Below are positions 1-53,320 of a stretch of 53,320 nt of DNA, one piece after another (within the stretch, counting starts at the first letter, position 1; each line of letters opens with the position of its first letter). A model generated the notes under the pieces. The model was not told where the DNA came from. It made no database searches and saw nothing but the letters and a program-made list of their open reading frames with translations. Position numbers and translations under genes: made by a program. The stretch comes from an archaeon (GTDB lineage Archaea > Thermoproteota > Nitrososphaeria > Nitrososphaerales > Gagatemarchaeaceae). The stretch covers positions 1 through 53,320 of the forward strand of contig JAKAUC010000008.1 in assembly GCA_021827865.1 (NCBI GenBank). Direction: 5' to 3'.

Positions 1-352
<352 letters not shown>

Positions 353-544
353 CGATTATCGAGGAGTACGACCACGCATTTCTGCGAGGTGTAAAGCACA
401 ACCCACGTTAGATCTAACCGGAGTCAGATCTCCATCTCTGTACGCGCATCTGGAGGTCGTGCGTTTCACCGCGTCAGGGCTCGGCCCTTGTGCTCGAGGC
501 AGACGCCGCCAATTAATGCGCAGAAACGTCCGCGGTCTAAGGTT
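353..544 (-). other. 16S leader region with a perfect palindrome
   Basis: No coding signal is visible between the 16S 5' end and its promoter. GTTAGATCTAAC at 407-418 is a perfect 12-base palindrome, and GATCT/AGATC arms at 411-430 form an overlapping inverted repeat. These could belong to the processing stem of the pre-16S RNA, whose partner would lie outside the window. Confidence 0.45.
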
Positions 545-557
545 CGTATATATGCAT
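545..557 (-). promoter_or_regulatory. TATA box of the rRNA operon (candidate)
   Basis: On the minus strand the sequence reads GCATATATACG, a strong archaeal TATA element with a purine-rich BRE-like stretch upstream. Initiation about 25 bases downstream would fall near 523 and give a leader of about 170 bases before the 16S gene. A weaker TATA-like CATTAATTGG lies near 510-518. Confidence 0.6.
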
Positions 558-658
558 TCCCGTGTGAAAACGCCATGGAGAGGGCAAAGGCCGCCGTCTG
601 CGCGGCGGGGGATTGTCAGCCGGCGTGCAAGGGTAGGGGGTCACCGCGCGGGGGAGGG

Positions 659-877
659 TTAGGCCCCTTCTGGCTTGCTCGCGCCAGGGTTCTCTAGGGC
701 CTCCAGTTTCTTCTCCAGGGCCCGGATGCGGTCCTGGTCCCGCCAGATGAACCACCCGGCGATGGGGACGAAGAAGATGACTATCAGGGCGGAGTAGCCG
801 ATGGCCAACACTGCTATGAGGGCGAGGAAGAGCAGCCGTGTGATGGTGCCTCCCCTAAAGGCGGACTTCTTGCTCAA
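659..877 (-). CDS. small two-segment membrane protein
   Basis: This 72-residue protein is not a family I recognise. A short basic N-terminus (MSKKSAFRGG) is followed by about 33 hydrophobic residues, LLFLALIAVLAIGYSALIVIFFVPIAGWF in character and long enough for one or two membrane passes. A charged, helix-forming tail (DRIRALEKKLEALE) and a flexible end follow. The shape suggests a small integral membrane protein with a cytoplasmic coiled-coil tail. It lies just upstream of the rRNA promoter and points the same way. It is real on composition and start codon, but its function is unknown. Confidence 0.6.
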   Translation of the reverse strand: MSKKSAFRGGTITRLLFLALIAVLAIGYSALIVIFFVPIAGWFIWRDQDRIRALEKKLEALENPGASKPEGA

Positions 878-1096
878 GGGCCCCCTCTTCCGCCGCCTTC
901 TGATAGGTGTTTGCGGCCGGCGGAAAGCGCCACGGCGTCGTGGGACCCTGCGTATCGGGCGGCGGACTGTCGCCCGGGGCCCGGAGAGGTCGGGACGCTC
1001 GCTCTCGGAAGTGGGCCCCGCGGTGCTTCGCCGTGGATCGAAAGGGCGCGCCTCGGCGAAGGCATCCCCTGACAGCCAAGCCTGACACCCGGCGGT
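878..1096. other. non-coding gap with a strong hairpin
   Basis: No convincing gene is seen. GGGGCCC at 976-982 pairs with GGGCCCC at 1013-1019, and inside it GAGAG (984-988) pairs with CTCTC (1002-1006). The result is a long GC-rich hairpin on either strand. It could be part of an untranslated RNA or simply a transcript end. Confidence 0.35.
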
Positions 1097-1624
1097 TCAG
1101 AGCCCGTAGACGTCGCGATGCAGCCATGGGACCAGGGCCGTGACCACGCACTGCTCGGTGAGGTCTGCCCTCGTCATCCTCCCGCCGGTGAGGAAGTGTA
1201 TCAGACCCCCCTTGTCCCCCACCTCGTCGACGCCGCTGACCTTCTCGGCCCAGCGTTCGAGCTCCTCCCCTTCGGCGAAGAGGCGCTCCATGGCCTCGCG
1301 GGGGAGGGAGTAGCCGGAGGAGTGGCCGAGGGATACCCTGCCTGAGCCGTCGGCGACCGCGGCGACCTGGTTGTCGAAGTAGACGTCCCCTATGGTGAAT
1401 ATGCCTGCCTCGACACCCACGCCGAAGTCTCCCCCGGCCTGGGAGAGGGCGAATCTGGCCCTGGCAGTGGCGCCTGCTGTCATCTCGTCGAGCCCTCTGG
1501 GCTGGGCCTTGGCCACCGCGGCGGAGTCGACGGGGCGGACCTCGACCCCGGGGAAGAACATGTCGAAGGCCCTCCTGACCCCTTCGACCTTGGCCGGGTT
1601 CCTGGAGCCCAGGGCGACTATCAC
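1097..1624 (-). CDS. inosine/xanthosine triphosphatase (YjjX/DUF84 family)
   Basis: This enzyme removes non-canonical ITP and XTP from the nucleotide pool, hydrolysing them and so protecting DNA and RNA. At 175 residues it matches the family length. It opens with the nucleotide-binding motif IVALGSRNPAKVEGVRRAF and has the family's internal blocks GVEAGIF, GHSSGYSLP and GDKGGLIHFLTGGRMTR. The last block carries the conserved Gly, Lys and Arg of the substrate pocket. It stands alone, with about 360 bases between it and korB upstream. The start ATG at 1624 is followed at once by the motif, so it is well supported. Confidence 0.88.
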   Translation of the reverse strand: MIVALGSRNPAKVEGVRRAFDMFFPGVEVRPVDSAAVAKAQPRGLDEMTAGATARARFALSQAGGDFGVGVEAGIFTIGDVYFDNQVAAVADGSGRVSLGHSSGYSLPREAMERLFAEGEELERWAEKVSGVDEVGDKGGLIHFLTGGRMTRADLTEQCVVTALVPWLHRDVYGL

Positions 1625-1719
1625 GGGCAGGGGGAGCGGGCCAGGGGTATTAACCTGAGGCCCGACGGTCTCGAGTTCGGCCGTCGTAGCCCGCCAGACG
1701 CAGGCCGAGCCCGAATCGG

Positions 1720-1962
1720 CTAGGCGCCGTCATTGAAGCTCGAATCAGTGATTGTGCCGCCGCTCTGGTCGTAGAAGGCGACCAGGCAAACCCCTCGGCG
1801 AGATCGAAGGAGGGCGAGGTAGTCCGCAGCAGCCGTCGGGGCCCTGTGGAGGCCCAGCACGGTCCCCCTGCAGTGCATGCCCTCGGAGGGGGAGGAGACG
1901 CACCGGCCGCCGATGTTCAGGAATCCTTCAGGGGTCCATCGGAGGGAGAAGGGGGCGTCCCG
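1720..1962 (-). pseudogene. possible short or degraded coding segment downstream of korB
   Basis: An 80-codon open stretch on the minus strand runs from a stop at 1963-1965 to a stop at 1720-1722. The translation looks protein-like (RDAPFSLRWTPEGFLNIGG near the start, GVCLVAFYDQSGGTITDS near the end). It has no start codon at its beginning; the first ATG, at 1876-1878, would give 52 residues. It may be the remnant of a longer gene or a small unannotated protein. I do not recognise the family, and the rest of the 1625-1982 gap shows nothing. Confidence 0.25.
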
Positions 1963-1982
1963 CTATGCGCCGGAGCCGGGGT

Positions 1983-2948
1983 CTAGACCTTGAGGTCGTC
2001 GAGGAGCCTGCTAATGTTGGCCAGTGGGGCCCCGTCGGGGAGCGCGATCTCCTGGGCCGCGGGCGGGTTGGTCTTGTAGGAAGGGCTGTGGCCGGCGAGG
2101 CGGTCCCCGTAGGTGGAGACGAACTCGTTCTGGTAGAAGACTCCGAGGGGGGTCCGGTCACCGAACTCGAACGACTTCAGCATGGCCTGCTGGACCTTCC
2201 TCTCGACTTCGGCTGGGTCGTCGCTGTGGACAACGCCGTCGTACCCGGCCTCCTCCATCTTGTAGGTCCTGGGGAGTTGCTTCCCTGCGGCGTCGAGGTT
2301 CCCTTCGCCCGCCCAGTACTCCTTGCTCTGGATGTCGTTGTAGGTCGGGCAGGGCTGCAGGACGTCGAGGAAGGCGTACCCCTTGTGGCGGATGCCTTTG
2401 ATGATCAGGTCCTTCAGGTGGCGGACGTCGTAGGAGTAGCCCCTGGCGACCCAGGTGTACCCCGAGGCCATGGCGAGCATGATGGGGTTGATGCTCTGGT
2501 TGATGTTGGGTGAGGGGAGGGACTTCGTCTTCTTGCCCAGCCCCAGGGTCGGCGCGGCCTGGCCCTTGGTGAGGCCGTAGACTTCGTTGTCGTGGATGAT
2601 GTAGAGCATGTCGAGGTTGCGCCTGCCGGAATTGACGAAGTGGCCGGCGCCGATGCCCATGCCGTCGCCGTCGCCGCCTTCGACTATCACTTCCATGTTA
2701 GGGTTGGCGAGCTTGATGCCGGTGGCGAATGGGATCGCCCTGCCGTGGAGGGTATGGACCCCGTAGGTCTTGATGAAGTGGGGGACCTTGGAGGAGCACC
2801 CGACGCCTGAGACGACCACGGTGTTGGACGGGTCGACGTTCATCTCAGCCAGGGCCATCTGGACCGCGTTGAGGATGCCGAAGTCGCCGCAGCCGGGGCA
2901 CCAGTCGTTGTGCGCCGATGTCTTTAGGTCTGATAGCTTAAGCGCCAT
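1983..2948 (-). CDS. korB: 2-oxoacid:ferredoxin oxidoreductase, beta subunit
   Basis: This is the thiamine-diphosphate and Fe-S subunit of a 2-oxoacid (2-oxoglutarate or pyruvate type) ferredoxin oxidoreductase. The enzyme decarboxylates 2-oxoacids to acyl-CoA while reducing ferredoxin. The 321-residue protein has [11 protein letters not shown] near residues 14-24, the later GVGCSSK and LQPCPTYN cysteines (together the four-cysteine cluster pattern), and the TPP/Mg motif [21 protein letters not shown]. Its start overlaps the 3' end of korA by 11 bases, so the two are co-translated. Substrate specificity (pyruvate, 2-oxoglutarate or broad) cannot be decided from motifs. Confidence 0.92.
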
Positions 2949-4908
2949 GTTTCAACACCAGTTTCTTGGGGGCATTCCCCTCATATATCATCTTGAGGGC
3001 GCCGTAGATCTCCTCGGACGACATCGGCCGGCCGTTGTATTTCACGACCAGCTGCTCTATGGGGATGCAGGTCCGTTCGCGGACCACGCCTATCAACTGA
3101 GCTGAGTAGTTCATTTCGATGCCGACGATCCTCTTGGCCTTGGAGAGGAGTCTGGCCACGTACTCTGTCGGGAACGGGTTGACGAGCCTGACCTGGATGA
3201 AGTTGACGGTGATGCCATCCTGCTTCAGCCACTCCATGGCGTCGAGTATGGCGCCCTTGGTAGAGCCCCAGCTGACCACGGTGATGTCGGCGTCTTCGGG
3301 ACCGAAGAAGTTGACCCTCTCGGAGATGGGGATCTCTCTGTCCGCGAGGTCGAGCTTACCCATCCTCTTCTCCATCATGTAGTCGCGGTTGACCGGGTCC
3401 TCGCTGATGTGGCCGAGCTCGTCGTGCTCGTCCCCGGTGTACCAGTTGACGCCCCCCTTGGTCCCCAGCGGCGCCCTCGGTGAGACTCCGGTGGGGGTGT
3501 GCTGGAAGCGCTTGAACTCGCCGTTGACGGCCGTAGTAATCTCATTGAGGAACGCGCCCCTGTCGATCTTCACCTTTGTGGGGTCGAGGGCGGACATCGT
3601 GGAGTCTGAGTTGGCCAGGGCCTTGTCCACTATGTGGATGAGTGGGGTCTGGTACTTCTCAGAGTAGTTGAACGCCCTGACGGTGTCGTAGAAGGCCTCC
3701 TCCAGGTCGCCGCTGGCGAGGACGAAACGTGGGAACTCCCCGTGTCCGGCGTGGAGGGCGAACCTGAGGTCCCCCTGCTCGTGGCGCGTGGGGAGCCCCG
3801 TGCTGGGGCCGCCTCTTGAGTACAGAGTGACGACGACTGGGACCTCGTTCATCCCTGCATAGCCGAGCCCCTCTGCCATCAGAGAGAAACCGGGGCCGGA
3901 AGTGGATGTCGAGGAACGGACGCCCGCCAGGCCTCCGCCTATGGCCATGGTTACCGCTGCTATCTCGTCTTCGGATTGGACTACGGCTATGCTCCCTTTC
4001 TTCATCGCCGCGACCTCGGACGCCTGTGGGTCACCCTGGGCGGCTCCGTCGAGCTGTATCTCGGAGTGTGCTTCGAGGTACTCGCTCTCGTCGCTGGCGG
4101 GGGTGATGGGATAATAGGTCTGGAGCCTGCACCCGGCGAGCTCCTTGGCCATGGCTACCATGGTGTTCCCCCTTACGAAGAGCTTCACGTCGGTGGACTT
4201 CATCGGGGAGAGCCTGTAGGAGAAGCTCCCGGCGTACTTCTGTCCTACGTGGTCGTAGGCTGCGCCGACCGCGTCGGCGTTCATCTCCGCGACCTTGGGC
4301 TTGGATCTGAAGTGGTTCCTGACCGAGGCCTTCACGACCTCCTCGTCGTAGCCCAGCAGGGCGAAGGAGGCTGCGACGGCGACCACGTTGAGCATCCTCT
4401 GGAGTGCGCTCAGGGACGTCTCGCCGTGCTTGGCCCCTACGTCCTTGAGAATCGTGTTGTAGGGGATTGGATAGATGTGGGCTCCGCGCCTGCGGGCGAG
4501 CTCGACTATGCCCTTGACATCGGCAGACAGGCCCGCCTTCGAGAGCTCTGCGTTGAGGGCCGCCCTGACGTTGGCCTCGACGGTGGGGATCTGGTCCAGG
4601 CGCTTGGGGTCCTGGTCCGGGTCGTAGATTATCGCTCCCTCGCTCCTGACTTCGAGGGCATGCCTGAAGATCGTCTCTTCCTCGAAGGTGGCGAGCATGT
4701 CCACGGTGTCCACGTGAGAACGGATGGTCCCCTTGGACACGCGCACCTGGAAGTAGCTGTGCTCCCCCTTGATGTTAGAGTAATACTCCCTCTTCCCGAA
4801 GACGTGCAGCCCCCCCGAGGCCGCGGCTCGGGCGAAGATGGTCGCAGAAGTGTCCACTCCGCTCCCCTGCACCCCGCCGATCATCCACGAGAAGTCGTCG
4901 CGCTTCAA
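2938..4908 (-). CDS. korA: 2-oxoacid:ferredoxin oxidoreductase, fused gamma-alpha subunit
   Basis: At 656 residues this is the fused form. The gamma domain lies at roughly residues 8-200 ([15 protein letters not shown], then [20 protein letters not shown]). The alpha domain, from about 240 to the end, carries the substrate motif [14 protein letters not shown] at 266-279 and [21 protein letters not shown]. This is the two-subunit architecture of archaeal enzymes such as that of Sulfolobus. The gene is first in the korAB operon and divergent from the AbrB-PhoU gene, with an 81-base spacer holding a palindrome. Start ATG 4908 is supported by the conserved N-terminal fold. Confidence 0.93.
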
Positions 4909-4950
4909 TCGGTAATCTCCCTAATCTATGAGGCCGGGCGGGTTGTTTAA

Positions 4951-4976
4951 GAGTATACTATATTAGGTATATACTC
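4951..4976. promoter_or_regulatory. palindromic operator candidate in the korA/PhoU-like divergent promoter
   Basis: GAGTATA at 4951-4957 is mirrored by TATACTC at 4970-4976, a 26-base inverted repeat centred at 4963.5. It lies in the 81-base spacer between the two divergent starts (4908 minus, 4990 plus). The core is AT-rich and contains TATA-like elements in both orientations. A protein bound here could affect both genes. The neighbouring gene product has an AbrB-type DNA-binding domain, a family that often regulates its own promoter. Confidence 0.5.
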
Positions 4977-4989
4977 GTAAGGAGCACGC

Positions 4990-6024
4990 ATGGACGAAGT
5001 GCGCAGGGTGCAGCAGGTGGGGAAGTTCACGCTGACCGTGTCAATCCCCCGGGATTATGCGAAGCGGATGGGCCTTTCGGCGAAGGACACGCTGTTGGTG
5101 AGGGAAGACGTGGACGGGACCCTGCGCCTCATCCCTACGACCAGGGCTAGGGAGGCGGCCAAGGCGACGCTGAAGGCGGACCAGGCGGGGAGCAAAGAGA
5201 TGCTGACCATGCTCGTGGTCGGAGCCTACGCCATGGGATACGACACCATCGAAGTGTCGGGGAAGGAGCCTCTCGACCACGCGACGGTGGACCAGGTGCT
5301 GAGGACCATCAAGCGGCTGAGGGGGATGGAGGTCGTGGAGTCCGATGAGAGGCGCATAGTCGCCCAGAGCTTCATGGACCCCACAAAATTCCCGGTGGAC
5401 TCCCTGGTCAAGAGGCTGCAGATATTGGTGTCGAGGAGCCTGGAGCACGTGATGAGTTCCCTGGAGCTCAGGCAGACCGCAGGCCTGAACGAAGTGTCGC
5501 GCATCCAGGAGGAGATTGACGAGCTCTACTGGCTGATACTTAGGCAGCTACTGGTGGCGCTGAGCAGGAGGGAGTTGGCATCGGAGATCGGCATAGAGTC
5601 GCCGCTCCACGCGTCCGGGAACAGGGTATCGGCCAAGACGCTTGATGAGATTGGTGGGATCATTCAGGACGCGGCGGAGGAGCTGGTCAGGCTCAGAAAG
5701 GTAAGGGCGAAGAGGGACCCCAAGGTCACGGCGAGCATGCAGAGGCTTGCGGCAAAGACCAGGGAGGCGTTCAACACCACCGTGGAGAGCCTGCTGGCCC
5801 CCGACATCATGCTCATCGGGAGGTCGCTGGCCCTGGTGGAGGAGACGATGCAGCTGGAGAAGCAGATCATGGACGAGATACTCTCCACGGCCGGGTCAGG
5901 CTACAGCAGGGTCCTGGTGTCGTACTTCGGACAGCTGGCGAGGTACTGCAATATCATAATCGAGATATCCTCGCACCGGCTCCTGAGGAAGACGAGCAGG
6001 GTCGTCACGGTCCAAGAGCGATAG
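4990..6024 (+). CDS. AbrB-domain/PhoU-like regulator
   Basis: This 344-residue protein has two parts. Residues 1-50 (QQVGKFTLTVSIPRDYAKRM, then LREDVDGTLRLIPT-type strands) form a SpoVT/AbrB swapped-hairpin DNA-binding domain. The rest is helical, with two PhoU-like bundles and recurring E/D-rich helices. Archaeal proteins of this architecture are annotated as phosphate-uptake regulators. No phosphate transporter lies nearby, so the real signal may differ. The start ATG 4990 follows a GGAG ribosome-binding motif at 4981-4984. It is divergent from korAB, and a palindrome lies between them. The stop codon directly abuts the tRNA-Leu promoter. Confidence 0.85.
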   Translation: MDEVRRVQQVGKFTLTVSIPRDYAKRMGLSAKDTLLVREDVDGTLRLIPTTRAREAAKATLKADQAGSKEMLTMLVVGAYAMGYDTIEVSGKEPLDHATVDQVLRTIKRLRGMEVVESDERRIVAQSFMDPTKFPVDSLVKRLQILVSRSLEHVMSSLELRQTAGLNEVSRIQEEIDELYWLILRQLLVALSRRELASEIGIESPLHASGNRVSAKTLDEIGGIIQDAAEELVRLRKVRAKRDPKVTASMQRLAAKTREAFNTTVESLLAPDIMLIGRSLALVEETMQLEKQIMDEILSTAGSGYSRVLVSYFGQLARYCNIIIEISSHRLLRKTSRVVTVQER

Positions 6025-6025
6025 A

Positions 6026-6035
6026 CTCTATATCT
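6026..6035 (+). promoter_or_regulatory. TATA box of tRNA-Leu
   Basis: CTCTATATCT begins two bases after the upstream gene's stop codon (6022-6024). Its centre is about 27 bases before the mature tRNA 5' end, the normal archaeal spacing. Confidence 0.6.
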
Positions 6036-6057
6036 GAACTTGGAGAGCGCATCCCGC

Positions 6058-6166
6058 GCGGGGGTAACGAAGCCTGGTCAACCGTGCGGGACTCAAGATC
6101 CGGCCTAGCTTCGGATGGGGCATCCCGTCCCTTAGGGGTTCGTGGGTTCGAATCCCACCCCCCGCA
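6058..6166 (+). tRNA. tRNA-Leu(CAA) with a 24-base intron
   Basis: Acceptor GCGGGGG (6058-6064) pairs with CCCCCGC (6159-6165), and the discriminator is A. Anticodon stem CGGGA (6087-6091) pairs with TCCCG (6123-6127), with loop CTCAAG/A and anticodon CAA at 6094-6096. The long variable arm (6128-6141) marks a class II tRNA, and the T-arm is GTGGG-TTCGAAT-CCCAC. The intron is 6098-6121 at the canonical 37/38 position. It forms a full bulge-helix-bulge: exon CTCA pairs with intron TGGG, the bulges are AG|A and GC|A, and intron TCCG pairs with CGGA. Confidence 0.93.
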
Positions 6167-6304
6167 CTGAACCTAAAGTTCAAGTCGACGTGTTCGTCCT
6201 TTCGCAGGGCCCTGTCCCATCCGCGTTTGATGACGTATTGAAGAGGACCTTGGAGCGGTCAGGTTCAAAATGTGGGTTTCGAAGGTTGTTCCGATGCGGT
6301 AATT

Positions 6305-7591
6305 CTACCATGCGGCGATGATGTTGGCTTCGACCGGCGACCCCACGCCTGTAGTCGCGTCGTACCCTACAGTTGCGTAGTAGTAGCCGTTGTTCCCGCC
6401 TGTGATGTCATGGATTGCGGTAGAACCTACGAGAGAATAGACTTGTGTGTGCACTGAGGAACCGCTGATGCTGTCGCCCGATGATTTGGCGTCAGCGATG
6501 ATTGCGGACCACTGCGGGGCTCCTGCACTGGTCCCGCCGACCTGAACCCAACCGCTGAATCCTGATGTGTCATACACCCAGTAGCCAGTCAGCACATCAG
6601 CGTTGTAAGCAACATCGGGGACTGCCCTGGTCAAGGGGTAGAAGGAACCCGAAGATGTTGTTACCTTGATGCTTGAAGAGGACTGGTACGTCGGCTCTGA
6701 GAAGCAAGCGCTGACTCCGCCTCCGCTCGCCCCGTACTGGTCGTTCCAGACCACCTCGCTACTCCAGGTGTTGGACGAAGTCAGCGTGAGGGAGGTGCCG
6801 CCCACGGCTAGGACGCTGGGGTCCGAGGCAGGGTAGTTCACAGTCGGAGAGGACGTCCCATCGTTGGCGCCACTGTCGCCAGACGCTGCCACTGGAATCG
6901 CACCCGCTGACACAGCGTTAGCGAAGTATGATGATTCAGAAGTCCAAGTGGAGCAGCTGCTGCCGCTCTCGGCAGCCCCCCAGCTCATCGAAATCACGCT
7001 GGCCCCATTCTGAACTGCGTAGGGGACCGCGTCGTTGACTAGATACTGCAGGCTGGCGCTCGGAGTGACTATCAGAAGTATCTTGGCGGCCGGGGCCATG
7101 GCGTGGGCCCACTCGACGTCCAGCGACGTCTCCAGCCCCCAGTTGCTGTTGCTACCGTGGACCTTGCCGAAGGGTTGGACCACCTGAAGGTTCGCTGGTG
7201 GGAGGCCGAACTGGGAGTCGAAACAGTTGAGATCGCTCGTCAATGTGGAGCTTCCGTAGGCGTCGATGATTGCTATGGTCTCCCCCGCACCGGTCGCAGC
7301 TGTATTGAACCCGTAGGCGGCCTCAATCTGGCTTGGCGTATAGGAAACACCCGTAGGAGCGGGCAAAGTCGTCACGCAGGAGCTGCCCCCTCCATGTCCT
7401 CCACCCCCGGGCTTGCCGTTCGTGTGGGTGATGTATTCGAGGGGGAGTACGGCGTTGGGGAGGCGCAACTCCGAAGAAGACGCCGTCACCACGGGGAGCA
7501 CAGAGAATCCAAGAATGAAAAGCGAAACCATAGCAGCGGCTGCGAGTTGGTTAACCCGGCGGCGGGTGAAGCTGTGAGCTAGGGCTTCCAA
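6305..7591 (-). CDS. secreted sedolisin-type serine peptidase (S53, kumamolisin-like)
   Basis: This is an acid-type serine-carboxyl endopeptidase, probably exported to digest protein outside the cell. The N-terminus has RRR followed by a hydrophobic stretch to about residue 36 (SVLPVVTA), a signal peptide. The catalytic set of S53 is visible: Glu154 and Asp158 in WGLETSLDVEWAHAMAP, oxyanion Asp239 in ASGDSGAND, and Ser355 in GGTSAGAPQWSA. The C-terminal calcium site region is DITGGNNGYYY. At 428 residues it is short: the large N-terminal activation domain of typical S53 precursors is missing, leaving only a Gly-rich linker. Start TTG 7591 directly follows a stop codon; M21 is an alternative. 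A TATA element (CTTAAATATG) lies at 7625-7633. Confidence 0.88.
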   Translation of the reverse strand: MEALAHSFTRRRVNQLAAAAMVSLFILGFSVLPVVTASSSELRLPNAVLPLEYITHTNGKPGGGGHGGGSSCVTTLPAPTGVSYTPSQIEAAYGFNTAATGAGETIAIIDAYGSSTLTSDLNCFDSQFGLPPANLQVVQPFGKVHGSNSNWGLETSLDVEWAHAMAPAAKILLIVTPSASLQYLVNDAVPYAVQNGASVISMSWGAAESGSSCSTWTSESSYFANAVSAGAIPVAASGDSGANDGTSSPTVNYPASDPSVLAVGGTSLTLTSSNTWSSEVVWNDQYGASGGGVSACFSEPTYQSSSSIKVTTSSGSFYPLTRAVPDVAYNADVLTGYWVYDTSGFSGWVQVGGTSAGAPQWSAIIADAKSSGDSISGSSVHTQVYSLVGSTAIHDITGGNNGYYYATVGYDATTGVGSPVEANIIAAW

Positions 7592-7913
7592 TTATATAAT
7601 TGCGAAATTCAATTTACTGATCTCATATTTAAGCGTCGTGTAAGACGGCTTTACGACGCCCAGTGACCATGATGCGTTGCGTACCACAACTACGACTTTA
7701 GAAGAGCACTGATGGTGGTCGGAGAGTCATAACGCTGTCTGCCTTTTCGCACCAAAGTGTTCTTGATTGGGGCCTAGTCTTACAACCCAGGCGAGGTGCA
7801 GGGCTCGAGCCAATCAATTCGGGCGCGTGCTGTGGGCGGCATGCGGCCCACAGACGTGGTTACAAGCTCACATCAACTCGTCAGTCGTCCGGTTTAGATG
7901 AACGACTGACCAA
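7592..7913. other. intergenic region with two hairpins
   Basis: This 322-base gap holds no gene. It contains the promoter of the S53 peptidase and two perfect inverted repeats. CTGTGGGC at 7830-7837 pairs with GCCCACAG at 7846-7853. GTCAGTCGT at 7880-7888 pairs with ACGACTGAC at 7902-7910. The second ends four bases before the pheA stop codon and may mark the end of that transcript. Confidence 0.4.
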
Positions 7914-8762
7914 TCACAAATGGCCGTGCGAATGGGACTGCCCGCTGTCGGCAGGATACGAACCGAGAACCCTGACGAAGTCGGCGCGCGTTCTCAGTGT
8001 CTTAATCGCTCGACTCACCGGGCCGTCGTATGCGGACCCATCCAAGTCGATGTGGAAATAGTACTCCCATGGCGTCTGCTTCGTCGGCCGAGATTCAATC
8101 TTGGTGAGATTGATTCCCTCTCTCGCGAACGGCTCCAAGGCCCTGAAGAGGGACCCAGGCCTGTGCCTTGTAGAGAACACCAATGATGTCTTGTATGCTA
8201 CTTTCGACCTTCTTTTCGCCCTCCTCCCGAGTATGAGAAACCTCGTGTAGTTTGATTTCGAGTCCTCCATGCTTCTCCGCAGCACCTTCATTCCGTACAC
8301 TCTGGCCGAATACTCACTCGCTATCGCGGCGAGCGAAACGTCTGTTGAATCTGCTATGAATTTCACGCTGCCAGCCGTGTCATAGAACTGTTGGGCCTTG
8401 AGCCCGAGCTTTGCTAGGTTGTTTCTACACTGCGCCAGCGCCTGGGGATGTGATAGAACCGTGGCTATCCCCGCGAGGGATGAACCAGGCTTTGAAATCA
8501 GGCAGTGGCGTATCCTGACCTTGATCTCCCCCGTTATCTTCAGTTCGCTTGTGAGAAGCAGGTCGTAGGTCTCGGTTACCCCGCCCTCCAGGGAGTTCTC
8601 CACGGGGACCACTGCCAAGTCAGCCTCGAGCTTCATTACGGAGTCGAAGGCCTCCCTGAGAGATTGGAAGGGGACCGGCCTGGCCCTCGCTCCGAATTTG
8701 CGGACAATCGCCTCCTCGCTAAACGCTCCGTGCTCCCCCTGAAAGCCGACACATAACGCCAT
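7914..8762 (-). CDS. pheA: prephenate dehydratase with ACT domain
   Basis: The enzyme converts prephenate to phenylpyruvate, committing chorismate to phenylalanine. The 282-residue protein has the periplasmic-binding-like catalytic domain at 1-185 (GFQGEHGAFSEEA at the start, the NYTRF motif before residue 180 that carries the catalytic Thr). A C-terminal ACT domain follows (TSLVFSTRHRPGSLFRALEPF, KIESRP), which in this family gives feedback inhibition by phenylalanine. The start ATG is preceded by CAGGAG and a TATA element near 8791-8799. It lies apart from the main aromatic cluster, separated by the padR/chrB insertion. No chorismate mutase is fused to it; that activity sits on the aminotransferase. 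Confidence 0.93.
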   Translation of the reverse strand: MALCVGFQGEHGAFSEEAIVRKFGARARPVPFQSLREAFDSVMKLEADLAVVPVENSLEGGVTETYDLLLTSELKITGEIKVRIRHCLISKPGSSLAGIATVLSHPQALAQCRNNLAKLGLKAQQFYDTAGSVKFIADSTDVSLAAIASEYSARVYGMKVLRRSMEDSKSNYTRFLILGRRAKRRSKVAYKTSLVFSTRHRPGSLFRALEPFAREGINLTKIESRPTKQTPWEYYFHIDLDGSAYDGPVSRAIKTLRTRADFVRVLGSYPADSGQSHSHGHL

Positions 8763-8854
8763 TTGGCTCTCCTGTCGCTCGCCCCAGACTATTATTGCAT
8801 TTCATGTATCCTACGGTAGCGCATGCAGCTACACATTACGCAAGGCGGGCAGAG

Positions 8855-9400
8855 TTACGGACTATCCTTCGGCTGCCATTCTATCTCCATGTGAACTTCT
8901 AGTTTGTGATTCTCCTTTGCATAGAGGAACTTGAACTTCAATGGCTCGACTGGCTTCATCGTTACTGGCTTGTCGACCGGGAGCAGTTCATGCAATTCGA
9001 CTTCTTCCCCTTCGAAAGCGCGACCCAGGTCCGCAAGGATTTTCGACAGTTCCTTCCTGTTGGTTTCGACCTTGTACCGGGCCAGGGACTCGTGCGACTC
9101 CTTGTAGTTCTCGAGGACCTCGGTGACCCTCGTCCAGTAGACCATCGACTGGGCAAGCTCGGCCCTGCCCTTCTCAGTCAGTGCATAGTGCTTCCGGTCC
9201 GGGACCTCTTCCATGAACTCGATCCTGCTGGTGACCAGGCTGTTCTGTTCGAGCTTCTCGAGAGCCGGGTAAATCGTGCCGGTCTTCGGCTTCCAGAATC
9301 CCGAAAAGCGCTTCTCCAGCTCCCTGATAATCTCGTATCCATACATCGGCCTCTCGGAAAGCAGCAGGAGAAGCCAGAGCGAGACGGTTCCGACCTTCAT
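8855..9400 (-). CDS. PadR-family transcriptional regulator
   Basis: This is a winged-helix repressor of the PadR family. The signature is complete: MKVGTVSLWLLLLLSERPMYGYEIIRELE, then WKPKTGTIYPALEKLE, then DRKHYALTEKGRAEL, followed by a helical C-terminal dimer region. I prefer the ATG at 9400 because the domain begins there; an upstream TTG at 9445 would add 15 residues and lies close to the promoter. The gene is divergent from the ChrB-domain gene. A 32-base palindrome over the shared promoter is its probable operator, so it likely represses itself and the chrB-propeller pair. Confidence 0.9.
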   Translation of the reverse strand: MKVGTVSLWLLLLLSERPMYGYEIIRELEKRFSGFWKPKTGTIYPALEKLEQNSLVTSRIEFMEEVPDRKHYALTEKGRAELAQSMVYWTRVTEVLENYKESHESLARYKVETNRKELSKILADLGRAFEGEEVELHELLPVDKPVTMKPVEPLKFKFLYAKENHKLEVHMEIEWQPKDSP

Positions 9401-9448
9401 TCCGCGAGGGACGACCGTTGACAACGTGCACCTGATGTCGTCCAATCG

Positions 9449-9488
9449 TTTATATAAGTAGGTTCGCTACCTAGGTAGCTGAACTACT
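9449..9488. promoter_or_regulatory. bidirectional TATA and 32-base palindromic operator
   Basis: TTTATATAA at 9449-9457 reads as a TATA box on both strands. Directly beside it is GCTACCTAGGTAGC (9466-9479), a perfect 14-base palindrome flanked symmetrically by AGTAG (9457-9461) and CTACT (9484-9488). The repeat ends at the base before the chrB start ATG (9489), so a bound protein would cover the transcription start. The neighbouring PadR protein is the obvious ligand. Confidence 0.65.
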
Positions 9489-9953
9489 ATGAAGTGGGTT
9501 ACAAGAGAGAAGGCAAAGGTGGACAGGATTGCATGCCCGTGGGTCATCAAGCGCTTCGTGGACCCTAAGGCAGAGTTTCTGTTCGTCCCGAGAGAGAAGG
9601 TCCTAGAGGTGGCGAAAAAGGAGAACGCCACGCCATTCGACACCCAGGGCGCCGAACTTATGCACTACAAGGAGAACGGGGAAGAAAGGGTCAGTTTCGA
9701 CGCTGTCATCAAGAAGTATGGGCTCAAGGACCCGGCGCTCCTCGAGCTGGCGAAGATAGTCAGGGGAGCCGACGCCAACATACCGAACGCGCCGAGTGAG
9801 TCTCCGGGGCTGGAAGCGGCGGCGCTTGGCTTCAGGAAGACCGCGAAGGACGACTTCGAGAACATGAAGCTGCAGTTCCCCTTCTACGACGCCATGTACA
9901 GCTACTGCCAGCAGAGGCTGCAGGAAGGGCTCAAGCTAGAACACGCGGCCTAG
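9489..9953 (+). CDS. chrB: ChrB C-terminal-domain protein (chromate-resistance family)
   Basis: This 154-residue protein consists of only the ChrB C-terminal domain. In bacteria that domain is part of a protein controlling or aiding chromate resistance. Family blocks are clear: MKWVTREKAKVDRIACPWVI, RFVDPKAEFLFVP, TPFDTQGAELMHY, DAVIKKYGLKDPALLELAKIVRGAD. No chromate transporter ChrA is present, so a role in chromate is not shown. Stand-alone domains are also found in other oxidative or metal contexts. The transcript is probably leaderless, with the TATA box about 35 bases before the ATG. It is followed 27 bases later by the propeller gene, probably in one operon. Confidence 0.85.
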   Translation: MKWVTREKAKVDRIACPWVIKRFVDPKAEFLFVPREKVLEVAKKENATPFDTQGAELMHYKENGEERVSFDAVIKKYGLKDPALLELAKIVRGADANIPNAPSESPGLEAAALGFRKTAKDDFENMKLQFPFYDAMYSYCQQRLQEGLKLEHAA

Positions 9954-9980
9954 GTTCTCTGGGGAGGACGCGTCAGGCTC

Positions 9981-10877
9981 ATGCTCCGACAGGTTGGCAG
10001 GATCAGCCTCCCTCCACACGGCGAAGGAGGTTACGACCACGCCGATGTCCACCTGCAGAGCAGCAAGGTGTACATCGCCCACACAGCAAACAACTGTGTA
10101 GAAGTCGTCGATGGGGGGAGAATGGCTCATGTGGCGTCTATACCCGGGTGCCCTGAGGCAAGCGGGGTCCTCTGCGCCCAGTCAGACGGGCTTGTTTTCG
10201 CCGCCTCGAGGGGCGAGGGGAAGGTGCTCGTCATCGACGTCCGCACAGACCGAACGAAATTGGAAATCTCGACTGGGCCGAGGCCGAACGGGCTCGCATG
10301 GGACTCGATCAGGAAGCACCTGCTGGTGGCAGACGTCAAGGACAACAAGGCCAGGCTGTTCGATCAGGTGTCAGGGGAGGAACTGTCGTCATTGGCTCTC
10401 AGAGGCCGGCCAAGGTGGTGCATTCACGACAGAAAACTGGATGTGTTCCTCGTGAATGTTCGTGACCCTCCAGGCGTCGCCCTCATCTCTCCAGAGACAA
10501 TGAGCGAAAAGGGATTCGTTCCAGTCTCGGTGCCTGGACCTCATGGTCTGGAAGTGGTCGAGGGGGCAGGACGTGCGTTCGTTGCGTGTGACGGCAAGGC
10601 TCTGGTTGTACTGGATATTCTCAACGGGAGGGAAGCCGCGAACATCCCCCTTTCTGGAGAGCCGGATGTGCTCTGGCATAACTCAGTCAAGGGTCGCCTC
10701 TACTGTGCGATTGGAGAACCAGGCGTAATCGACGTCATCGACACCGGAAGGCTGTCTGTCAGTGAGAAGGTCTCCACTGAGGAGGGTGCCCACACGTTGA
10801 CCTTCGATGGGAAGGCCCAGCGCCTTTACTCGTTGCTCCCAACCGCAAACTGCGTGGCGGTCTATTCCGAAGAGTAG
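9981..10877 (+). CDS. YncE/YVTN-type beta-propeller protein
   Basis: This 298-residue protein is made of repeating strand units with the pattern V-IDV/VVD...G followed by a few residues and P-GLA. Examples are NCVEVVDGGRMAHVASIPG, KVLVIDVRTDRTKLEISTG, KARLFDQVSGEEL, ALVVLDILNGRE and GVIDVIDTGRLSVSEK. About six to seven blades fit a seven-bladed propeller. There is no signal peptide, so it should act in the cytoplasm, unlike many secreted YVTN proteins. It follows the ChrB-domain gene in the same operon under the PadR-type promoter. The partner or ligand is unknown; metal or redox sensing is only a guess from context. Confidence 0.78.
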   Translation: MLRQVGRISLPPHGEGGYDHADVHLQSSKVYIAHTANNCVEVVDGGRMAHVASIPGCPEASGVLCAQSDGLVFAASRGEGKVLVIDVRTDRTKLEISTGPRPNGLAWDSIRKHLLVADVKDNKARLFDQVSGEELSSLALRGRPRWCIHDRKLDVFLVNVRDPPGVALISPETMSEKGFVPVSVPGPHGLEVVEGAGRAFVACDGKALVVLDILNGREAANIPLSGEPDVLWHNSVKGRLYCAIGEPGVIDVIDTGRLSVSEKVSTEEGAHTLTFDGKAQRLYSLLPTANCVAVYSEE

Positions 10878-10919
10878 ACGACTCTAGGTGCGGTCGCCGA
10901 GGGACGCCGCAAGAGCGGC

Positions 10920-11753
10920 CTAGCCATCCGCGACGGAGTAGATGCGGGCAAGGGAGGCTCGTAGCTCCGAATCCGCGAACCGGCGCACTACTCTCTTGAA
11001 CTCCCCTTCCAGGCTCTTGGCATCTTTCCTAGCGACCAGCCCTCTCAGCGATGAAAGCTCCGCGATGAGTGCAGTGAGGGCCGCGGCTGCAGACTGGTTC
11101 TCTGTGTCAATCTGCGAATAGAGCGCAGGGTCTTGGGAAAGCACGGCCCTGGCGAGGTCGAACTGAACCGATGCGAATGGGGGGGCGGTTCTCTTGAACT
11201 CGGCCAGCCCGCTCCCCTTCTCGACTGCGGAAACCAGAGCGAGGTTTGTCAAGTGAACCAAGGACAAAGTGTAGGCCATCAGGCGGTCATGCTCGTGAGG
11301 GGTGACTAGGATCAGCCTGGCCCCGGGAAAGACCCGCCCGGCGGCGACCAGGTCCTTCTTGGTCCCCACGACGAGAATCTTCGGGGCCTTCGACTTCGAT
11401 GATGGACCGAGCATCGGATGGACCGAGAGCAGAGAGACCTTGTTCTCGGCGGCCAACTCCTCAAGCGCATGAAGTCTACTTCCCTTAACCGAGGTGATCT
11501 CTACTAGCGTGCATCCGCGCTTCAGGGCTCGGGCAATCCCGCGTGCGACATTCAGGGTCTCCGGGATTGAGACAGCGAGCAGGACGAGGTCGGCTCCCTC
11601 GACGGCCTCGGTGTTCGTGCGGACGAAGCGGATCCCTGTTTGAGACCTTCCTGGCCGCAGGTCCGAACCCACTACGCTGTGGCCTAGACGCATGAAGTAA
11701 CCCGCGAAGTACGAGCCCATCGCCCCTGAGGAACCCAGCACTGCGACCTTCAA
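10920..11753 (-). CDS. tyrA: prephenate (arogenate) dehydrogenase
   Basis: The enzyme oxidatively decarboxylates prephenate (or arogenate) to the tyrosine precursor using NAD(P). The protein opens with LKVAVLGSSGAMGSYFAGYF, the Rossmann GxxGxxG motif. It has the HPMLGP block (VSLLSVHPMLGPSSKS) and a helical C-terminal dimer domain. The reading frame is open further upstream, but the motif fixes the true start near 11753. There a TTG overlaps the TGA of the aminotransferase gene as TTGA, giving 277 residues. It is the last gene of the seven-gene minus-strand aromatic operon. Confidence 0.88.
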   Translation of the reverse strand: MKVAVLGSSGAMGSYFAGYFMRLGHSVVGSDLRPGRSQTGIRFVRTNTEAVEGADLVLLAVSIPETLNVARGIARALKRGCTLVEITSVKGSRLHALEELAAENKVSLLSVHPMLGPSSKSKAPKILVVGTKKDLVAAGRVFPGARLILVTPHEHDRLMAYTLSLVHLTNLALVSAVEKGSGLAEFKRTAPPFASVQFDLARAVLSQDPALYSQIDTENQSAAAALTALIAELSSLRGLVARKDAKSLEGEFKRVVRRFADSELRASLARIYSVADG

Positions 11754-13150
11754 GCGAGGAGGTCGCCCATCCGTCTCACCCCTTCCAAGATTGTCTCCTT
11801 TGGCTGGCCCAGGGATATGCGGAAGAAGTCCGGATAGTCGCCGAAGGCCAGGCCGGGGGTAACGCTGACCCCTCTCTCTAGGAGACTTTCCACGAATCGG
11901 TCTCCGCTCCAACCCTGCTTTCTCAGCCGGGGAAAGAAGTACATGGCGCCGTCTGGTCTGAAGTACTCAAGGGAGTCGATTTTGTCGAGCTCTTCGGAGA
12001 CCGCGTCGATCCTTCTTTTCATCTCCTCTACGTTGCTCTTCACCTCCGTGTCGGCGTCCAGGGCCTTTATGGCTCCGAACTGGATGAACTCCGGGACCGA
12101 GGTGACCTCCATGGAGGTCATCTTGGCTACCTTGGTTATGACGTCCCTGCTGGAGACCGCGTAGCCGATCCTGAATCCTGTCATCGCCCAGGTCTTCGAG
12201 AAGGACGACGTTAAGATGAACTTCTTCGGCGTGGTCCGAAGTATGCTGGGGCAGGGCTTCGATGAATATTCGTTGTATATCTCGTCACTTATCACCGTGA
12301 GGCCGCGGTCGTCTGCCAACTCGACCACACTCCTGAAGGTCTCGGGAGAGATTACTTTCCCTGTGGGGTTGTTGGGATAGCTCAGGACTATGGCCTTGGT
12401 GTTCGGGCGGATCGCCTCGGCGAGGGCTTCGGTGGAGAGCGACCACCCTTCCTCGAGCTTTGTGCGTATCATTATCGGCTTGGCACCGATGTGGTGGAGG
12501 ACCTCCTTGTATGCCGGCCAGCTGGGCTCCAATACCAGGGCGCTGTCCCCTTCAGAGATTGTAGCCGAAAGAGCGGCGTAGACTGCGAATCTCCCGCTCG
12601 GCGTCACGGCCAGCTCGTCGTTCGACACTTCGAGGCCGCTCTTCCTCCGGAGATAGTTCCGTAGGGCCAACAGGAGCGCCGGGATTCCGCTGGGTTCGGT
12701 ATAGTGCGTCTTGAACCCGACCAGGGCTTCGATGCACGCCTCCAAGACCGCCTTCGGCGGCCTGAAGTCTGGCTCGCCTACATCGAGACGAATCAGCTTC
12801 GCCCCGCCCTTTTGGAGCGCCAGGGCCTTGGCGAAGACGGACATAGGGGTGGGACCGGAAGCAGGGGGTGAAATCCCCTGAGCCTTCTTGGACTCGGCCA
12901 GAAGAACCGCGAGAATCTTGAGGCCGGCGCCCCTGTCCACCCCTGCCCGGTCGCACTCTTCGGTCACCTCCCTGAGCCGCGAGTCCTCGACGGCGTCGTC
13001 CTCGGCGGGGAGGGATTCTCTGGCCTTCAGCCTGCCGACCTGCCGGGCCAAGTCGTTCCTTCGGCCCATGAGGCGAATGATCTCCTTGGTGGTCTCGGCG
13101 ATGTCGGCCCGAAGCTCCGCGATGTCGGGCTCCGCTTTCGCCTTGCTCAT
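11750..13150 (-). CDS. chorismate mutase-aromatic aminotransferase fusion
   Basis: This 466-residue protein joins two steps. Residues about 7-92 are an AroQ-type chorismate mutase (DIAELRADIAETTKEIIRLM, GRRNDLARQVGRLK, with the expected Arg and Lys). Residues about 100-466 are a fold-type I aminotransferase (GEPDFRPP, YPNNPTGKVI, SDEIYNEY). The PLP lysine is Lys319 in SSFSKTWAMTGFRIGY. Together they make prephenate from chorismate and transaminate an aromatic keto acid (or prephenate to arogenate). The start ATG overlaps the stop of aroC as ATGA. The fusion explains why no separate mutase is present. Confidence 0.9.
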   Translation of the reverse strand: MSKAKAEPDIAELRADIAETTKEIIRLMGRRNDLARQVGRLKARESLPAEDDAVEDSRLREVTEECDRAGVDRGAGLKILAVLLAESKKAQGISPPASGPTPMSVFAKALALQKGGAKLIRLDVGEPDFRPPKAVLEACIEALVGFKTHYTEPSGIPALLLALRNYLRRKSGLEVSNDELAVTPSGRFAVYAALSATISEGDSALVLEPSWPAYKEVLHHIGAKPIMIRTKLEEGWSLSTEALAEAIRPNTKAIVLSYPNNPTGKVISPETFRSVVELADDRGLTVISDEIYNEYSSKPCPSILRTTPKKFILTSSFSKTWAMTGFRIGYAVSSRDVITKVAKMTSMEVTSVPEFIQFGAIKALDADTEVKSNVEEMKRRIDAVSEELDKIDSLEYFRPDGAMYFFPRLRKQGWSGDRFVESLLERGVSVTPGLAFGDYPDFFRISLGQPKETILEGVRRMGDLLA

Positions 13151-14253
13151 TGTCTCTTGCCCAATATGGGTGGTATGATTCCCGCCCTTACCGCATGGTC
13201 GGCGAGCACTAGGGCCGTGGCGTTTTCGACCACTGGGACTGCCCTGGGGACGACTGTTGGGTCGTGCCTTCCGGGGACGATTAATTCGATCTCCTTCCGG
13301 GTGGCGAGGTCTACGGTGGTTTGTTTCGATGCTATGGAAGATGCCGGTTTGAACGCGACCCTATAGACTATGGGCATGCCGTTGGACAGTCCCCCGAGAA
13401 TCCCGCCAGTGTTGTTGGTCCTCGTCCTGATCTCGTCTCCGTCGTAGTAGTACTCGTCGTTGTTTTCGGTCCCCGTGAGCCTCGTCGAAGCGAACCCCGA
13501 CCCGAACTCCACCCCCTTAACAGCTGGAATCGAGAGCGCTATCCTGGCGAGGTCAGAGTCCAACGACCCGAAGATGGGCTCGCCGAGGCCCAGGGGGACG
13601 TTCAGGGCCACGCATTCCACTATTCCTCCCAGGCTGTTGCCCTTCCCCCGTGTCTCGATGATTTTCCTCTTCATCTGTTCCGCCACCTCTGCGGTGGGGG
13701 CGCGTGCCTCGTTCATGTAGCGGTTCTTCCTAGCTGTGTCGATGTCGAAGCCTTCTGCCCGGACTCCACCGATCTCCAGTGAGTAGGCTATGACCTCCAC
13801 CCCGAGGGTTTCGCGTAGGAGTTTCTTCGCCACTGCGCCGCCCATGACGAAGGAAGCTGTTGTCCGCCCTGAGAACCTCCCGCCCCCCCTGTAGTCGTTG
13901 AAACCACCATACTTCATCTTCGCCACCAGGTCGGCATGCCCTGGGCGGGGTGAGTTCACCATCGCCTCATAGGACCTGGAGTCCTTGTCGGTGTTCCTAA
14001 TCAGCATCATGATGGGCGCACCCGTGGTGTGGCCGTTGAAGACCCCCGACATTATCTCGACCCTGTCCTCCTCCATCCTCTGGGTGGTGACGATTGACTG
14101 ACCGGGCTTCCTGAGGTCGAGCTCTGATTGGATATCGTCCTCGTTTAGGCCTAGGCCTGCGGGACAGCCGTCGAGGACAGCCCCCACGACCTTCCCGTGG
14201 CTTTCCCCGAAGATAAGCAGCAGGAACCGTTCGCCGATGACGTTACCGCTCAT
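13147..14253 (-). CDS. aroC: chorismate synthase
   Basis: The enzyme eliminates phosphate from 5-enolpyruvylshikimate-3-phosphate to give chorismate, using reduced FMN. The 368-residue length is normal. Signatures: GESHGKVVGAVLDGCPAGL near residue 16, NSPRPGHADLV, GGGRFSGRTTA, and RHDPTVVPRAVPVVENA near the C-terminus (FMN and substrate-binding). Start and stop overlap both neighbours by four bases (ATGA), so it is tightly coupled within the operon. Confidence 0.95.
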   Translation of the reverse strand: MSGNVIGERFLLLIFGESHGKVVGAVLDGCPAGLGLNEDDIQSELDLRKPGQSIVTTQRMEEDRVEIMSGVFNGHTTGAPIMMLIRNTDKDSRSYEAMVNSPRPGHADLVAKMKYGGFNDYRGGGRFSGRTTASFVMGGAVAKKLLRETLGVEVIAYSLEIGGVRAEGFDIDTARKNRYMNEARAPTAEVAEQMKRKIIETRGKGNSLGGIVECVALNVPLGLGEPIFGSLDSDLARIALSIPAVKGVEFGSGFASTRLTGTENNDEYYYDGDEIRTRTNNTGGILGGLSNGMPIVYRVAFKPASSIASKQTTVDLATRKEIELIVPGRHDPTVVPRAVPVVENATALVLADHAVRAGIIPPILGKRQ

Positions 14254-15554
14254 TCTCTGACCACCCTTACCCCTAGCCCTTGCATGTTTTCAAGGAAATC
14301 GGGATAGGAGACATCGAGGCTCTCCTCGCCGACGACCCTGACATCGTCTGGAGCTAGCATCGAAGCTAGGGCGAATGCCATGAACATGCGGTGGTCGTCG
14401 TGGGCGTCCAGCACGGTGCGAGAGAGTCGAACCGGCCGGGTTATCTTCATCCCATCATGTCTCTCCTCGACCCTGACCCCCATCTTCTGAAGCCCCTCTG
14501 TGGCCACACCAATCCGGTCAGTCTCTTTGAATCTCGCGTGAGCGACCCCCGTTATCTCCAGTGGCTCTTCGCATTTCAGGGCGAGCATAGCAAGGACAGG
14601 GAGGAGGTCCGGCGTGTCGGACAGGTCGAAGCTCCCGCCCTTGAGCCTCTCTCCGTCGGCCTGGACAAGGACGGAGTCGCCCCGCCTATCCACCCTTAAG
14701 CCCATGCGGACCAGGATGTCCACTATGGCCGAGTCTCCCTGCGGGAGCGAGGCGTCAAGGCCTGAAAGCTCTACCTTCCCTCCAATCAGCGCCACCGCCG
14801 TCATAACGAACGAAGCAGAACTGAAATCCGCGGGCACGGAAAAGTCGTGGGGCTTGTAGACCTGCTGTCCTGGAATAGAGAAGTTGGAGACGCCGTCACG
14901 CTCGATTCTAATCCCATGGAGCCCTGACAGCATCAGCGTGGCTTCAATGTAGGGCCGCGAGACGGGGTCGGTTACCTTGAGCGTCGAGTCTCCCTGCGCG
15001 AGTGGCGCCGATATGAGTATGGATGAGACGAATTGGGACGAGACGTCCCCCCGCATCGTTGTGTTTCCACCAGTCATGCCTCCCTCGCCCACGATGATGG
15101 GGGCGCATCCATTCCCGTTCGACGACCATGCCTTCGCCCCTAGCCCAGACAGAGCATCCAGGAGTCCCTGCATCGGCCTCCGCCTGATGCTCGCGTCTCC
15201 TGTAAGCACCGTGCAGCCGCGCTCTGGCAATGTGAAGACCGAGGTCATGAACCTGAGGGTCGTTCCAGAGTTCTCGACGTTGACTACATCCTGAGCAGCG
15301 CGCGGCTCCGAACCGACAACAGTCAAACCGGCGTCCGACCCCTCTAGCTTCGCGCCCATGGCCCTGCAGGCAGAGTAGGTGGCAAGAGTGTCCCTGGAGA
15401 CCAGTGGTCTACTGATTCTGCTCTCCCCGGAAGCGAGGCTTGCCATCAAGACGGCCCTGTGGGTGTAGCTCTTGCTCGGCGGGACCTCGATCTTGCCGCT
15501 GAGCTTTCCACTTGCGGCCAACGACACCTTAGCCAATGACTGCGCCCCTATCAC
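14250..15554 (-). CDS. aroA: 3-phosphoshikimate 1-carboxyvinyltransferase (EPSP synthase)
   Basis: The enzyme adds enolpyruvate from PEP to shikimate-3-phosphate. At 434 residues it has the family blocks VPPSKSYTHRAVLMASLA (phosphate-binding Lys, Ser, Arg), NSGTTLRFMTS, RRPMQGLLDAL, SSQFVSSILI, and DHRMFMAFALAS near the end. Start GTG 15554 overlaps the end of aroK by 26 bases. TTG 15536 or GTG 15527 are possible starts with less overlap, and all lie before the conserved core. Confidence 0.94.
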   Translation of the reverse strand: MIGAQSLAKVSLAASGKLSGKIEVPPSKSYTHRAVLMASLASGESRISRPLVSRDTLATYSACRAMGAKLEGSDAGLTVVGSEPRAAQDVVNVENSGTTLRFMTSVFTLPERGCTVLTGDASIRRRPMQGLLDALSGLGAKAWSSNGNGCAPIIVGEGGMTGGNTTMRGDVSSQFVSSILISAPLAQGDSTLKVTDPVSRPYIEATLMLSGLHGIRIERDGVSNFSIPGQQVYKPHDFSVPADFSSASFVMTAVALIGGKVELSGLDASLPQGDSAIVDILVRMGLRVDRRGDSVLVQADGERLKGGSFDLSDTPDLLPVLAMLALKCEEPLEITGVAHARFKETDRIGVATEGLQKMGVRVEERHDGMKITRPVRLSRTVLDAHDDHRMFMAFALASMLAPDDVRVVGEESLDVSYPDFLENMQGLGVRVVRE

Positions 15555-16398
15555 TGGTCTCTGTCTCTATCACCGTGGCCCCTCCATCCTTCCAGTCTTT
15601 GGCAATCTCGTTGGGTTTCCCGCTCTCATCAAACACCGCGGCAAACGCGGGTCCAGTCCCTGAAAGGCCGGCACCCAACGCCCCCGCCTCGAGGGCCCTA
15701 AGCGCGTCGAGAGGGTGATATCCGTAGATCGAAGAATAAAGGAATCCGTTTAGCGTCATTGCCTTCCAGACGCCCCCCCTTCTCCCTACTCTGAAAATCG
15801 ATTCGGCCGTCTTTGAGAACTTCCTGACCTCGTTCAGACTGACCTGACCCCTCCTGCTCTTTCCCTTGGGCACCTTGATGACGACTTTCAACTGACGTCG
15901 CAGGGCTGCGGTGGAGAGGATCCGTCCGCTAGAATTGTTCGCGAAGTTCACACCCCCCAGCAGGCATGAAGCGGCGTCGTCGAGGGCACCTGTCACGCTG
16001 ACTCCTGCTGAGAGGGAGGCAGACACGCTGCAGTCGAGAGCCTCGCTTGGCCTGTAGGCCGTCCTCCCGAAAGCAGAGAAGGTTGCGAGCGCGACCGCAA
16101 CCGAGGAAGACGATGAAGTCTTCAGCCCGACGCCGATGGGTGCAGAGGTGGCCGTCTGAATTGATCCAGAGTACCGACTGGGATCCCTTCCGAGCTTTCT
16201 TATCGCGTGCCTGACGGTCTGAACAACCAAAGTCGATTCCGTCTTTCTTCCGTTGAGCGAGACGTGCCAGCTGCCCCTCTGCTCCCGTAGCTCCAGCTTC
16301 GCAGACGTCGGGAGCTTCACCGAAACCGTCGCGCCCTTTCCGCATGCGATGGCATTGACTACGCTGATCGCTCCCATCGCCTCTGCTCTTCCAATCAA
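15529..16398 (-). CDS. aroK: shikimate kinase, archaeal GHMP type
   Basis: The enzyme phosphorylates shikimate at the 3-hydroxyl. This is the archaeal enzyme of the GHMP kinase superfamily, not the bacterial P-loop kinase. Signatures: IGRAEAMGAISVVNAIACGKGATV at the N-terminus, the glycine/serine-rich ATP loop PIGVGLKTSSSSSVAVA, and GAGLSGTGPAFAAVF near the end. The frame is open upstream, but the conserved N-terminus fits a TTG at 16398. That TTG overlaps the aroE stop as TTGA, giving 289 residues and the same coupling pattern as tyrA. Confidence 0.9.
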   Translation of the reverse strand: MIGRAEAMGAISVVNAIACGKGATVSVKLPTSAKLELREQRGSWHVSLNGRKTESTLVVQTVRHAIRKLGRDPSRYSGSIQTATSAPIGVGLKTSSSSSVAVALATFSAFGRTAYRPSEALDCSVSASLSAGVSVTGALDDAASCLLGGVNFANNSSGRILSTAALRRQLKVVIKVPKGKSRRGQVSLNEVRKFSKTAESIFRVGRRGGVWKAMTLNGFLYSSIYGYHPLDALRALEAGALGAGLSGTGPAFAAVFDESGKPNEIAKDWKDGGATVIETETSDRGAVIG

Positions 16399-17231
16399 TC
16401 TCTTCGCACCCCGAGCGAATCGAGTAGCGACTTCTTCATCGTCTCGATGGGGGCGTCGTGGCCAGTCCAAATCTTCAGTGCGTTTGCGGCCTGGGCCAGT
16501 AGCATCTCGTGCCCGTAGATTGTCTCGCAGCCCAACTTCTCGGCCATGGCGATAAGCTCCGTCTTGACTGGGAGGTAGACAGCGTCGAAGACTGTCGGTC
16601 TGCTCTCGAGTATCCGCTTCGTATGCCCGGGCAAGTCAATCCCGTTGGCGCCAGCGGGGGACGCGTTGAAGACAAGGTCGGGCGCTTCCGTTGGTGGGTT
16701 TTCCGCAGGAACCACATCCAATTCTATTCTCGGGAACGCCGCCCTCATCGCTTCGAGGAAATCCGAAGCCTTCCCTGGAGACCTGGAAAGGGCCACGAGT
16801 TCGCCGCAGCCAAGCTCGTGCATCGCTTCGCAGAAGGCTCGAGCCGCGCCACCTGTCCCAATCACGAATGCGCGCTTCGGCCGAGAGTGCCCCCTTGACT
16901 CCAGGGACTCTACAATCCCGTCGACGTCGGTGTTGTAGCCCAGATATGATTCTCCCTCTCTTTTGACGGTGTTTACAGCCCCAACCCTCGAAGAAGCGTC
17001 GTCCAGCAAAGTCAGAAAGCGCACTATCGCCGTCTTGTGGGGCATGGTTACGCTAAAACCGCTTGTTTGGGCCTCGAATATTCCGGCGAAGGCCGAACCC
17101 AGTTCGCCCTTCTCGACGTTGGACGCGCTGTATGTAGCGTCGAGTCCGAGTTGTTTGAAAGCGGCATTCATCATTCTGGGAGTCGGGGACCGCGAAACGT
17201 CTCCGCCTAGGAGCAAGTAGCGTTCAGTCAC
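16395..17231 (-). CDS. aroE: shikimate 5-dehydrogenase
   Basis: This NADP-dependent enzyme reduces 3-dehydroshikimate to shikimate. Motifs: DVSRSPTPRMMNAAF (shikimate-binding Ser pair), SVTMPHK (catalytic Lys), NTDVDGIVES (catalytic Asp), and the dinucleotide loop VIGTGGAARAFCEA. The open frame begins earlier, but GTG 17231, overlapping the aroD stop by eight bases, places the start just before the first strand (ERYLLLGGDVSRSP). This gives 278 residues. Confidence 0.92.
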   Translation of the reverse strand: MTERYLLLGGDVSRSPTPRMMNAAFKQLGLDATYSASNVEKGELGSAFAGIFEAQTSGFSVTMPHKTAIVRFLTLLDDASSRVGAVNTVKREGESYLGYNTDVDGIVESLESRGHSRPKRAFVIGTGGAARAFCEAMHELGCGELVALSRSPGKASDFLEAMRAAFPRIELDVVPAENPPTEAPDLVFNASPAGANGIDLPGHTKRILESRPTVFDAVYLPVKTELIAMAEKLGCETIYGHEMLLAQAANALKIWTGHDAPIETMKKSLLDSLGVRRD

Positions 17232-17931
17232 CCTGCAGTAGCCTCCTAATCGCGACGGCTTGGCCGACAACCAATTGTCCCGGGGCAGTCGGTTCTCCAG
17301 GTAGAGATGCGTAGCATATGGGGCTGCCTCTCTCGATGGCCATCACTCGTGAGAGGGTTCCCTTCTCACCCATGCAGAAGGCGATCGGCGAAGGTCTACG
17401 ACGGTCGTCATACAGGGAGAGGATAGAGAGGTTGTCCTCTGCAGCCCTTGCCGCCGTCACAATCTTCGGAATCCCAAAGGCCGCCGCCCGTCGCAAAACA
17501 GACAACAGGCGCTGTTTGTCTGGAGTTCCGCTCCAGTCGTGCCACGAGACAATCAAATGCCCCCCTTTCTTCGTCAGCGAAAGGCCATGGTCCCCCTCCA
17601 CGGTCTTCAATTCGACGTCAACGAACGGCGCCTTCAATTCCACCAGGCTGTGGATCAGGTCGAGCCTCTCTGGCTCGCTTCGCCTGAATCTCCCTCCTTC
17701 GGCTCTGGGCCTGACAGTCAGCACTGAGCGCTCGATGAACTCCTCCAGCCCTGTCTTGATTTCGTCGAAAGATTGCGAACGCAGATAATCCAGCCTGAAC
17801 TCCACGAGGTCCGTTCCATATTCGAAGGCGGTCCGCGCTTTTTCAGCGAGTTCGGGGCATGTCCGGCCAAAAATCGAGGTGCAGATGCTCGTAAAGCTAC
17901 GGGATGACCCTCTAGACTCGCCAGTAGTCAA
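17224..17931 (-). CDS. aroD: 3-dehydroquinate dehydratase, type I
   Basis: The enzyme dehydrates 3-dehydroquinate to 3-dehydroshikimate through a Schiff base. At 235 residues it has the type I blocks: GTDLVEFRLDYL (substrate-binding Glu and Arg), LTVRPRAEGGRF, the catalytic His in LIVSWHDW, and the Schiff-base Lys in GIPKIVTAARA. Start TTG 17931 is the only good candidate before the first strand. It is the first gene of the minus-strand aromatic operon and divergent from aroF across a 469-base gap. Confidence 0.9.
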   Translation of the reverse strand: MTTGESRGSSRSFTSICTSIFGRTCPELAEKARTAFEYGTDLVEFRLDYLRSQSFDEIKTGLEEFIERSVLTVRPRAEGGRFRRSEPERLDLIHSLVELKAPFVDVELKTVEGDHGLSLTKKGGHLIVSWHDWSGTPDKQRLLSVLRRAAAFGIPKIVTAARAAEDNLSILSLYDDRRRPSPIAFCMGEKGTLSRVMAIERGSPICYASLPGEPTAPGQLVVGQAVAIRRLLQGD

Positions 17932-18400
17932 CCTGGAGATAAAGTGAACCGCCTCTGGTTGGCAGCTCCAAACTGGCTCGTCACAACTCTTGACGGAGCG
18001 TATTTAGACTTTCGCGAAGCGCCGAGTCTGATCTAAAGCCAACAGAAGCATTGGTTCTAACGATCTTACCGGCCGCCGTGAATCAGATAAATGACGGAGG
18101 GGGACTAGTGGGGCGAAGGCCTTCGTCCCTGGAACGCCTGTGAATGCGACCATCCAAGTTGTCAGGAGAACCGTACAGACATGTTCGTTCTCGTTTAAAT
18201 GAGGGAGCCTGAAGGAGGTCTGCGTTCAGAGTTGATGTCCCGCCGATTCGTGGTGGCCCATGCGGGCCGGTACTATTACGGGACATTCTAGATTCCAGGA
18301 ATCTCACAGAAATGACACAGGCAAACTCTCTGGGCACTTCATGCTCGTTCCCTAGCGTGGGTTCTGCGCTTGGCATTCCGGTTCGGAGATAAGGGTCGCC
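17932..18400. other. divergent aroD/aroF control region
   Basis: No gene is seen here. AGATTCC at 18290-18296 and GGAATCT at 18298-18304 form a perfect 15-base palindrome about 100 bases before aroF. GGCCC/GGGCC arms (around 18255-18268) form a small hairpin just before it. On the minus side a TATA-like GTCTAAATACG lies near 18003-18013, upstream of aroD. Both halves of the aromatic pathway could be controlled from here. Confidence 0.4.
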
Positions 18401-19471
18401 ATGAGCATCGTGATGAAACCGGGCGCGACAAAAGAACAACTGAGCGCTGTGACACACAAAATCGAGTCCAAGGGACTGAAGGCCGACGTTTCGTCTGGAG
18501 AATTCCAGACGGTCATCGGGGTGATTGGAGACGAGAAGAAACTGGATTTCGACCAACTCAAATCGATGCCCGGAGTCTACGATGCAATCAGAATCCAGGT
18601 TCCCTACAGGCTTGTCAGCCGCAGCTACATCCGCAGGGACGTCGTAGTGAAAGTCCGCGGGGTCTCAATCGGCAGAGATCACCCTCCTGTCTACATGTGT
18701 GGACCCTGCTCCATAGAAAGCTACGAGCAGATTTACCGTATTGCGAAGCAGGTGAAGGAGGCTGGCGCCCAAGTCCTAAGAGGCGGCGCCTACAAGCCAA
18801 GGACGTCCGTCCACTCGTTCCAAGGATTGGGCCTGGATGGCCTGAAGCACCTCCGTGATGTCGGCAACGACCTCGACCTTCCCACCGTGACCGAAGTCAG
18901 GAGCGAGGTCGACGTCGAGAAAGTGGCGGAGTACGCCGACATCCTACAGATTGGAGCTAGGAATATGTTCAATCAAGACCTGATTGAAGCAACAGCCAGG
19001 ACTCACAAGCCAATCCTCTTCAAGCGGAGCTTCGGGGCCCAGATTGACGAATACCTCAGTTTCGCGGAGCGGATAGTAGCCAACGGCAACAGGAACATAA
19101 TCCTCTGCGAACGCGGAATTACACCCCTCGGCGGCAGCTTCAAACCTCAGACCAGGTTCACTCTGGACCTGAACGCCATTCCTGTAGTCCGAAGGGAAAC
19201 GCCCTTCCCTGTGATCGCCGACCCCAGCCATGGGACAGGAAGAAGGGAACTGATTACACCCATGAGCAGAGCAGCCATAGCGACGGGCGCCCACGGCCTG
19301 ATGATCGAAGTTCACGATAAGCCCCAGGAAGCGCTGAGCGACGGCGCTCAGGCGCTCCTTCCCAAGGAGCTAGGCGGCATCATCAAGACCTGCAACCTGC
19401 TCTACAAGACCATAAACGAGAGCGAGACCCCTTTCTCCAGTGACCTTCGCAATGAGAACGGCCAGAATTGA
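18401..19471 (+). CDS. aroF: DAHP synthase, type I-beta, with N-terminal regulatory domain
   Basis: This is the first step of the pathway, joining PEP and erythrose-4-phosphate to 3-deoxy-D-arabino-heptulosonate-7-phosphate. The 356 residues comprise a ferredoxin-like N-terminal domain (about 1-70) and a catalytic barrel. The domain is the kind used by Thermotoga-type enzymes for tyrosine/phenylalanine feedback. Barrel motifs: MCGPCSIES near 99-107, RGGAYKPRTS, IGARNMFNQD, LFKRSFG, LCERG and ADPSHGTGRRELI, which supply the metal-binding Cys, His, Glu and Asp. Many archaea make dehydroquinate by another route; this organism uses the classical one. Confidence 0.93.
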   Translation: MSIVMKPGATKEQLSAVTHKIESKGLKADVSSGEFQTVIGVIGDEKKLDFDQLKSMPGVYDAIRIQVPYRLVSRSYIRRDVVVKVRGVSIGRDHPPVYMCGPCSIESYEQIYRIAKQVKEAGAQVLRGGAYKPRTSVHSFQGLGLDGLKHLRDVGNDLDLPTVTEVRSEVDVEKVAEYADILQIGARNMFNQDLIEATARTHKPILFKRSFGAQIDEYLSFAERIVANGNRNIILCERGITPLGGSFKPQTRFTLDLNAIPVVRRETPFPVIADPSHGTGRRELITPMSRAAIATGAHGLMIEVHDKPQEALSDGAQALLPKELGGIIKTCNLLYKTINESETPFSSDLRNENGQN

Positions 19472-20576
19472 AGTCTCGCTGACCTCTGGAGACGATAAGA
19501 GCTACGAGATAGTCGTCCGCGATGGTATCCTAGGTGAACTTGTCGAGCGGCTGCCTCGCCTCGCGGATGCCAGCTCATTGTTCGTAGTGACTGACACGAC
19601 TGTGTCGCGCCTGTATGGAAGGAAGCTGAAGGCCGAGCTCGCAGAGGCGTTTCGGAGCGTGGAGTTGGTATCCTTGCCACCAGGCGAGGCCAACAAGAAC
19701 ATCGAGGCGGCGTGGGCCCTGGCCGCGAAGCTGAACCGGCTCGGAGCAGATAGGGAGAGCTCGGTCCTCGCCCTGGGGGGAGGCGTGGTAGGGGATCTCG
19801 CGGGCTTCGTCGCCTCGATTTACAAGAGGGGGATTGACCATTATCAGTTGCCGACCACGCTGCTCTCCCAGGTCGACAGCAGCATCGGTGGAAAGACTGG
19901 AGTCGACGCCCCCTGGGGCAAGAACCAGATTGGCACGTTCCACCAGCCAAAGGGAGTCCTGACCGACCCCCTCGTGCTCAGGACCCTTCCTCGCGAGGAG
20001 ATCATGAATGGGGTCGCAGAAATCGTGAAGTGCGCGGTCGTCGCGGACAAGAGGATGTTCGACAAGCTATCGAAACTCGTCGGTACGGAAACTAGGATTC
20101 CGAACGAAATCATAGTCGACGCCTGTAGGATAAAGGCGGCCTTGGTATCGAAGGACGAGAGAGAAGCGGACCTGAGGTCCGTTCTTAACTATGGGCATAC
20201 CGTCGGCCACGCCATCGAAGGCGCTTCTGATTACAAGATGGGACATGGCGCCTGTGTGATTTTGGGTATGATCGCCGAGGGGTGGATTGCCCTGCGCCTC
20301 GGAATCCTCCGAAGGGACGATTTCGAGAGGCAGTCCCAATTGCTGCTGAGGCTATCCATGAGACCAGAGACTGAGGCGGCGAACCTCAACAAGGACGCGT
20401 TGCTCAGGTTCGCGCTTGCCGACAAGAAGTCTTCGTCTTCGACGATACGAATGAGCCTTCCTGCGGAACTGGGACGGATGCATACCACAAAGGACGGAAG
20501 TCACAGGATTCCTGTCTCCAGTGAAATTTTCAAGCAATCTATCGACCACCTCATAGGCGTCCTCTCGTCAAATTGA
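19452..20576 (+). CDS. aroB: 3-dehydroquinate synthase (classical AroB type)
   Basis: This NAD-dependent cyclase turns DAHP into 3-dehydroquinate. At about 374 residues it has all signatures of the classical enzyme: LALGGGVVGDLAGFVAS, LPTTLLSQVDSSIGGKTGVD, GKNQIGTFHQP, NGVAEIVKCAVV, LNYGHTVGHAIEGAS and KMGHGACVILGM (metal-binding His and Glu). The gene overlaps the end of aroF. I chose ATG 19452 because conserved sequence begins a few residues later; GTG 19440 is an alternative. With aroF it completes the early pathway, so all seven steps from DAHP synthase to chorismate synthase are encoded here. Confidence 0.94.
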   Translation: MRTARIEVSLTSGDDKSYEIVVRDGILGELVERLPRLADASSLFVVTDTTVSRLYGRKLKAELAEAFRSVELVSLPPGEANKNIEAAWALAAKLNRLGADRESSVLALGGGVVGDLAGFVASIYKRGIDHYQLPTTLLSQVDSSIGGKTGVDAPWGKNQIGTFHQPKGVLTDPLVLRTLPREEIMNGVAEIVKCAVVADKRMFDKLSKLVGTETRIPNEIIVDACRIKAALVSKDEREADLRSVLNYGHTVGHAIEGASDYKMGHGACVILGMIAEGWIALRLGILRRDDFERQSQLLLRLSMRPETEAANLNKDALLRFALADKKSSSSTIRMSLPAELGRMHTTKDGSHRIPVSSEIFKQSIDHLIGVLSSN

Positions 20577-20944
20577 GGGTCTGGGATACTTGCGCGGGGA
20601 CTGGTGGACCGATTTGCGGTTGTCCGCGCGTTCTACTGCAGGTCCCTCGACCGCCGTCCCGCTTGTGGTGGAGCCTAGGATTTCAATGCCGGGTGTCCCG
20701 GCGATTGGGCTGACTGCCTTTGGAGGACTGTGAGCTTGCTGATTCGAGCGCGGTGCGTTTGGTTATGTTCACCGTTTCGTTGTGGGTTCCACGCTTGGCG
20801 ATAATCAAAGCGCCAGAGGGTGCCGAGCCCCACTCCCCGCGCCACGCCCTAAACGAACTTCGGAACCGCTCATGTGTGATGAGCTGCGCCTAGCGCAACT
20901 CTCTCTGCAAATTATCGAGGGTCGAAGCCCATCCTCCATTGAAT
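20577..20944. other. gap after aroB, one hairpin
   Basis: I see no gene in these 368 bases. GCCGGG (20688-20693) and CCCGGC (20697-20702) form a perfect six-base stem with a TGT loop, about 110 bases after the aroB stop. It may be a transcript-end structure. Confidence 0.3.
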
Positions 20945-22060
20945 CTACTGACCGGGGCGGGCCTGGTTCTTCGGCGTGAAGAAGAAGTCGGCAATGTGCT
21001 CGCCTAGGGCGCTGGGTTTCAGGTCGGAGCGGTTGCAGAGGACGATGACCGTCAAACGATCGTGGGTGAAGCGCTGGATGCTGGCGCGAAAGCCGACTGT
21101 CTCGCCATGGTGCCACATGCGAGGATGGCCGTTGTAGGGATTCAGGAACCAGCCGAAACCATAGGCGGCGGGCTCACCGTTGGGGCCGATGGGACCGCCA
21201 TTCGGGACGTTGACGGGAGAGAGCGCAGGCTGCATTTCCTCTTCACTGAGGAGCGCGTGATGGGCGAGCGCCTCATCCCACTTGGCCAGGTCGTTCAGGG
21301 AAGAGTAGACACCGCCGTCGCCCAGAGTTGCGGAGGTGGCGTCTTGGTCCGTTTCTATCCAGCCGCTCCCCTGCTTCGAATGCCCGTAAGCGCGATTCGG
21401 AACTTCGTTTCTCCCCTTGACGTAGGCCACGGTGTCCCTCATGCCGAGTGGGGAGAAGATGCGATCGTCGAGGAATTCAGGAAACGGTTTGTGAGAGACA
21501 CGCGCGATGATGTGTCCCAGAAGGACGTAGCCGGAATTGCTGTATGCCCATCTTGTGCCTGGCTGAAACTTTGTAGTCGCAAGCTTGAGGAGGGCGAGGG
21601 CGCCGGCGTCGCTAATCTGGGGCCGTTGGTCAGGCGGCGTGTTTGGCTGGGGCTGAGGCATTGAATCTTCGTAGTCAAGCAGGCCGGAGGTGTGGTTGAG
21701 CAGGTTGCGGATGACGATCGATCTCCCGTACGCTGGGAAGTCGGGGAGAACATCGGTGAGGTGCGTGTCGTAGGTGAGCGCACGGTCGCGTATGAGAAGC
21801 ATGGTGGCCATGGCAGTGAACTGTTTGGTACAGGAAGCGAGGCGAAAATTTGTAGTGGGGTCGATCTTTGTGCGCGTGTGGAGGTCGCGGAGACCATAGC
21901 CACGCTCGAAGATGGTGCTGCCATCCTTGCGGACGAGCAATGCGAGCCCAGGGGCGTCAGGTTCTGAGATGGAAGAGAGAGTGGAGTCAATCAGACTCGG
22001 CGTTAGTACGCGGTTCGATGGTGAGTCGTGAAATCGAGGTGTTTTGGCCGTGAAAGCCAC
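20945..22060 (-). CDS. beta-lactamase-family serine hydrolase (class C/PBP-like)
   Basis: This 371-residue protein has the fold of penicillin-recognising esterases and D-peptidases. Motifs: the SxxK pair Ser76-Cys-Thr-Lys79 in FRLASCTKQ, YxN in WAYSNSGYVLLG, and HxG in WHHGETVGF. Archaea lack peptidoglycan, so the substrate may be an ester, a D-amino-acid peptide or bacterial cell-wall fragments. The listed start is GTG 22060. In frame upstream, back to a TGA, the codons encode CIIIVLCVAFTA, which looks like the core of a signal peptide, but no ATG, GTG or TTG precedes it. The true start may therefore be non-standard or lost. Sequence style resembles acidobacterial homologues, so transfer is likely. 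Confidence 0.85.
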   Translation of the reverse strand: MAFTAKTPRFHDSPSNRVLTPSLIDSTLSSISEPDAPGLALLVRKDGSTIFERGYGLRDLHTRTKIDPTTNFRLASCTKQFTAMATMLLIRDRALTYDTHLTDVLPDFPAYGRSIVIRNLLNHTSGLLDYEDSMPQPQPNTPPDQRPQISDAGALALLKLATTKFQPGTRWAYSNSGYVLLGHIIARVSHKPFPEFLDDRIFSPLGMRDTVAYVKGRNEVPNRAYGHSKQGSGWIETDQDATSATLGDGGVYSSLNDLAKWDEALAHHALLSEEEMQPALSPVNVPNGGPIGPNGEPAAYGFGWFLNPYNGHPRMWHHGETVGFRASIQRFTHDRLTVIVLCNRSDLKPSALGEHIADFFFTPKNQARPGQ

Positions 22061-22271
22061 GCAAAGGACGATGATAATACAGTTTCGAGGGCTATTGCGT
22101 CACCTTTGTCAGTTATCTCGCTTCGCTTGGTTACGAGGCCCACCAAACGTGTCCACCGTCTGCGGCTGGCTTGTGGATTAAGGGATTGGGCAGGCCTGTT
22201 GCGGAGGCAGCAGTCTGCGTGGGATTCGTCCTTTTGCAGTTAAATATGTGTGGCTGACCCTAATCCATTAG

Positions 22272-22919
22272 ATGACGCTCAGGCAGATTACGCTGCGGGT
22301 GAAGACAGAGAGCAGGCTGCAAGATGCGGCAAAAGCCAACGGCGTCAAGCTGAGCGTCGTGGACTGCAAACCTTTCAACAAGACGGGGATGTCGTTGCTG
22401 CTAGAGCTCGGGGGTGAGCCCCAGAGCATCCACGCGGCAATCGCGGAGATACGGAGGACAGAGGGGGTCAGGCAGGCGATCGAAGGCGAGGGAGAAGAAG
22501 ACTCTGTCCCGCTGCTGGTAGTGCTCTCCAGGCCAGCGATATGCGCGGCTTCGAACGACGCCGCCGTAATCTGTCTCAAGTGCCCCCTCGATGCGGAATC
22601 CCAGCCCGCGTTGTGGAAGTTTGTGGTCCGCAAGACCAGTGATTTCAAGCAGGTGCTGTCGAAGCTGGAGAAGGAAGGGGTCGAGGCGAAGACTGAAGAC
22701 ATCACTCCTCTTGAGAGGAAGCCAGCCCTCACCGACAGGCAGAGAGAGATTATGGCAAAGGCAGTAGCTCACGGATACTTCGAATTCCCCAGGAAGATTA
22801 CCCTCACAGCCCTGAGCGAGCTGGTCGGGGTGCAACCTTCGACACTCGACGAGATCCTGAGAGGCGCGGAGCGTCGTATTGTGACCAACGCCGTCGGCTT
22901 TCCATTCCAAGAAGAGTGA
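22272..22919 (+). CDS. HTH-10 (Bat-type) transcriptional regulator
   Basis: This 215-residue protein has a C-terminal bacterio-opsin-activator helix-turn-helix at about 150-208 (LTDRQREIMAKAVAHGYFEFP, then ITLTALSELVGVQPSTLDEIL), typical of archaeal activators. The N-terminal 140 residues are a ligand or partner domain of alternating strands and helices without a named motif. TATA element GTTAAATATG near 22239-22248 lies about 27 bases before the ATG, so the mRNA is probably leaderless. The gene is divergent from the hydrolase and alone; its target is unknown. Confidence 0.85.
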   Translation: MTLRQITLRVKTESRLQDAAKANGVKLSVVDCKPFNKTGMSLLLELGGEPQSIHAAIAEIRRTEGVRQAIEGEGEEDSVPLLVVLSRPAICAASNDAAVICLKCPLDAESQPALWKFVVRKTSDFKQVLSKLEKEGVEAKTEDITPLERKPALTDRQREIMAKAVAHGYFEFPRKITLTALSELVGVQPSTLDEILRGAERRIVTNAVGFPFQEE

Positions 22920-23201
22920 GCGCTCGGGTGCCAATCCGGGGGCGCCCGCTTCGTTCTCGGCGTTTGGCTCCATCCCCCTGACATTAGGCGCCTCTGTTGC
23001 CAGTGGTGTCGGCCAAGTCGGTGAGGTTAGTTCGTCGACGTTCATAGAGCCGTGAACGGGCGGACCAACCCCCGACAGTCATTTCCACTGCCTGGGATCC
23101 GCTTGTTCGAACCACGCCCCGCATTGTGGGTACGGTCCAACTGGAGGCTTGGCATAAACGCGCCAGAAGACGGATAAGCCTGCCGGCCTGACCGGACGTG
23201 C

Positions 23202-24392
23202 ATGAGAGAGGGGAGCGGGGCGCTGAAACAGGAGTTTCTGGAGAAGAAATTGAAGGTCGTCCGCAAGACGATGGACAAGCGCGGGGTCGACATGTGGATC
23301 ACCTTCTCTCGCGAGGGGAACGAAGACCCGCTGGCCGGGGATCTCCGGTTCGACCACCTCACATGGCGTTCCGCGGCGGTCATCGAACGGGATGGGGAAC
23401 GTACGGCCATCGTTGGGAGCTTGGAGTCAGAGCTGGTGAGAAGCCGCGGGATGTATCACAAGGTGATTGGGTATGGGAGAGAGGGGGCCGCCCCCGCGCT
23501 CAGGGAGCTGGTCTCCAAGAGGAGACCGAAGAGGATAGCTGTCAACACCAGCCGCGACCTCGGCGCCGCCGACGGCCTCAGCTCAGGGATGGAGCGGTAC
23601 CTGAGGGCAGCTCTCAAAGCCTACGCCAAGAGTTTCGTCTCCGCCGAGGACATCGCCATCGCCCTCCGAGCGAAGCTGATTCCTGAGGAGGTCGAACTGC
23701 TCGCGAAATCTATCAGGGAGTGCGAGGGGATCTACGACGAGCTCGAGCAGGAGATAAGGCCGGGGAGGACCGACAAGCAGGTCCATGACGCGGCCCAGGC
23801 GCTCATAGAGGAGCGGCGGCTGACTCCGGCCTGGGCGGCAGACCACTGTCCCTCGGTAGCGGTAGGAGCCGCCCCGGCGGCGCACCTCGGATACCGCGGC
23901 GACGAGATCGAAAGAGGGAACATGGTCAAGCTGGACTTCGGCGTCAGGTATGAAGGCTACTGCAGCGACCTCCAGAGGGTATACTATGTCGGAGGCGGGG
24001 CCGTCCCAGCGGAGGTGAAGAAGGCCTTCGGCGCCGCGAGGCGCGCCAACGACGCCGCGCTGACTATCCTCAGACCGGGGATCCCCGGCTGGAGGGTGGA
24101 CGCCGCGGCCAGGCAACTCATCGTCAAAGAGGGTTTCCCTGAATACATGCACGCGCTCGGGCACGTCCTGGGGAGGAGCACCCACGAGATAGGGCCCCTC
24201 CTCGGACCCAGGTGGCCGAACCGCTATGGAAAGCAGGGGGAGAAGGAGGTCGAAGAGGACATTGTCTTCACCATAGAGCCTTCGGTCGAAGGGAGGGCGG
24301 GGACCTGCAACCTTGAGCAGGATGTCTTGGTGACCGCAAACGGCTACAGGGAGCTGTCAAAGAGCCAGAGGGAAATAATCGTCCTGGGCTGA
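23202..24392 (+). CDS. Xaa-Pro aminopeptidase-like M24 metallopeptidase
   Basis: This 396-residue pita-bread peptidase probably removes an N-terminal residue before proline. The N-terminal creatinase-like domain spans about 1-165. The catalytic domain shows the five metal ligands in order: Asp in VKLDFGVRYEG, Asp in YCSDLQRVYY, His in MHALGHVLGR, Glu in FTIEPSVEG and Glu in CNLEQDVLVT. Start ATG 23202 follows a GC-rich leader. The 280-base gap before it shows nothing. Confidence 0.88.
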   Translation: MREGSGALKQEFLEKKLKVVRKTMDKRGVDMWITFSREGNEDPLAGDLRFDHLTWRSAAVIERDGERTAIVGSLESELVRSRGMYHKVIGYGREGAAPALRELVSKRRPKRIAVNTSRDLGAADGLSSGMERYLRAALKAYAKSFVSAEDIAIALRAKLIPEEVELLAKSIRECEGIYDELEQEIRPGRTDKQVHDAAQALIEERRLTPAWAADHCPSVAVGAAPAAHLGYRGDEIERGNMVKLDFGVRYEGYCSDLQRVYYVGGGAVPAEVKKAFGAARRANDAALTILRPGIPGWRVDAAARQLIVKEGFPEYMHALGHVLGRSTHEIGPLLGPRWPNRYGKQGEKEVEEDIVFTIEPSVEGRAGTCNLEQDVLVTANGYRELSKSQREIIVLG

Positions 24393-24498
24393 TTCTTCTT
24401 GACAGCCAAGATTGAATCTCCGCTTCGGTTAAGAGAGAGTCGTCCATCTTGCCGGCCATGAACGCCTAGCCGCACGCGAGGCTCTTGACCCAGAAAGA

Positions 24499-24787
24499 GT
24501 GCGCGGCCCTCGGGCGGGCCCCCCGAAGGCGTTTGTCCAGCTTGTCACCCGCGTCTCGAATGGGGTCTCGGCAGGGTGGTCGTGGCATGACGAGTCTCAG
24601 GGGATCGCGGAGTGGTCCTTCGAGAACTCGGACACGACTTCGTACTTCTCAGGAACGCCTACTACTTCGGGGGTACTCCCCTGACCCGTCCACGTTCACC
24701 CTGACCGAGGTCCTGGCGGAGAGCGGAGCCCCCTACGACATACTCCCGTTCAGGGACACGTATGCGGACGGACAGTGCCCGCAGTAG
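24499..24787 (+). pseudogene. frameshifted small gene of unknown function
   Basis: One frame from GTG 24499 gives a protein-like stretch (SNGVSAGWSWHDESQGIAEW, FENSDTTSYFSGTPTTSG) and then stops at 24684. Removing one G from the five-G run at 24669-24673 joins it smoothly to a second frame (GYSPDPSTFTLTEVL, APYDILPFRDTYADGQCPQ) ending at 24787, about 95 residues in all. The aromatic and Ser/Thr-rich composition suggests a beta-sandwich or surface protein. It is either a single-base pseudogene or a sequencing error in the homopolymer. Confidence 0.45.
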
Positions 24788-24813
24788 GCCAATGTAGTAC
24801 TACCCCCGAATCT

Positions 24814-25179
24814 TCAGACAGGCTTTGACGCGGCCGCCTGCTGAGGCTGGGGATTTGAAGGAGGCACAGCCAGCGGCGGCTCTGCTATCTTGGAGAGTGC
24901 TGTCCGGCCCAGCGCTGTCAGGCGGTACCTTGCTGGGTTCCCGAAGAGGTCCACCCTGAACTCGATGAAGCCGAGGGACGTAAGCTGTCTCACCACCCAG
25001 ATGGTTGTCCACTCGGAGCTATCGTTGGTTGCGTCGTCAAGCTCGGCGTTGCTCATCCCCTCCTCACTCTTGGCGAGGACGGCCAGCGCCGCATTCAGGT
25101 GAGGAGAGGCGGCGACCTTCTCCAGCGTCTCCTGTTGGCCTTGGGGATCGGAAGGCCATACCCATAGACCCTTTGGCAT
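24814..25179 (-). CDS. winged-helix DNA-binding protein
   Basis: This 121-residue protein carries a winged helix at about 25-98: LNAALAVLAKSEEGMSNAELDD, then TTIWVVRQLTSLGFIEFRV and ARYRLTALGRTAL (wing). A Pro/Gln-rich tail follows. This is the small ArsR/MarR-like form common in Thaumarchaeota. TATA-like GGATTTATGA near 25200 lies about 25 bases upstream of the start. The gene stands alone; its target is unknown. Confidence 0.75.
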   Translation of the reverse strand: MPKGLWVWPSDPQGQQETLEKVAASPHLNAALAVLAKSEEGMSNAELDDATNDSSEWTTIWVVRQLTSLGFIEFRVDLFGNPARYRLTALGRTALSKIAEPPLAVPPSNPQPQQAAASKPV

Positions 25180-25337
25180 CGGTGCGGTCGATTGCTATCG
25201 ATTCATAAATCCTAGGGTATAGATAGGGCGTATGTATGGTTCAGTATGTTCATGCTTCCATTCAGTTTCAGAGGCACAGAGCATGCTTGACGGCGAATTG
25301 AGGGAAATATACGGCGCGTCTTGGGTCTTAGTGTTTC

Positions 25338-25958
25338 CTAGCTGATACCCGAATCTTTCTTCGCCATCGCATACCACTTTGGGAACTTCCGAAGGCTTCT
25401 TGGGAACACCCTCTTCCACTCGTTGGTTGGTATTTCTCGCAGCTCCGTGACATCCACTCTCTTGCCCCGATCCGCAAGGATGTAGCCCCAGGTGAATCCG
25501 ACCAGAGGGTAGAAGCGCCTGCTGGCCTCGCGTCTGGGCTGGGAAATGAACTGGAATAGGAATGTATACGCTCTCCAAGTCATGCTCGTCTTAGGCCTGT
25601 TGCATGGAGCGTCATACATGCTCGGCTTGTATCCCACTTCGCAGTAGGGGAAGTCGTTGCCTTGCATGGAAGGAGCAAGATCGACTTCGAAGTGCCTTTC
25701 CAAGCCGTCACCATGGATATGGGATATTATCTGAATCCAACCGAACATGGCCTCGTAGCCTTTGCCGTCGAAGGAGACTGTCGCCTTCATGACCGGGAAT
25801 CCGCGCACCATTTCGTCAGTGAACTCTCGCCCTATGGCCGTGAAGCCCGAGTACTCTACCCCTTGGTTGACCGTGTAGTGAATATTCACCTTCCCCTTGT
25901 GCATGCCCAGCACGAATGGTATCGACGATATTTTTAGTGGCAAAGCACTCTGCTTCAA
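25338..25958 (-). CDS. hypothetical protein, about 206 residues
   Basis: I do not recognise this family. The protein is soluble, rich in aromatic residues, with alternating strands (VNIHYTVNQGVEYSGFTAIG, MKATVSFDGKGYEAMFGW, LERHFEVDLAP) and a basic C-terminal part (KRVFPRSLRKFPKWYAMAKK). Start is TTG 25958, with ATG 25904 (MHKGKVNIHYT) as an alternative. Base composition is clearly less GC-rich than its neighbours, so it may have been acquired. It is isolated between the winged-helix gene and the coiled-coil gene. Confidence 0.6.
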   Translation of the reverse strand: MKQSALPLKISSIPFVLGMHKGKVNIHYTVNQGVEYSGFTAIGREFTDEMVRGFPVMKATVSFDGKGYEAMFGWIQIISHIHGDGLERHFEVDLAPSMQGNDFPYCEVGYKPSMYDAPCNRPKTSMTWRAYTFLFQFISQPRREASRRFYPLVGFTWGYILADRGKRVDVTELREIPTNEWKRVFPRSLRKFPKWYAMAKKDSGIS

Positions 25959-26134
25959 ACTTCCCTTTCATTAATCAGGAAGGCTAGCAGCTTCTTAAGA
26001 TTGACTCACTCTTGGTTGCGCCCTGAGGCTGGTCCAATGAGTGCGATGACGGATTCATACAAGTTCACGATGTTATCAATTGTTTTAGTTCAACCAAGAG
26101 GTAAGCGCGGCGTGTATCTGGAGCGTCGGCAGCC

Positions 26135-26401
26135 ATGGAAGTAGTAACCGAATACGCTGACCAGAGGACTGAGCTCGAGGAGAAGATCAGGTCTCTCGAC
26201 ACCGAGAAGGCTTCGCTCCTGGCCGACATCGACTCCCTAAAGGAGAAGATAGCCACTCTCGAGCTGGAGAAGTCTGCAAATGAGCTGGAAAGCCAGGTGC
26301 AGGCCCTTCGGACCGAGAAGGCTGTGCTGGAAGAGAAGGTCGCTTCATACGAATCAGAAGCGGGCTACGCTCTTCCGCCCGTCGTCTCCGGGGGAGTCTA
26401 G
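26135..26401 (+). CDS. small coiled-coil protein
   Basis: An 88-residue protein, nearly all coiled coil: heptads run from about 8 to 72 (LEEKIRSLDTEKASLLADID, KIATLELEKS, VQALRTEKAVLEEKVASYES). A short hydrophobic tail (ALPPVVSGGV) follows. Its stop codon is one base from the convergent stop of the zinc-ribbon coiled-coil gene. A scaffold or partner role is plausible; no enzyme motif is present. Confidence 0.65.
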   Translation: MEVVTEYADQRTELEEKIRSLDTEKASLLADIDSLKEKIATLELEKSANELESQVQALRTEKAVLEEKVASYESEAGYALPPVVSGGV

Positions 26402-26402
26402 G

Positions 26403-26828
26403 CTAGCGCAGCCTGGAAGCCTTCTGCTCGAGTTCGCCCTTTTCTTTTCGCAAGAATCCGACGAACTCTTCGAGCTCGGCGAGCTTCTCTCTCATCCGCC
26501 TTACTTCGTTCTCCCTCGCGGCCTTGGCCATGGAGCTCTCCAGCTCCCGCTGCTGCCGCTCCATTTCGTGGACCCTCTCAGTTAGTCCTTCGTTCCCCTT
26601 TTTCACCGAGCCCAGTTCGTCTTGGATGGCTTTCAGTTGCTCCTCGGCGACGATCAAGTATCTCTGCTTGCTTATGACCGTGGGGAACTTCGTCCCGCAT
26701 TGAGCGCATGTGTACATCCCGACCCGCCTCTCGGTCATGCCGCGTTCGCCCTTTGCCGGCTCGACTATCACGTTGAAAGACCGCGTCGGGAGAGACTCCT
26801 TGTTCCCGCACTTCGGGCAGCTAGGCAA
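26403..26828 (-). CDS. zinc-ribbon coiled-coil protein
   Basis: The 141-residue protein begins with a zinc ribbon formed by CPKC (residues 4-7, CPKCGNKESL) and CAQC (about 41-44, MYTCAQCGTKF). A long coiled coil from about 58 to the end follows (LIVAEEQLKAIQDELGSV, VHEMERQQRELESS, LAELEEFVGFLRKEK). Start is TTG 26828. A nucleic-acid or protein-binding role is likely. It converges with the small coiled-coil gene, and the two proteins could pair, but this is only suggested by position. Confidence 0.7.
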   Translation of the reverse strand: MPSCPKCGNKESLPTRSFNVIVEPAKGERGMTERRVGMYTCAQCGTKFPTVISKQRYLIVAEEQLKAIQDELGSVKKGNEGLTERVHEMERQQRELESSMAKAARENEVRRMREKLAELEEFVGFLRKEKGELEQKASRLR

Positions 26829-26903
26829 TCGCGTCTATGGCATGCGAGAACGTGTTAAAGTTTTTCCCGGGGCGAACGGAGGAGATGGGCGCCTCCCGGC
26901 AGC

Positions 26904-27188
26904 CTATGACTCTCTGATAGACTCGAGCTCGGAGACTGCGGACCAGAGCGTCACCCTCGCGAACGAGGGCATGTTGGGATCCTGGCCTACCTCGTCCAGA
27001 AGGCTGATGGCGTTCGCAGCCCTGACCGCCACGCTCTGTTTGGCGTCCTGGAGCATCAGCACCGAGTCCTTCATGATCTTCCTGATGTTACGTGGCGTTA
27101 TGTTGGAGTCTGAAATCTGCTGCAGGCTCACGACTGCCTTCGCGAGCTTCGCTTCGTTCTCCTGTTGTTTCTTCGCTTTTGCGCTCAA
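26904..27188 (-). CDS. UPF0147 family protein
   Basis: A 94-residue all-helical protein of the archaeal UPF0147 family. The core matches well: LQQISDSNITPRNIRKIMKD, LQDAKQSVAVRAANAISLLD, DPNMPSFARVTLWSAVSELE. Function is unknown for the family; it is conserved across many archaea. Start ATG 27188 is clear. Confidence 0.85.
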   Translation of the reverse strand: MSAKAKKQQENEAKLAKAVVSLQQISDSNITPRNIRKIMKDSVLMLQDAKQSVAVRAANAISLLDEVGQDPNMPSFARVTLWSAVSELESIRES

Positions 27189-27306
27189 TGAGTGACTCCG
27201 GGAACGGCGGTGCTCGGTATGATGGGATTAAGTGCTTTTCGAATGGGCCGTGTTTAATACGCACGCTGGAGCAGGCGATGCATTGGGTGGGACGTCCAAA
27301 GACAGG

Positions 27307-27615
27307 ATGAAGCTAGCCGCAGAACTCGTGAGCAGGGGGGGTACGATGCTCGCGGACCCCTGCCCCCAGGACGGCGGGATACAGGTGAGGTACCGTGGCA
27401 GGATTTACTGCGTGCTTCACGACGACCTTTCGTTGATCTCCAGGGCGACCCCTGTCACCTACGACACGGTGGTGGTCCTGATGCGGGACGTCCTGGTAGC
27501 GCGCCTGAATGAGACCACGGCCGCGCTCGCTGTTGAGAAGGACATGGACAGGCAGGAACGGCTGGTCTCCCTGGCCGCCAAGTACCTAGAGGTGCTGCAG
27601 AAGCTCCCGAAGTAG
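27307..27615 (+). CDS. Sjogren's/scleroderma autoantigen-1-like small protein
   Basis: The protein resembles the archaeal family with a short helix and a zinc-ribbon-like hairpin (MKLAAELVSRGGTMLADPCP, then IQVRYRGRIYCVLHDD), followed by a helical C-terminus. Of the usual two CxxC pairs only one Cys in each remains (CPQD and YCVL), so zinc binding is doubtful. I chose ATG 27307. The frame is open back to GTG 27232, and TTG 27283 is possible. A TATA-like GTTTAATAC at about 27251-27259 would place initiation near 27280. Confidence 0.65.
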   Translation: MKLAAELVSRGGTMLADPCPQDGGIQVRYRGRIYCVLHDDLSLISRATPVTYDTVVVLMRDVLVARLNETTAALAVEKDMDRQERLVSLAAKYLEVLQKLPK

Positions 27616-27640
27616 CCTTAAATCAGAATCGCCCCGTCAA

Positions 27641-28126
27641 ATGGTCGTGGCGCTCAGGCTGGGGCAGAAGGTCCCGGATTTCTCCCTCCCGGACGCTGAC
27701 AAGACCCTGAGGACCCTCGATGAGTTCACCAAGCATGGCACCACGATATTGGCTTTCTTCCCCTTTGCATTCTCAGGGGTCTGCGACAAGGAGATGTGTA
27801 CGTTCAGAGACTGGTTCGGCGGGCTCCAGAAGGCCAGCGTGCAGGTCGTGGGGGTGAGCGTCGACAGCGTCTTCTCTCTCAAGGCATTCGCGCAGACGTA
27901 CAACCTAGAATTCCCGCTACTGAGCGACTTCAACAAGAAAGTCACCAGGCTCTATGGGGTCCTCCAGGATTCCTGGGTGGGCCTCGGGTACAAGGGGGTC
28001 TCCAAACGCGCCGTGTTCGTGGTGGACATGAGGGGGATGCTCCGATACAGGTGGGCAACCGACACCCCATCCGTCGAACCTCCCTACGCCGAGGTGTCCA
28101 AGATGGCGCAGAAACTCGCCGCCTGA
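27641..28126 (+). CDS. peroxiredoxin (Bcp/AhpC-TSA family)
   Basis: A thiol peroxidase of 161 residues that reduces hydrogen and organic peroxides. The peroxidatic cysteine is Cys48 in FAFSGVCDKEMCTFRD, and Cys53 in the same loop is the likely resolving residue, as in Bcp-type enzymes. The thioredoxin fold follows (VQVVGVSVDSVFSLKAFA, FPLLSDFNKKVTRLYGV). The next gene, an A-type Fe-S protein, follows with its own promoter. Confidence 0.9.
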   Translation: MVVALRLGQKVPDFSLPDADKTLRTLDEFTKHGTTILAFFPFAFSGVCDKEMCTFRDWFGGLQKASVQVVGVSVDSVFSLKAFAQTYNLEFPLLSDFNKKVTRLYGVLQDSWVGLGYKGVSKRAVFVVDMRGMLRYRWATDTPSVEPPYAEVSKMAQKLAA

Positions 28127-28133
28127 GAGTCTT

Positions 28134-28143
28134 ATTTTTATAC
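28134..28143 (+). promoter_or_regulatory. TATA box of the A-type Fe-S gene
   Basis: TTTTTATACG sits about 30 bases before the TTG at 28168, with nothing resembling a ribosome-binding site between. This spacing fits a leaderless mRNA and decides for the TTG start. Confidence 0.55.
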
Positions 28144-28167
28144 GAGCGACGGAGAGTTCCTTGTAGA

Positions 28168-28524
28168 TTGAGCCAAGGCGTAGCGGTCAAGCCCATAGTG
28201 GCGCTCACAACGAAGGCGGCGGACGAGTTGAAACTCTACCTCGAAAGGCAAGGCAAGCCAGGAGCAGCCCTCAGGATATTCGTCACGGCGGGCGGGTGCT
28301 CAGGGCTCTCCTATGGTATGGTGGTTGACGATAAGCTCTCCGATGATGACTACGTGATAGAGGTGGGTGGAGCCAAGGTCGCGGTCGACAGATCTAGCGC
28401 TCCGTTCATCGCTGGGTCAACGGTTGACTACAGGTCAGAGAAGCTGATGGGCGGAGGGTTCGTCGTAGAAAACCCCAACGCCGTCTCGACTTGTGGGTGC
28501 GGCGAATCGTTCAAGACAGCCTGA
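28168..28524 (+). CDS. A-type iron-sulfur cluster carrier (HesB/IscA/ErpA family)
   Basis: A 118-residue protein that carries Fe-S clusters to target enzymes. The three conserved cysteines are present: Cys44 in TAGGCSGLSYG, and Cys109 and Cys111 in the C-terminal STCGCGESF. The hydrophobic core is normal for the family. The start is a TTG, supported by the TATA spacing and by the fit to family length; the open frame extends far upstream but overlaps the peroxiredoxin gene. No SUF or ISC genes are nearby. Confidence 0.92.
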   Translation: MSQGVAVKPIVALTTKAADELKLYLERQGKPGAALRIFVTAGGCSGLSYGMVVDDKLSDDDYVIEVGGAKVAVDRSSAPFIAGSTVDYRSEKLMGGGFVVENPNAVSTCGCGESFKTA

Positions 28525-28577
28525 GCGACGTAGCTGCTTTACCCCGACTCGTCGTCTACCAGTTCTCTCAGGTTAGG

Positions 28578-28703
28578 CGCCGGGGGTAGGATTCGAACCC
28601 ACGCGACCCGAAGGTCACGGGCTGACTGGTCGTTGATCTCGAGTTGCGGACCCGCTTCGTTTTGGGCGGGTTGCCCGCGCATTAACCACTCTGCCACCCC
28701 GGC
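28578..28703 (-). tRNA. tRNA-Ser(CGA) with two introns
   Basis: On the minus strand the acceptor GCCGGGG (28697-28703) pairs with CCCCGGC, and discriminator G and a long variable arm (TGACCTTCGGGTCG) mark a serine tRNA. Anticodon stem is CGGGC/GCCCG. No single intron gives a proper loop; two do. Intron 1 is 28644-28672 (29 bases, position 31/32): exon GCGG pairs with intron CCGC, bulges GC|A and AA|C, inner helix ACCCGC/GCGGGT, a clean bulge-helix-bulge. Intron 2 is 28624-28637 (14 bases, position 37/38) with a weaker motif. The loop becomes CTCGAGA, anticodon CGA (28639-28641). Confidence 0.88.
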
Positions 28704-28730
28704 CCAAGCCTAGCCTCCCAACGACCACTA

Positions 28731-29492
28731 TTATTTCTTTGAGAGAGACCGCCTCTGTCCCAGTGTTTTCGCCAGGAACCAGGCTGTGGCGTCCCACGCC
28801 TCCTCGGCCGCCGCCTGGTTGTATCGTTCCTTCTTCGTCTCGTTGAAGAAGTCGTGTTGAGTGCCAGGGATGATTTTGACTGTCAGGTCGATCCCCTCTT
28901 CGAGGGCGACTTCCACGAATCTAGGCATCAGTGGGCTCATGAGCTCGTCGTCGCTGGCACTGACCGCGAGCACTGGTATGGCGGTCCCAGCCAGGTTCTG
29001 GTGGCTAGGCGGCTCTCCGCAATAGGAGACGGCGGCGTCGGGATGGCCCGGCCTGGCTGCGGCAGCCAGCGATAGGCCTCCTCCGAGGGAGAATCCCAGG
29101 GTCGCGACCTTCGCGTGCCTTTCCCGCGCGGCCTGCACTGCGTCCAGCACGATCCCCAGCATCCCGTCCCTGAAGCCCTGGTCGTACAGGACCGCCAGGA
29201 TCTCGGCGACGTCGGCGTCGGCGGCCTTGGCTTCGAGCTCGGCGGCGACCTTCTTCTTGTTGCGTCTTTCTTCAAGAGAGAGGTCCCATACTGCGGCCAT
29301 CGCTTTTCCGATGTTCCCGGGAGTGAGGAGCGACTCGTATCCTCTGTAGAGAGATGGGACGGCTGTTGCAAACCCGAGTTTTCGGAGCCGTTTACAAACC
29401 CCCTGTATGTGCAAGTCAGGGCCCCAGACCTCGTGCAGGACGACCACGCAGGGCATGCTGGCTCCGGAGACTGACCGAGTCTTGTCCTTCAA
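28731..29492 (-). CDS. dienelactone-hydrolase-family alpha/beta hydrolase
   Basis: A 253-residue alpha/beta hydrolase. The nucleophile elbow is GFSLGGG with Ser135, where true dienelactone hydrolases usually have Cys. The rest of the triad is probably Asp181 or Asp182 (VSASDDELMSPL) and His213 (PGTQHDFFNE). The early Glu21 (VVLHEVWG) is the family's switch residue. Cytoplasmic; substrate unknown. Start TTG 29492 directly follows a stop codon. It ends 28 bases before tRNA-Ser, on the same strand. Confidence 0.85.
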   Translation of the reverse strand: MKDKTRSVSGASMPCVVVLHEVWGPDLHIQGVCKRLRKLGFATAVPSLYRGYESLLTPGNIGKAMAAVWDLSLEERRNKKKVAAELEAKAADADVAEILAVLYDQGFRDGMLGIVLDAVQAARERHAKVATLGFSLGGGLSLAAAARPGHPDAAVSYCGEPPSHQNLAGTAIPVLAVSASDDELMSPLMPRFVEVALEEGIDLTVKIIPGTQHDFFNETKKERYNQAAAEEAWDATAWFLAKTLGQRRSLSKK

Positions 29493-29553
29493 CTAGGCCC
29501 TCTCTCTGAAGGCGCTTGTTTAAATCGAATGTCGGGTCGGGAGTGTTTCTGCG

Positions 29554-29997
29554 ATGAAGGTCTCTCTCATCTGGTCCAGTCCCTACCCTGAGAGGACGAT
29601 TGCTGTGGCCATGAGGAGGTGCTACAGCACTAAGACCATAGAAGAGATAGAATCCGAACTTGAGCAGAAGGGGGCTGATTATTGGAGGTACCTTCTGACC
29701 AAGGCCCTCCAGGACAAGTCGCTCGACGTCTTCGAACATTTCACGCTGACTCTCCTCGTCGAGGGCGCGGGGGACGCCGAGGTGGGGAGCCTCGTCAGGG
29801 ACTTCCCGTACCTCCGGGCGACGCGGGTCAAGGACGCCGACTGGTTCGTGTCCATGAACGCGAGGACCCTCGTGGAGCTCTGGAGAGGGCGGACCGGGGA
29901 GGGCTTCGCGGAGCTCGTCGTGTCAGAGCTCGCCAGCAAGTCTGTCTGCCCTGTCTTCAGCGAGGTGGCCTTTGGAGGGGGGGCCCATGCGGGTTAA
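29554..29997 (+). CDS. ThyX-like paralogue lacking the RHR motif
   Basis: This 147-residue protein looks like a flavin-dependent thymidylate synthase fold. It keeps the FAD-contact His in VFEHFTLTLLVEG and the late motif VSMNARTLVELW. Where active ThyX has RHRxxSxxxxSxR it has only an unrelated stretch (LVRDFPYLRATRVKDAD). It is immediately followed, with an 11-base overlap, by a second ThyX gene with the complementary motif set. It may be a partner subunit rather than a dead copy. Start ATG 29554 is good. Alternative: a decayed duplicate. Confidence 0.75.
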   Translation: MKVSLIWSSPYPERTIAVAMRRCYSTKTIEEIESELEQKGADYWRYLLTKALQDKSLDVFEHFTLTLLVEGAGDAEVGSLVRDFPYLRATRVKDADWFVSMNARTLVELWRGRTGEGFAELVVSELASKSVCPVFSEVAFGGGAHAG

Positions 29998-30517
29998 GCT
30001 CATCTACAGCACAGACCTCGGTGTGCTGAAGAAGGTTCTCTCGGAGAAGGGCGCTGGGTTCGACCCCGAGGCCCTGCTGGACCAGGTCGTCTACATGTTC
30101 GAGATTGAGGACTGTAGTAGGGTGACCACGCACCAGCTGGTCCGCCACAGGGCTGTGTCCTACGACCAAGAGTCTCAGAGGTTCTCGGCCGCCACCAGGG
30201 AGGGTGTCGTGACCCCGCCCAGCATCCAGGCCAACGAGGCAGCGTACAAGGCCTACGACGAAGGGCTCAAGGCTGTCTACGCAGCCTACGAGAAGATGGT
30301 GACCGCGGGGGTCCCCAAGGAGGACGCCCGGTATGTGCTCCCCAGCGCCATCAAGACCAAGCTGGTCATGACCCTGAGCGCGAGGAGCCTCATGCATATG
30401 GTCTGGCAGAGGACGGCCCTTCAGGCTCAGTGGGAAATCAGAGAGCTCGCTACGACCCTCCACGGCCTTGCCCAGAAAGCCACCCCCGAGCTCTGGGCGA
30501 AGATCATAGAGCGATAG
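29987..30517 (+). CDS. thyX: flavin-dependent thymidylate synthase, RHR-bearing subunit
   Basis: ThyX methylates dUMP to dTMP using methylenetetrahydrofolate and FAD. This 176-residue protein has the signature QLVRHRAVSYDQESQRF and the C-terminal block RSLMHMVWQRTALQAQWEIRELA. Two usual residues are changed: the EH of the early helix is DQ (ALLDQVVYMFEIE), and the Asn of the NxR motif is Ser (TLSARSL). Both are present in the preceding gene. The ATG at 29987 follows GGAGGGGG, a strong ribosome-binding site, and overlaps that gene. Classical ThyX is about 210-250 residues, so this one is short. Confidence 0.88.
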   Translation: MRVKLIYSTDLGVLKKVLSEKGAGFDPEALLDQVVYMFEIEDCSRVTTHQLVRHRAVSYDQESQRFSAATREGVVTPPSIQANEAAYKAYDEGLKAVYAAYEKMVTAGVPKEDARYVLPSAIKTKLVMTLSARSLMHMVWQRTALQAQWEIRELATTLHGLAQKATPELWAKIIER

Positions 30518-30519
30518 AG

Positions 30520-31857
30520 ATGACCAAGGCGTTCGGGACTGCAGGCGTCAGGGGCGTCTTCAACCATACCCAGACCCCCGAGCAGGTCTACAGGCTCTCG
30601 GAGACCATAGCCTTCGCGTTCGGGAGAGGAAAGTACGGCGTGGGCTGGGACGGCAGGAAGGCCTCGGCCCTCCTCGCAAAGACGGTCCTTTCGGCCCTCA
30701 GCGCGGTGGGGAGCGACGCCAGCGTGTTCGGCCTCGTGCCTACTCCGGTGCTCGCGTTCGGGACCAGGTCGAGGTCGTGCACGGCCGGGTTCGCCGTGAC
30801 TGCATCTCACAACCCGCCAGAGTTCTCGGGGGTGAAGGTCTTCAACCGCGACGGCATGGAGCTTCCGAAGTCAGATGAAGAGAGGATAGAGCGGGCGATG
30901 GCCGTCGATGTGATGAAGCCCACGGGGGCCTTCGGGCAGTTCGTCCCAGACGAATGGGTGATTGACGACTACATTGGAGCGGTGGTCGCCCGCTATCCGC
31001 GCGCCTCTCAGCCGCTCCGCATAGCAGTGGATTGCGCGGGGGGCCCCGGCGGGCTGGCGACGCCGGCCATACTCAAGGCCCTGGGCCATCAAGTCATCCC
31101 GGTGAACGCGCAGGTCTCATGGAGGTTCTCAGCCCGGCCCCCGGAGCCTACCGCGGCCAACCTGTCCGACTTCGCCTCGATGCTCCCGACCCTGGGCGCA
31201 GACTTCGGTTTCGCCCATGATGGGGATGCCGACAGGCTGGTGATGGTGGATGGGTCAGGGAGAGTGGTGCCCGACTCGATTCTGACGATACTCGCTCTGC
31301 GCGCCCTCGGGCCCGCGGGGGGTGACGCAGTCATCTCAGAGAACACGTCGAGCGCCGTTGAAGAAGAGGCCGAGCGGCTAGGGCTAAGGGTGAAGAGGAG
31401 CCGGGTTGGAAAGACCTTCGCCGTACTCGCGGCAGAAGGGGGGGTATTCGCCGCTGAGCCGAGCAAGGTAGTCGATCCGAAGTGGGGGCTTTGGGAGGAC
31501 GGAATCAACGCTGCGGCCCTGATCTCCAACCTGCTCTCGGCAGAAAGAGGGCTCCTGAGCCGGGTCGTGCAGGAGACACACTGGGGGTACAGGCAGACGA
31601 ACCTGAAAATCCCAGTCAGGATGGACGTCCTCGCCCGCGAGGCCAAGGCATCCTTCAGCAAGTTCAGGATTTCAGAAGAGCGGACCCTCGACGGCCTCAA
31701 GCTCGTGCTTGGTGATGGATCCTGGGTCATGTTCAGGTCCTCGGGGACCGAGCCCATAACGAGGGTGTACTGCGAGTCCAGGGATCCTGTCATGCTCGAA
31801 TCGTTGGTCCAGTTGGGGACGCAGTGCGTGCAGTCGTCCAGCGGCGTCCGCGGCTGA
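30520..31857 (+). CDS. phosphoglucosamine/phosphomannomutase family enzyme
   Basis: An alpha-D-phosphohexomutase of 445 residues. The phosphoserine loop is TASHNPPEFSGVKVF, the Mg site HDGDADRLVMVDGSG, the sugar loop EPSKVVDPKWGLWEDGI and the phosphate-binding loop FRSSGTEPITRVY. In archaea such enzymes serve as phosphoglucosamine mutase or phosphomannomutase for glycan synthesis; motifs do not separate the two. ATG 30520 starts two bases after the thyX stop codon, so the genes are co-transcribed. Confidence 0.88.
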   Translation: MTKAFGTAGVRGVFNHTQTPEQVYRLSETIAFAFGRGKYGVGWDGRKASALLAKTVLSALSAVGSDASVFGLVPTPVLAFGTRSRSCTAGFAVTASHNPPEFSGVKVFNRDGMELPKSDEERIERAMAVDVMKPTGAFGQFVPDEWVIDDYIGAVVARYPRASQPLRIAVDCAGGPGGLATPAILKALGHQVIPVNAQVSWRFSARPPEPTAANLSDFASMLPTLGADFGFAHDGDADRLVMVDGSGRVVPDSILTILALRALGPAGGDAVISENTSSAVEEEAERLGLRVKRSRVGKTFAVLAAEGGVFAAEPSKVVDPKWGLWEDGINAAALISNLLSAERGLLSRVVQETHWGYRQTNLKIPVRMDVLAREAKASFSKFRISEERTLDGLKLVLGDGSWVMFRSSGTEPITRVYCESRDPVMLESLVQLGTQCVQSSSGVRG

Positions 31858-31898
31858 CCGGTCCGCGTTGCGCCTACCACTGAGATGTCGCCGGACTC

Positions 31899-31908
31899 GA
31901 TAAATACG
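31899..31908 (+). promoter_or_regulatory. TATA box inside the longer polymerase small-subunit frame
   Basis: CGATAAATAC at 31899-31908 lies about 27 bases before a GTG at 31930 that is in frame with the polymerase gene. This indicates a leaderless transcript beginning at that GTG rather than at the upstream ATG 31885. Confidence 0.6.
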
Positions 31909-31929
31909 CCATGGGGTTTTCTGCGGCCC

Positions 31930-33399
31930 GTGCCTGAATCGAAGGCTGTCTCGCGTGTCCTGTCCTCCGGCTACATGCTGGATGCCAAGGCCTTCGAGAT
32001 GATCCGGGCGCTCCCGGCCGGGACCGATGCTGATGGCCTAGTGGAGAAGATTCTCGAGCAGAAAGCGGTCTCCCCAGGGGAGGCCAAGGTGATTACCGAA
32101 GACGACGTGGCAAAGTTCATGCCCAGGGAGACGCCCAGGCCCACGGAGCGGCCTGCGGCGAAGGACCCCGCCGAGGTGGAAGTGCTCTCAGACCCGACCC
32201 AGGCCATCGCTCCGGTGGAGGGTGCGGAGGGGTTCAACGGGCTGTTCCGCGACAGGTACCAGCGGCTGTTCTCCATCGTGCGCGAAAGGCTGGACACCAA
32301 GAACAGCGCGACGGTCTCTGCCACCAAGAACCTGGCGCCGGGGAAGAAGGTAAAGGTGGCGGGGCTCCTTGCGGACCGCTCGAGCTGGCGTGGGAGCATT
32401 GAGCTGAGGGTGGACGACCCGACGGGCACGCTGAAGGTCGTATGCCAGGACCCGCTAGTCGAGAAGTCTGCGCTTGAAGCTCCGCTGGACAGCATGGTCG
32501 TGGTCGAGGTGTCCAGAGGCAAGTCAGGCTCGCTCTACGCCGGCTCCGTAGTCCTCCCCGACGTCCCAGGGCACAAGGTCGTCTCCACTTCGCACCGGGT
32601 GTACGCGGCCCTCCTTTCCGACCTTCACATCGGCAGCAGGATGTTCTTGGCGGACGACTTTCGCCGCTTCCTCCAGTGGCTGAACGGCGCCTTCGGCGAT
32701 GAGGACGTGGTCGGCCGGGTCAAGTACTTGGTGGTGGCCGGGGACTTGGTGGACGGGGTGGGCGTCTACCCTGGCCAGGAGTTCCAGCTCGCGGAAAGGG
32801 ACCCGAAGAAGCAGTATGACCTGGCCGCTAGCCTTCTCTCCCAGGTGCCGGGGCACATTCAGATAATCCTATCCCCCGGAAACCACGACACAGTCAGGCA
32901 GGCCCTCCCTCAGCCCGCTGTGCCAGTCGACATGGCCGAGTCGTTGTACGCCATGGACAACGTCCGGTGGGTCGGTGACCCCGCCTGTGTGAAGCTCCAC
33001 GGCGTTTCGTTCTTGCTGTACCATGGGAAGAGCCTCGACGACGTGATAGCCACGACGCCGAACCTCGCCTATGACAGGCCGACGGAAGCCATGAGGCTTC
33101 TCCTCAAGGCGAGGCACCTCGCCCCCACCTATGGTAAAAGGACGGCCCTGTCACCTGAGCCCCGCGATTACATGGTGATAGACCAGGTGCCCGATGTCTT
33201 CCATGCCGGGCACGTGCATACCTATGGTGAGCTTTCCTACAGGGGGACCCTGCTAATCAACTCGGGGACGTGGCAGGCGCAGACTGACTTCCAATCAAAC
33301 ATGGGTCTCGAACCGACGCCCAGCGTGATCCCTGTCGTCGACCTCTCGACTCTTGAAGTGACGAGGCGCAGCTTCGGGGCTGCGGCGTTCGCTTCCTAA
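31930..33399 (+). CDS. dp1: DNA polymerase D small subunit (DP1, Mre11-like exonuclease)
   Basis: DP1 is the 3'-5' exonuclease and processivity partner of archaeal replicative polymerase D. The protein has an N-terminal helical region, an OB-fold (about 130-230) and a C-terminal calcineurin-type phosphoesterase. Metal motifs are complete: SDLHIGSRMF, VVAGDLVDGVGVYPGQE, SPGNHDTVRQ, LYHGKSLDD and FHAGHVHTYG. Start GTG 31930 (489 residues) is chosen from the TATA spacing; ATG 31885 would add 15 residues. The large subunit DP2 is not in the window. The gene converges on cdc6 with overlapping stop codons. Confidence 0.93.
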   Translation: MPESKAVSRVLSSGYMLDAKAFEMIRALPAGTDADGLVEKILEQKAVSPGEAKVITEDDVAKFMPRETPRPTERPAAKDPAEVEVLSDPTQAIAPVEGAEGFNGLFRDRYQRLFSIVRERLDTKNSATVSATKNLAPGKKVKVAGLLADRSSWRGSIELRVDDPTGTLKVVCQDPLVEKSALEAPLDSMVVVEVSRGKSGSLYAGSVVLPDVPGHKVVSTSHRVYAALLSDLHIGSRMFLADDFRRFLQWLNGAFGDEDVVGRVKYLVVAGDLVDGVGVYPGQEFQLAERDPKKQYDLAASLLSQVPGHIQIILSPGNHDTVRQALPQPAVPVDMAESLYAMDNVRWVGDPACVKLHGVSFLLYHGKSLDDVIATTPNLAYDRPTEAMRLLLKARHLAPTYGKRTALSPEPRDYMVIDQVPDVFHAGHVHTYGELSYRGTLLINSGTWQAQTDFQSNMGLEPTPSVIPVVDLSTLEVTRRSFGAAAFAS

Positions 33400-34589
33400 C
33401 CCGCGGCGCCGAAGGCCGGGTCCTCAGCGAGGGTCTTCTCCAGGGTGTCCCTGCCTATCAGGAGCCGGATCTTCTTAGTCCGCCCCCTCCTCCCCTTGCT
33501 GACCACTGAAGCCTCCACCAGCCCCAGCAGGTCCAGGTCCCCCAGTATGCCGCTCAGTCTCCTCTGGGTCAGCGTCTCGATGCCCAGCCTCCTGCAGAGG
33601 CCGCTGTAGGCGAGGTATAGTTCCCCGGTGTTCGTCCCCCCGTCGAACCTCGAGACCGCGTAGAGGATTGCTTTGTTCTGCACGGGGAGAGAGCGTATCG
33701 CCTCGTCCACCCTGTCCACCTCCATCTTGTCCGACGCCTTCCTGATGCAGGAGTCGTCGATTCCGTGGAGCCCATCCCGCTCGGCGACCTCCCCCGCGAT
33801 GCGCAGGAGATCGATGGCGCGTCTGGCGTCCCCATGCTCCGACCCGGCCATCGCCGCACAGAGGTTTATGGCTGCGGGTGACGCGACGGAAGGCCTGAAC
33901 GCGACCGCTGCCCTCTCCGTAAGTATCTCTCGGAGCTCGTCGACTGTGTATGGGGGGAAGACGAGCTCCTCCTCGCTCATGCTGCTCAGGACACGAGGGT
34001 CGAGCCCCTCCTTGAACTTGAGGTCGTTCGAGATCCCCACGATGGCGAGGAAGCCAGGCGAGAGCCTGTTCCCTGACCGCGTGAATGAGTAGAGGATGTC
34101 GTCTCCGAAGAGCTTTACCAGGTAGTCTATTTCGTCGAGAACGAGGACGACCTTCTTCTTGTTCTCTCGTATGTTCTCCGAGATCCTGTCCACAACTTCC
34201 CCGACGGCCAGGCCCGTGAGCGGTATCTGCTTGCCCTTGCTCAGGTCGAGGTGGCGGGCGAAGTCGGCCAGGGTACGATACTCGCCGTCGGCAAGCCGGG
34301 TATTGACATAGGCGAGGACCAGGTTGGGGTTGTTCGCCTCTGCCTTGAGCTTCGCCAGGACGTAGTTGGCCACCGCTGTCTTCCCGGTTCCCGTCTTGCC
34401 GTAAAGCAGGAGGTTCGATGGTTTTGAGCCCCGAAGGATGGGGGCCAGAATCTGGGCCACCGCCCTGGTCTGGGGGTCGCGGAACGGCAGGTGTGAGGGG
34501 ACGAACTCAGGGCTCAGGGCGTCTCGGTTCACGAATAGGGGCTTGCCTTCCTTGGCCCTGCGGAAGATTTCGTCTATGCCCTCTGGCAT
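33396..34589 (-). CDS. cdc6: Cdc6/Orc1 replication initiator
   Basis: This AAA+ protein recognises ORB elements and loads the MCM helicase at the origin. The 397-residue protein has Walker A (LLYGKTGTGKTAVANYVL), Walker B (VVLVLDEIDYLVKLF) and the sensor regions (LAIVGISNDLKFKEGLDPRV). A C-terminal winged helix follows (LYLAYSGLCRRLGIETLTQRRL, then LDLLGLVEASVVSKGRRGRT). It overlaps dp1 by four bases tail to tail. An ORB-like element stands eight bases before its ATG. Confidence 0.95.
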   Translation of the reverse strand: MPEGIDEIFRRAKEGKPLFVNRDALSPEFVPSHLPFRDPQTRAVAQILAPILRGSKPSNLLLYGKTGTGKTAVANYVLAKLKAEANNPNLVLAYVNTRLADGEYRTLADFARHLDLSKGKQIPLTGLAVGEVVDRISENIRENKKKVVLVLDEIDYLVKLFGDDILYSFTRSGNRLSPGFLAIVGISNDLKFKEGLDPRVLSSMSEEELVFPPYTVDELREILTERAAVAFRPSVASPAAINLCAAMAGSEHGDARRAIDLLRIAGEVAERDGLHGIDDSCIRKASDKMEVDRVDEAIRSLPVQNKAILYAVSRFDGGTNTGELYLAYSGLCRRLGIETLTQRRLSGILGDLDLLGLVEASVVSKGRRGRTKKIRLLIGRDTLEKTLAEDPAFGAAG

Positions 34590-34596
34590 CTAGGAG

Positions 34597-34611
34597 CAGT
34601 GGAAACACTGG
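34597..34611. promoter_or_regulatory. ORB-like core upstream of cdc6
   Basis: CAGTGGAAAC matches the core of archaeal origin recognition boxes, and CAGTG-GAAA-CACTG is also a perfect inverted repeat. It lies eight bases before the cdc6 start codon. A single element without the G-run suggests autoregulation by Cdc6 more than an origin. Confidence 0.45.
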
Positions 34612-34726
34612 TCTAGATAGGTCTTTTCGGGCCTCGACCCCCGCGTGCTCTCTGTCCCTTCATGGGCATGTCGGGCAATCGGACGGAGCCGGCGGGACGA
34701 CCCCAAAGGGCCGGCGTAGGTCTTCC

Positions 34727-35857
34727 CTATTCTTGCAGGGGGTCGACGGACTCCTTCCGGAGGGCGCCGCGCATCTGCCTGGCGTTGAACTTCCATTCGC
34801 CGTCTTGGTACATGTTGTGTGGGACGGTGAAGAAGTGCGAGTCGGCCGGGCTGATGAATCCTATCTCAACCTTCGAGGCGAGCCTGGGGAGCGCCCCGTT
34901 GATGTAAGCCGAGATAGCGAGCAGCTCAGTCAGCGGGGCGTACATGGTCGCGATGTAAGCGCCGCCTTCAAGGACGTCTTCGGACCAGAGGAATGGGATC
35001 TTGCCGATGGCGGCCTGGACGTCTGCGAGCTCCTGTTCGGAGAGGTTGCGGAACGCAAGCCAGGTCGTCGCGGTCGAGCGTTCCAGTTTCTTCGAGATGT
35101 CCTGGACCCACCGTATCCTGTAGGACGGCACGAGCTTCCACTTCTGGACGTGCGCCCTATAGTGATACTCCAGCGTCTTCTGATGGACCTTCAACCTCCT
35201 AGCGATCGTCGTGAGGTGTTGCAATGAGTCCTTCTGAAGCTCTTTGATTATGAGGAGGTCGTAGTAGTCGAAGTCCTCTATGTGTGGCTTCGGGCCGGAT
35301 GGCAATTGGAGCGGCGGCTGCTCCGCGAGCCTGTCCCATTCGATATCCCACCCCCCTGACCTGAAGTTGAAGTACTTCGGGTCCATCGGCTTGTGCCTGC
35401 TGGCCACTGACTCCTCAAGCGTGAAGCTGCTCAATATCCCCTCGGCCACCAGCCCTGCCAGGAACTCCCTGTACCCGCCTGCGGTGCCTTCCGGGAGCGC
35501 GAAGAGCGCCACGTAGTATCCCTGTGGGATGACCTTACCGTAGTACGCCAGGTAGCCCACCCGGTTCAAGGCTGCGAGCGTCTGGTCCGCCGTGCCATAG
35601 TGAGTCTCGGAGAAGTTCAGGCTGGCCCAGTGCAGATTCAGGCCCAGCTTTGGAAAGTCGACCTCGGCGCGGAACCTCAAGCCGAGCCGGCCGAACCTCT
35701 TTTTGATCTTGTACCTTATCGTCTCTTGGTGGGCGCCGGTCATCCGTGATATCTGAGCGATGTTCCTCGGGCCGGCCTTGCCGATGGCGGCGATTATCTT
35801 GGTCTCGAGGTCCGGAGCTTCGTCCTTGATGGCCCGGGGCGACTTGGCGCGTACCAA
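34727..35857 (-). CDS. Lrp/AsnC-like regulator with two HTH domains
   Basis: A 376-residue DNA-binding protein. A first helix-turn-helix lies at about 15-65 (KIIAAIGKAGPRNIAQISRM, GAHQETIRYKIKKR). A second is near 200-245 (YDLLIIKELQKDSLQHLTTI, LKVHQKTLEYHYRAHV). Ligand-like domains follow each, and the layout is a tandem duplication of an Lrp-like unit. The TATA-like TTTAATTACT near 35880-35890 lies about 28 bases before TTG 35857, so the mRNA is probably leaderless. The target is unknown; trpB2 and the transporter operon lie upstream but are separately transcribed. Confidence 0.75.
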   Translation of the reverse strand: MVRAKSPRAIKDEAPDLETKIIAAIGKAGPRNIAQISRMTGAHQETIRYKIKKRFGRLGLRFRAEVDFPKLGLNLHWASLNFSETHYGTADQTLAALNRVGYLAYYGKVIPQGYYVALFALPEGTAGGYREFLAGLVAEGILSSFTLEESVASRHKPMDPKYFNFRSGGWDIEWDRLAEQPPLQLPSGPKPHIEDFDYYDLLIIKELQKDSLQHLTTIARRLKVHQKTLEYHYRAHVQKWKLVPSYRIRWVQDISKKLERSTATTWLAFRNLSEQELADVQAAIGKIPFLWSEDVLEGGAYIATMYAPLTELLAISAYINGALPRLASKVEIGFISPADSHFFTVPHNMYQDGEWKFNARQMRGALRKESVDPLQE

Positions 35858-35965
35858 CCTTAAGATTGTAAGCGAAAACGAGTAATTAAACGTGACAGAT
35901 TTCAGATTATGATAAACCCTAATTGGCGCCCATGGGTTAGGGTAGGGTGGCGGGTCGCCGCCGGC

Positions 35966-37348
35966 TCATCTGCCCTTGACATATTCGGGGACGCTGAACT
36001 CCGCCGGCTCCCAATCTATGAGCTTCCCGCGGTTGAACTCGTCGTAGGCCGAGAGGTCGAGGAGGCCGTGGCCGCAGTTGTTGAAGACGATGACTTTCTT
36101 CTCCCCCGACTTCCTGCACCTGATCGCCTCGTCGATGGCGTACCTCAGACCATGGGCCGACTCGGGAGCCGTGACCACCCCCTCGGTCTCGGCGAAGATC
36201 TTCGCAGCCTCGAAGACCTTGGTCTGTCCGAACGCGACAGACCTCACCACCCCCCTGTGTATGAGGAGCGAAAGGCTCGGGGCCTTGCCGTGGAACCTGA
36301 GCCCCCCCGCGTGGATGGGCGGGTTCGCGAATTGGTGCCCTACGGTGTACATCTTCACGAGTGGGGTGTGCTCGGCGGTGTCGGCGTAGTCGTAGGTGAA
36401 TTTCCCTCTGGTGGTCGAAGGGACCGCGCTCGGCTCGCAGGCGACGAACTCGGCGTCAGACTTGCCCCGGAGCTTCTCTCTCACGAAGGGGAAGATGAAG
36501 CCTGAGAAGTTCGACCCCCCGCCGATGCAACCGCACATCACGTCTGGCTCGAGGTCGAGGAGCTCGAACTCCTTCTGCGTCTCGAGCCCTATGACGGTCT
36601 GGTGGGCGAGGGCGTAGTTGAAGGCCGAAGCGAGGAGATACTTCGACCCTTCGTTGGCCAGCGTGTCTTCTATCGCCTCGCTTATCGCTATGCCGAGAGA
36701 CCCAGGATGCTCAGGGTCCTCCGCAAGGAGCTTCCGTCCTGTCTTCGTGTTCTTACTCGGGGACTCCAGCACCTCGGCGCCGTAGGTCTGCATCATGATC
36801 TTCCTGCCTGGCTTCTGCATTGCACTGACCCGCACCATGTAGATCCTCGCCTTCAGGCCGAACAGCGCGCAGGACATCGCCAGGGCGGACCCCCATTGTC
36901 CCGCGCCGGTCTCCGAGACGGCCAGATCCAGGCCTTGCTTCTTGGCGTAGTACGCCTGGGCGAGGGCCGTGTTCGGCTTCATGCTCCCCACCGGGGAGAA
37001 TTGCTCCGCCTTGTAGAATATCTTGGCAGGCGTCCTGAGGCGTTCTTCCAGCCTCCGGGCTCTGACAAGCGGGGTGGGCCGTGGGAGCCTCCTGTAGGCG
37101 TCCCAGACCTCCTCGGGGATGTCGAACCACCTCTCTTCCGAGAACTGCTGCCTGACGAGCTCTCGAGGGAACAGGGCCTCGAAGCTCTTCTCGGTCACAG
37201 GCTCCAGGGTGTGAGGGTCGAGCATAGGGGCCAGCTTCTCGGGGAGGTCGGGGACGATGTTGTACCACCTCCGCGGCAGCTCGTCGGGGTTCAGGACGGC
37301 GCCATACTCGCGGTCCGCGTACCCGCGGGTGGGGGCCCTGGGGCTCAG
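35966..37348 (-). CDS. trpB2: tryptophan synthase beta-like protein (TrpB2 type)
   Basis: A PLP enzyme of the TrpB2 subfamily, which uses serine with indole or a related partner. N-terminal RRWYNIVPDLPEKLAP, PRPTPLVRARRLEERL, the PLP Lys in SPVGSMKPNTALAQA, GAGQWGSALAMSCAL and GGGSNFSGFIFPF are clear. No ATG, GTG or TTG exists in frame between the end of livM and the conserved N-terminus. The best candidates are CTG 37348, overlapping the livM stop as CTGA (460 residues), or CTG 37294 (442). The first in-frame ATG would delete conserved sequence. It is last in the transporter operon. Confidence 0.85.
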   Translation of the reverse strand: MSPRAPTRGYADREYGAVLNPDELPRRWYNIVPDLPEKLAPMLDPHTLEPVTEKSFEALFPRELVRQQFSEERWFDIPEEVWDAYRRLPRPTPLVRARRLEERLRTPAKIFYKAEQFSPVGSMKPNTALAQAYYAKKQGLDLAVSETGAGQWGSALAMSCALFGLKARIYMVRVSAMQKPGRKIMMQTYGAEVLESPSKNTKTGRKLLAEDPEHPGSLGIAISEAIEDTLANEGSKYLLASAFNYALAHQTVIGLETQKEFELLDLEPDVMCGCIGGGSNFSGFIFPFVREKLRGKSDAEFVACEPSAVPSTTRGKFTYDYADTAEHTPLVKMYTVGHQFANPPIHAGGLRFHGKAPSLSLLIHRGVVRSVAFGQTKVFEAAKIFAETEGVVTAPESAHGLRYAIDEAIRCRKSGEKKVIVFNNCGHGLLDLSAYDEFNRGKLIDWEPAEFSVPEYVKGR

Positions 37349-38277
37349 TTCCGACGCCTCCTGGCGACGAGCCCCCTGGGCCGGAAGAGCGCCACAGCCA
37401 CCACGGCCAGGGAAAGGATGAAGACGTCCAAGGTCGAACCTGGGAGCTGGCTGGTGACGAAGTAATTTAATGCGCTGAAGACCAGGGCGCCGACTACGGG
37501 CCCCTCCAAGGTCCCAGTCCCGCCTATGATGACCATGAACAATGGGAGCAGGGAGAAGCTCAGGTTCTGGAAGATGGTAGTGTCGGCCGTTCCGGCTATC
37601 TCGAGGTAGTACAGCCCAGCCAGGGCGGCGAGGGCCCCGCTGACCACCAGGGCGACGGCCTTGTATGCGCCCACGTTGACACCTACGCTGGCCGACGCCA
37701 CCTCGTCGCTTCCGATGGTCCTGAGCGCGAAACCGACCTTCGACCTCATCATCAGATACACGCCGAAGACCGACGCGACCGCCAGAGCAAGCCCTGAGTA
37801 GTAGAGCTGCGAGGAGCCCAGTATCTCCGCGCCGGGCACCCGGAAGACCGAGGTACCGCTCGTCACTTCGACGAGTGGTTTGACCATGTAGGGGACGACG
37901 AAGGTCGCCACCGCGAAGTAGAAGCTCTTCAGCCTGAAGGTGGGAATCAGGAGAGCTCCCAGAGTGGCGCCGGACAGGGCGGATATGGGGACCATCGCGG
38001 CCAGGGGAATCCCCGACTGCAGCCCCGCCCCTCCGACCACCGCCCCGAGTCCGAAGAAGGCGACGAGGCCCAGGTTGAAGAGGCCGCCGAACCCCCCGGT
38101 GAGGTTCCAGCTCACGGCCAAGGTTATCCATACGAAGTAGATGACGAAGGCGCCCAGGAAGCTGGGATCGAAGCCTCCTGAGAGGGGGACGAGCCCTGCG
38201 AGTATGGCCCCAGCTGTGAAGACTACTAGCGACTTGGGCGCTTTCAGGAGGCCCCCTGACAGCCCGCCTGCAGTCAA
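37345..38277 (-). CDS. livM: branched-chain amino acid-type ABC permease LivM
   Basis: A polytopic inner membrane permease of 310 residues. The typical LivM pattern of eight or so hydrophobic helices includes the EAA-like region LKSFYFAVATFVVPYMVK and GGTGTLEGPVVGALVFS near the end. It pairs with LivH. Start overlaps the end of livH as ATGA. The transported substrate is not given by sequence. Confidence 0.9.
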   Translation of the reverse strand: MTAGGLSGGLLKAPKSLVVFTAGAILAGLVPLSGGFDPSFLGAFVIYFVWITLAVSWNLTGGFGGLFNLGLVAFFGLGAVVGGAGLQSGIPLAAMVPISALSGATLGALLIPTFRLKSFYFAVATFVVPYMVKPLVEVTSGTSVFRVPGAEILGSSQLYYSGLALAVASVFGVYLMMRSKVGFALRTIGSDEVASASVGVNVGAYKAVALVVSGALAALAGLYYLEIAGTADTTIFQNLSFSLLPLFMVIIGGTGTLEGPVVGALVFSALNYFVTSQLPGSTLDVFILSLAVVAVALFRPRGLVARRRRN

Positions 38278-39221
38278 ACCCGCTCCCCCCTCCCAAAGAG
38301 CCCGGAGGGCTTTAGCATCAGGACGCCTAGGAAGAGCGAGAAGGTGACCAGGTTTCCCAGGTCTGCGTGGAACCCCGACTGGATAGGCAGCGTGAGCGCG
38401 AGATACCCAGACACGCTGGCCACCACCCCCACCAGGAGCCCTGCCACGAGGGTGCCTCCGACGCTCCCCAGCCCGCCCAGGATGACGACCACTATGATCA
38501 CTGGTAGCAGCACGTTGTCCCCGGAAGTGGGGGTCACGGAGTTGGTGAGCGCGAAGAACCCACCGGCGATCCCAGCCAGCCCCGAGCCTATGACAAAGGA
38601 GATCAGTTTTGCCTTCGTGGTGTCGATTCCGGAGAACTCGGCCGCCTCGGCGTCCTGGGCCGTCGCCCTGATTGCTCGGCCGAAGTACGTCCTGCGGAGG
38701 AAGAGCTGGAGGAGGGGGATGACGACGATGGCCGCCATGAAGGCGAGGAGCTGCGCGTCGGGGAGGTAGACCGGGCCCAGGCGTATCGACTGGCTCGAGT
38801 ACCCGAGCGACCCGGCCGTCGCCCCCAGCCCTCCCGATGGGTCGATTGAAGGGATGGGGCCGAGCCCGTTGGCGATGACGTACTCCATCAGCATCGATAC
38901 CCCGAAGGTGACCAGGAGCGGCGCTTCGAATCCCTTACTCTCCACGCGCCTGACGACGAGGAGGTAGATCGCACCCCCGAACAAGGCGAGGAGGGCGAAG
39001 TCGAGGGGGATGGAAGCCAGCGGGTCGAGATGTAGGGCCGGGGTGAGCGCTATGGAGAACTGGATGGTGATGAAGGCCGCGAGCACTATGAAGGCGCCGT
39101 GGGCGATGTTGAGTATCTTCTGCACCCCGAAGATTAGAGAGAACCCGGAAGCTGCGAGGGCGAAGAAACCCCCTTGCAATATCCCGCTCGCCACCGCCTG
39201 AGAGACCCCGACCAGTTCCAC
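38274..39221 (-). CDS. livH: branched-chain amino acid-type ABC permease LivH
   Basis: A 315-residue permease with the LivH signature blocks: GGFFALAASGFSLIFGVQKI, LNIAHGAFIVLAAF, RATAQDAEAAEFSGIDTTKA and GGLGSVGGTLVAGLLVG near the end. Start is GTG 39221, seven bases after the livF stop. It forms the membrane channel with LivM. Confidence 0.92.
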   Translation of the reverse strand: MELVGVSQAVASGILQGGFFALAASGFSLIFGVQKILNIAHGAFIVLAAFITIQFSIALTPALHLDPLASIPLDFALLALFGGAIYLLVVRRVESKGFEAPLLVTFGVSMLMEYVIANGLGPIPSIDPSGGLGATAGSLGYSSQSIRLGPVYLPDAQLLAFMAAIVVIPLLQLFLRRTYFGRAIRATAQDAEAAEFSGIDTTKAKLISFVIGSGLAGIAGGFFALTNSVTPTSGDNVLLPVIIVVVILGGLGSVGGTLVAGLLVGVVASVSGYLALTLPIQSGFHADLGNLVTFSLFLGVLMLKPSGLFGRGERV

Positions 39222-39228
39222 TCCGAGC

Positions 39229-39939
39229 TTACACCTCTCCTCCCAGGTATGCCCCCCGTACGTGGGGGTCGTTCACCAGCGTGGCGCTCGCCCCGCTCAT
39301 CGCGATGTGGCCGTTCTCGAAGACGTAGGCCCTGTCCGAAGCCGAAAGCGCCAGGTCGAGGTTCTGTTCTGCGAGGAGGACGGAGGTCCCTTCGTCCGCG
39401 AGCCCTCTCAGGGCCTTGAGCGTTCTGCCCGTGGCTGCAGGGGAGAGCCCGAGGCTGGGCTCGTCGACGACCAGAAGCGCGGGCTTCGTCATCATAGCCC
39501 TCCCGATGGCGATCATCTGCTGCTCGCCGCCGGACAGCGTCCCTGCCTGGAGCGAACGCTTCTCTGTAAGCGATGGGAAGATCGAATAGACTTCGGCCAT
39601 CCTCTGCTCGGCGTCCCTGCAGCCTCTCGGAACCGCGACGGCGAGGTTCTCGTCGGCGGTCATGGCCGGGAAGAGCCGCCTCCCCTCGGGGACGAACGAA
39701 ACGCCCCGAGAGACTATTTCGTGAGGCCTGCGGGAGGAGATCTCCTCTCCCCTTAGCTTGACGCTGCCGCTGCTCGGCCTTACGAGCCCCATTATCGATC
39801 TGAGGAGGGTGGACTTGCCCGCGCCATTCGCGCCTAGCAGGGCCACCGTCTCTCCTTCTTCGACCTTCAGGCTGACGTCCCAGAGCGCCCGGACGTTGCC
39901 GTGGTAAGCGGACAGCGAATCCACCGAGAGGAGAGTCAT
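39229..39939 (-). CDS. livF: ABC transporter ATPase LivF
   Basis: A 236-residue ATP-binding subunit. Walker A is LLGANGAGKSTLLRS, the signature motif TLSGGEQQMIAIGRAMMTKP and Walker B LLVVDEPSLGLSP; the H-loop region is VLLAEQNLDL, as typical of LivF. It powers uptake with LivG and starts five bases after the livG stop. Confidence 0.94.
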   Translation of the reverse strand: MTLLSVDSLSAYHGNVRALWDVSLKVEEGETVALLGANGAGKSTLLRSIMGLVRPSSGSVKLRGEEISSRRPHEIVSRGVSFVPEGRRLFPAMTADENLAVAVPRGCRDAEQRMAEVYSIFPSLTEKRSLQAGTLSGGEQQMIAIGRAMMTKPALLVVDEPSLGLSPAATGRTLKALRGLADEGTSVLLAEQNLDLALSASDRAYVFENGHIAMSGASATLVNDPHVRGAYLGGEV

Positions 39940-39944
39940 CTTGC

Positions 39945-40715
39945 TCAGGCTCGTGACTCCAGCGGCGCCGGGGGACGCCCTCCGATCGGGTAGGCACCCC
40001 CTAGGTACACCTCGGCCACCGCCCTCGACCTCAGGACCTCGCCCGTCTCTCCCTCCGCGAGCTTGGCCCCCCGATCCATGACCACCAGCCTGCGGCAGAG
40101 GCTCGTCACGGCGTCGACGACGTGCTCCGAGATTATCATGGCGAGGCCCCGCTCGCTTCCCACCCGCCTGATCAGGTCGACCATGGGACCCCTTTCTGCC
40201 GGGCCGAGCCCAGCCATTACTTCGTCCAGCATGAGCAGTCTCGGCGCCGTCGCCAGCGCCCTTGCAAGCTCCAGCCGCCTCTGTTCGGCCAGGGTGAGCG
40301 AGCCCGCCGGCCTGTCTCTCTTCTCCAAGAGCGAGACGAACCCGAGGAGCTCCCGGACCGCTGCCGAAGCTTCGCCCTGAGAGGATCTTCCCCTCCCGAA
40401 GAGCGCCCCCGCCATGACGTTCTCGCCGACGGTCATCTGTGGGAACGGCCTTGAGATTTGGAACGTCCTCGAGATTCCGAGGGCCACGCGGCTGTGTGGC
40501 CCCAGCCCTCTGAGGCTCGATCCGTCGAACGCCACCTTCCCCTTGTCGGCGTCCAGCGCCCCGGAGATCAGGTTGAACAGCGTCGTCTTTCCAGCGCCGT
40601 TGGGACCCATCAGGCCCACTACCTCGCCTTCAGAGACGGCCAGTGAGAAGTCACTCACCGCGTCCACGCCACCGAACGACTTCGATACCCCGTCAAGCTC
40701 GAGCAACTCGTCCAA
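39945..40715 (-). CDS. livG: ABC transporter ATPase LivG
   Basis: A 256-residue ATP-binding subunit. Walker A is LMGPNGAGKTTLFNLISG, the signature TLAEQRRLELARALATAP and Walker B LLMLDEVMAGLGPAE; the H-loop is IISEHVVDAV. These sequences are diagnostic for the LivG branch. It follows the binding-protein gene by 15 bases. Confidence 0.94.
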   Translation of the reverse strand: MDELLELDGVSKSFGGVDAVSDFSLAVSEGEVVGLMGPNGAGKTTLFNLISGALDADKGKVAFDGSSLRGLGPHSRVALGISRTFQISRPFPQMTVGENVMAGALFGRGRSSQGEASAAVRELLGFVSLLEKRDRPAGSLTLAEQRRLELARALATAPRLLMLDEVMAGLGPAERGPMVDLIRRVGSERGLAMIISEHVVDAVTSLCRRLVVMDRGAKLAEGETGEVLRSRAVAEVYLGGAYPIGGRPPAPLESRA

Positions 40716-40730
40716 CTTCGTTCGCTCCGC

Positions 40731-42104
40731 TTACGCCGGCGGCCACGGCTGGTGCTGGTGGTTCGTCCAAGAGAACGGGTAGATGGCGTAGCTCGTCGTC
40801 GCCACGTTCGTCGGCTCGAGGACCTGGAGCGCCTGGAGGGTCTGGCCGCCGACGGTGACGTCCTGCCACTGCAGGAGCTGTATGTACTGCTGCGACTGCA
40901 CCCACTGCCCCCCTTCGGTGAACGTCACCTCCCCCATGGGGGTCGAGAAGTTGCCAGAGCGCAGCGCGTTCCTGATCGCCATGTTGTTCGTGCTCCCGGC
41001 CGCCGCGATGGCGTCGGCTGCGACCAAGGCCTCGGTGAAGTAGACCCCCTCGAGGGTCGGGGGGTGCTTCCAGAAGGACTCATACTGCTGAACCAGGTTC
41101 GTGTTGTTGATGGCGTGGCCCAGCAGGTTCCCTGTGTATGGGGCGCTTGGGGACCATGGGTATGCAGACATGACGCCCACGGCGAGGTTTCCTACACCTC
41201 CGAGGGCAGGTAGAGCGAATGGGGCGACCGCGGTCCCTCTGGTAAGCAGCCATGCCTTCGGGGCGTAGCCGAGTTGGTGGGCGACTTCGATCATCAGCAC
41301 CGCGTCGGGGGGGACCGGGAGCCCGTAGACCGCCGCGGCGCCGGCCGCCTTTGCCGCGGTGATGAAGCTGGTCATCTCTGATGTGCTACCCGGAGTGAAT
41401 GTGGAGTCAGAGCACGTGCAGACAGTGTAGCCCAGCTGTTTGGCGTAGGCCTCCCCGGCGGCATTGTTCGCCTGGGCCGCTGCGTCTCCCTCACCGAAGA
41501 AGGCGATTGTGACGTTGTTGGATGGGGTCGACGGGTCTTCCGTGTGGAACCAGTTGAGGAACAGGTGCGCCTCGTTGGTCTGGTTTTCGAACGGCGCAAA
41601 TATCCAGGAGTTCGCGCAGTTAGTGCAAGTCTTGGCGGTGGAGACATACACAGGCCCTATGTATGGGATCGCGTTCCTCGATGCGAACTGCTGCGCCACC
41701 GAATCCTGGACGCCTCCGAGCTCCCCCAGGATCACGTTGGCGTGGTATTGAGAGACCAGCGTCTGCAGGTTAGTCTCGCCGATGGTCGGGTTGGACTGGT
41801 CGTTCAGTACTACGAGTTTGACCTTCTCGGTCTGGCCGTTGCTTAGTTTGATCCCTCCGTAGCTGTTGATCATCTGTACCGCCAGAGACAGCGTCCAGTT
41901 CTGCTCTTGGCCAAAGGCCTGGAGGTCGCCGGTCATGGACAGTGTCGCACCGAAGACGATTTCCTTGGTCGAAGTGCTTGCGCCGCGGACGTCGAGGGCG
42001 TAGTACGCGGAGCCCGCCGCCACGACCACTATGACTGCAATCGCCACCGCCGCGGCGGTGGTGGTGATGCCTCGTCGGTCGCTTAGAGCAAGGCCCTGGG
42101 ACAT
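40731..42104 (-). CDS. livK: ABC transporter substrate-binding protein (LivK-like)
   Basis: A 457-residue extracellular binding protein with a type I periplasmic-binding fold (IVFGATLSMTGDLQAFGQEQ, VVLNDQSNPTIGETNLQTLV, AYAKQLGYTV). The N-terminus has a long hydrophobic helix (AVAIAVIVVVAAGSAYYAL) that probably anchors it to the membrane. The mature part is rich in Asn, Gln and Thr, with possible glycosylation sequons. It is first in the livKGFHM-trpB2 operon. Branched-chain amino acids are the family default, but the attached trpB2 leaves aromatic or other substrates possible. Confidence 0.88.
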   Translation of the reverse strand: MSQGLALSDRRGITTTAAAVAIAVIVVVAAGSAYYALDVRGASTSTKEIVFGATLSMTGDLQAFGQEQNWTLSLAVQMINSYGGIKLSNGQTEKVKLVVLNDQSNPTIGETNLQTLVSQYHANVILGELGGVQDSVAQQFASRNAIPYIGPVYVSTAKTCTNCANSWIFAPFENQTNEAHLFLNWFHTEDPSTPSNNVTIAFFGEGDAAAQANNAAGEAYAKQLGYTVCTCSDSTFTPGSTSEMTSFITAAKAAGAAAVYGLPVPPDAVLMIEVAHQLGYAPKAWLLTRGTAVAPFALPALGGVGNLAVGVMSAYPWSPSAPYTGNLLGHAINNTNLVQQYESFWKHPPTLEGVYFTEALVAADAIAAAGSTNNMAIRNALRSGNFSTPMGEVTFTEGGQWVQSQQYIQLLQWQDVTVGGQTLQALQVLEPTNVATTSYAIYPFSWTNHQHQPWPPA

Positions 42105-42331
42105 TTTGGAACCGGTCGGAAGGCCTGCGCAATGACAGATTTAGCCAATCGTGAACATAATTGTACATGGGTCGGCCGAGGGGCGTCCCGGCTTCCGCGT
42201 GCGTCCGGCGGCGGTCAGAAAGCGCCCAGGCTCGGGCGGGCTGGCGCCGTAGGGAGGGGCGATGCGCAGGTTTGGGCACCCTGCAGGCGACTTTTCGCCC
42301 CCACGACGTACAGCCTGTAGGCTGACAAGAA

Positions 42332-42535
42332 GTAGTGCCCTGTGGGGTCCACGTACCTCATGGGGTTGTCCCCTCCATAGATGTACTTGTTCTGCGAAAT
42401 CGGGTCGGTCTTCGTCCCGTTGTAGGAGTCTTCGGTGATGAACCTCCCCGTCGTCGAGTTGTGGTACCTCGCCCCGTCGTAGTAGAGTCCGGTCGTGGCG
42501 TCGGGGAGTTTGCCGGTGTACTGGAAGACTTCTGA
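42332..42535 (-). pseudogene. RHS-repeat core domain fragment
   Basis: On the minus strand a short stretch encodes the hallmark of RHS/YD-repeat core domains: VFQYTGKLPDATTGLYYDGA, ARYHNSTTGRFITEDSY, then NKYIYGGDNPMRYVDPTGH. Such cores end very large secreted toxin or adhesin proteins. Here only about 68 residues remain, with no repeats upstream and no recognisable toxin tip after the PTGH end. The surrounding reading frame is unrelated sequence. I read it as a leftover of a once larger gene, perhaps removed by recombination. Confidence 0.7.
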
Positions 42536-42590
42536 TCCCAGTTCTAAGGCTGGGCCCAAGGGTCGTCGGCCTTTCGGATTTGCGTTGGTT

Positions 42591-42836
42591 TCAGCCTTTC
42601 GTGATTGACTGCTTCGTCGATGGGAAAGGATTCCTTCTCCACATCCAGTCCAACCCGCCCTTAACATGGAGCAGGATCTCTTTAGCCTCGCCGTCTGCCA
42701 TTTCGTCGATGGCGTCTCCCAGACCTGCAGAGAGGCCTTTGACGGCTTTGGTCTTGACGAGAATGTAAGTAGCCCTAGATTCTTCGTCTCGCGCCTCTTT
42801 GAGCGTCTTGGTGATTCTTTCCGCTGTCTCCTCCAC
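42591..42836 (-). CDS. hypothetical helical protein, about 81 residues
   Basis: I do not recognise the family. The translation is coherent and charged: AERITKTLKEARDEESRATY, VKGLSAGLGDAIDEMADGEA, then LLHVKGGLDWMWRRNPF. It is predicted mostly helical. Start is GTG 42836, with a TATA-like ATTTAACTT near 42886-42894 upstream. It lies between the RHS fragment and GGGP synthase. Confidence 0.5.
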   Translation of the reverse strand: MEETAERITKTLKEARDEESRATYILVKTKAVKGLSAGLGDAIDEMADGEAKEILLHVKGGLDWMWRRNPFPSTKQSITKG

Positions 42837-43028
42837 CTTATCGCCATGTTTGTGGGGCGCGTGTCTCGATAGAGGAGCGGCAGTAAGTTAAATCCGCATC
42901 TGGCGACCGAGTTTGCCGATTGAACGCTGTCATCCAGAGGACGACCACGCTGTACGACCACGATTCCTTCAATAGGTTCTCCAGTGGTGGGGAGCGCCGC
43001 CCGCTCCTACCGCCCCGCTTCGAGAACA

Positions 43029-43811
43029 CTAAGGCCCGGCCGCAGCCACGATTTGCTTCAGCTTCCCCTCGAAGCCGGACGACTGTAGGAGGTTTCCTAT
43101 GACGAGCACGTCGGCTCCTGCCTTCGCTGCCTTGGAAGCGGCGTCCGGACCTGTGATTCCCCCGCCGACGATCAACAGCCCGTCGTACACGTTCTTCACC
43201 GCCTGGATCGTTTCCTGGGAGATAGGTTCGCCCGAGCCGCTCCCCGCCTCCAAATACAAGGTCCTCATCCCGAGATATTTGGCCGCCAGCGCGTAGATCA
43301 CGGCGAGGTTCGGCTTCGATGCGGGTATGGGGTTGACTTGGCCGATGAAGCTGGTGGTGCTGTTGTTGCCGAACACCAGGTAGGCCATCGGGATGCTTTC
43401 GATCTTGCTCTTGTACACCTCGACGGCACCCAATGCCTGGGCCCCTATGATGAAGTATGGGTTGGTCGAATTAAGGAGAGAACTAAACAGAATGGCGTCT
43501 GCGAAACGTGATACTCCTGTGATGTTTCCTGGGAAAAGCACGATGGGAACTTGTGACTTGTCACGTTGCATGTGACTCTTAATCTCCTTTACCACGTCAT
43601 CCAGCCTTCCTTGGCTCGCCAGGGTGGACCCGCCCACCAGAATCAAAGAAACCCCAGCCTTGATTGACTTCCTGGCGGTCTCGGCCGCCTGTTTCGGATC
43701 GAAGTCCTCTGGGTCAATCAGCGCTGCGCAGATAGGGTGCTTCTTCGTCTCATCGGTAAGGCGTCTCTCTACCGGGCCCAGCTCGAACAAGTCAGACCCC
43801 GGCTTTGGCAT
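43029..43811 (-). CDS. geranylgeranylglyceryl phosphate synthase
   Basis: This enzyme makes the first ether bond of archaeal lipids, joining geranylgeranyl diphosphate to sn-glycerol-1-phosphate. The 260-residue TIM barrel carries HPICAALIDPEDFDP, SLILVGGSTLASQ, VLFPGNITGVS, LYLEAGSGSGEPIS and LLIVGGGITGPDAA. These are the glycerol-phosphate and Mg sites of the group II (archaeal) PcrB family. It overlaps the upstream Elf1-like gene by 20 bases. It is strong evidence that the chromosome is archaeal. Confidence 0.94.
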   Translation of the reverse strand: MPKPGSDLFELGPVERRLTDETKKHPICAALIDPEDFDPKQAAETARKSIKAGVSLILVGGSTLASQGRLDDVVKEIKSHMQRDKSQVPIVLFPGNITGVSRFADAILFSSLLNSTNPYFIIGAQALGAVEVYKSKIESIPMAYLVFGNNSTTSFIGQVNPIPASKPNLAVIYALAAKYLGMRTLYLEAGSGSGEPISQETIQAVKNVYDGLLIVGGGITGPDAASKAAKAGADVLVIGNLLQSSGFEGKLKQIVAAAGP

Positions 43812-44052
43812 AGTCGTCGACGAATGTGTTGTAGACGTCTATGTCGGCCCTCTTTGTTGAGTATCTCAGTTCCCGGCCTGCGTGGAGAGGACAGTTGGGG
43901 TTGCCACATGTGACGCGGAACACGAAATCCTGTGATGGCTCGTCCTGCTCAGATGTGATGCGGATGGAAATCAGACCGCATTTGGGGCAGGCGAATACTT
44001 TCGGGAGGGTTTTGTGGACCATTCGGAGGGTCTTCTTGCGTCTTCTACCCAA
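43792..44052 (-). CDS. Elf1-like transcription elongation factor
   Basis: An 86-residue protein of the Elf1 family. The basic tail MGRRRKKTLRM is followed by a zinc ribbon with CPKCG (VFACPKCGLISI) and CGNPNC. Elf1 binds transcribing RNA polymerase in archaea and eukaryotes. Start is TTG 44052. It is coupled to the GGGP synthase gene. Confidence 0.88.
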   Translation of the reverse strand: MGRRRKKTLRMVHKTLPKVFACPKCGLISIRITSEQDEPSQDFVFRVTCGNPNCPLHAGRELRYSTKRADIDVYNTFVDDYAKAGV

Positions 44053-44211
44053 CCTTGCTCACCCATCCGTCTGTTATTTCGAGTAGATAAGGTAGCATGT
44101 CGTGGTGTTCGGGGCCGATTGGTGTTTATTTCAGTTTAGCCGTGGCTTAGGTGTGGGTCATACATTAATGCCAGTGGTTTGTTAGAAGTTTCGGAAAACC
44201 AGCGCTGTGTT

Positions 44212-44221
44212 GGTTTAATAC
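44212..44221 (+). promoter_or_regulatory. TATA box of the 125-residue HTH-like gene
   Basis: GGTTTAATAC centres about 29 bases before the TTG at 44246. This fits a leaderless mRNA and supports the TTG start. Confidence 0.55.
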
Positions 44222-44245
44222 AAACCTGTAAAACGTGGATGGGAC

Positions 44246-44623
44246 TTGAGCCTACCAGAGTCGTTGGTCGAACAGTCCACGTTAACGCCCAGGCAACTCG
44301 AGGTCCTGCGGTTGTATGTGCGGGTGGCCCATGGTGAAATGAAGTATGTGGAGGCTGCCTCGAAGGCTTCCCAGGGTCGCACGAAGGGGGCGAGCGGGCC
44401 GCTTACCATTGGCTCGTACTTTCGAACGGTCCAGCAGGCCAGGGAGAACGTTAAGAGTTCGGTTGTTACCCTTCTAATTGGAGTCTGGCTTGGAGTTGTC
44501 AAGCCCGACGATGTACGGCGACTGCTTGACGTAGCTGGCAGTGGGGTGAGAACGCTGTCAGAAGAAGAAACAGCCAGACTTGCGGGGGTGTTGCGTGAAT
44601 TGGTCAAGAGAATTGTGATGTGA
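44246..44623 (+). CDS. small HTH-like protein next to the probable origin
   Basis: A 125-residue all-helical protein. The motif LTPRQLEVLRLYVRVAHGEM followed by VEAASKA resembles a sigma-70 region 4 or LuxR-type helix-turn-helix. Then comes LTIGSYFRTVQQARENVKSSVVTLLIGVWL and a C-terminal pair of helices (VKPDDVRRLLDVAG). I do not recognise the family. It is the first of three genes for DNA-binding-type proteins around the ORB cluster. A role in replication or regulation is only inferred from position. Confidence 0.6.
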   Translation: MSLPESLVEQSTLTPRQLEVLRLYVRVAHGEMKYVEAASKASQGRTKGASGPLTIGSYFRTVQQARENVKSSVVTLLIGVWLGVVKPDDVRRLLDVAGSGVRTLSEEETARLAGVLRELVKRIVM

Positions 44624-44957
44624 GTGGTGTGATAAATCACGACCCACCCTTGCGTCGGGCGTGGATTTGTTTGATCAGGGGTGTGTTGGGGCCCTTTGTT
44701 TCTCCTTGAAGCGCGCCTCCTGCTCGTGCGAGTCCTCCTAAGCGGGTCCTCTTCCCGCCTTGAGAACGATATGAGAGGGTTTGTCGGCTGCCGGCAACGT
44801 CGATGTTGGAGTTTCGACTCCCCGAACGCCGTCTTGGGCTTTGGTGCGGGGATGGCCTGGGTCAAATGTGTGGGGGCGGCTTAGTGAGGTCACAAAGAAC
44901 AGCTTCTGCGCTGGAAACATCACGCTTATATCACAACCAAACATCACGAAGTCACAG
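44624..44957. other. gap with hairpins and direct repeats before the anchored wHTH gene
   Basis: No gene is seen. GCGGG-7-CCCGC (about 44741-44757) and GGAGT-TTCG-ACTCC (about 44812-44825) are stable hairpins. A weak ORB-like sequence, GGCCCTTTGTTTCTCCTTG, lies at about 44690-44708. AAACATCACG occurs twice, at 44915-44924 and 44939-44948, flanking the TATA box CTTATATC (44924-44931) of the next gene, probably as an operator. A short untranslated RNA is possible. Confidence 0.4.
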
Positions 44958-45632
44958 ATGGACACGCTTTCTACCTACGCTCTTCTGACTGCGTCCTTCT
45001 TCTTTGTCGCCCTTTCCTTCGCGTTGCTGCTGAGGTATAGGCAGATTTCCCAAAGAATCAACGCGTCGAACGACCTCGGTCATGATCTTTGGTCCTCGCT
45101 GGAACAGCGTCTCAAGAAGCAGGACGAGCGCATTCTGGACGTCATGGGCAGGGTGGAGGTCATTCAGGCCAGAGTAACGTCGTCGGCTTTGGTTCCGCCC
45201 ACCCCCCGTGTTGCCTCGCCTCCGCCGAAGGTCCCTCCTCAATCCTCTGTGCAGGCGAATTCCACGGTTGTGACCGAGCCCGCACCCACCACGCAACAGC
45301 AGGAACAACCAAAGTCACGCTCAGAGTCACAGGCATCACAGACAACGCAGGCATCAGGAGAGCCTGAACCGGTGGTCGGCGCTCCCGGGGTGGAGCTCGC
45401 TTTGGACGAGACCCAGCTTGCTGCCTTGAGGATCCTGGGCGGGAGCCCCAGGGACACCCGCCAGCTCACCGATGTCCTCCAGAAGTCCAGGGAGCACACT
45501 GCCCGTCTGATGAAACAGCTGTTCGAGCTGGGCCTTGTAAAGAGGGACGACTCGTCCAAGCCCTTCGTCTACCAGCTGACCGATGAAGGCCGTCGCCGGC
45601 TTGCAGACAACCCCCCACCCCCTCCACCCTAG
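44958..45632 (+). CDS. membrane-anchored winged-helix protein
   Basis: A 224-residue protein with an unusual layout. It has one N-terminal membrane helix (TYALLTASFFFVALSFALLL, residues about 5-24), a short coiled coil (ISQRINASNDLGHDLWSSLE), and a long low-complexity linker of Pro, Gln, Ser and Thr (about 75-150). A winged helix lies at about 150-215 (DETQLAALRILGGSPRDTRQ, TARLMKQLFELGLVKRDD, FVYQLTDEGRRRLAD). Such a protein can tie DNA to the membrane. Its stop lies 31 bases before the first ORB. ATG 44958 fits the TATA box at 44924-44931 (near-leaderless). Confidence 0.75.
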   Translation: MDTLSTYALLTASFFFVALSFALLLRYRQISQRINASNDLGHDLWSSLEQRLKKQDERILDVMGRVEVIQARVTSSALVPPTPRVASPPPKVPPQSSVQANSTVVTEPAPTTQQQEQPKSRSESQASQTTQASGEPEPVVGAPGVELALDETQLAALRILGGSPRDTRQLTDVLQKSREHTARLMKQLFELGLVKRDDSSKPFVYQLTDEGRRRLADNPPPPPP

Positions 45633-45663
45633 TCTGGTAGGCAGGCCTACGCACCCCCTCCCC

Positions 45664-45690
45664 AACCCTTCGCTTGTTTCCACTCTAAAG
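45664..45690 (-). repeat. ORB-like element 1
   Basis: Read on the minus strand this contains GAGTGGAAACAAGCGAAGGG. It keeps the TGGAAAC core and the downstream G-run but has a less typical left half than the other three elements. Confidence 0.6.
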
Positions 45691-45834
45691 GAGCCCAATA
45701 GAAGAAGTCAATCTTACGTAAGTAAAGGGGCCCGTACTCGGTTAGCGGTCTTGACTGGATATACCTTGGGGTCTAGACATGGCAGCTACTGGTGTGTAGA
45801 CGACACCGCGGCGTGCTTGTTTGTTCGGGAGATA

Positions 45835-45858
45835 GGCTCCACTGGAAACGGTGGGGTG
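45835..45858 (+). repeat. ORB-like element 2
   Basis: GGCTCCACTGGAAACGGTGG, followed by more G. It is the only element facing right, so elements 1 and 2 point away from each other around the 45691-45834 segment. Confidence 0.72.
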
Positions 45859-45909
45859 GGGGATCGATAGTGAACACCGGTGAACGCCGTCTTGGGAAGG
45901 CCCTGCAGG

Positions 45910-45933
45910 GACCCCACTATTTCCACTGGAGCC
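45910..45933 (-). repeat. ORB-like element 3
   Basis: On the minus strand it reads GGCTCCAGTGGAAATAGTGG and then a G-run. It shares GGCTCCANTGGAAA with elements 2 and 4. Confidence 0.72.
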
Positions 45934-45968
45934 TGTCCAGACCCAGAACCTGTGAATAGCCAGAATCT

Positions 45969-45992
45969 GACCCCTTTGTTTCCATTGGAGCC
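45969..45992 (-). repeat. ORB-like element 4
   Basis: On the minus strand it reads GGCTCCAATGGAAACAAAGG and then GGTC. This is the closest match to the ORB consensus known from Sulfolobus and Pyrococcus (core TGGAAAC, AAA, G-run). Confidence 0.78.
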
Positions 45993-46142
45993 GCTCCAAG
46001 CCCATCCTGGCGAAGGCCCCAGTGAACCCCAGTGAACTTTCTCCCTGCTATCAATACGCCGTCCAACTAACTGACAGGCAGGTTCACAAGTTCACACCTG
46101 CCACCGCTAAATCGGGGCCTGAGGCACCGGCAGGGCAAAGCA

Positions 46143-46541
46143 TTGCGGAAACGGATCAAGATTGAGCTGGAGGACGACGAAGGGACGAAGTACACGCTCG
46201 CGCTGGAGGGTTCGGTCTCCAGGGACAAGCTGATGAAGGCCATGGAAATGCTCGAAGTCATGGACGTCCCCATGGAGCCCGCCCACCGGGCGCCGGACGA
46301 GGGGACCTTCTTCGGCAAGGTACAGACGCTACTGGAAACGACGTTCGCGGCTGGCGACTTCTCGTCGTCGGACGTGGCTCGGGAGTTCGAGGAGAGGTAT
46401 GATCAGCCGGTGAAGCTGAGCACCATCTCGACGTACCTGGCCCGCCTGGCAGACAGGCAACACATCAAGAGGGAGCGCTTCGGGAACTCCTGGGTGTACC
46501 GCCGGGTGTACCTCAAGCCGGCCCAGGTCGCCGAGAGGTAG
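46143..46541 (+). CDS. small winged-helix protein beside the probable origin
   Basis: A 132-residue protein. The N-terminus is strand-rich and acidic (KIELEDDEGTKYTLALEG). The C-terminal half (about 60-125) is a winged helix: FSSSDVAREFEERYDQPVKL, STISTYLARLADRQHIKRER, FGNSWVYRRVYL (wing). Start is TTG 46143; no other start lies nearby. It is the right-hand neighbour of the ORB array, and the TTCAC pair at 46083-46095 lies just upstream. Its place recalls origin-adjacent winged-helix proteins of Sulfolobus, but homology is not shown. Its 3' end overlaps the methyltransferase remnant. Confidence 0.65.
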   Translation: MRKRIKIELEDDEGTKYTLALEGSVSRDKLMKAMEMLEVMDVPMEPAHRAPDEGTFFGKVQTLLETTFAAGDFSSSDVAREFEERYDQPVKLSTISTYLARLADRQHIKRERFGNSWVYRRVYLKPAQVAER

Positions 46542-47280
46542 GCCGCCCGGCTTCCTTCTGCAGGACCCCTACGTATAGCGGACCCTCCTTCGAGAGTATG
46601 ACGCGGCCGACGCGCCACCCCATCCCAACGACGATTCCCTTCATCTCCTCCGGCGAGACCAGAGGTAGCCGAACCACTCTCCGACAAAGGCCCGATATCT
46701 CGCTCTAATCCTCACCTGTCCAGGCATCCTCCCGCGGGCCCTATTCCATCTCTGGTAGCGCAGGTGGTCCGGGCCGTCCGTCCTGTGGGGGGACGCTGGA
46801 GCACACTATCCTCCCGGCGGCCGTGGTCATGGCATGGAGCTTCCTGAGGAGGCGCTTCGCCTGCCGCCTGTTCGCGAACAGGCCGAAGTTGTTGCCGTAC
46901 ATCACCACCGTGTCGAAGGACCGAGGCGCGAAGTCGACGTCCTTGAAGGCGAGCAGCCTGGTCTTCCTGACGCCCCTGGCCTTCGCCACCTTGAGGGCGA
47001 GCGGCGAGTTGTCGACGCCGACTACCTCCAGGTTCTTGCGGCTCTGAAGGTATAGGCAGACCCTACCTGCCCCGCGCCCGACGTCGAGTACCCTCCCCCT
47101 CACATAGGCGATTCCTTTCCTCTCCGCTTCGGGCCACTCCTCGAACTGGGCGAAGTAGACCTCGGGCGCCACCTCCGACGGGTCGACGAGCCCGTCTTCG
47201 CGCTCTATGACTTCGTAGCCTTCTCCCTTCATATGGAAGTCCCACACCTCGTGGCCATAGGCGTCCCCTCGGGGCCTCAA
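46513..47280 (-). pseudogene. class I SAM methyltransferase, broken by two frameshifts
   Basis: Intact for about 165 residues: DAYGHEVWDFH, YEVIEREDGLVD, motif I in RVLDVGRGAGRVCLYL, VVGVDNSPLAL, and FDTVVMYGNNFGLF. The frame then ends early at 46741. A one-base shift near 46765 restores DHLRYQRWNRARGRMPGQV and IRARYRAFVGEWFGY. A second shift in the opposite sense near 46662 restores LVSPEEMKGIVVGMGWRVGR and LSKEGPLYVGVLQKEAG, ending at 46513. The full length of about 255 residues would be normal for the family. Either it is a decaying gene or the sequence has two indel errors. Start TTG 47280. Confidence 0.75.
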
Positions 47281-47574
47281 ACGACACGAGACCAGAGGCC
47301 GCCCCCTATCGACTTCGTGGGCCTCTGAAAGGAAGCACGACGGTCGCCCTCAGGCCGCGCCAGCGGCCAAGGGTAACCGCGACTCACTCCGACGACGCCC
47401 GTCCTGCCCCCACACGCTTCCGGGGCCGAGAAGGCCGCAGGGTCCTTCGTCGACGGGAAGGGGCCTGGGTCACAGCGCGTCGGCTGCGACAGCACAGAGA
47501 CGAGGAGCGGCCAGCCTTTCGCGCTTCTGTCTTCGAAAGGTTAAGAATCAAGTTCAGTCGGTGCCGGCCCGAGT
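47281..47574. other. GC-rich region with several strong hairpins
   Basis: No gene is visible. AGAGGCC (47294-47300) pairs with GGCCTCT (47320-47326). GGCCGC-GCCA-GCGGCC (47353-47368) is extended by CCCT/AGGG (47347-47350, 47370-47373). CCTTC pairs with GAAGG near 47439-47456, flanked by CAGG/CCTG. Three nested hairpins in under 200 bases suggest a structured RNA. I could not match it to SRP or RNase P RNA by eye. TATA-like GGTTAAGAAT near 47538 belongs to tRNA-Thr. Confidence 0.4.
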
Positions 47575-47661
47575 GCCACGGTGGCTCAGTGGCTAGAGCG
47601 CCACCTTGGTAAGGCGAACCCAAACAGGTGGATGTCGTGGGTCCGAATCCCACCCGTGGCT
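47575..47661 (+). tRNA. tRNA-Thr(GGT) with a 14-base intron
   Basis: Acceptor GCCACGG (47575-47581) pairs with CCGTGGC, discriminator T. D-arm GCTC/GAGC, anticodon stem CCACC/GGTGG, anticodon GGT at 47608-47610. T-arm GTGGG-TCCGAAT-CCCAC has C in place of the usual second T. The intron, 47612-47625, sits at 37/38; exon TTGG pairs perfectly with intron CCAA, bulges TA|A and AC|A. Confidence 0.92.
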
Positions 47662-47683
47662 CTCAGTGTTTTCCCAGAGATAG

Positions 47684-47798
47684 TGCCGAGGGAGGGATTC
47701 GCACCCTCGACCCCCAGATCACTCTTCCCAGCCCAGGATTATGAGTTTCACCCCGTCGGGTGTAGCCTGGTGCCATAACTAGGCTAGGCCACCTCGGC
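47684..47798 (-). tRNA. tRNA-Met(CAT), elongator type, with two introns
   Basis: On the minus strand GCCGAGG (47792-47798) pairs with CCTCGGC, discriminator A. The mature anticodon arm is CCAGA-CTCATAA-TCTGG, reached only by removing two introns. Intron 1 is 47747-47766 (20 bases, position 30/31); exon CACC pairs perfectly with intron GGTG, bulges AG|G and AA|A. Intron 2 is 47720-47739 (20 bases, position 37/38) with three of four central pairs. T-loop TGCGAAT is unusual. Lacking the AGCGGGG start, it is not the initiator; tRNA-Ile2 (also CAT) is less likely. Confidence 0.88.
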
Positions 47799-47909
47799 AC
47801 TGGGCACGCCGTCATGGCTTGGGGATAAAAGCCTCATCATGAAACCACGGCCGTCCTTCTTGCTTCCCAGCAACGCTTAATATCGGACGCCGGAGTCGCC
47901 ATCTGTAAG

Positions 47910-48038
47910 TTGTTCCCGTTCCTCAGCATCACCAGCTACTACAACTTCATCAGCACGGCGATGATCGCCCTCTTTGTCATAGCCCTCGTGCTGGTGTTCG
48001 TCTATGAGTACGAGGCCCTGAGACGCTCGAAGGCCTAG
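47910..48038 (+). CDS. 42-residue single-pass membrane protein
   Basis: A very short gene: LFPFLSITSYYNFISTAMIA, then a hydrophobic helix (LFVIALVLVFVYEY) and a basic end (EALRRSKA). Start TTG 47910 is supported by a TATA box (CTTAATAT, about 47876-47883) about 30 bases upstream, so the mRNA should be leaderless. The stop overlaps the convergent RPA gene by four bases. No family is known to me. Small membrane peptides of this kind can be subunits of larger complexes. Confidence 0.6.
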   Translation: MFPFLSITSYYNFISTAMIALFVIALVLVFVYEYEALRRSKA

Positions 48039-49435
48039 CTCCGCTCTCGGATCCTCTCTACCACACTGAAGGCTGATAGCTGCAGAACCCGGCCTCCCGT
48101 CTTCGTGGACTTTATCGACACCCCCACCAACCTGAGCCTCTCTCCGGGCTGGATGCCCGAAAGCCTCCCAGATAGGTCTCTCCAGGCGACGAGTTTGATG
48201 TCCCCCGTGTCGTCTCCTATGACCAACTCTCCTTTCTTCGCCGTCGTCCCATCCTTCAGCTGGACGTCGTCCACGGTCCCATGGGACAGGGCGATGACCT
48301 CGACCATTATCTGCGAGTCCTCCTCCTTCACCTCTTGGAGCTTCGTCATGAGCGCATCCAGCCCCGGGAACGCGTCGTCTACCAGAATCCGAAGGGAGCC
48401 CGCGCCCCTGCAGCGCATAACCCCCTCTGCCACCTCGTCAGGGAGCACCTCGACCAATTCGCCCCGCGCAGGCGCCTCGAGGCCCACCCCAACCTCGAGG
48501 AACCTTACCTTCTTGTCCTTCCCCACGCCAAGGACAAGCTTGGCAGACTGGGTCGAGCTCGTCGAGGCCACCCTAAGAGCGCTTTTCGCGGCGGGCTCGC
48601 CCACTAATATGGCGCTGCCGGCGTCGCCATGGATCTCGAATCCTCCGTTGTTAGACCGCCTCGCCCTCACATTCGTGACCCGCACCTTCTCGCCTCGCCT
48701 GAGGTCCGGGCGGGAAGCAGGGCTCCAGACGACAACCCGGACCTCTTTTCCGCCGTCGTCGGCCACGCCGAACTGGAACAAAGACCCCGCCGAGCCGTCT
48801 GATCGTACGAACTCGCTATAGCGAGGCTCAGAGCTGACCACCCCCTCTATGGCTTCGAACGGCTCTTCCTTCGTTAGGCTCGGGAGCTTCTGGGCCACGG
48901 CCGATATCGACTGAAGCCTCGCAAGGACCTTCTCGTCGTCCAGGCGCTCCATCGTGCCCCTCTTCCCCAGGTTGAGGTTCGGTTTCCCATCCAGGCCCTG
49001 TTTGACGTATGCTCCCCGAACCCTCACCGGGGAGTCGAGCTCGAGACCGAGCTTTCCGATTTCCCCGAGCGCCTCCTCCCACGCGGTCATCTTCACAGAG
49101 CTCTTCCCGTCGAACAGGACGAACCGCCGGTACCTCCCCTGGCCGCCGTCCTTCTTGTTGAAGATGGATTCGGGATAGACCGCCAATACCCTGGCGACGA
49201 CGGTGACGTCGTTGGCCCCTATGTACAGGTCTTTGATAGCGAGGTCCGAAGACGCGCTCTCCTTCCGGAGCGACGCACCCAGCTCCCCAGCCACAAGGAA
49301 GAGGGCCCCCTGGTCGGTGAGATAGCCCGCCCCCACGGTCCGCTTCTTGTCCTCCACCCGGCGCATGAGCTCATCCCTGTTCAGCTCCGGCTTCTGCTGG
49401 AGCAGCTCTCCGACGAGTGTCTCGAAGTCGTACAT
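48035..49435 (-). CDS. rpa: RPA-like single-stranded DNA-binding protein with several OB-folds
   Basis: A 466-residue protein of the archaeal replication protein A family. It has an N-terminal helical region and at least three OB-folds (VTVVARVLAVYPESIFNKKD, EGVVSSEPRYSEFV, MVEVIALSHGTVDDVQLKDG). It coats single-stranded DNA in replication and repair. No zinc finger is visible. Start ATG 49435 lies two bases from the aminotransferase stop, so the two are probably one transcript. Confidence 0.85.
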   Translation of the reverse strand: MYDFETLVGELLQQKPELNRDELMRRVEDKKRTVGAGYLTDQGALFLVAGELGASLRKESASSDLAIKDLYIGANDVTVVARVLAVYPESIFNKKDGGQGRYRRFVLFDGKSSVKMTAWEEALGEIGKLGLELDSPVRVRGAYVKQGLDGKPNLNLGKRGTMERLDDEKVLARLQSISAVAQKLPSLTKEEPFEAIEGVVSSEPRYSEFVRSDGSAGSLFQFGVADDGGKEVRVVVWSPASRPDLRRGEKVRVTNVRARRSNNGGFEIHGDAGSAILVGEPAAKSALRVASTSSTQSAKLVLGVGKDKKVRFLEVGVGLEAPARGELVEVLPDEVAEGVMRCRGAGSLRILVDDAFPGLDALMTKLQEVKEEDSQIMVEVIALSHGTVDDVQLKDGTTAKKGELVIGDDTGDIKLVAWRDLSGRLSGIQPGERLRLVGVSIKSTKTGGRVLQLSAFSVVERIRERS

Positions 49436-49437
49436 AT

Positions 49438-50790
49438 CTAGACTTTGGTGGTGGCTGAATTAACGACTGCGATTCCTTCTTCCATGATGTCTATGCCCTC
49501 GTCCATGACGTCTTCGGTGACGTTCAGCGGGGGTATGAAGCGGAGCGTGTTGTGCCCCGCGAATATGACCAGGACGCCATGATGGAAGCAATAGTCGACG
49601 ACTCTGGCTGCCTCTTCGTCGCCCCTCGCCTTGGTCTTCTTGTCTTTGACGATCTCGACCCCCACGAAGAGTCCCTTGCCCCTCACATCGCCCACTATCT
49701 CATACTTCGCCTTCATCTCGAGGAATCTCTTCTTCGCCTTGTCTCCGAGCCTACGGGCGTTCTCCAGCAGCTTTTCGGACTCTATGACATCGAGGGTAGC
49801 CAGCGCAGCCTCCACGGCTACGGGGTTGGCTCCGAAGGTCGAGGCGTGCTGTCCCGGCTTCCAGCTCTCCATGATTTCGGCCTTGGCGATGGTCGCGCTA
49901 AGCGGCAAACCGGAGGCGATGCCCTTAGCGATGGTGACGACGTCGGGGACTATCCCATAATCCTCTATCCCGAGGAACTTGCCAGTCCTCCCAACGCCGG
50001 TCTGGATCTCGTCGCAGACGAAGAGGACGCCCTCCTTTCGGAGGAACTCCATCTTCTTGAAGTACTCCGGAGGAGCGGGGACATAGCCGCCCTCGCCCTG
50101 TATCGGCTCGAAGAAGTAGGAAGCGACGTCGCCGACGGGGACGAACTTGTCGAGGTACTGGTCCTTGAAGTAGTCCACACAGTAGTAATCGCACTCAGGG
50201 AACGTCTGCTTCCAGGGGCAACGATAGCAGTAAGGATACGGGAAGTGGACCACGTCGGGGATCAGAGGGAGCGCCCCCTTCCTCTGCATGGGCTTGCTCG
50301 CCGTCAGACTTAGGGCCCCCATGGTTCTCCCATGGAACGCCCCCGAATGTGCCAGAAACAGCGGGCGCTTGGTGTGGTTCCTCGTCAACTTCATCGCTGC
50401 CTCGATAGCCTCGGCCCCGCTGTTGCCGTAGTACACCATCTTCTTGCCGTCGCCCGGGATGAGGGGCAGCAGCCTCTCAGAGAGCTGGATCAGGTTGTCG
50501 TAGTAGAAGTCGGTGTATGAGAAGTGGATGAACTTCTCGGCCTGACGCTTGACGGCCTCGACGACCTTTGGGTGGGTGGACCCGGTGCTTAGCACGGCGA
50601 TCCCAGCAGCGAAGTCGATGAACTGGTTCCCATCGACGTCCTTCACGAGCGACCCATGGGCAGATTCTACCACGAGGGGATAGAAGCGGGAGATAGACGG
50701 CGAAACATACTTGGCGGTACTCTTCACCGCAGCGCTGGCCTTTGGCCCCGGGAGCTTGCCCTGGACCTTCGCGAATTTCCTCGAATTCAT
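49438..50790 (-). CDS. class III aminotransferase (4-aminobutyrate/ornithine type)
   Basis: A 450-residue PLP enzyme. Motifs: DGNQFIDFAAGIAVLSTGS, YYGNSGAEAIEAAMKL (cofactor phosphate), AFHGRTMGALSLTA, FVCDEIQTGVGRTG (Asp for the pyridine N) and TIAKGIASGLPL with the Schiff-base Lys. Closest in style to 4-aminobutyrate aminotransferase; other omega-amino acid or ornithine substrates are possible. It carries an unusual Cys/Tyr-rich insert (YPYCYRCPWKQTFPECDYYC). Confidence 0.88.
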   Translation of the reverse strand: MNSRKFAKVQGKLPGPKASAAVKSTAKYVSPSISRFYPLVVESAHGSLVKDVDGNQFIDFAAGIAVLSTGSTHPKVVEAVKRQAEKFIHFSYTDFYYDNLIQLSERLLPLIPGDGKKMVYYGNSGAEAIEAAMKLTRNHTKRPLFLAHSGAFHGRTMGALSLTASKPMQRKGALPLIPDVVHFPYPYCYRCPWKQTFPECDYYCVDYFKDQYLDKFVPVGDVASYFFEPIQGEGGYVPAPPEYFKKMEFLRKEGVLFVCDEIQTGVGRTGKFLGIEDYGIVPDVVTIAKGIASGLPLSATIAKAEIMESWKPGQHASTFGANPVAVEAALATLDVIESEKLLENARRLGDKAKKRFLEMKAKYEIVGDVRGKGLFVGVEIVKDKKTKARGDEEAARVVDYCFHHGVLVIFAGHNTLRFIPPLNVTEDVMDEGIDIMEEGIAVVNSATTKV

Positions 50791-50861
50791 AGAAACCTAA
50801 GCTCTGCCCGCAGGGTTAGGCTAAAATCCTTTACCCAAACCTGGCTGCGAAGGCGCGATTC

Positions 50862-51161
50862 TCAGCGCGAAACTGTCGCCACGGGAATCGAGAGCTCTAT
50901 CTCAAGGACCGGAAGGTTGAGCTGCCTTCCATCTCTCGAGGTGACGCTCTCACCGTCGATGGTGATGTTCGAGATTTCGACATTGCTCATGAAGCGCTTC
51001 CTCAAGACCTGGGCCACCTCCACTGACATGTTGATGGCCTCTCCACGGGCTCTGAGCACAACCTGCTTTGCGCCGCCGTTGAACATCGTGATGCAGGCCG
51101 TCACATAGTTCAGGAGGGGCTTGCTCTGGCCGACGATGACCGTCTTCCTCTCTTCGGACAT
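50862..51161 (-). CDS. albA: Alba chromatin protein
   Basis: A 99-residue DNA- and RNA-binding protein of archaeal chromatin. Family features: VIVGQSKPLLNYVTACITMF with the central Lys of the DNA-contact loop, VVLRARGEAINMSVEVAQVL, and the long beta hairpin (EISNITIDGESVTSRDGRQL). Start ATG 51161. Acetylation of the loop Lys is known in Sulfolobus, not shown here. Confidence 0.93.
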   Translation of the reverse strand: MSEERKTVIVGQSKPLLNYVTACITMFNGGAKQVVLRARGEAINMSVEVAQVLRKRFMSNVEISNITIDGESVTSRDGRQLNLPVLEIELSIPVATVSR

Positions 51162-51321
51162 CAGTGCTCAGGCCCCTCTTTCAACCTATAAAGGCTCCCC
51201 TGCGCCGTCCCCCACTTCTCTTCGCAGCAACCATCGCAGCAGCCGCAGCACGCCACGCAGTCCGCCTCCGACCCGGCGTGACGAGCGCGAGAGTAGTTAT
51301 TGACCGGCCGGAGTCTCCCGA

Positions 51322-51331
51322 CAGGATATAA
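51322..51331 (+). promoter_or_regulatory. TATA box of tRNA-Pro
   Basis: AGGATATAAG is centred about 30 bases before the mature 5' end of tRNA-Pro at 51357, the normal distance allowing for a short leader. Confidence 0.55.
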
Positions 51332-51356
51332 GCAGAGCCTGGGCGGGCGCCTGCTA

Positions 51357-51466
51357 GGGGTCGTCGGCTAGTCTGGTCTAGGCTTCAAGCCTCGGGAAGA
51401 GCAGGTCGCTTCGGGAGCCTGTCTCGAGACCGCTTGAGATCGCTGGTTCAAATCCGGCCGACCCCA
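51357..51466 (+). tRNA. tRNA-Pro(CGG) with a 34-base intron
   Basis: GGGGTCG (51357-51363) pairs with CGACCCC (51459-51465), discriminator A, followed by an encoded CCA (51467-51469). Anticodon stem CAAGC (51386-51390) pairs with GCTTG (51432-51436). Loop CTCGGG|C gives anticodon CGG (51393-51395). Intron 51397-51430 at 37/38: exon CTCG pairs perfectly with intron CGAG, bulges GG|A and AC|C, and a longer inner helix forms. A second TTCGGGA inside the intron mimics the anticodon. A TTTT run follows the gene. The integrase starts 60 bases after the CCA. Confidence 0.92.
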
Positions 51467-51528
51467 CCACTTTTGGAGGGGACAGAGAGCGTATTCTGGC
51501 GTTATTAGGGCGGGCCAACTGTCCCCGC

Positions 51529-52779
51529 ATGTTAGAGTGGGGGAAAGCATCTGAATTTGCAGAAAAAAAGTTCCGTCGCAGCAAGAGCCTCCACACGAAG
51601 AGGTACTACGAGAACGGCGTAAGGCGCTTCAGGCAGTACTGCGAAGAGAAGCGCATCGCGGAGGTCGACGAGGAGAGCGTCTATGGGGTCCTCGACGGGT
51701 TCGTGAGGTGGCTCGACCTCCAGGGGATCAAGCCCAAGACACTGACTGGGTACGTCCACGCCGCCAAGAAGTTCCTCCTGTTCCTGGATGTCAGGATAGA
51801 CCCCCAGCGCTTCAGGGAGAAGGTGGAGCAGCCGAGGATACTCAAGATAGAGGACGAGCCCCTCTCTATGGAGACCCTGAGGAAGGTCCTCACCCTGGGA
51901 AGGCCCAACAGGAAGATGCTCGCCCTGGTCCTGCTGCTCCTCTCGTCGGGGATGAGGCTGGCGGAGGCCCTGAAGCTGAGGGTGTCGGACCTGGACCTGG
52001 ACTCGCGCCCGGCCGCGGCCACGGTCAGGGCCGAGAACACCAAGAACGGGAGGCTGAGGGTCGTCTTCATGACGGACGAGACGAGAGACGCGATCAGGAG
52101 GATACTCTGGGACTGGGACCCGGCCCCGAGGGCGCCCAAGGCGAAGGTAGTCCCCGCCCCGAAGGACAGGTACGTCTTCACGTTCGACGGGGACATCTGG
52201 GGGCGGGAGAAGACCGCGATCCGGACCTTCAGGAGGGTGTGCGAGAGGGCCGGGTGCAACAGGCTGATTGAGGGGCACAGGACCCACGTGGTGCACTTCC
52301 ACCTCTTCCGAAAGTACTTCCTGACCAAGGGGAGCGATGTCATCGGGGAGCACGCGGCCCACGCCCTCTGCGGGCACGGCTTCTACATGGACACTTACTA
52401 CAAGAAGTCGGTCGAGGAGAGGGCGGCGGATTACAGGAGGCTCGTCCCGCACCTCACGGTGTTCGCCAAGGTGGAGACCGGGCAGGCGGAAGTGCTCTCG
52501 GCCATGAACAGGAGGTTCCTCCAAGTGTTCAGCTTCACGGACGAGGAGATCGGGGGGCTGGGGGACCTTTCGGGGCTCTCCCCGGCGGACCTGCAGAGGC
52601 TGATAGCCACGAAGGATGGGAAGGCGCGGACGTTCAAAGCCGAGAAAGTTGCTGCGCCGTCAATAGGAGGCATGCCGAGAGCAGACATAGGCAGGATAAG
52701 GGAACTGGTCCCGGACGGGTGGGAGCTTCATGTTAAGGACGGGGAAGTGGTCATGAAGCGGTCGGCCTCCTCTCCCTGA
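51529..52779 (+). CDS. tyrosine recombinase (integrase) beside tRNA-Pro
   Basis: A 416-residue site-specific recombinase. The catalytic set is visible: Arg143 in SSGMRLAEALKL, Lys172 in ENTKNGRL, His258 and Arg261 in FHLFRKYF, His283 in LCGHGFYMD, and Tyr290 or Tyr291. Residues 1-110 are the core-binding domain; a C-terminal extension of about 110 residues is unassigned. It lies directly downstream of an intact tRNA-Pro on the same strand, where archaeal elements often integrate. Codon use is strongly GC-ending, like its neighbours. It could be the left edge of an element running off the window, or a remnant. Confidence 0.85.
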   Translation: MLEWGKASEFAEKKFRRSKSLHTKRYYENGVRRFRQYCEEKRIAEVDEESVYGVLDGFVRWLDLQGIKPKTLTGYVHAAKKFLLFLDVRIDPQRFREKVEQPRILKIEDEPLSMETLRKVLTLGRPNRKMLALVLLLLSSGMRLAEALKLRVSDLDLDSRPAAATVRAENTKNGRLRVVFMTDETRDAIRRILWDWDPAPRAPKAKVVPAPKDRYVFTFDGDIWGREKTAIRTFRRVCERAGCNRLIEGHRTHVVHFHLFRKYFLTKGSDVIGEHAAHALCGHGFYMDTYYKKSVEERAADYRRLVPHLTVFAKVETGQAEVLSAMNRRFLQVFSFTDEEIGGLGDLSGLSPADLQRLIATKDGKARTFKAEKVAAPSIGGMPRADIGRIRELVPDGWELHVKDGEVVMKRSASSP

Positions 52780-52957
52780 GTTCCTCCCATACCATCCTGG
52801 CTAGCATCGGGACAACCACGCGGGCCCTTTCGTCGGGGAGGAGGTCCTCCTGAGACTCGATCATCCGCAGGGAGATGCTGTCAGGGGGAAGGAGCGATCT
52901 GGCTGTCTGTTTCAGCACCCTCAAGTCGCGTATGATGAAGGGGCTCCGGTCTGCCAT
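52751..52957 (-). CDS. hypothetical protein, 68 residues
   Basis: A small, charged, probably helical protein: MADRSPFIIRDLRVLKQTAR, ISLRMIESQEDLLPDERA, VVVPMLARMVWEELRERRP. No family is recognised. ATG 52957 has a TATA-like GTTATTAACG about 25 bases upstream (52975-52985), so it is likely leaderless. Its end overlaps the integrase 3' end by 29 bases, tail to tail. Confidence 0.5.
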   Translation of the reverse strand: MADRSPFIIRDLRVLKQTARSLLPPDSISLRMIESQEDLLPDERARVVVPMLARMVWEELRERRPTAS

Positions 52958-53150
52958 GAAGGAAGGTAGTCTGGGCGTTAATAACGAGGGAGACTTTGCA
53001 GTGCGAGGCAGGGTTCGCCGTCATTCATCAAAGTGCGTAAGAAGTTGACGGGCTCGGAGCGAAGACACTATTCGGGTTGCAACGTCTTCCCATAGTTCTT
53101 CGGGATTGAATTATTCTGAAAGTGGCTTCTGCTTAGTGTAGTGAATACAC

Positions 53151-53320
53151 ATGTTTGGGCGAAGAAAGAACGCAGTGGTGAAAGCGGAGCCGCCGCCGAT
53201 TGACCAGGACCTCCTTTCGACGTTGTGTCAGGGTGACGAAAAGCTGCACGACGCCATGAGCTACTTCCTATATCTCAGGCCTGACGAGCAGATTGCCCGA
53301 CTGGGGACGACGGAACAACT
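53151..53320 (+). CDS. partial gene, cut by window end
   Basis: From ATG 53151 the frame is open to the window edge for 56 codons: MFGRRKNAVVKAEPPPIDQD, then LLSTLCQGDEKLHDAMSYF and LRPDEQIARLGTTEQ. The composition is clearly protein-like, with a basic start and acidic, helical continuation. Upstream AATTATTC near 53107-53114 may be the TATA element. Family cannot be told from this part. Confidence 0.55.
   Translation, partial: MFGRRKNAVVKAEPPPIDQDLLSTLCQGDEKLHDAMSYFLYLRPDEQIARLGTTEQ

Follow-up and report, generated by a model that had tools for sequence, protein, structure and literature searches.

A probable chromosomal replication origin parted from cdc6 in an archaeon of the Gagatemarchaeaceae, with a second conserved repeat and a linked winged-helix gene

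Archaeal replication origins are usually located, and explained, through the initiator gene that adjoins them, an arrangement described as typical in the accessible part of PMC4010727. The stretch of DNA analysed here (the window, 53,320 nucleotides) is contig C18 of a 20-contig genome of 1,935,541 bp (1.94 Mb), and its first-pass annotation had called a probable replication origin with four ORB elements about 11 kb from the only visible cdc6. The locus thus raises the question of whether a chromosomal origin has come to lie apart from its initiator gene, and of what has stayed with it. The origin elements of the window are as follows.

about 45660-45696, minus strand: ORB D, a degenerate fourth ORB, with its G-run shifted about 9 bp off the core
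45683-45732, no strand: most AT-rich intergenic 50 bp (56% AT), a candidate unwinding region between ORB D and ORB A
45834-45858, plus strand: ORB A, PWM match with exact core
45910-45934, minus strand: ORB B, PWM match with exact core
45969-45993, minus strand: ORB C, PWM match with exact core, 59 bp from ORB B

The ORB consensus of archaeal oriC includes a G-run. The PWM matches at ORBs A, B and C bear out the annotation's three elements with a common core, sharing GGCTCCANTGGAAA and such a run, and all four ORBs, which are predicted Cdc6 sites, do lie inside about 330 bases as it had stated. Its fourth element keeps the core GTGGAAA but is degenerate, the distance from TTTCC to the G-run being 13 bp versus the usual 4. 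Judged by eye, 12 of the 13 genus origins in the alignment share this 13-bp register, and 8 have an exact TTTCC; the offset, common to the congeners, places the G-run nearly one helical turn further on. Inverted ORBs that carry both core and G-run are thus present, as in an ORB-type oriC; no strongly AT-rich unwinding region stands out, and the AT peak between ORBs D and A, at 56%, is at most a candidate. The genome-wide consensus search that the annotation had proposed as a check found the exact core at this locus only: without mismatch, CTCCANTGGAAA has three matches in the 1.94-Mb genome, all of them the ORBs at 45834-45993. With one mismatch it has 17 matches in the whole genome, the same number as a reversed control pattern, so these sites look like background. 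Chance occurrence of the ORBs was ruled out by the genome-wide confinement of exact cores to the locus, and the concentration of the motif at a single genomic place holds both in this genome and in that of the congener G005.

An exact ORB with G-run was found in 14 of the 25 genus members searched, one of which (G001) has a lone poor match (PWM 9.3). The remaining 13, among them the window, have their outer ORBs (A and C) 135-138 bp apart, some of the ORB A elements scoring only 10-18; the middle ORB B was detected in 11 of them, 58-62 bp from ORB C, and in each of the 13 a gene for a winged-helix protein comes after ORB C. Four genus members whose genomes are 88-91% complete (G001, G008, G022 and G024) show neither cdc6-1 nor a convincing ORB, through assembly loss or true absence.

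Skew is a weak guide in archaea, according to the portion of PMC12999951 at hand. For the window's own genome, 20 sampled stretches of the fragmented assembly were uninformative; within the window, cumulative GC skew tops at 44,889, 0.9 kb from ORB A, which agrees, weakly. As the window genome is in 20 contigs, the turning point in strand asymmetry is shown in the closed congener G005 (a single contig of 1,504,237 bp), where the ORBs lie at 1,099,034-1,099,194. Its cumulative GC-skew maximum (1,117,473), keto-skew maximum (1,092,138) and cumulative coding-strand minimum (1,083,948) fall 18, 7 and 15 kb from the ORBs, respectively, the GC-skew minimum (351,316) lies roughly half a chromosome from them, and the skew amplitude exceeds that of all 2000 block shuffles. 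The coding-strand maximum (1,498,734), which lies away from the GC-skew minimum, counts against this picture. Taken alone, the sign of the GC skew would fit a terminus equally, and with an origin at the ORB end the leading strand would be C-rich, the reverse of the common bacterial pattern; this end is read as the origin because of the ORBs, the cdc6 gene and a leading-strand coding fraction of 57.6%. Unique elements, a geometry and neighbouring gene conserved in the genus, and the G005 skew extrema together support the annotated origin, and lead us to read the locus as the chromosomal oriC, displaced from cdc6, with a probability of about 90% for origin and displacement jointly.

The displacement can be followed in the genes around the ORBs.

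31885-33399, plus strand: DNA polymerase D small subunit, the cdc6 neighbour in genus loci
33396-34589, minus strand: cdc6/orc1-1, presumed initiator (Cdc6_C, 4.3e-22; TIGR02928, 1.7e-107)
34597-34610, no strand: mini-ORB palindrome CAGTGGAAACACTG, just upstream of cdc6
34727-35857, minus strand: HTH gene, between cdc6 and the origin in several congeners
35966-42961, minus strand: PLP enzyme and branched-chain amino-acid ABC transporter genes, inserted between cdc6 and the origin and lacking at this place in the congener loci compared
43029-45632, both strands: inverted block of a PcrB-like gene (minus), an uncharacterised gene (minus) and a wHTH membrane protein gene (plus), here between cdc6 and the ORBs
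46143-46541, plus strand: 132-aa winged-helix gene linked to the origin (T94 codon, 46422-46424)

The host is an uncultured archaeon of Thaumarchaeota type, presumably of the class Nitrososphaeria, and its Cdc6 protein has relatives of 89-90% identity in four named MAGs. The cdc6 gene lies 11.2 kb from ORB A, in line with the first estimate, so that the adjoining initiator gene that is usual, though not obligatory, for an ORB-type oriC is not found here. Five congeners (G002, G003, G005, G007 and G014) have the start of ORB A some 0.2 kb upstream of cdc6; the two are 1.9-2.6 kb apart in G004, G010, G015 and G020 and 19.5 kb apart in G009, origin and cdc6 are on separate contigs in G023 (where 17 of 22 origin-flanking ORFs have no match in G005), and G018 is too fragmented for measurement. 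The gap from cdc6 to the winged-helix gene has a median of 498 bp in the 128 of 150 class genomes in which it is measurable on one contig (best cdc6 row per genome), and 127 of these pairs are divergent. While 121 gaps are under 1 kb and six are 1.3-3.1 kb, the window has 11,556 bp, more than any other of the 128, in a sample with three genus members only (G000, G005 and G012) and with G009 (19.5 kb) and G023 outside it. The remaining 22 genomes comprise 11 in which the pair wraps the contig ends, four with split contigs, two without a listed cdc6 row, two without the winged-helix gene and three with neither listed.

The order in G003 and G005 is cdc6 (minus), ORBs, winged-helix gene (plus), wHTH membrane gene (minus), uncharacterised gene (plus) and PcrB (plus), and that in four genomes of other families (G027, G030, G031 and G035) is the same minus the uncharacterised gene; the PcrB/wHTH block thus lies beyond the winged-helix gene in G003, G005 and other families. 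The order in the window is cdc6 (minus), HTH gene (minus), transporter cluster, PcrB (minus), uncharacterised gene (minus), wHTH membrane gene (plus), ORBs A-B-C and winged-helix gene (plus), which, to judge from gene order, would arise from a G010-type order by one inversion and an insertion. The best G005 match of the HTH gene is 110 kb from the G005 origin. A gene of the tyrosine integrase family (51529-52779) lies 5 kb right of the origin; G005 has a 48% homologue at 1.07 Mb, and the gene may encode a chromosomal recombinase or be what is left of a mobile element.

Besides the ORBs, alignment of the 13 genus origins brings out one box and three GTGAAC-like pairs, listed here with two less conserved motifs.

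45714-45723, no strand: TTACGTAAGT; of the 13 origins, 4 have it exactly and 4 more have near copies (by eye)
45758-45776, plus strand: conserved box GGATATACCTTGGGGTCTA, in the interval from ORB D to ORB A; 9 of 13 origins show no more than two differences from GGATATGCCTTGGGGTCTA (by eye)
45870-45885, plus strand: TGTKAAC element 1, a GTGAAC pair with copies at 45870 and 45880 (10-bp period)
45902-45911, no strand: 10-bp palindrome CCCTGCAGGG, which none of the other 12 origins in the alignment shows
46022-46037, plus strand: TGTKAAC element 2, a GTGAAC pair with copies at 46022 and 46032 (10-bp period)
46082-46096, minus strand: TGTKAAC element 3, GTTCACAAGTTCACA, with GTTCAC at 46082 and 46090 (8 bp), invariant in 13 genus origins

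The palindrome that the annotation had placed amid the ORBs was recovered, in the window alone among the aligned origins, and the TGAAC repeats that it had described with a 10-base period hold for two GTGAAC pairs but not for the third, spaced 8 bp. What it had missed is that the winged-helix gene is a constant neighbour in the genus, and that these repeats are a second conserved element of the origin, as judged from sequence, with the form TGTGAAC or TGTTAAC by lineage. Element 1 sits between ORB A and ORB B and element 2 follows ORB C, and the pairs occupy corresponding positions across the alignment of 13 origins; element 3 ends 46 bp ahead of the winged-helix start codon. The exact pattern GTGAAC-N4-GTGAAC occurs twice in the genome, both times at the origin, and allowing one mismatch adds a single site, on contig C20 (2 matches for the reversed control); GTTCACAAGTTCACA is present as a single copy in each of 13 of 41 genomes, at the aligned origin, and has no reversed-control matches. 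GTTAAC repeats occupy the same region in families f8 and f10, which we take to be ammonia-oxidiser-like. Class loci hold up to eight TGTKAAC copies within 500 bp, and GTGAAC or GTTAAC is enriched relative to dinucleotide shuffles in 24 of the 29 loci tested (at most 2 of 200 shuffles reaching the count; L202, the thirtieth locus, left out), the five unenriched loci all being from family f2. GC content was rejected as the cause of the GTGAAC or GTTAAC form, upstream GC being 23-58% in G-type and 23-48% in T-type loci.

Homologues of the winged-helix protein were found in 145 of the 150 genomes sampled from the class and in 129 of 200 from the phylum. Its structural model (mean pLDDT 73, pTM 0.55) has an N-terminal hairpin, a helix near residue 60 and a winged helix at 80-93; a structure search with the model gave only generic ArsR/Fur-type winged helices and no PDB match at E<=0.001, and a PDB sequence search gave nothing relevant. 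The recognition helix, in which residue 94 lies, is nearly invariant. Where residue 94 is T (38 loci), there are 98 GTGAAC and 13 GTTAAC sites; where it is I, V, L, M or A (35 loci), there are 4 and 111, respectively. Residue 94 ranks first in covariation with the variable repeat base among the columns scored, in a scan of 73 loci that were chosen by what had been fetched and with columns gapped in more than four families skipped. By family, T94 is found in 12 of 12 G-type versus 3 of 10 T-type families (p 0.0007, uncorrected, since the covariation was spotted by eye before the scan; f2, f29, f43, f48 and f50, with no or equal sites, are excluded). In a tree built without column 94 (60 of the 73 loci, midpoint-rooted, from a short protein), three of six residue changes share branches with three of six motif changes (expected 0.3, P 0.0016), residue and motif are discordant in 6 of the 60 loci, and the covariation is partly a matter of one clade versus another. 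A hydrophobic residue contacting the extra methyl of T would be chemically sensible. The covariation makes the winged-helix protein the most likely reader of the repeat, and its binding to TGTKAAC is predicted with odds slightly better than even. A literature search of partial coverage returned no paper dealing with TGTKAAC repeats or with a winged-helix protein of this kind.

The strongest competing account, which we regard as possible but clearly the less probable, is that Cdc6 acts on the ORBs while some other protein (the second Cdc6, a nucleoid protein like Sulfolobus UBP, or MCM) acts on TGTGAAC, the winged-helix gene being a mere neighbour. The generic fold, with PDB matches at E<=0.001 absent, would suit such a bystander, as would families f48 and f50, which combine the gene and ORBs (one ORB-like match in f48) without TGTKAAC. 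Against it stand the first rank of residue 94 among the scored columns and the invariance, in 13 origins, of a third pair 46 bp before the start codon. The closeness of that pair to the gene also fits a different account, in which the TGTGAAC repeats are operators for autoregulation of the winged-helix gene and have no role in replication, and winged-helix regulators do often autoregulate; it is an unlikely one, given two more pairs, in the ORB A/B interval and past ORB C, with counterparts in the 13 aligned origins, and as many as eight copies per 500 bp in class loci.

While cdc6 at 33396-34589 is the only one in the window, a second lies on contig C20. A second ORB cluster at either gene was rejected: around the first, the PWM finds one match of 11.3, inside the gene, plus the mini-ORB upstream, and in 10 kb around the second there are no PWM matches above 9. 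That second Cdc6 (L155:4512-6743, minus strand, equal to G000:C20:499512-501743) is interrupted near the P-loop by an intein-like insert of ~350 aa that matches Hom_end_hint; six congeners (G008, G012, G014, G015, G022 and G023) have open frames of 754-757 aa, and others have shorter homologues. Of 14 genus genomes, 11 have the mini-ORB CAGTGGAAACACTG in exact form just upstream of cdc6 and three have a near copy there, with the origin near or far; it is probably a site of Cdc6 autoregulation parted from the origin. The second cdc6, and the inactive potential origins of haloarchaea reported in the accessible part of PMC4595724, could accommodate a dormant or relic origin in the window with the active one elsewhere, for example near the second cdc6; this is very improbable in view of the lack of PWM matches above 9 in the 10 kb around that gene, the strong conservation of the elements in the aligned origins, and the turning points of skew and gene orientation near the orthologous locus in G005. 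A Cdc6-controlled promoter region in place of an origin, for which the ORB-like site directly upstream of cdc6 might speak, is more improbable still, with four ORBs in 330 bp, their conserved spacing and the G005 skew against it.

Across the class, 25 of the 30 loci with the best scores have ORB-like matches upstream of the winged-helix gene. Three families (f2, f48 and f50) have the gene without upstream TGTKAAC: f50 keeps ORBs beside it, and f48 has one ORB-like match. In family f2 (G025, G098, G101, G119 and G181) neither ORB nor TGTKAAC is recognisable upstream of the gene, which, in the four genomes that allow measurement, lies about 3 kb from cdc6. In 44 phylum genomes cdc6 and the winged-helix gene do not share a contig or are separated by more than 5 kb; in the 28 of these 44 that were analysed, ORBs are beside cdc6 in 15 (f29, f34 and f47) and beside the winged-helix gene in 7 (f26, f44 and f50), with no answer in 6, while they lie between the two genes in all eight linked controls. 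The idea that the winged-helix gene is always with the ORBs holds in the 13 genus genomes and the 7 from f26, f44 and f50, and fails in the 15 from f29, f34 and f47. The ORBs have thus left cdc6 elsewhere too, the winged-helix gene can also leave, and the 15 of 28 genomes with ORBs beside cdc6 and the winged-helix gene elsewhere indicate that this gene is not required in cis everywhere. We consider it an even bet that many Thermoproteota have a two-protein origin code, in which Cdc6 reads the ORBs and the winged-helix protein reads TGTKAAC, residue 94 deciding between G and T as the third base of the repeat, with the origin and winged-helix gene forming a unit that has left cdc6 in several lineages.

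The window resembles known Orc1/Cdc6-dependent oriC (Sulfolobus oriC1; the single origin of Nitrosopumilus) in its ORB consensus with G-run and its inverted ORBs, and differs in an initiator gene 11 kb off, an AT-rich unwinding element that is not pronounced and, as far as the available accounts of those origins go, the addition of TGTKAAC repeats and a linked winged-helix gene. In Haloferax and Haloarcula, ARS activity is reported not to depend on an initiator gene in cis (PMC4010727, available part), and displacement of an origin from cdc6 would thus be tolerable. The nearest parallel, in the accessible portion of PMC12141716, is the Sulfolobus ucm/UBP system, where an extra conserved motif among ORBs has a reader other than Orc1. 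By contrast with the modelled winged helix encoded beside the origin, UBP is saddle-shaped with a strand swap, and whereas it binds hundreds of sites, the window genome has two exact repeat pairs, both at the origin (exact pairs, not single hexamers, being counted; PMC12141716, same portion). Sulfolobus oriC3 likewise has a winged-helix gene, WhiP, beside the origin, a likeness by gene position; going by the parts available of PMC4010727 and PMC5333045, WhiP there replaces Orc1, whereas the window origin has full ORBs as well.

In the proposed mechanism, Cdc6/Orc1-1 from 33396-34589, its gene working in trans from 11 kb away, would bind ORBs A-D, load MCM and start bidirectional replication, as expected of the ORB family. 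The 132-aa winged-helix protein would bind the phased TGTGAAC repeats, which lie both among the ORBs and next to them, and act with Cdc6 as co-initiator or remodeller, binding and role together being marginally favoured. The ancestor presumably had cdc6, ORBs and winged-helix gene in succession; on the evidence of gene order, the block from the origin to PcrB would have inverted and the amino-acid transporter cluster would have been acquired, leaving 11 kb between cdc6 and the ORBs; the ORBs, repeats and winged-helix gene would have remained a single unit, and cdc6 would have retained a private upstream mini-ORB, probably autoregulatory.

The locus is ordinary as an ORB origin and unusual in its distance from cdc6, and the second element with its likely reader is what is most interesting about it. 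A natural parting of origin and cdc6 shows what travels with the origin, and so what it may need in cis. Here the separation singles out the winged-helix protein and the repeat, both of which are also present in relatives of the ammonia-oxidiser type, for which cultures exist, and the covariation of residue and base makes the helper hypothesis directly testable.
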